DNA from: a virus
Length of the DNA stretch: 25,682 nt
Strand: one strand, 5' to 3'
Virus record (IMG/VR): IMGVR_UViG_3300018421_000183
Location: 1-25,682 of that record
The notes below the pieces were generated by a model. The model did no database searches, had not been told where the DNA came from, and saw only the letters and a program-made list of their open reading frames with translations. The position numbers and the translations under genes are program-made. Below are positions 1 to 25,682 of this stretch, one piece after another (position 1 is the first letter of the stretch; every line of letters begins with the position of its first letter).

Positions 1-2
1 AG

Positions 3-3000
3 GTTCCCACAGGAACTATCGAGAATCCTGGTCTTGGTACAACCTACAAGATCGGTAACATCTTCCCCGCAGCAGCAACATTTAATACCACCGATAAGAT
101 CAGAAGCACCAGTGCAACTGATGCAGGTCTGAATGTTATTACTGGTATTACATTCACAGTTGCTCGTGATTTTGTTGAGTGGGAACAAGCGGCATCTTAC
201 ACTGCTGGCGATCAAGTTTACTCCAAGGGTAACATCTACACAGCGACCACTAATGGTACTGCTGGTACTGATGAACCAGTCCACACGACAGGTAATGCTA
301 GCGATGGTGGCGTTTCTTGGGACTTCACGGTTTCTGCCGATACCCCCCTTGAAGTGGATCTATCAAATACTGCATATCCTACACCTAAGGATCCTCTCTG
401 GACAAAACTGAAGATCTATGACATCGGTGATGTTGTTTACTATGGTAGAAACAAGTATACAGCAACCGCCGCTGGTCGTTCTTCTCAGAATCCTCCCACC
501 CACACCACAGGCACCGCAACAGATGGTACTGTAACCTGGCAGCATACTCTGACATACAATCCTCTGAGCGATTATGCAACCTTTAAGGAGTTTGATGCTG
601 GCGAAAACTGGTATTCTCTCACGGTTAATGAGATCTACAGCGATTCCAACTTCATTGCTAACGACAACCTTAGCATTGGTGGTTCGGTAACTGTCAATCC
701 TAAAGAGGATGCACCTACCATCCTTCAAATCAATGGCATTGGTAGTGTCAAAGAGATTTCTCTCATTGCAGTTCTTGATAAGACGATCCTCGTTGATACA
801 CAGCAAAGAACTGATCTGGTTTACTGTGTTGCAAACAGTGCACACAAATACTCCGCAAATGACATCCTGTTTACTGAAGGATTCAGCACAAGTGAGTTTA
901 ATGGTTCGTTCTTTGTTAAGGAAGTCTTTTCTTCTAGGGAGTTTACGTTCCAAGTTCGTGAAACACCCACAGCAGAACCAGCATTCCTGCAGAACAGCAT
1001 TGCTCGCGTAAACATTTACACCAAACACCCGACTCTGCTCCTGATCAGGAACCACAACTATCTCTTTGATATGAGTGACAGCAGTAACCTTGGTTACTAT
1101 CTGTCGTTCTCTCAGGATAACGAGTTCAAACTGGAATACTCCTTCAACAATATTGAACGTCAGGGAACTCCTGGTGTGTTTGACGGTACCAATGCACCCT
1201 TCGTCAAACTCAAGGTTGACGGTCAAGTCACTAATATCTCTTATTACTTTGACCCCTCCAGAACTGGTGCAAACTCCCCCGTGGGTGGTAAGTCCTTCAT
1301 TGACGTTAAGAAGACCCCATTTGACGGCAGATATGTCGTCAGCAATATTATTTCTCAGAATGAGTTCCAGTTCCCTCTGCTATTTGAACCTGAAAACAAT
1401 AATGCCGAAATCGGCAGTGATGATCAGAACAATCCATATTCTGTCTACTCCACAACATCTAAGAGAGCAATCGGTCCTATTGCAGACATCAAACTGATCT
1501 CTGCTGGTGGTTTCTATCAGAAACTGCCCATCATTTCCGATATTGCGTCTTTCCGTCAGATTGAGCGTGTTGAGATTATTTCTGGTGGTTCGGAATATGC
1601 TATTGGCACATACGATCAGGTGCCCATCAACGGTGATGGTGAGGGCGGTCTTTGCCGCATTGAAGTTGCAGTTGATGAAGAAATCGGATCTGGCACTATC
1701 GTCAGTGTAACTGTTACCGATCCTGGTAAAGGATACACTATTGCTAGTATCGACGTTGATGGAATCTCAGGTATTCTTGGTCCCACTTTGACTGGTTCTG
1801 GTGCTGATCTGAATGTTATCATCCCCGATGAGGGTACTGGTGCATCGGTGTTCCTGACTGGTAAGAACATCGGTAAGATCAAGAAACTCAAGAACAATGA
1901 GTTTGGTTATGGATATTCCCATGACTACACACTGAAACCCGAAATCACCTTCCCGATCAACCTCCAACTCTTCAATACTTCTATTCTGTCCCAGATCACT
2001 ATCACCGATCCTGGTGCTGGTTATACCTCTGCTCCTGCAGTTATCATTGAAGGTGGCGGTGGTGTTGGTGCTGAAGCAGTTGCAATCGTCAGAAACAATC
2101 GTCTGAGTGAGATTCAGATTAAGAACCCTGGTGCTGGTTACTCATCCGAGCCTGTAGTTACCCTAAAGTCTGAGTTCAACTATGTTGTTAACCTCGACCT
2201 GAACTATTTGCAGTTCAACTTCCCCCATGGTATCACTAACGGCGCTGCTATTCAGTTCCGTGCAGATGATGTGGGCAATACTGTTGGTGAACTGCCAAAG
2301 CCTAGTTCTGCTGGTTTGACCAGTTTGGTGGTGGGTCAGACCTACTATGCGATTGCTGGTGAGTCCAACTCTCTGGAAGGGGATCAACTTCGTTTTGCAC
2401 TGACTCCTGCCGACGCTGAGTCTGGCAACTTTATTACATTCCTGACTCAAGGTGCTGGTCGCCAAGTCCTACTCACCGAGGTCTTCGGTGGTAGAGCAGA
2501 GGCAGTGGTTGAAACCTCCAGATTCCTTGAGGGTGAGAAAGTTTATCAGGGTACCAGTGAAGAGGATGCAACCGTTGTTGCATATGTTTCCGAGAATAAT
2601 GGTTGGCAACTTGGTCCTAAGATCCTGAAACTTGTCAATGCTACTGGCACGTTTGTAGTCGGTGAGCGTGTAAATGGTTCTGTGTCTCGTGCATCTGGTG
2701 TTATCGATAATGTCTCACTTGCTAAAGGCGTTCTGAACATTGACTCTCTGACACAAACTCCTGGTAGATTCATCGATGACGTTGGTAAACCTTCGGAAAT
2801 CGTTCAAAAGATTCAAGATTCCTTCTTCTATCAGAACTTCTCCTACGTTATTAAGTCCACGATCCCCATCAACCGTTGGCGTGAGCAAATCCTGGAGAAT
2901 AACCACCCAACTGGTTTCAACATGTTTGGTCAGTTGCAACTGACTGGCGGTAAGGATATTTCTGGTCGTAAGGTCGGTACTGAGTTCATCAAGCAGGTGA

Positions 3001-6000
3001 ACATCAACGAGTACACCAACGTCAACCAAGTCACATCCTTCGGTGCTGCTCAACCGATCTACACAGACTTCAACAATACTGAGGTTCTGTTCCGTAAGAA
3101 GCGTTTGACCAACTCCGAGGAAATCCTCACATCCATCGTTAAGAAACTGGATGATATTGCAGATCAGTTTGATGGTATCCAGACTGCATTCAATCTTAGT
3201 GTTGAAGGCGAGCAAGTCATCGTCAAGAACAACCAGTTGTTGATCACTCTGAACGGCATCATTCAGGCACCTGTCGATGCTTACGATATTGTTGGCGGTC
3301 AGATTGTCTTCAAGGAAGCACCGAAGGCACCTTCTAAGGTTGTCTATCGTGATGTGGGTGTTGAGTTCCTGACTGTAACTCGCCTCAACTTGTCTGATGT
3401 TTCTGGTATCTATCCTGAGATTGGATATCAAGTCTCTGGTGCTGCTAGCGATGCGTTTGCAACTGTAGTTGCATCTGGTACAAATACTATTGATGTTGTT
3501 GATATTACTGGTGGTCCTTTCCAGAACAACGAAAGAATCGATGTTTCTGCTCTTGGATTCAGTGCACTGATTGGTTCACAGCAAGTCCTCACACAGTCCA
3601 CACTGTATGAGTTTGATGAAACCTTGGTTTGCACTAACCGCAGCCGTGGCAACCCGACTGCACAGGTCAATGCCATCAACCTCGATGAGGATGGCGATCC
3701 CAGTAGTGCAATCGTTGTTAGCAAAACAACTGGTACTGCTAAGTATGAGACTGGTGTATTCGACTTCCGTCTGCAGGATATCATCTACTCGACTCGCTCC
3801 AACTTGGCAGCACGCATCACATTCCTGGCACCTTACAGAGATCCCGCCACTAACGATGTTGTTGGTGAACAGATCCTGACTGCTGGTTCTTCGTTCTACG
3901 GTCTGCTGTTTGAGCGTATTGTTAGCACCAGTTATCCAAACATCCTGCTGGATGATATTTCTAAGTCCACTATTACGCCTACCGAACTCTTTGACGATGA
4001 AGAGCGTATTAACTCGTTCTTCCTCGATTTTGAAGAAGTTCGTTCTACTGAGGTAACTTATACAGATCTTTCTGCTGGTGTCTTCAGCAATGGTGATGAT
4101 ATCCGAAACATTAAGGTCTTCTATAACAACCCCATTTACGGTGCACAGTATGGAACTGCTGCAAACCGTTACTACGATGCTAGAAATCGCATCGCAGGGT
4201 CCAAGGATGAAATCATTGACTTTGCAACTGCAGAAATCGCAGTTGAGCATGAAGACTTCTACTATCCTGGTCAACCTCAGACAGATCCCCGTTCTAGATT
4301 CCGTGATGGTTATCGCCTGATCATCAAGAACAAGGATTGGATTGTTGCCAAGACTTATCAAGACATGATCCTTCAGTATCCTTCTCTGGTGGTTCCGAAT
4401 ACCGATAAGTGCAAGCGTGACCTGGGACACTTTGTTGATGCAGTTGCATACGACACCTATGCAGGTGGTAACAAGTATGCCCGCAAGTTTATCCAGATGT
4501 ACTTCACATCTCAGGGTCTTGGTTACATCAACCAGCAACTTGCAGAAACCACCTGGGCATATGGTCGTGCAGCAACCTATATGAAGGATGCTATCACCAA
4601 CCAACTGTCAGGTTCTGAGACTATTGATGCTGTGGTATACACCAAGTATCAAGATCTCACCGTTACTGAGGGTGGCGCTACCTATGGTGCACCTGGAACG
4701 GTCAGCAACACTGATACTGGTGCTTGTGCAGATGTCCAATCAGCAGTTGATACTCTCGAAGAGGCAATCACCGAGACACTGCTTGGTAACCAAGACTTCG
4801 ACGACATTGACGCCGAAGAGCCCACATATAATGCTACTGAAGAAAAATGCCGTCGTGACGTTGGTTATTTCGTCGATGGTCTCGCACAGGACGTTGGTCA
4901 AGGCGGAAACCTGGGTGTTGTTACTTGGGCACGATTCTACTTCCAGAATGGAACTTTCATCAGCAACGGTGTTGCTGGGGAAGAAGCAGAAACAATCACC
5001 GCTCTGAACAAAGCACGCGATCTTGCTAAGAGAGCAATCAACAACCTGCTGTATGTCAAGGATCTGACAATCCTGAACGATCCTGCATCCTATGGCGGTT
5101 CTGCTCCTGGTCATGATTATGATGCAAACTACGCTTCTGGCACAAACCAGGATGCTACTAACTGTGCAGACGTTCAGTCCACCATTGACACTTTGACTAC
5201 GATTGCTACTACTGCAATCAACAACCAAACACTTGCAAACATCAACGCTCTGTCTTCCATCGACGATGGTTCCTTCAGAGATGGCGAAACGGTTCGTGTC
5301 ATCAAGGTTGCATATAAGAATAAGTCCACAGGTCTGTTCAACAGACTGGATTCTGTTCGCGGTGTCACCTCTGGTGCAACCATGACTCTTGAGGGCGTCA
5401 ACTCTGGTCTCAAGTGGTTGTTTGCTTCTAGTGTAGGTATTACTGGCACTTTCCAAGATGATGAGTATATCACCAACTCCACCATCACTAACCCTGGTGC
5501 TGCACAAGTTACTCAAAGTGTTCTGAATGTCAAGACTGACTTGGCAAACAGCACGAAGTCTCTGAAGTTTGTTGCAAACTCCTGGCTGAAGAAGGCAGAG
5601 TCCTACGACGTAGACTTCGGAACTGGTGACTTCACTCTGGAAGGTTGGTTCTACCCCACTGGCATTGTTGGTCAACAAACCCTCTTTGACTTCCGTCGTA
5701 CATCGACTGAGGGTCTGATAGTTGAGATGAACAATGACACTCTCCGCGTTTATAACGGTTCTAGCGTCATTATCCTTTCAAATGCAGTCTTTACTGCAAA
5801 CACATGGCACCACGTCGCAGTCGTCAGAACATCTGGCGTAATGCTTGCGTTTGTGGATGGTGTTCAGGCAGGCGGCACTGCTACCAACAGTGATGACTTC
5901 GGATGGGGTCCTTGCTATATCGGTTCTAACCTGAATGGTTCCAATGGTTTCATTGGTAATGCAGATAACATTGCAGTCTACAAGGCATATGCCAAGTTTA

Positions 6001-9000
6001 CTTCGGCATTTACTGCTCCTACCAGCAATAACTGGGATGATGAAAGAATCGTCCTGGGTCTGAATGCTGAGCAACCGTTTATCATTTCCACTGCTGAGGT
6101 ATATGCCCAGTACAGCGGTCAGACAGTATCGTCTGCGACTGCTAAGAGAATCGACTACGCCGATAAGCGTGTAATCGTTGAGGACATTGATCTGGGTCGT
6201 GACTCTCATCGTAATGCTGCAGACCTTATCCTCAAGAACGATAAGTGGATCTCTGAGGTTGCTGTCGGTCGTATGAAGGCGAAGTATTCCGACTTCGTGA
6301 TGCCTGGTGATGATCCTGCAACCAACACGTATCAAGGTACCTACTATTGCCTCCGCGACACTGAAGAGTATATCCTCGACGCTATCGTTAAGGACCTGAA
6401 GTATGGTGGTGATTACTATACAACCGTCGCGGCCAAGGGTTATCTGGAAAAAGATGGCAGTCTGGACTTCATCGGCAAAGAACTTCTGCAATCTCTGTAC
6501 GCATGGGAGCAAGCAGGCGAACTCTGTAAGTATGTTGTTTCGACAACTGACACAGATCTGACAGATGCATATACAGAAAAACTTCGCATTCCTCTGACTG
6601 GTACTGCTGCAACGCAGGCAGTTCTGGATAACATCGACTCTCTGACTCAGAACATTCTGAATATCCTTGCACCTACTGGCGATCGTTTCCGCGATGCTGG
6701 TGATGCTCTGTGGTTGAACAGAACTTACATTGCTGAGGAAGTTGTTGGTTACATTGAGAACAAGTGGGAAGTTACCATCAACGGTACCTACTATGACAAG
6801 CTGCAAATCCCTGGTGGCAACAACGGTCAGGTTTGCATCCGTGACATTAAACAGTACATCATCCCTGCAATCATTGCTGACCTGCTTACAGGTGGTAATG
6901 CAGCAGTCAATGAAGTCCTCGACTTCTACCTGAATGGAGAGCAAGATATTCTCCACGTCAGCGAAGAACTGCTGCCGATGCTGGATGCAATCTCCTACAC
7001 CAAGTACCTGTCTACTAAGGCAATCAACCAACTGCTTGTCCAGTTCGGTCAGGCACCCAATGCTGCTCAGGGTTCTACAAACTACGATGATTACTACATC
7101 GCTCAGTACACTCAGCAAGTTCCATACATCGATCACACGGTCACTGTCGATCCTCAAGGTTATGACGCTAACCGTGCTGACAACAACCTGCTGATTGATG
7201 CAGCAGACATGATTGAGAGGAACAAGAAGCAGATTGCTTCTGAGGCAGTCATGAGAATGAATGACCTCGCTAAGTTCCAAGATCTGCAGATCCCTGGCGG
7301 TCAGCAGAACTGTATCGATGACGTGATTGGTTTCATTGAGGCACTTGTCCACGACATTCGTTTGGGTGGCAACAGCAAGGTCTTTGATGCTGCTGAACTG
7401 TATATCGAACCTGAGAATAACTCGCTCCGCCACATCGAGAGTGAGGCAGAAGCATCCATCTATGCATACAAGATGGCGAGAGACATCTGTGTTCTCGCAA
7501 TGCGTAACGGATTCGGACGCGATAACATCTATGGCTATGGGGCTGGTGAGGAAAATGATCCTAGCGTTGAGTCTTACGATCAGAACCCACAACCTTCCCG
7601 TTATATCGATGCTGCAAACATCCTCGACAGAAATATCCGTTTCATCGCTGAGGAAGCAGTCTATCGCACAACCGTCCAATATCCTGGTCTAACGATTCCT
7701 GGTGGCAACATCAACTGTGTTCATGACATTGCAGACACCCTGAATGCAATGGTCTTCAACATGAAGTACGGTGGCAACAACATGGTTTATGACGCTGCTG
7801 AGTTCTACGTGGGTACCTCTGGTCTCCAGCACGTTGCATCTCAGTCTGCCGAGTCCATCTATGCATTCAACCAGGCACGCGACCTTGCGATTCAGATTAT
7901 GCGTGCAGTTCCCGTCATCAACACTGGTAACGAGGTTCATGGGTTTGAGCAAAAGTATTATGACGAACTCGATTACGAACCCTACAAGTCCAGAACACGC
8001 GATTATGTGACTCTGGATGAGGATGCTCTGACTGGTGGCACAACTGCAAACCGCTCCCGTGCTGCTGACGCATACAACCTGATCTATAACAACGCTCGTT
8101 GGATTGCAGAAGGTGTTGTCAATACCTTCGTTGCAACTAATGGTTGGTCGATCCCTGGCGGTGCTGTTTCCTGTATCGATGATACAGAGCGTATTCTCAA
8201 GGGTGTTGCATATCACGTCGCTTACGGCGGTAACTCCTACGTCTGGGATTATGCAGAAGAGTACACCAACAGCAGCCACATCAGTGGTCAGCAGCAAGGT
8301 TGGACACAGGCGATCTTCAACTACATCAACAGCAACATCCTGCCCGATGTTATCCGTAACATCCAACCTAGTGCCGCAACTTCCTGGAACACTGCAGGTC
8401 GTACAGATCTTCAACAGTACAGAGATCTCACGATCACTGCTGACGTGACTCAACCCGCATGTCCAACTGAGGTTTCTGCTGCTACCACACTGCTGTCGAT
8501 CGTCACTGACGCTGTAGTAAATGGCAACATGAACCATGCAACTCGCACGGTTCCTCCTGGCGGTGGTGCATGTGCAAACGTCGAGTCTGCAATCACCGAT
8601 CTGTTCTCAATCGTCACCGATACAATCAATGACTACACCAGTCTGGGTGGCGTCACTCGCACATTGCCGAGCATCTGGCCTCTGAAGTATACCGCAGATT
8701 CTGCTGAGCGTGACCTTACAATCACCTACGACACTACTGCCTCTTCCTTTGGTACCACTTGCCAGAATGTTGAAACAACCATCAACGGTCTGTTTGATAT
8801 CGTTCTGCAAACAATCACAGATGCAAGTGCTGCAACCCCCAGCAACTATCTGGATAGTATCACCAGAACACTGCCCACAAACGCATTCACAAACACCCTG
8901 TATCAGCAATATACCTGCTACAACGTGATTGATGCTGCATGGACTTTGTTCGATCTGATGCTGGATACTCTGGGATCTGGTTCTTACTCGAATCGACTGA

Positions 9001-12000
9001 CTGCAGAGTTCATTCGTAAGAATGATCACGCGATTACTGCTCGTGCAGTGGCAGCAACCCTTGCACAATATCCTACAGGCAATATCCCCGATCTGGCATT
9101 TGCACAGGATGTTCTTGAGGCATGTATCTACGATATTGCAACTGGTGGTAACGCAGGTGCATTCAAACTTGCAAATGAGTGGTTCGATGGTGAAGGCAAC
9201 TTCATCGCTTACCCTGATATCCAGAGAATCCGCCTCCTGTACTGCATGAACAAGGTTCGTGAGTATGCGAAGGATGTGATGTTCAACTTTGACGATCCTG
9301 GTTGGAATACCTACAACGTTTGGAGTCCTGAGCAAGTTCAGGGTTACACTCCTCGCCTGGAGTGGGATCAGGAGAGCACCGAGTTCAATATGGACTCCTC
9401 TCTCAACTGCCTGGAGTTTTCTATCGAGCGTGGCACGTTCCCCTCTGACAACGTGGTCACATTCGTTGCTTCCACTGACGCCCAGAACCTCACCAACTCT
9501 TACAACGAAGGCGAAGACTACAACACAGATCCCGCTCTGGTTCTGCTCACTCCGACAATCGAAGTCGGTTGGGAGCGTGAAGAAAACCGCGTACGCATTA
9601 ACCGTACCAACTTCTTCCGCCGTGGCGATGTTCTGAAATACGTCCTCGCATCTGCAGTTTCTCTGGACGGTGCAAACGATCAAGATTACTACTACGTTCT
9701 CAACGCAGAACCGCAGTGGTTCGAGATCTCTCGTATGCCGAAGCATGATGCTCGTTTCCGCGACTTCACTTTCGATCTCACAAACACAGGTAACCAGCAG
9801 TTCTTCACTGCTCGTCGTGCAGGTGTTACTCGCGTTGCCAACGATTACGGCACACGCGATATCCAGACTCCCATTTCTGCTGGATTCAACATCGCAGACG
9901 TGCTTGTTGGCACGACAACTGGTGCTTCCGCCGAAGTATCATCCACCTTTATCAATGCTGCAAAGATTGTTAAGACCTTCAAATACTATGGTCTTGAAAC
10001 GATGTCTGCGACTACCTTTATCGACGGCGAACAAGTTGTCGTACAGGGTGCTGTCACAAACAACGGTTATGTAATGCAGCACGTCATTCCTGACGAGTTT
10101 GACAATGGTTGGATCAAACTTGAAACCATCCAAGGCACAATCTCTGAGGGAGATATTCTTGAGGGCATCACATCTGGTGCAACCGCGACTGTAACTGCAG
10201 TTGACGAAGATCGCCTGCTTCTTAACGCCAAGACTGGCATCTTTAGTCAGGGTGACTGGTTGTTCAAGAAAGATACCGCGACCGAAGCATATATTGATGT
10301 CTTCAATGACAAGCGTGGTGTTCTTACCGCAACTGACGGTGGTCGCATCACCATGGATGTTGAGACAATCAACAGCGCCTGGGAAACTGGTGACGTGATC
10401 TACGGTTCCATCACAGACAAGTATCTTGATCTGGTTGGCATTGATGATCAGGGTCAGGCAATCTCCGTGAACACCTACGTACACGGTCAGAAAGTCTACA
10501 AACTGTCCCTTTCTAGCGTCTCACGCGATACGGGTTACACTGGCAACTTTGTTTCTGGTGATACCGTATACCTGCTGCAGGGAACAACCATTGCGGTACC
10601 TGGCATTACGGCAACTGTCACTCAGTGGGATAATCGTCCCGATGATGGCGTGAATGACCTTTACATCACCTCGCCCGTACAGACAGGTGGCGGAAACGTC
10701 CCTGTAAGCACATTTGGAGATGGTGGTTACAACGTTGGTAAGTTTGAGAACCTCAACAACTTCCCGCTGATCTTTGCATCTGGCACCTTTGTTGAGACTT
10801 CCTATTCCGCCTACGGCAAGATTGCCAAGATTGAGCAAACAGGTACAACCGCTCGCTGCTGGTTGGAAGAAGTTGAAGGAGACTTCCTCACAAACATGAC
10901 TGTCACATCTGATGGTGGTTGGCAGGCAGGTGTCTCGCTAGCGAAGGACTTGATTGGTCGCGTGGATCGCTACTTCCGTGGATTTGACGGTTCGCAAACA
11001 ACGTTCAAACTGACCATCGCAAATGGTGAGCAATATCTGCCCGACCCTGCAGGTCACATGCTGATCTTCGTGAACGGCATCCTTCAACCTCCTGGCGCTG
11101 CTGCTGCGTACACCGCGTCTTCGGACGAGATTACGTTTACAGAGGCACCTGAAGTTGGATCTGAGTTCATCGGTTACTACATCGGTAAACTCCGTCAACT
11201 GGATGACATTAGCTTCGAGTTTGATTCACTCCGCTCTTCGTTCAACCTCAAGTATCAGGGTGGTTTCTACTCCCTGACCCTGACTGAAGGTGTTTCCTCC
11301 AACACTATCCTGCCCGAGAACAACATCATCGTTTCGCTCAACGGCATCATTCAGGAACCTGGAGTTGGTTATGAGATCGTTGGTTCTCGTATCATCTTCT
11401 CCGAGATTCCTCGCGCAGGCACGACCTTTGTAGCATTCAGCTACATTGGTTCTGACGCGGACGTTATTGCCGCAACAGTCGTTCCGCCGATTGAAGCAGG
11501 TGACCAACTCTTCATCGAAGGTGAAGATGAGGCAGAACCGCGTGAGGTTGCTCTGATTGAATCCTCCAACTCGCTGGTTACCTTCGAGTACACAGGCACA
11601 GTCAAGGGTCGCAACGCTTCCGCGCTGGCGAATATTCGCCAAGGTACGCTTTCCGCAGCAATCATCACCAACCCTGGTAACGGTTACACCTCACGTCCGA
11701 ATGTTGACGTGATCTCCTCCAGTGGTTTTGACGGTCGCGTACGTGCACAAATGGGTGTCGCAAGCATCCAAGTTAAGACTCCTGGTGTTGGTTATGCACT
11801 GCCTGTGGTCAGCGTTCTGACAACAGTTGCTGATGACTTCACAACACCTCAGGGTGCTCCGATTAACGGTGGTTTCGATGTCTTCGCAGGCGAGGCAATC
11901 GATGCTACCACAGGTGATGTAATCACCATTGAGTCTGGTGCAATCCAGATTACCCGTCAACCTTTGAACATCACAGTCAACCAAGGTCAGACTGCAGTGT

Positions 12001-12299
12001 TCAATGTGATCGCAGTGTTCAACGCTGCTGATGGCGATCCCCTGGGCGTGACCGAGGGTCTGAACTATCAGTGGCAGAAGAAGAACTACGGCGAGACTAA
12101 CTGGAACAACATCATCGGTGCAAACCAGGCAATCTACACAACCAGCAGCACCATTCAAGGTGATGATGGTGATGAATATAGAGTTGCAATCACATACGCA
12201 GGTGCAACACCTGTCTACTCCAACTCCTCTGTCCTCACGGTACAGACGGGCGCTACTGTGATTGCTAACTTCGATCCCTCGTCTATTTTCGCACAATAA
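3..12299 (+). CDS. Giant modular virion structural protein, 5'-partial (baseplate/tail, in the gp7 position)
   Basis: The frame is open from the first complete codon at 3 to TAA at 12297-12299, giving at least 4098 residues; the true start lies upstream, so the first internal ATG at 354 is not the start. Modules in order: two CBM5/12-like segments (180-330, 408-551), PGxGY glycine-rich repeats (1578-2165), an 'LNGI' fibre module (3162-3369), helical repeats, a LamG-like domain (5550-6029), more helical repeats to about 9290, T-T/SG-A modules (9897-10193), two further fibre modules (10971-11455), PGxGY repeats (11653-11820) and an Ig-like domain (about 11940-12255). No signal peptide or membrane segment is visible. 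It lies upstream of a gp8-like gene, where T4 carries gp7 (wedge, about 1030 residues), but I see no convincing gp7 similarity. A structural role in the baseplate or attached fibres is inferred from position and modules; carbohydrate-binding modules suggest contact with the host surface. A giant tail fibre is the alternative. Confidence 0.85.
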   Translation, partial: VPTGTIENPGLGTTYKIGNIFPAAATFNTTDKIRSTSATDAGLNVITGITFTVARDFVEWEQAASYTAGDQVYSKGNIYTATTNGTAGTDEPVHTTGNASDGGVSWDFTVSADTPLEVDLSNTAYPTPKDPLWTKLKIYDIGDVVYYGRNKYTATAAGRSSQNPPTHTTGTATDGTVTWQHTLTYNPLSDYATFKEFDAGENWYSLTVNEIYSDSNFIANDNLSIGGSVTVNPKEDAPTILQINGIGSVKEISLIAVLDKTILVDTQQRTDLVYCVANSAHKYSANDILFTEGFSTSEFNGSFFVKEVFSSREFTFQVRETPTAEPAFLQNSIARVNIYTKHPTLLLIRNHNYLFDMSDSSNLGYYLSFSQDNEFKLEYSFNNIERQGTPGVFDGTNAPFVKLKVDGQVTNISYYFDPSRTGANSPVGGKSFIDVKKTPFDGRYVVSNIISQNEFQFPLLFEPENNNAEIGSDDQNNPYSVYSTTSKRAIGPIADIKLISAGGFYQKLPIISDIASFRQIERVEIISGGSEYAIGTYDQVPINGDGEGGLCRIEVAVDEEIGSGTIVSVTVTDPGKGYTIASIDVDGISGILGPTLTGSGADLNVIIPDEGTGASVFLTGKNIGKIKKLKNNEFGYGYSHDYTLKPEITFPINLQLFNTSILSQITITDPGAGYTSAPAVIIEGGGGVGAEAVAIVRNNRLSEIQIKNPGAGYSSEPVVTLKSEFNYVVNLDLNYLQFNFPHGITNGAAIQFRADDVGNTVGELPKPSSAGLTSLVVGQTYYAIAGESNSLEGDQLRFALTPADAESGNFITFLTQGAGRQVLLTEVFGGRAEAVVETSRFLEGEKVYQGTSEEDATVVAYVSENNGWQLGPKILKLVNATGTFVVGERVNGSVSRASGVIDNVSLAKGVLNIDSLTQTPGRFIDDVGKPSEIVQKIQDSFFYQNFSYVIKSTIPINRWREQILENNHPTGFNMFGQLQLTGGKDISGRKVGTEFIKQVNINEYTNVNQVTSFGAAQPIYTDFNNTEVLFRKKRLTNSEEILTSIVKKLDDIADQFDGIQTAFNLSVEGEQVIVKNNQLLITLNGIIQAPVDAYDIVGGQIVFKEAPKAPSKVVYRDVGVEFLTVTRLNLSDVSGIYPEIGYQVSGAASDAFATVVASGTNTIDVVDITGGPFQNNERIDVSALGFSALIGSQQVLTQSTLYEFDETLVCTNRSRGNPTAQVNAINLDEDGDPSSAIVVSKTTGTAKYETGVFDFRLQDIIYSTRSNLAARITFLAPYRDPATNDVVGEQILTAGSSFYGLLFERIVSTSYPNILLDDISKSTITPTELFDDEERINSFFLDFEEVRSTEVTYTDLSAGVFSNGDDIRNIKVFYNNPIYGAQYGTAANRYYDARNRIAGSKDEIIDFATAEIAVEHEDFYYPGQPQTDPRSRFRDGYRLIIKNKDWIVAKTYQDMILQYPSLVVPNTDKCKRDLGHFVDAVAYDTYAGGNKYARKFIQMYFTSQGLGYINQQLAETTWAYGRAATYMKDAITNQLSGSETIDAVVYTKYQDLTVTEGGATYGAPGTVSNTDTGACADVQSAVDTLEEAITETLLGNQDFDDIDAEEPTYNATEEKCRRDVGYFVDGLAQDVGQGGNLGVVTWARFYFQNGTFISNGVAGEEAETITALNKARDLAKRAINNLLYVKDLTILNDPASYGGSAPGHDYDANYASGTNQDATNCADVQSTIDTLTTIATTAINNQTLANINALSSIDDGSFRDGETVRVIKVAYKNKSTGLFNRLDSVRGVTSGATMTLEGVNSGLKWLFASSVGITGTFQDDEYITNSTITNPGAAQVTQSVLNVKTDLANSTKSLKFVANSWLKKAESYDVDFGTGDFTLEGWFYPTGIVGQQTLFDFRRTSTEGLIVEMNNDTLRVYNGSSVIILSNAVFTANTWHHVAVVRTSGVMLAFVDGVQAGGTATNSDDFGWGPCYIGSNLNGSNGFIGNADNIAVYKAYAKFTSAFTAPTSNNWDDERIVLGLNAEQPFIISTAEVYAQYSGQTVSSATAKRIDYADKRVIVEDIDLGRDSHRNAADLILKNDKWISEVAVGRMKAKYSDFVMPGDDPATNTYQGTYYCLRDTEEYILDAIVKDLKYGGDYYTTVAAKGYLEKDGSLDFIGKELLQSLYAWEQAGELCKYVVSTTDTDLTDAYTEKLRIPLTGTAATQAVLDNIDSLTQNILNILAPTGDRFRDAGDALWLNRTYIAEEVVGYIENKWEVTINGTYYDKLQIPGGNNGQVCIRDIKQYIIPAIIADLLTGGNAAVNEVLDFYLNGEQDILHVSEELLPMLDAISYTKYLSTKAINQLLVQFGQAPNAAQGSTNYDDYYIAQYTQQVPYIDHTVTVDPQGYDANRADNNLLIDAADMIERNKKQIASEAVMRMNDLAKFQDLQIPGGQQNCIDDVIGFIEALVHDIRLGGNSKVFDAAELYIEPENNSLRHIESEAEASIYAYKMARDICVLAMRNGFGRDNIYGYGAGEENDPSVESYDQNPQPSRYIDAANILDRNIRFIAEEAVYRTTVQYPGLTIPGGNINCVHDIADTLNAMVFNMKYGGNNMVYDAAEFYVGTSGLQHVASQSAESIYAFNQARDLAIQIMRAVPVINTGNEVHGFEQKYYDELDYEPYKSRTRDYVTLDEDALTGGTTANRSRAADAYNLIYNNARWIAEGVVNTFVATNGWSIPGGAVSCIDDTERILKGVAYHVAYGGNSYVWDYAEEYTNSSHISGQQQGWTQAIFNYINSNILPDVIRNIQPSAATSWNTAGRTDLQQYRDLTITADVTQPACPTEVSAATTLLSIVTDAVVNGNMNHATRTVPPGGGACANVESAITDLFSIVTDTINDYTSLGGVTRTLPSIWPLKYTADSAERDLTITYDTTASSFGTTCQNVETTINGLFDIVLQTITDASAATPSNYLDSITRTLPTNAFTNTLYQQYTCYNVIDAAWTLFDLMLDTLGSGSYSNRLTAEFIRKNDHAITARAVAATLAQYPTGNIPDLAFAQDVLEACIYDIATGGNAGAFKLANEWFDGEGNFIAYPDIQRIRLLYCMNKVREYAKDVMFNFDDPGWNTYNVWSPEQVQGYTPRLEWDQESTEFNMDSSLNCLEFSIERGTFPSDNVVTFVASTDAQNLTNSYNEGEDYNTDPALVLLTPTIEVGWEREENRVRINRTNFFRRGDVLKYVLASAVSLDGANDQDYYYVLNAEPQWFEISRMPKHDARFRDFTFDLTNTGNQQFFTARRAGVTRVANDYGTRDIQTPISAGFNIADVLVGTTTGASAEVSSTFINAAKIVKTFKYYGLETMSATTFIDGEQVVVQGAVTNNGYVMQHVIPDEFDNGWIKLETIQGTISEGDILEGITSGATATVTAVDEDRLLLNAKTGIFSQGDWLFKKDTATEAYIDVFNDKRGVLTATDGGRITMDVETINSAWETGDVIYGSITDKYLDLVGIDDQGQAISVNTYVHGQKVYKLSLSSVSRDTGYTGNFVSGDTVYLLQGTTIAVPGITATVTQWDNRPDDGVNDLYITSPVQTGGGNVPVSTFGDGGYNVGKFENLNNFPLIFASGTFVETSYSAYGKIAKIEQTGTTARCWLEEVEGDFLTNMTVTSDGGWQAGVSLAKDLIGRVDRYFRGFDGSQTTFKLTIANGEQYLPDPAGHMLIFVNGILQPPGAAAAYTASSDEITFTEAPEVGSEFIGYYIGKLRQLDDISFEFDSLRSSFNLKYQGGFYSLTLTEGVSSNTILPENNIIVSLNGIIQEPGVGYEIVGSRIIFSEIPRAGTTFVAFSYIGSDADVIAATVVPPIEAGDQLFIEGEDEAEPREVALIESSNSLVTFEYTGTVKGRNASALANIRQGTLSAAIITNPGNGYTSRPNVDVISSSGFDGRVRAQMGVASIQVKTPGVGYALPVVSVLTTVADDFTTPQGAPINGGFDVFAGEAIDATTGDVITIESGAIQITRQPLNITVNQGQTAVFNVIAVFNAADGDPLGVTEGLNYQWQKKNYGETNWNNIIGANQAIYTTSSTIQGDDGDEYRVAITYAGATPVYSNSSVLTVQTGATVIANFDPSSIFAQ
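180..551 (+). repeat. Tandem CBM5/12-like modules in the giant protein
   Basis: Two related segments lie about 75 residues apart. Each has an aromatic lead-in, then Y-x-x/I-GD-x-V-Y, a K/N-x-Y-T-A-T strand, then H-T-T-G-x-A-x-D-G and a V-x-W end. This is the layout of small chitin/cellulose-binding modules (CBM5/12-like), which occur on phage tail proteins as glycan-binding appendages. The conserved aromatics and the GD turn are visible; carbohydrate binding itself is inferred. Confidence 0.5.
1578..2165 (+). repeat. PGxGY glycine-rich beta repeats, N-terminal block of the giant
   Basis: Three units have the form (V/I)xI(T/K)(D/N)PGxGY followed by a short beta strand and a Gly-rich turn (near 1713, 2004 and 2124). 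The block opens with a GTYDQVPINGDGEGG-type segment at 1605-1652 that reappears in the gp8-like gene at 18022-18069. Similar repeats occur in the 15443-17302 gene and at 11653-11820. They are probably beta-structured spacer or trimer-forming elements; no catalytic motif is seen. Confidence 0.6.
3162..3369 (+). other. Fibre-type 'LNGI' module, copy 1
   Basis: The segment reads FDG-x-Q-T-x-F-x-L, then LLITLNGIIQ, a Y-D-I-V-G turn and I-V-F-K-E-A-P. The same plan occurs twice near the C-terminus (10971-11190 and 11208-11455). This motif is frequent in phage tail and fibre proteins and marks a beta-rich structural domain. Confidence 0.55.
4638..8990 (+). repeat. Dispersed short 'DLTIT ... C-x-x-V' repeats (six copies)
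   Basis: Short units with a Cys followed by (A/Q)(D/N)V(Q/E)(S/T)-x-(I/V)-x-x-L-x-x-I-(V/T) lie near 4723, 5161, 8457, 8568, 8759 and 8925. Four are preceded by a strand reading (Q/K/R)DLT(I/V)(T/L). They link or follow the long helical repeats: two sit between long copies 1-3, and four form a tandem run between copies 7 and 8. The helix is amphipathic with a heptad-like spacing. No function is recognised. Confidence 0.6.
5550..6029 (+). other. LamG/concanavalin A-like domain in the giant
   Basis: A roughly 160-residue beta domain shows the LamG_3-type signature: SLKFVAN start, a D-F-T-L-E-G-W-F-Y-P strand, then NTWHHVAVVRTSG, F-V-D-G-V, Y-I-G-S-N and a closing F-I-G-N-A-D-N-I-A-V-Y strand. 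Such jelly-roll domains bind glycans in many extracellular proteins and occur in phage tail proteins. It sits as an insertion between long helical repeats 2 and 3, so it probably projects from the rod. Ligand and role are inferred. Confidence 0.8.
9897..10193 (+). repeat. G-x-T-(T/S)G-A-x-A-x-V modules in the giant
   Basis: Two close copies read DVLVGTTTGASAEV (near 9897) and DILEGITSGATATV (near 10149), each followed by short beta strands and a further G-D-x-(L/V) turn. The same unit is found in the DUF4815-type gene and, weakly, in the two genes before it. It looks like a small beta module used many times across this cluster. Confidence 0.6.
10971..11455 (+). repeat. Tandem fibre-type 'NGI' modules, copies 2 and 3
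   Basis: Two consecutive modules read F-D-G/S...T/S-x-F-x-L, then L-I-F-V-N-G-I-L-Q-P-P-G or I-V-S-L-N-G-I-I-Q-E-P-G, then a Y-x-x-x-S/G turn, I-(T/I)-F-(T/S)-E-(A/I)-P and a G-(S/T)-x-F strand. They match copy 1 at 3162-3369, some 2500 codons upstream. They are probably beta-rich structural units close to the C-terminus. Confidence 0.6.
11940..12255 (+). other. C-terminal Ig-like domain of the giant
   Basis: The segment begins ITRQPLNITVNQGQTAVF and runs through N-Y-Q-W-Q-K, a W-N-N-I-I-G-A turn, D-D-G-D-E-Y-R-V and Y-S-N-S-S-V-L-T-V. The W and the D-x-D-x-Y positions fit an Ig fold, although the canonical disulfide Cys pair is absent. Ig-like domains are common accessory domains on virion proteins and are thought to make weak surface contacts. 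After it comes a short tail with FDPSSIFAQ, echoed at the end of the next gene. Confidence 0.75.
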
Positions 12300-12302
12300 A
12301 TA
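12295..12302 (+). promoter_or_regulatory. Possible T4-type late promoter (AATAAATA) over the stop codon of the giant
   Basis: The 8-mer differs from the T4 late consensus TATAAATA only at the first base and includes the TAA stop of the giant. The next start codon is only 10 nt downstream, so a transcript starting here would have almost no leader. That weakens the call; it may simply be AT-rich junction sequence. Confidence 0.3.
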
Positions 12303-12312
12303 GTCAAAAACG

Positions 12313-13908
12313 ATGACAGCAACTGCTGAGTATAATCCATCAACTAACATTCTGACAGTTACGGGGGACGGGTTGCCAACCCCCGTAGCTTACGGAACGT
12401 TCCCTAATGCAAACAACCCAAACACTGTTACACAACAGGCGTTTGAGCATGACTTCTTTTTTAGAGGTGGTACATTTGGCATTGCTAGAACGTTTGACGA
12501 TAATACTTGGTCGAAAGAAGGATACGTTATCACTATCCCGCTATCGCCAGATGACAACACTCTTCTGAGTGCAGATCCCTTTTCTGGAACTATTCGTCCT
12601 GGAGACAACTTACTGTTTGTATTCAGTGATGGAAGAAAGCAAAAGTTTGTCTATCAAGGAACAACGTTTACTTCTACCCCTGGCAACTGCTGGAGAAGTA
12701 CGGATACAACACTTGACTTGATCGTTGCAGATTCGTCGTATGGCGATACTGGCACATACACATATTATGATCAGAGAAACGGTAGAACCCCCACACCTCT
12801 GGGTATTATTGGCGTATCCTCAAACGGCGTTGCTCTATTCAATCCCAGTGCGGGGGCAGGTGGAAACCCACCGACAGGATTTAACTGGAATGCACACTAT
12901 GAGTTGTCCCCAGTAGATTTTGGTGATGACCAGTGTGGTGGTCACCCAGAGAACACAGGACAATATCACTATCACGATACACACTTCATTGACTGCTGGA
13001 AAGAAAACTCCATCATGTCAACATATAATGATTATTACGGTCTGACCCAGTACAACGGTGACAATCTGAGACATCCTGACGGTCATTCCAAGCTGCTTGG
13101 TATCGCTTTTGATGGATTCCCCGTATATGGTCCGTTTGCATATTCGGATCCTTGGGATAATGAATCCGAGATCACCAATATGACTACATCATACGATCTC
13201 AAACCTATTGAACCTGAAGGTAGACCTTCATATGGTAGTACCCTTCAGAACCCCCCTGCAGGGTCATTTATGCAGGACTGGGAGTACAACGAGGGGCAGG
13301 GTTCACTCGACTACCATAACGGACGTTTTTGCCTTACCCCAGAGTATCCAAACGGCACTTATGCATATTTCCTGACAGTCGATGAAACAGGAGAAGCACA
13401 GTTCCCATACATGATTGGTCTGACATCCAGACAGAGTATTGATCAACCACCGAACAATGGTGCTGCTGCACCTCCTGATCCTGGTGCTGGTGGTGAGGGT
13501 CCTGGTGGTGTTGCACCTACCCTGCAGATCAACACGCAACCCCAGAACGTCACACTCAACAGTGGACAAGTTGCAACATTCTCTGTTTCTGCAACCATCC
13601 TGCCCGAGAATGGACCCAAGACTTATCAGTGGTTCAGATCTACTGATGGTGGTTTCTCATACTCCACTCTCAATGGTGCAACGTCCTCGTCCTACTCTTT
13701 CACTGCACTGTCTTATATGACAGGGTATAAGTTCAAGGTAGAGATCCGTGGACCTATCGGTGCTCCAGCACCTGCACAAAACTCTCCGCTGACTTCCGAC
13801 GTTGCAACTCTAACCGTAACAGGTGTGGGTGGTGCAACTGGCGATACTCAGTTTGATGCTACTGCGACAACGTTCGACAGCACATCTACCCGTTTCGATC
13901 AAACCTAA
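12313..13908 (+). CDS. YHYH-domain virion protein with C-terminal Ig-like domain
   Basis: 531 residues, ATG 13 nt after the stop of the giant, with no clear Shine-Dalgarno sequence. Residues about 50-375 match the YHYH family: a GQYHYH motif at 216-221, a following HFIDCW, then FDGFPVYGP (about 266-274) and a G-S-L-D-Y-H-N-G-R-F segment with a Y-P-N-G-T-Y-A-Y-F strand. YHYH proteins are poorly characterised; the dense His and Tyr suggest metal binding, which is inferred. A Pro/Gly linker (about 376-400) leads to an Ig-like domain (406-506; INTQPQNVTLNSG, then YQWFRS) and a short FDSTSTRFDQT end. Position and the Ig domain argue for a virion component, perhaps at a fibre or baseplate tip. An enzymatic role for the YHYH part cannot be excluded. 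Arg codons are more often AGA here than in the giant, a possible sign of separate acquisition. Confidence 0.8.
   Translation: MTATAEYNPSTNILTVTGDGLPTPVAYGTFPNANNPNTVTQQAFEHDFFFRGGTFGIARTFDDNTWSKEGYVITIPLSPDDNTLLSADPFSGTIRPGDNLLFVFSDGRKQKFVYQGTTFTSTPGNCWRSTDTTLDLIVADSSYGDTGTYTYYDQRNGRTPTPLGIIGVSSNGVALFNPSAGAGGNPPTGFNWNAHYELSPVDFGDDQCGGHPENTGQYHYHDTHFIDCWKENSIMSTYNDYYGLTQYNGDNLRHPDGHSKLLGIAFDGFPVYGPFAYSDPWDNESEITNMTTSYDLKPIEPEGRPSYGSTLQNPPAGSFMQDWEYNEGQGSLDYHNGRFCLTPEYPNGTYAYFLTVDETGEAQFPYMIGLTSRQSIDQPPNNGAAAPPDPGAGGEGPGGVAPTLQINTQPQNVTLNSGQVATFSVSATILPENGPKTYQWFRSTDGGFSYSTLNGATSSSYSFTALSYMTGYKFKVEIRGPIGAPAPAQNSPLTSDVATLTVTGVGGATGDTQFDATATTFDSTSTRFDQT
13528..13840 (+). other. C-terminal Ig-like domain of the YHYH protein
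   Basis: The domain begins INTQPQNVTLNSGQVATFSV and contains T-Y-Q-W-F-R, a Y-S-T-L-N-G-A turn, a G-Y-K-F-K-V strand and a final V-A-T-L-T-V strand. It aligns by eye with the Ig-like domain ending the giant (QP-x-N-x-T-x-N-x-GQ-x-A-x-F, YQW, LTV), so the two neighbouring proteins carry related C-terminal domains. Confidence 0.7.
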
Positions 13909-13911
13909 ATA
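13904..13911 (+). promoter_or_regulatory. Possible late promoter (CCTAAATA) over the stop codon of the YHYH gene
   Basis: The TAA stop is embedded in CTAAATA, close to the T4-like late motif, 22 nt before the next ATG. A second AT-rich string, CTATAAAA (13915-13922), follows. The spacing leaves room for a short leader. Assignment rests on motif resemblance and position only. Confidence 0.35.
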
Positions 13912-13933
13912 GCACTATAAAAGTCCGAGAACT

Positions 13934-15439
13934 ATGTCTAAGCAGAATATTGGTATTGGTTCTGCCGCTAATGACGGTACTGGCGACACCCTAAGAGACG
14001 GTGCCGTCAAACTTAATAACGTCATTGATGAACTTTACGATCGTCTTGGTAATGGCACCGATATTCTGATCAATATCGGTGCTGGTATCACAGACGGTCA
14101 AGTTCTTCGTTTTAGAACCGACCCACAAGCAGAGTTTTATGGGGATCACCTAGATACCCTGACTGCAGACCTGGATGTCAGTGGTTTTAACATTACATCT
14201 AACAGCAATGGTAATGTCACACTCAAGCCAAGTGGCGTTGGTGATATTAACTTCTGGGGTGGGAATAGTGGCACACCGTATACCTATATTGATGGTGCAG
14301 ATGGATACCTGAAGTGGTATGCACCATACAGCGAGTTGGCAGACCTCCCGAACGCCACAAACCATCATGGCATGTTTGCACATGTTCATGATACTGGTAA
14401 GGGTTATTTTGCACACTCCTCTTCCTGGATTGAACTGGTTGACGTAAACAGCAGCATTGGTGATCTGTCCGACGTTGACATGACTGTCGGTGGTGGTCCC
14501 TCTAACGGTCAGATACTAAAGTGGAACTCCACAACTTCTAAGTTTGAACCTGCCAATGATGCTACTGGTGAAGGTGGTGTCAGTGGCACACAAAACCTGT
14601 GGGAAACTTTCAATGCGGATACTGGCAGTACAACTGCTAGTGCTGCACAGGATGTTCTGACAATCACTGGTGGTACAAATATCTCCACATCTATCACTGG
14701 AGATACCTTGACCATTGATATGACGGGTGCTCTGGGTGATCCAGACCAAAACCTGTTCAGTGTGATTGGTTCGGATAGTGGCAGTAAGACTGCTACCACT
14801 ACAACATCTCAGATTAACCTTGTTGGTGGTACAGGTATTTCGACAGCGATTTCTGGCGATAACCTAACAATCACCAATGATTCACCCAATATCACCCAAA
14901 ACCTGTACGAAACAATCAATGGTGATACAGGATCTCAAAGTGCATCTGCTGCAACTTCTGAGGTAACTTTCACTGGTGGTACAAACATCTCGACTGTTAT
15001 TACTGGTGATGGTTCTAGTACGATCGTCACGATTAACAACACTGCCGCTGCTCTGCCTTCGGTTGCTGAAGGGCAATCGATTGTAGGTACAGGGACCGAT
15101 ACCTATTCCGCATATGCATCACCTGTACTCTCCTGGAGTATTACAGCAAACGGTTCTACTGCATATAGATTTGATGGTCCTGGTCTGAGCAATACCACAG
15201 ACAACCCAACAATCTATGTCTATAGAGGTTTCACATATAGATTCAACAACACCACTGGTACAGGTCACCCATTTGAAATCCGCGTTGGATCGGGTGGTGC
15301 TGCTGTAACGGATGGCATATCTGGATCTATCACTGGCGTTCTTGTCTACACAGTCCCCATGTCTGTGAGTGCAGGTACGACTTATGTGTATCAGTGCACC
15401 ATCCATGGTGGCATGGTCGGAAACATTGTAGTGGTCTGA
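13934..15439 (+). CDS. Tail-fibre-like protein with C-terminal cupredoxin-like domain
   Basis: 501 residues. The N-terminus (IGIGSAANDGTGDTLRDG, then LNNVIDELY) resembles the start of several marine-phage fibre or structural proteins. Residues about 60-215 are beta-rich with a GDINFWGG segment. Three repeats of about 50 residues follow (219-265, 271-316, 321-370). The last part, about 376-501, resembles a small blue-copper domain: IYVYRGFTYRF strand, GHPFEI with His445, then Y-V-Y-Q-C-T-I-H-G-G-M with Cys488, His491 and Met494 and an IVVV end. The C-x2-H-x2-M spacing is that of amicyanin. Copper binding is inferred from the four intact ligands. No export signal is present, as expected for a virion part. 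It stops 3 nt before the next gene, suggesting translational coupling. A role at the fibre tip, for stability or host contact, is a guess; electron transfer is possible but has no partner here. Confidence 0.8.
   Translation: MSKQNIGIGSAANDGTGDTLRDGAVKLNNVIDELYDRLGNGTDILINIGAGITDGQVLRFRTDPQAEFYGDHLDTLTADLDVSGFNITSNSNGNVTLKPSGVGDINFWGGNSGTPYTYIDGADGYLKWYAPYSELADLPNATNHHGMFAHVHDTGKGYFAHSSSWIELVDVNSSIGDLSDVDMTVGGGPSNGQILKWNSTTSKFEPANDATGEGGVSGTQNLWETFNADTGSTTASAAQDVLTITGGTNISTSITGDTLTIDMTGALGDPDQNLFSVIGSDSGSKTATTTTSQINLVGGTGISTAISGDNLTITNDSPNITQNLYETINGDTGSQSASAATSEVTFTGGTNISTVITGDGSSTIVTINNTAAALPSVAEGQSIVGTGTDTYSAYASPVLSWSITANGSTAYRFDGPGLSNTTDNPTIYVYRGFTYRFNNTTGTGHPFEIRVGSGGAAVTDGISGSITGVLVYTVPMSVSAGTTYVYQCTIHGGMVGNIVVV
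14588..15043 (+). repeat. Three ~50-residue fibre repeats
   Basis: The units start at 14588, 14744 and 14894. They share (T/D)QNL, then (A/S/G)D(T/S)GS, a strand and turn ending in GGT-x-IST-x-I-(T/S)-GD and a final strand such as LTI. The spacing is 52 and 50 residues. Regular beta repeats of this kind are typical of trimeric fibre shafts. Confidence 0.75.
15059..15436 (+). other. Cupredoxin-like (amicyanin-type) domain
   Basis: The ligand set His445 (codon at 15266), Cys488 (15395), His491 (15404) and Met494 (15413) is complete. The C-terminal part (Y-V-Y-Q-C-T-I-H-G-G-M-V-G-N-I-V-V-V) can be placed residue by residue against the amicyanin end (Y-D-Y-H-C-T-P-H-P-F-M-R-G-K-V-V-V), and the His-to-Cys distance is 43 residues against 39 in amicyanin. 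The strand before His445 also fits the fold. Similarity was judged by eye. Confidence 0.65.
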
Positions 15440-15442
15440 TAA

Positions 15443-17302
15443 ATGGCAAGAACAGTCCCAGGAAGCGGCGCTCAAATATCTCCAGTATTCAACAGCACTT
15501 ACGGTGTCCGTGAGGTGTATGTTGTTGATGGTGGGTCTGGATATGATGCCAATGACCCACCACAACTTACTATTGGTAACTGTGGTACACCTCTTCGTGA
15601 TGCTGTTCTCAGACCAATCATCAATACTGCAGGAGAGATTCAAGCAGTAGAAGTTCTTGATCCTGGCGAAGGATATAGTCCACTTCGTCTTGTAATCAAT
15701 AGTACCGATACGGGTGCTTTTGGTGCTGGCGGTCAAGTCTTTTTGAATGAAACTGGTGGTGTTGACTACATCCAGTTGACCAGAAATGGTGATAACTATT
15801 TCGGTGGTACTACTGCATCGATTGTCGGTGGTGGCGGTGCTGGAGCTGAACTGGTGCCCGTTACTGGTTTTGTGACTGGTCTGTCTCTCGAAAATGTCGG
15901 TCGTAACTACACTAGATCCGATATTGCTCTTGTTATCGCTGGTGGCGGTGGTGAAGGTGCAACAGGTATCTGTGAGGTAAACGAGTTTGGTCAGGTTGAG
16001 AATATCAACATCAGCAACCCTGGTGAGTTCTTTGAGACTCCTCCTATCATTCAGTTGATTGGTGGTGGTGGATCTGGTGCAACTGCTGAGGCAGTTGTCA
16101 ATCTTGGTAGGATTGAACAAATCAACATCACAAATCCTGGTGGCGGATATACCTCTCCTCCCCAAGTTATCTTCACAAGAAATACAAACCTTGTTAGAAC
16201 TGCGAGAAATAGACAGTCTCTGAACTCGGTTCTGTATAACATTACAGGTCTTACTTCGGACGTTGGTGTCTCTGACACCACAATCAACGTTGAAACCACT
16301 GCAGCATTCCCTGGTTCTGGTAAGGCACAGATCGGTAAAGAGATCTTCCGTTATACATCAAAGACTGCTACGCAGTTCAAGGGTATTACAAGAGGCATCA
16401 ACTTCAAGTATGACCAAAAAGTTATCCTTGATGCTCTGCAGAATGATCCCAACACGGGAATAACTGGATATCAGTTTGCCATTAACGATCGTGTTCGTCG
16501 TGTTCAGGAATCGGCAGATAACAAGATCGCTATTGTTTATGACTGGAGACCTGAGACCAGAGAACTGTATCTGGTGTTTGAGGTTGACGAACTGGCATTT
16601 ATTGATGCTGGCAAATCCCAAGCAGAGACAAAGATCATCACATTCATTGCTGGTGTTGCTGGTTCTTCTGGAACTGGTGTAGAACCTCACGTAGTCCTGG
16701 ATTCCCCTGGTGATGAGATTGTTTTGTTTACATCTCCACTTTCAGTCAGACCTGATAGTAGGTTTGAGGATGACGATGAACTAGAGGGTGCTGGTGATGG
16801 CATCATCGATATCATCAACACAGGCACCGACTTTGAATATGAAGTAAGTCTTGATGGTGGTATTGCTTCATCTAAATATGGTATTGAGGAAACTGTTGGT
16901 GGACAAAATACCACACTTCTTCAGATTGGTGATCGTGTGTTTGATGGTAGTCAATCACCTCTAGTTGCAACAGTCCAAGGTGCAGGTGCACTTGGAGACG
17001 GCGAAGCTCACTCCGCCGACATCAGAATGATCATCAAAGATTGGAATGGTATCACACAGTTCTTAGTTGGTGAGACTATTCAATCTTCTGTTTCTGGTGT
17101 TAGTGCAACTCTGGATTCTGTGGATTATTCGCCAACAGGATACGGCACAGGATATGTGCAACTTAATCTATCCGCTCCCGTCAATAATGGTGCGAACTAT
17201 AAGTTCGATCCAACTGATGCTATTTCTGGTGGTAGCTCAAGTGCGTCGGGTAATCTCTGGGAGGTCTATTACGATTACCTCCTGAGAAACGAACCAGAAT
17301 AA
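15443..17302 (+). CDS. Glycine-rich PGxGY repeat virion protein (baseplate-associated)
   Basis: 619 residues, ATG 3 nt after the TGA of the preceding gene, no clear ribosome site. Residues about 20-250 contain five or more PGxGY-like units (GGSGY, LDPGEGY, NVGRNY, SNPGEFF, TNPGGGY), each followed by P-x-x-x-(I/V) and a GGGGxGA turn. A segment near 16317-16402 reads IGKEIFRYTSKTATQFKGITRG, a small module also found at 25160-25290 in the DUF4815-type gene. The C-terminal part has a DRVRRVQESADNKIAIVYDW stretch, acidic linkers and one weak G-x-x-SG-x-S-A unit (17071-17112). No known enzyme motif is seen. Its place directly before gp8 suggests a wedge-associated or fibre-attachment protein; it may belong to an unnamed family common to marine T4-like phages. 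Confidence 0.75.
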   Translation: MARTVPGSGAQISPVFNSTYGVREVYVVDGGSGYDANDPPQLTIGNCGTPLRDAVLRPIINTAGEIQAVEVLDPGEGYSPLRLVINSTDTGAFGAGGQVFLNETGGVDYIQLTRNGDNYFGGTTASIVGGGGAGAELVPVTGFVTGLSLENVGRNYTRSDIALVIAGGGGEGATGICEVNEFGQVENINISNPGEFFETPPIIQLIGGGGSGATAEAVVNLGRIEQINITNPGGGYTSPPQVIFTRNTNLVRTARNRQSLNSVLYNITGLTSDVGVSDTTINVETTAAFPGSGKAQIGKEIFRYTSKTATQFKGITRGINFKYDQKVILDALQNDPNTGITGYQFAINDRVRRVQESADNKIAIVYDWRPETRELYLVFEVDELAFIDAGKSQAETKIITFIAGVAGSSGTGVEPHVVLDSPGDEIVLFTSPLSVRPDSRFEDDDELEGAGDGIIDIINTGTDFEYEVSLDGGIASSKYGIEETVGGQNTTLLQIGDRVFDGSQSPLVATVQGAGALGDGEAHSADIRMIIKDWNGITQFLVGETIQSSVSGVSATLDSVDYSPTGYGTGYVQLNLSAPVNNGANYKFDPTDAISGGSSSASGNLWEVYYDYLLRNEPE

Positions 17303-17304
17303 CC

Positions 17305-17312
17305 TATAAATA
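17305..17312 (+). promoter_or_regulatory. T4-type late promoter (perfect TATAAATA) before the gp8-like gene
   Basis: An exact match to the T4 late -10 element lies 2 nt after the stop of the upstream gene and 22 nt before the gp8-like ATG. This element is read by gp55 with gp33/gp45 in T4, and marine T4-like phages carry gp55. It is the only perfect copy I noticed at a junction in the window. Confidence 0.6.
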
Positions 17313-17314
17313 AA

Positions 17315-17322
17315 GGGAAGGG
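17315..17322 (+). promoter_or_regulatory. Purine-rich ribosome binding site of the gp8-like gene
   Basis: GGGAAGGG lies 12 nt before ATG 17335. It is the strongest Shine-Dalgarno-like string at any start in the window, but its spacing is long. If transcription starts 5-7 nt after the TATAAATA element, the leader would keep only the 3' half of it. Confidence 0.45.
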
Positions 17323-17334
17323 TAAAACAGCATA

Positions 17335-18870
17335 ATGGCGTTACTTACTGACCAGTTTAGGATTTTTACTGCTAACAAGTTCATCAAGGCGTTGGAGGGA
17401 CCTGATCCCATCCAATCTGACATTGATGCTGGGGCAAGTAGAGACCGTCTGTACGTTTTCATTGGTCGTCCACAATCGTGGGACAATGAAAATAATCCAC
17501 CGACACCTATTGACTCTTTCCAAGAGTTTTCGGATGTCTTTGATGACATGATTTCGCTCAAGCGTGTGCTTGCGAATGACGTTATCCAAGTTATCCGTCG
17601 TGTGGACTGGACACCTCCCGAACAAACCACTGGTGGTTTGGGTTATGTCTATGACATGTATCGTCATGACTACAGTTCTACCAAGACTGCATCTTCTGGT
17701 GCTACCAAACTGTATGACGCCGACTTCTACGTGGTTAACTCCTCGTATCAGGTCTATAAGTGCATCTACAACGGAACATCCCCTTCTGATCCGAACGGTA
17801 AGCCCTCGACTGTTGAACCGACTGGTACTTCTACATCTGTTATTACTACCTCTGACGGTTATCGTTGGAAGTATATGTACACCATCCCTGTGGGACAGGT
17901 GCTGAAGTTCTTCTCTGGCGAATATATGCCAGTGTTGAGTGACGTTGCTGTGCAGTCCGATGCTATCGGTGGAGAAATCGACACCGTTGTTATTCAGGCA
18001 TCTGGTGCTGGTTACAACAATGGTACATACGAGAACGTCCCCATCAAGGGTGACGGTACTGGTGGTCGTGTATCGCTGGTTGTTGATGGTGGTAAGGTCG
18101 TTTCTGCAACTGTAACCTCTGGTGGTTCTGGTTACACATTCGGTAAAGTCATCATTGACGAAGTGAACGGTATTGGTGCTGGTGCTGGTGCTGGTGCAAC
18201 TATCGACGTTATTATTCCCCCTGTTGGCGGTCACGGTGCTACACCTCCTGTCGAACTGGGTGGTTTCCGAGTAATGATCAACACGAAGTTCACTTATGCT
18301 GAAGGTAGCGGTGACTTCCCAACTGATAACGACTATCGTCGTATTGGTCTGGTGATCAACCCAAAGAGATTCGGTACTGCTGAACTGGTATCCGATCTCA
18401 CCCTATCTGGAACGTATGCATCTATCTTCCCTGCATCGTTTACAGGTCAGTTCCAAACTGATGAAATCATCACACAATCTCGTACTGTTGGTGGTCAGCA
18501 AGTGACTGCTCGTGGACGAGTCATCTCCTGGAACTCCACAACCAAAGTTTTGAAGTATTACCAGAACAGAGTTGACGGTGTGTTCCCTGAAATCACAGGT
18601 AACCTCGTTGAGTTTGAAGGTGGTAACGCAATCGTTGGTGCAACATCTGGTACCTCTGGTGACCCAGATATTAACTTCCCGATTGTCGCAGGTGCATCAA
18701 CTCGTGTTATTAACAACACAGAATATGACCTGGGTATGTCATTCACAAACGGATATGCATCTCCCGAGATCCAACCGAACTCTGGCGATGTCATCTACAT
18801 AGATAACAGGAGTGCGATTTCTCGCGCTGGTGACCAAATCGAAGATATCAAAATCGTAATCGAGTTCTAA
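17335..18870 (+). CDS. 8: Baseplate wedge protein gp8, enlarged
   Basis: 511 residues against 334 in T4 gp8. The N-terminus aligns by eye: TANKFIKALE / TSKFRTEKML, then DRLYVFIGRPQSWDNENN / NTIFITFGRSEPWSSNEN, then R-R-V-D-W / P-R-R-D-W. DGYRWKYMYTIP matches DGYVWEYLFEIP, and SGDVIYIDNRSAI...DQIEDIKIVIEF matches SGEMIYMENRPPI...DQTEEINILFTF at the C-terminus. The extra length comes from a glycine-rich insert (about 220-300, PGxGY type, shared with the giant) and a second beta-rich insert (about 350-460) holding a VGATSGTSG unit. In T4 gp8 is a dimer in each wedge, next to gp6, gp7 and gp10; the inserts may hold extra decorations. It has its own late promoter and ribosome site, and ends one base before the next ATG. 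Confidence 0.9.
   Translation: MALLTDQFRIFTANKFIKALEGPDPIQSDIDAGASRDRLYVFIGRPQSWDNENNPPTPIDSFQEFSDVFDDMISLKRVLANDVIQVIRRVDWTPPEQTTGGLGYVYDMYRHDYSSTKTASSGATKLYDADFYVVNSSYQVYKCIYNGTSPSDPNGKPSTVEPTGTSTSVITTSDGYRWKYMYTIPVGQVLKFFSGEYMPVLSDVAVQSDAIGGEIDTVVIQASGAGYNNGTYENVPIKGDGTGGRVSLVVDGGKVVSATVTSGGSGYTFGKVIIDEVNGIGAGAGAGATIDVIIPPVGGHGATPPVELGGFRVMINTKFTYAEGSGDFPTDNDYRRIGLVINPKRFGTAELVSDLTLSGTYASIFPASFTGQFQTDEIITQSRTVGGQQVTARGRVISWNSTTKVLKYYQNRVDGVFPEITGNLVEFEGGNAIVGATSGTSGDPDINFPIVAGASTRVINNTEYDLGMSFTNGYASPEIQPNSGDVIYIDNRSAISRAGDQIEDIKIVIEF
17998..18231 (+). repeat. PGxGY-type glycine-rich insert in gp8
   Basis: Two units (SGAGYNNGTYENV and SGGSGYTFGKVII) with a GDGTGG turn and a G-A-G-A-G-A-G-A run lie between the conserved N-terminal and C-terminal gp8 parts. 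The block corresponds to 1578-1844 of the giant: GTYENVPIKGDGTGG against GTYDQVPINGDGEGG, ending IDVIIPPVGG against LNVIIPDEGT. It is absent from T4 gp8. Confidence 0.75.
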
Positions 18871-18871
18871 A

Positions 18872-21800
18872 ATGCCCCAGAATACTAATCTGAACATTAG
18901 TCCTTATTTTGACGACTTCGATAAGGACAAAAACTTTTACAGAGTTCTCTTTAGACCAGGATTCCCCATCCAGGCTAGGGAACTTACCTCGATGCAGACT
19001 ATTCTGCAGAACCAAATCGAGTCCATGGGACAACACTTCTTCAAAGAAGGTGCCATGGTCATTCCTGGTCAGATTGGTTACGACCTGAATGTTAAAGCAG
19101 TTATCCTGCAACAGAACTTCCTGGGGGTTGACGTTGAGAACTACCGTGAGCAGCTACACGGACAACTGATTACTGGCGTCACATCTGGTGTTAAGGCAAA
19201 GGTTCTATACTCTATTCCTGCTCCAGAATCTGATAGAGGATATATCACACTGTACGTTAAGTACGTTGATTCTGGCGACACCGTTTCCGCAGTAGATGTT
19301 AAAGAGTTTATTGATAACGAACAACTCTACGCTGAGAACGAGATTACCTTTGGATCAACCCTGATTGAGGTTTCTTCTCCGTTTGCACAACTTCTTCCCG
19401 CCGATTCGACTGCAACTGGTTCTGTTGCATACATCAATGCGGGTGTGTATTTCATCAGAGGTTACTTTGTAGACGTGGAGTCTGCATACCTGCTTCTGGA
19501 TCAATACACCAACAACCCATCCTACCGTGTTGGTCTTGAGGTTAGCGAGTCGATCATCACTCCTGAGGATGACCCCTCACTGAACGATAATGCTGCTGGT
19601 TCTTCTAACTATTCTGCTCCTGGTGGACACAGATTCCGTATTAGAACTACCCTCACCAAGAAAGCAATCAATGATGACACTGATAAGAACTTCATTGAAC
19701 TGCTGAGAATCAACAACAGTAAGATTGAGCAGGTCGTTAATAAGACTGCATATTCTGAACTTGAACGTTCGATGGCACGTCGTACGTTTGAAGAGAGTGG
19801 TGACTACGTTGTAGATACGTTTGACGTTACTGCTCGTGAGCACCTTGATGACTTCTTCAATAACGGTGTTTACAGAACTGGTGAAGTATCCCCCGATGGC
19901 GTCAGTGCTTCTGATGAGTATCTTGCTATTGAGGTTGGTCCTGGTAGAGCATATGTTAGAGGTTATAGAACTGAGTTTCTAACTTCTCAGTATGCTTCTG
20001 TTCCCAAACCCAGAACATTCAAAACCAGAGAGAACGGTATTATCTCGTTTGAACTCGGTAACTTTGTCGAAGTCTATGACGTTTACGGCAATCCACAAAT
20101 CAGTGGTGATGGTGTTAACGATGCATATCAAGTCATCGAACTCCGTGACAACTGGTTGATCGCACCCAACGACACAACCGATTATTCTACTTACACTGGA
20201 TCTTCCCAGGGTAACATGATCGGTAAGGCTCGTGTTGTCCAAATGAAGTATGTGAAGTCCGATACCACACTTGGTACAGACTTCCACAACCTCTACATGA
20301 TGGACATTCAAATGTTCACCGTGATGAACTTCAAAGCAAATGTCATTCTGCAAGCAGGTGATGTTATTGAAGGGCGCACTTCTGGTGCCAGAGCGTATGT
20401 CTATGAAGGTGCAACATCGGGTCAGAACCGTAAGTATGTGACACTCTATCAAGTGTCTGGCACATTCACAAATGGTGAGGTTGTCACAAGAGACGGTCGT
20501 GTAGTTGGTGAGATTGATGCTGTCTTCAGTTATCAGTTCCAAGACACCAGATCCATGGTTGGTAGAAATCAGGGTTCTGCAATCGTCTTTGGTTGTAACG
20601 TCAGTCTGAAAGATCAATATGCAATCGACTGCTATAACGTCGATGTTGATCAAACAACGAATCAACTCCTTTATGGTTATGGTTCTAACTTTGGAACAGA
20701 ACTCCGCCCTGGAGAAGTTCTCCGTGTAACTGGTACATCTCTGAAGGGTGAAAACACTCTCCGTATTAAGAGAGTTGACCCAACGGCGATTGATGCTACA
20801 GAGCAGAACTCTGCAACCTCAGTTACCTCTGATTATATCTTTGACTATGCCAATCAAACGGCAGTTCTTGATACGGCTCTGACTAAGGGCACCATCCCTG
20901 ACGGCGAATATGCTCAGGGTGTGGTCATTCGTATGAGACCGTATCTGCAGATGAAATCGTATCAGAACGGTGAACTCAGCATTGACTTGCCGTATCGTTC
21001 GATGCGTTCTCTGGACGACGAATCCTTCTTCGTTTACAGATCATTTATCAACAAAGTTGTAAGTAACGGTGATATTACCATTACACTTCCCGAGTCCGAA
21101 GCATTCGGTTCTCTGGATGAAGGTGACTTCACTCTTACTGTTGCTGCTCAATCTGGGTCCTCCTATACAGTTGGACAGAACCTTGACCTGGAAACCGAAA
21201 ATGATGAAGAGAATCTGACTGTCAGTTTCGGTGCTGAGAGACAGTCAATCACTATTCAAGGTCTGTCGGGGGTTACTTCGGTTCACCTGAATGCATTAGT
21301 CTCTAAAAATACCGTTTCTAGAAAGATCAAGACTGCATCTAAGATGCGTGTCATGAAGGTTATCAAGACCAATCAACAGAACGATACTCTGAAGTTCGGT
21401 CTTGCTTACGGTAATCTGTATGGTACCCGTATTGAGGATCGTGAGATCTCAATGGGTCTGAACGATGTCTACAAGATTCATGCAGTATATGAGTCTGAGA
21501 CTGATCAAGATGCTCAGATTCCTTATGTAGTCCTCGACTCTGCAACATTTTTTGATGTTGGTTCTGTTGTTGTTGGTCGTACCTCTGGTGCTAGAGCACG
21601 AGTTGTGTCGTTCGTCAACTCTACCCTCCGTCTTTATAACGTATCGCTGAACAATGTTCCGTTTATTCCTGGTGAGATTATTGACGGTTTTGATGATGAT
21701 GGTATTGCACTGACTGCACTCATCGATGACGCTGATGGATCTGTCATCCTTGGTGCTAGAAATATCACATCTTCGTTCATTCTGGATCCTCAGCAAGGTT

Positions 21801-24800
21801 CGCACTTTACTGACGTTTCCAAACTGATCCGCGAACCCAATATCACTGCACCCACAAGAAAACTAATCATCATCTTTGATTACTTCTTGCATGAGCAGAC
21901 TGGTGATTACTTCTCGGCACAATCTTATACAGGCATTCCTTTCAAGGAAATCCCCAACTACAAACTTGACGGTAGCATCAACTTCCTGGTTGACCAGATT
22001 GACTTCCGTCCCGCAGTTGGTGAGCAAGCAGAAGGTTCGGGCACTGTAGGCAATCCCTATTATGTGAACTGTACCTCTCTTGACTTCGACTCTCGTGTAT
22101 TCTCCACACAAAATAATGCTGCTGGTGGATCCACAATCTTCGATATCATGCGTGTAGAGACAGCATTCCGTGCTGACTACTCCTGGTATCAACCTAGAGT
22201 TGACCACATCTATCTGGGTCACAACAATAATATCATCGTTGCTCAGGGCAAACCTGGGGAAGATCTTCTCCCTCCCGACAAGGTTGAGAATGCCATGTTG
22301 CTTGCAACTATGGAACTCAAACCATATGTCTACAATCCTGAGCGTGACGTAATCATCAGCCCTGAGCAGATTCGTCGCTTCACAATGAAGGACATTGGTG
22401 ACCTTGAGGCACGTCTTGCACAAGTTGAATACTATACCTCACTGTCTCTGCTTGAAGTACAAGCAGATAATACCAAGTCCTATGATGCTAACGGTCTTGA
22501 TAGATTCAAGAACGGTTATGTTGTGGACGACTTCACCGACCACACAGTTGGTGATGTTCTGAGTCCTGACTATAAGTGTTCCTTGGACTTCAGAGAAGGC
22601 ATTCTCCGTCCGTCCCACTATACAACTAACGTTGCTCTTGAGTGGAATGAGACTTCTTCCAGCAACGTTATCAAACACGAAGCAAACGTTCTCACACTTC
22701 CATACACTGAAGAAGTTGTTGTTGAACAACCATACGCTTCCCGTCAAGAGAACGTTAACCCGTTCAACGTGTTCACCTTTATTGGTCGTATCGACCTCCT
22801 GCCGTCTTCTGACGACTGGATCGACACCAAGCGTCTGCCTGCAAGAGTTGAGAACGTCGAAGGTGACTTCTCTGCAGTTGCTAGAGACCTGAACATTGAC
22901 CAGAATGGTTTTGCTCCTATTCAGTGGGGTTCTTGGCAGACTAACTGGACTGGTGAAACACTTCAATCTAGAAATAGATTCCTGTCCAGATCTGGTAGAT
23001 ATGGTGTTGGTCGTCAGTTGGGTCGTGCTGGTCACGGTCAGCGTCGTCAAGGTCTCTTCTACCTGCACGAGCGTCGTACCTATCGTGTTGTTAACAACCA
23101 AACACGTCAAGGTGTGAGAACTCGTGTTGTCCCCCGTGTTGACCGCAAGTCTCTGGGTGACAGCATTCTGTCTCAGACAGCAATCCCCTGGATCCGTTCC
23201 AGAAACGTGGGTTACAAGGTTTCCCGTATGAAACCCAATACTCGTTTCTATGCATTCTTCGACAACGTGAATGTAAACAACTACATGATGCCGAAGATCA
23301 TCGAGTTGGTGAAGAACTCTTCTGCAGACCCCAATACAAACGAAACACCGTTTGTTGTTGGTGAGACTGTCATTGGTTCTACATCTGGTTGCCGTTTGAA
23401 AGTTGCCAACCCGAATGATGGTGGTCAGTTCAACCCATACACAGGTACCGCTAGTGCTCTGCCTGAGTCTTATGCATCACAAACGGACATCCTGAACATT
23501 GACATTGATGCTCTAGCAGAAACCAAGAACCCTGACTACTATGGCAACATTTCTGTTGGTGAGGTTCTTGTTGGACAAACCTCTGGCGCTCGTGCGGTAG
23601 TCAAGGATCGTCGTTTGATCTCCAATAATGTTGGAGAGGTTGCTGGTACTCTGTTCATTCCAAACCCGAATGAAGATGCAAACCCTCGTTTTGCAACAGG
23701 TACTCGTACTTTCCGCTTTACAACGAATGCAGACAACAGCAAACTGCCTGGCACCGTTGACTCTTCTGCTGAAACTACTTACGAAGCAAGAGGTGTTCTG
23801 AACACTGTTCAAGAAAATATCTTGGCAGTTCGTAACGCCGAGATTGTTCGTGACAACGTTTCGAGTACAAGAAACGTCATCTCTACAAGAACTGAGACAC
23901 GTCAGATTGGTTGGTATGACCCTCTGGCACAGTCCTTCATCCTCGACGAAGAGGGTGGTATGTTCTTGAACTCGGTTGATATTTTCTTTGCAACTAAGGA
24001 CTCGAACATTCCAATCTCCATGCAGATTCGTACCATGGAGAATGGTTATCCGACTGGCATTATTCTGCCGTTCTCGGATATTACACTCAATCCTTCTCAG
24101 GTAGAAACATCTGAAAACGCTGCTATTGCAACTAAGTTCACATTCCGTGCACCTGTTTACATCAAGCAGTCTACAGAATACTGTTTCGTTCTGCTGTCTG
24201 ACTCCAACGAATATAAGGTCTGGATCTCCAGAATGGGTGACGTTGATGTCTCTGGCACAAGAACGATCTCTGAACAACCGTATGCTGGTGTTCTGTTCAA
24301 GTCGCAGAACGCATCTACTTGGACCGCTGACCAGTATGAAGACCTGAAGTTCCGCATCAACCGCTGTATCTTTGGACCGACATCTGGTACTGCAGTCTTC
24401 AATAACTGCACACTGGGTAGAGGTAACGGTGGTGTTCATAATCTGATTGAGAACCCGATTCAAACTCTGAAACCCAAACAGGTTATTGATCTTCCCGTTG
24501 GATTTGCAGAAACATTCACCGTTGGTGCTCGTTTGATTCAGGATCCTTCTAATGCAGAAGGTACCATTGTTGAGTTCGATACAACTGGTTCTATTCCTAG
24601 ACTCACACTGAACGACCTTGAAGGAACGTTCGCAACTGGTTTCCTCCAGCAAGGCGGCGGTATCTTTAACGTCTTCAAATCTTCTCAATCGTTGGTAACG
24701 ATCACAACTTCCGTAGTCCAGAATGGTGCATTCCAAGTTGGACAAGTCATCACAAATGGTGGTGATGCTGAGGCAACTGTTGTCTCCTTCGACGAAGGTA

Positions 24801-25682
24801 CGGGTGTTATTGAAGCAAACTTCTGCAAAGGAACATTCACCGATGCTGACACAATCAGCAATACTTCGAGTGTAACAGCAACTATCGTTGCCTCAGGTGT
24901 TGTTTATAGTGGAGACTCCCGTGCTGGATATCCCACTGCCTCTCCGTCATATGACGCTGATGAGAAGGAAGTGTTGGTATATCACAAGAACCATGGTATG
25001 CATGAGCGTAGCAACAATATCACCGTTGAAGGTATTGTTTCTGAAGTTGGTAATACAACGTTGACATCAACTCTTGCTGCTGATGCAACAAATATTGCTG
25101 TTCAGGACGCTCTCTCATTCCACATCATTATTAACAACCAATCAGTTGGAACAACTAACCCTGGTTACATCAAGATTGGTGATGAAATCATTGCATACAG
25201 TTCAATCTCCGCAACTGGTCAAACGATTACGGTTGCTCCTTCTGGTCGTGGTGCCGATGGTACCGCTGCTGTTGAGCATCCCGCAGGTAGCGTAGTTGAA
25301 TGCTACAACCTCGATGGCATTCCTTTGATCGAACTGAACAAAACACACGAACAAATCTCCTGCCCCTGGTTGGATACTTACATGCTGCACACCACAAGTG
25401 TTGCAACCAACGGTATCCGTGGCGGTGGTAAGGGTGTATTTGCATCTCAGAACGTACAGTTTGAAACCATCACTCCAACACTGAAGGTTATGAACCTTCC
25501 AGAAACCAGTGTTCGTGCCTTGGTAAATACTACTACGGCAACTTCGATTGGTGATGGTTCAAGGAACATCGACCAAGCATCGTTCATTAACACTGGCGAC
25601 TATGAAGAGATTGTTCTCAACGAACTGAACCAGTTTGCATCTCCCAGAATGATTGCTTCTCAAATCAACGAGAACAACAAGA
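18872..25682 (+). CDS. DUF4815-type giant virion structural protein, 3'-partial
   Basis: The frame is open from ATG 18872, one base after the gp8 stop, to the end of the window: at least 2270 residues. The N-terminus (NISPYFDDFDKDKNFYRVLF, then FPIQARELTSMQTILQNQIE) is typical of DUF4815 phage proteins. Later landmarks, also seen in large phage tail proteins, are LSLLE and GLDRFKNGYVVDDF near 22450-22540, NPFNVFTFIGRIDLLPSSDDW near 22756, PWIRSRNVGYKVSRMKPNTRFYAFFD near 23190-23265, and a DPLAQSFILDEEGGMFLNSVDIFF block near 23920-24240. G-x-TSG-A-x-A-V units recur at about 19160, 20360, 21560, 23362 and 23561. A late module (25160-25290) matches one in the 15443-17302 gene. DUF4815 proteins are virion components of unknown fold; placement after gp8 suggests an outer wedge protein in the place of T4 gp9/gp10. 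It starts without its own ribosome site, so translation is probably coupled to gp8. Confidence 0.85.
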   Translation, partial: MPQNTNLNISPYFDDFDKDKNFYRVLFRPGFPIQARELTSMQTILQNQIESMGQHFFKEGAMVIPGQIGYDLNVKAVILQQNFLGVDVENYREQLHGQLITGVTSGVKAKVLYSIPAPESDRGYITLYVKYVDSGDTVSAVDVKEFIDNEQLYAENEITFGSTLIEVSSPFAQLLPADSTATGSVAYINAGVYFIRGYFVDVESAYLLLDQYTNNPSYRVGLEVSESIITPEDDPSLNDNAAGSSNYSAPGGHRFRIRTTLTKKAINDDTDKNFIELLRINNSKIEQVVNKTAYSELERSMARRTFEESGDYVVDTFDVTAREHLDDFFNNGVYRTGEVSPDGVSASDEYLAIEVGPGRAYVRGYRTEFLTSQYASVPKPRTFKTRENGIISFELGNFVEVYDVYGNPQISGDGVNDAYQVIELRDNWLIAPNDTTDYSTYTGSSQGNMIGKARVVQMKYVKSDTTLGTDFHNLYMMDIQMFTVMNFKANVILQAGDVIEGRTSGARAYVYEGATSGQNRKYVTLYQVSGTFTNGEVVTRDGRVVGEIDAVFSYQFQDTRSMVGRNQGSAIVFGCNVSLKDQYAIDCYNVDVDQTTNQLLYGYGSNFGTELRPGEVLRVTGTSLKGENTLRIKRVDPTAIDATEQNSATSVTSDYIFDYANQTAVLDTALTKGTIPDGEYAQGVVIRMRPYLQMKSYQNGELSIDLPYRSMRSLDDESFFVYRSFINKVVSNGDITITLPESEAFGSLDEGDFTLTVAAQSGSSYTVGQNLDLETENDEENLTVSFGAERQSITIQGLSGVTSVHLNALVSKNTVSRKIKTASKMRVMKVIKTNQQNDTLKFGLAYGNLYGTRIEDREISMGLNDVYKIHAVYESETDQDAQIPYVVLDSATFFDVGSVVVGRTSGARARVVSFVNSTLRLYNVSLNNVPFIPGEIIDGFDDDGIALTALIDDADGSVILGARNITSSFILDPQQGSHFTDVSKLIREPNITAPTRKLIIIFDYFLHEQTGDYFSAQSYTGIPFKEIPNYKLDGSINFLVDQIDFRPAVGEQAEGSGTVGNPYYVNCTSLDFDSRVFSTQNNAAGGSTIFDIMRVETAFRADYSWYQPRVDHIYLGHNNNIIVAQGKPGEDLLPPDKVENAMLLATMELKPYVYNPERDVIISPEQIRRFTMKDIGDLEARLAQVEYYTSLSLLEVQADNTKSYDANGLDRFKNGYVVDDFTDHTVGDVLSPDYKCSLDFREGILRPSHYTTNVALEWNETSSSNVIKHEANVLTLPYTEEVVVEQPYASRQENVNPFNVFTFIGRIDLLPSSDDWIDTKRLPARVENVEGDFSAVARDLNIDQNGFAPIQWGSWQTNWTGETLQSRNRFLSRSGRYGVGRQLGRAGHGQRRQGLFYLHERRTYRVVNNQTRQGVRTRVVPRVDRKSLGDSILSQTAIPWIRSRNVGYKVSRMKPNTRFYAFFDNVNVNNYMMPKIIELVKNSSADPNTNETPFVVGETVIGSTSGCRLKVANPNDGGQFNPYTGTASALPESYASQTDILNIDIDALAETKNPDYYGNISVGEVLVGQTSGARAVVKDRRLISNNVGEVAGTLFIPNPNEDANPRFATGTRTFRFTTNADNSKLPGTVDSSAETTYEARGVLNTVQENILAVRNAEIVRDNVSSTRNVISTRTETRQIGWYDPLAQSFILDEEGGMFLNSVDIFFATKDSNIPISMQIRTMENGYPTGIILPFSDITLNPSQVETSENAAIATKFTFRAPVYIKQSTEYCFVLLSDSNEYKVWISRMGDVDVSGTRTISEQPYAGVLFKSQNASTWTADQYEDLKFRINRCIFGPTSGTAVFNNCTLGRGNGGVHNLIENPIQTLKPKQVIDLPVGFAETFTVGARLIQDPSNAEGTIVEFDTTGSIPRLTLNDLEGTFATGFLQQGGGIFNVFKSSQSLVTITTSVVQNGAFQVGQVITNGGDAEATVVSFDEGTGVIEANFCKGTFTDADTISNTSSVTATIVASGVVYSGDSRAGYPTASPSYDADEKEVLVYHKNHGMHERSNNITVEGIVSEVGNTTLTSTLAADATNIAVQDALSFHIIINNQSVGTTNPGYIKIGDEIIAYSSISATGQTITVAPSGRGADGTAAVEHPAGSVVECYNLDGIPLIELNKTHEQISCPWLDTYMLHTTSVATNGIRGGGKGVFASQNVQFETITPTLKVMNLPETSVRALVNTTTATSIGDGSRNIDQASFINTGDYEEIVLNELNQFASPRMIASQINENNK
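19159..23603 (+). repeat. Five G-x-TSG-A-x-A-V modules in the DUF4815-type protein
   Basis: Copies lie near 19159 (GVTSGVKAKV), 20360 (GRTSGARAYV), 21560 (GRTSGARARV), 23362 (GSTSGCRLKV) and 23561 (GQTSGARAVV). Each is preceded by a short (D/E/S)-(V/T)-(I/L/V) strand and, in most, followed by two short strands and a (G/P)-G-(E/D) turn. The same unit appears in the giant and more weakly in the gp8-like and PGxGY proteins. Confidence 0.7.

Follow-up and report, generated by a model that had tools for sequence, protein, structure and literature searches.

A cupredoxin-like domain with a putative type-1 copper site on gp9-like baseplate connectors of marine cyanophages

Within a cupredoxin fold, the combination of one cysteine, two histidines and one methionine is a copper ligand set. 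Amicyanin carries these ligands in the order His...Cys-x2-His-x2-Met, whereas the Cys-His-Met spacing of plastocyanin differs from C-x2-H-x2-M. In both proteins the residue after the first histidine is usually asparagine, and the exposed histidine of electron-transfer cupredoxins is surrounded by small, uncharged residues. Cyanophages are described as carriers of the plastocyanin gene petE (PMC3037559, PMC2984593). Metal sites are also known from phage tails. Iron-binding HxH sites are described for the tail fibres of T4 (gp37) and of the alterophage R22Y, together with a 'Trojan Horse' idea (PMC11705849), and the YHYH domain of phage tails is predicted to combine a zinc site with a hydrolase (PMC7824862). 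The T4 protein gp9, which forms the socket of the long tail fibre, is a trimer present in 18 copies. It binds gp7 through its N-terminal domain and carries the long fibre coaxially on its C-terminal domain; in the baseplate switch it swivels along with the fibre and binds gp10 (PMC3004832). Among the open-access papers listed by the literature searches, none described a cupredoxin or plastocyanin-like domain in a virion protein. A type-1 copper domain in such a protein thus appears to be new, while cupredoxins and phage-tail metal sites as such are already known.

The window analysed here is a record of 25,682 bases from a virus of marine bacteria and represents part of the viral genome. It contains an intact forward-strand ORF (13934-15439) that starts with ATG and encodes a 501-residue protein, assigned here as a gp9/gp10-like connector between baseplate wedge and tail fibre with a cupredoxin domain. 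The N-terminus, a gp9/10-type segment common to T4-like phages (residues 3-57, 13940-14104, + strand), matches the Pfam family T4_gp9_10_N (PF07880) with 31.3 bits against a cut-off of 25. The match spans positions 1-54 of the 175 positions in the model, and nothing matches past residue 57. The protein continues with three repeats of about 45-50 residues each, which begin at residues 221, 273 and 323 and were located in the translation (14594-15049, + strand), followed by the cupredoxin-like domain (residues ~400-501, 15131-15436, + strand). Among phage families, phrog_677 ('baseplate wedge tail fiber protein connector') matches the whole protein best (E 1.8e-138), and the cupredoxin domain on its own aligns to positions 302-409 of the 412 positions of this family (E 6.8e-44). 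A preliminary description of this DNA had proposed a phage-type N-terminus, regular repeats and a domain that belongs to a structural gene rather than to a soluble plastocyanin gene, all of which agree with these results. The C-terminal domain that it placed at residues 376-501 is present in slightly shorter form, the cupredoxin core covering residues ~400-501.

The neighbours scanned around this ORF are structural genes. The next gene (15443-17302) shows baseplate wedge matches and contains no Cys-His-Met motif, and the ORF at 17335-18870 encodes a gp8-like protein. The scanned genes are bracketed by two giant ORFs (3-12299 and 18872 to the end of the window). The gene neighbourhood, PF07880 and phrog_677 are features that the window protein shares with T4 gp9/gp10, although the match to the T4-type model is confined to residues 3-57. 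Directly upstream lies the gene of a YHYH-domain protein (12313-13908; Pfam 2.1e-38), which falls into phrog_25852, a family of virion structural proteins. The YHYH domain is likewise tail-associated and predicted to bind metal, but it is not a cupredoxin. Within the window protein itself, residues 144-152 (14363-14389) form the histidine-rich stretch HHGMFAHVH with the HxH pair His150/His152, which may be a second, iron-type site. A similar motif occurs in 44 of 73 sequences collected with a gp9 pattern loose enough to pick up other proteins as well.

The C-terminal domain was modelled with AlphaFold2 using 36 sequences (the window and 35 relatives). The relatives are 35 of 36 representatives, L001 having been dropped as identical to the window. 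The model has a mean pLDDT of 94.5 and a pTM of 0.86. A Foldseek search of the PDB returned cupredoxins, copper nitrite reductases or multicopper oxidases in all of the best 50 rows. A three-domain nitrite reductase ranked first (3.8e-5), followed by amicyanin and rusticyanin (both 7.7e-5), with plastocyanins close behind. Structural alignment by VIA-align to the nitrite reductase 2dv6 gave a Z score of 10.7 and an rmsd of 2.2 over 93 residues. In a profile search against PDB sequences, nitrite reductase scored 4.4e-4 and amicyanin 1.6e-3, and the alignments matched the Cys-His-Met loop. Single-sequence searches give only hints (Pfam E 0.18; PDB amicyanin E 0.3). As judged from the model, the C-terminal ~100 residues almost certainly adopt a cupredoxin fold, a Greek-key β-sandwich, as had been suspected at the outset.

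Assignment to a described family is a separate matter. PF13473 (Cupredoxin_1) has no match in the window record. The domain reaches 16.6 bits (E 0.01) with PF00127 (Copper-bind), under the curated cut-off of 21.2 bits, and 17.4 bits with the NCBIfam amicyanin model TIGR02657, under its curated cut-off of 110.2 bits. Among the phage family, 26 of 36 members match PF00127 at E values up to 1, the best being 0.0015. Because the scores stay below the curated family cut-offs, the label 'cupredoxin' is used here by fold and ligand set only, and the domain is neither an amicyanin nor a member of PF00127. Its predicted fold resembles that of the N-terminal part of 2dv6, amicyanin, rusticyanin and plastocyanin, and the profile alignments match the ligands, whereas identity in the structural alignments is only ~18-28%. 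Further differences are the fusion to a baseplate protein and a proline after the first histidine. This residue, Pro446, is found in 141 of 147 distinct phage domains. Since proline rather than asparagine follows the first histidine, the site may be differently tuned.

The four putative metal ligands of the window domain are His445 (15266-15268), Cys488 (15395-15397), His491 (15404-15406) and the putative axial ligand Met494 (15413-15415), all encoded on the + strand and assigned from sequence and conservation. The loop reads C488-T-I-H491-G-G-M494, which is the C-x2-H-x2-M spacing of amicyanin as seen in the PDB amicyanin alignment. The His...Cys-x2-His-x2-Met order is thus common to amicyanin and the phage domain, and the residue numbers and spacing given in the preliminary description are correct. 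In the AlphaFold2 model, which contains no metal, Cys488 closes a strand, His445 stands just ahead of one, and the loop that precedes the last strand contains both His491 and Met494. The four residues occupy the places of type-1 copper ligands in the predicted fold. Cys488 is the sole cysteine of the 501-residue protein. The ligand cysteine is likewise the only one in 43 of 53 distinct full-length gp9 proteins, the other 10 having one extra.

Conservation of the ligand set was analysed among relatives from IMG/VR. Domain similarity yielded 80 loci. One of them (L018) was left out because a contig end cuts its domain, and the remaining 79 domains represent 51 distinct ones, the window included, each of which keeps all four ligands. 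In L022, L024 and L026, His and Met are one residue further apart, and the loop of phage S-SKS1 reads C-x4-H-x2-M, so the spacing is not rigid among relatives. Since some of the search patterns held ligand residues, two ligand-blind searches were carried out. The N-terminal 139 residues of gp9 retrieved 19 loci, three of them cut by contig ends, and all of the other 16 keep the four ligands. Eleven of these sit in contigs already fetched. The five new ones (L101-L105) carry divergent domains, for example L101 and L105 with 45% and 47% identity to that of the window. The 60-residue stretch that ends before the first histidine retrieved 64 loci, many in contigs fetched earlier. Twelve are cut off, and the set is complete in 52 of the remaining 52, of which 50 were scored by script and two by eye (L246 and L244, the latter missing the piece upstream of the first histidine). 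As the ligand-blind searches give the same result, an artefact of selection by ligand-bearing patterns is ruled out.

A profile search over all fetched sequences gave 375 rows with 188 distinct domains. The four ligand columns are filled in 147 of these, and every one reads H-C-H-M, as do all 29 cluster representatives at 60% identity. The remaining 41 comprise 8 domains cut by contig ends and 33 halves of rearranged subtilase copies, and no other residue appears in the ligand columns. Across the 101 columns of the 147 domains, the four ligands and Tyr486 (15389-15391, + strand) are the only invariant residues. The loop residues 490, 492 and 493 vary and are mostly small and uncharged, as are residues 442-444. 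Invariant ligands combined with a variable loop are the pattern expected of a metal site. Random loss of ligands among homologues, which the preliminary description had named as an outcome that would refute its proposal, was not seen in any of the four sets (51/51, 16/16, 52/52 and 147/147). A chance motif is ruled out by the conservation in the 51 and the 147 distinct domains.

The domain is a widespread module and not peculiar to the window. Used as a query, it matched 336 of 50,697 phage records at E 0.01, which by the first word of their names are Synechococcus (265), 'Cyanophage' (50), Prochlorococcus (18) and 'Marine' (3) phages. Among the 60 matches listed of these 336, 47 bear the annotation gp9 or tail fiber connector. 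Searches with other members of the family retrieved 332 to 356 records and, according to name tallies only, added one or two Pelagibacter phages and, in one search, four Methylophilales phages. When residues 1-139 of gp9 served as the query, 1227 phage records matched. Judged by the first word of the name, at least 769 are from enterobacterial phages, and many of the matches extend over no more than 41-65 residues. No enterobacterial phage occurs in the complete organism tallies of five domain searches, which sets the cupredoxin end apart from T4 gp9/gp10. Because the N-terminus reaches enterobacterial phages and the domain searches reach none, the cupredoxin end seems to have been added within this mainly cyanophage group.

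The position of the module varies between proteins. In gp9 it forms the C-terminus, in the podoviruses P-GSP1 and P-SCSP2 it lies close to the N-terminus of proteins that appear fibre-like by eye, and in S-SKS1 it occupies the middle of a protein of 1727 residues. In S8 subtilases it is found at the end (S-CAM4) or internally (L189). In S-SM1, P-SSM7, S-SSM5 and Syn10 (L313, L314, L315 and L316), the gene after gp9 contains a second, more divergent HP...C-x2-H-x2-M copy by motif, so that the motif occurs in two adjacent genes; the S-SSM5 copy is noted as T4-GC 399. Another divergent copy with the ligand set is encoded near the portal gene of phage S-TIM66 (L312:2074-3531) and annotated as a virion structural protein. 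A stand-alone relative of 168 residues, annotated as PetE, adjoins an S8 peptidase gene in S-SCSM2R (L306:1794-2300). It starts like phage fibre proteins, shows no signal peptide by eye, and may accordingly be a component of the virion and not a plastocyanin.

Outside phage records, the domain had no match in 72,556 plasmid records. A scan of cellular genomes, in which each of 84,980 species was represented by one genome, yielded 8 pattern matches and 3 relatives. All three relatives are in contigs of metagenome-assembled genomes with a phage-like appearance by eye; ligand residues were part of one of the two patterns, and the scan is insensitive to distant relatives. Among 299 genomes of one phylum, including the centre genome G006, two matched at 1e-5, and some of the proteins are exported-looking by eye. 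Genome G161 encodes two tandem small proteins (L322 and L323) and G006 a lipoprotein-like relative (L321). All of them look exported by eye and keep the ligand set, and these cellular relatives are a possible source family.

A further variant is found in tail proteases. Subtilase-like proteins of S-CAM1 and of 32 IMG/VR loci have the Cys-His-Met loop ahead of the half with the first histidine. These loci were identified among 48 in total, the other 16 being copies of the gp9 type. All 32 loci (13 distinct) keep the four ligands, and C-x2-H-x2-M and HPF are retained. A circular permutation is suggested by the order of the motifs, and AlphaFold2 modelling of a rearranged copy was poor (pLDDT 52.8) and supports nothing. 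Seven subtilase-like proteins (L267, L269, L270, L272, L273, L275 and L287) contain two rearranged modules each, and the ligands of two modules in one protein could possibly pair.

Proteomic data are available for a homologue of the window protein. Locus 206 (498 aa) of phage S-SZBM1 is listed among the proteins of CsCl-purified virions with 9 peptides and 24.9% coverage (Table 1, PMC9146016). Loci 203, 204, 205, 207 (one peptide) and 208 were likewise detected in the particles (PMC9146016). Our comparison covered the sequence of locus 206, which is 59.2% identical to the window protein over its length and has an intact ligand set; the surrounding genes are of similar size and in the same order. 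The published labels are 'baseplate wedge protein' for locus 206 and 'tail fiber connector' for locus 203 (PMC9146016). Since these labels differ from ours, the name gp9 rests on PHROGs and on the GenBank names of other cyanophages. The preliminary description had placed the copper site at the tip of a fibre, but PF07880 and phrog_677 denote a connector between baseplate and fibre, and the C-terminus of T4 gp9 holds the long fibre. By analogy, the cupredoxin domain would lie at the fibre socket and not at the fibre tip. TEM of S-SZBM1 revealed no long tail fibre (PMC9146016), and the gp9 head of this phage may for that reason be exposed.

The explanation that we favour, and consider fairly probable as a whole, starts from a C-terminal cupredoxin domain whose type-1 metal site is intact and which sits at the outer end of a gp9-like connector. 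That the metal site is functional is very likely. The virus particle probably carries metal, most likely copper since the ligand set is of the copper type, and for copper as the metal in the virion we see a reasonable though not strong likelihood. The host cytoplasm keeps free copper very low. The site would take up its metal, most likely copper, after the protein leaves this compartment. The bound metal would lock the ligand loop and thereby stiffen each gp9 trimer head in seawater, where the head would dock the tail fibre or be exposed if long fibres are missing. With a gp9 copy number as in T4, each virion would contain 18 such sites. Whether the role is mainly one of stabilisation or docking, rather than redox, we regard as evenly balanced.

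Virion proteins acquire their fold in the host cytoplasm, where free copper is scarce, and zinc or iron could fill the site. It would then be built in during cytoplasmic assembly and serve only as a staple of the fold, comparable to the iron in T4 gp37 fibres, whose HxH sites demonstrate that metal staples exist in phage fibres (PMC11705849). The window protein has an HxH of its own (His150-x-His152). These iron fibres share with the cupredoxin domain a metal site in a tail protein and a proposed meaning for marine trace metals (PMC11705849), but they have another fold, other ligands and probably another metal. A pure zinc staple needs no methionine, yet Met494 is invariant in all 147 distinct domains, and a Cys-His-His-Met set in a cupredoxin fold points to copper. 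A zinc or iron staple is accordingly considered unlikely. Somewhat less doubtful, but still improbable, is a β-sandwich for receptor binding or docking that grips a host envelope or fibre protein, the metal mattering for the fold only. The occurrence of the module in gp9, in S8 proteases and in proteins whose annotation reads tail fibre or long tail fibre proximal subunit fits this role, as does the possibly exposed gp9 head of S-SZBM1 (PMC9146016). A C-terminal, middle or N-terminal position is, however, unlike that of a single receptor-binding tip.

Strict conservation of a redox-type site also raises the idea of a redox or copper sensor, in which reduction or copper loading near the cell surface would alter the gp9 head and help to release the baseplate switch. 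The mostly small, uncharged residues 442-444, 490 and 492-493 near the two histidines resemble the surroundings of the exposed histidine in electron-transfer cupredoxins, and T4 gp9 takes part in the switch through its swivelling and its binding to gp10 (PMC3004832). The module, however, also occurs in podoviruses, in tail proteases and at central or N-terminal positions of other proteins, where such a switch does not apply. We also know of no electron partner for a phage site, and a sensor is decidedly unlikely. A host plastocyanin captured for photosynthetic electron transfer would be in line with petE in cyanophages (PMC3037559, PMC2984593) and with the PetE annotation of the stand-alone relative in S-SCSM2R. 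The domain, however, ends a 501-residue baseplate protein encoded by a structural gene and is not a small, single-domain exported protein. Its Cys-His-Met spacing differs from that of plastocyanin. Nitrite reductase, amicyanin and rusticyanin are its best matches by structure and profile, though plastocyanins follow closely, and Pelagibacter and Methylophilales phages also appear in the name tallies. On the grounds of gene fusion, loop spacing and best matches elsewhere, this origin was rejected and its probability is minimal.

A metal site on the gp9 head, as favoured here, can be extended into a bolder proposal that we hold only tentatively and consider doubtful. Many ocean cyanophage virions would be cuproproteins with about 18 or more type-1 copper sites, loaded outside the host, and attachment or the baseplate switch would be governed by the metal or redox state of these sites. 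The module would have spread to gp9, fibres and tail proteases, even in circularly rearranged form, because the phage needs a copper-bound head.

If the favoured reading is true, a copper-type site conserved on the baseplates of cyanophages, with hundreds of records, would add a new component to phage entry and link viruses in a new way to the trace metals of the ocean. Some phage 'petE' annotations, such as that in S-SCSM2R, may denote virion parts and not photosynthesis genes. If virions are cuproproteins, marine phages would also constitute a pool of tightly bound copper.
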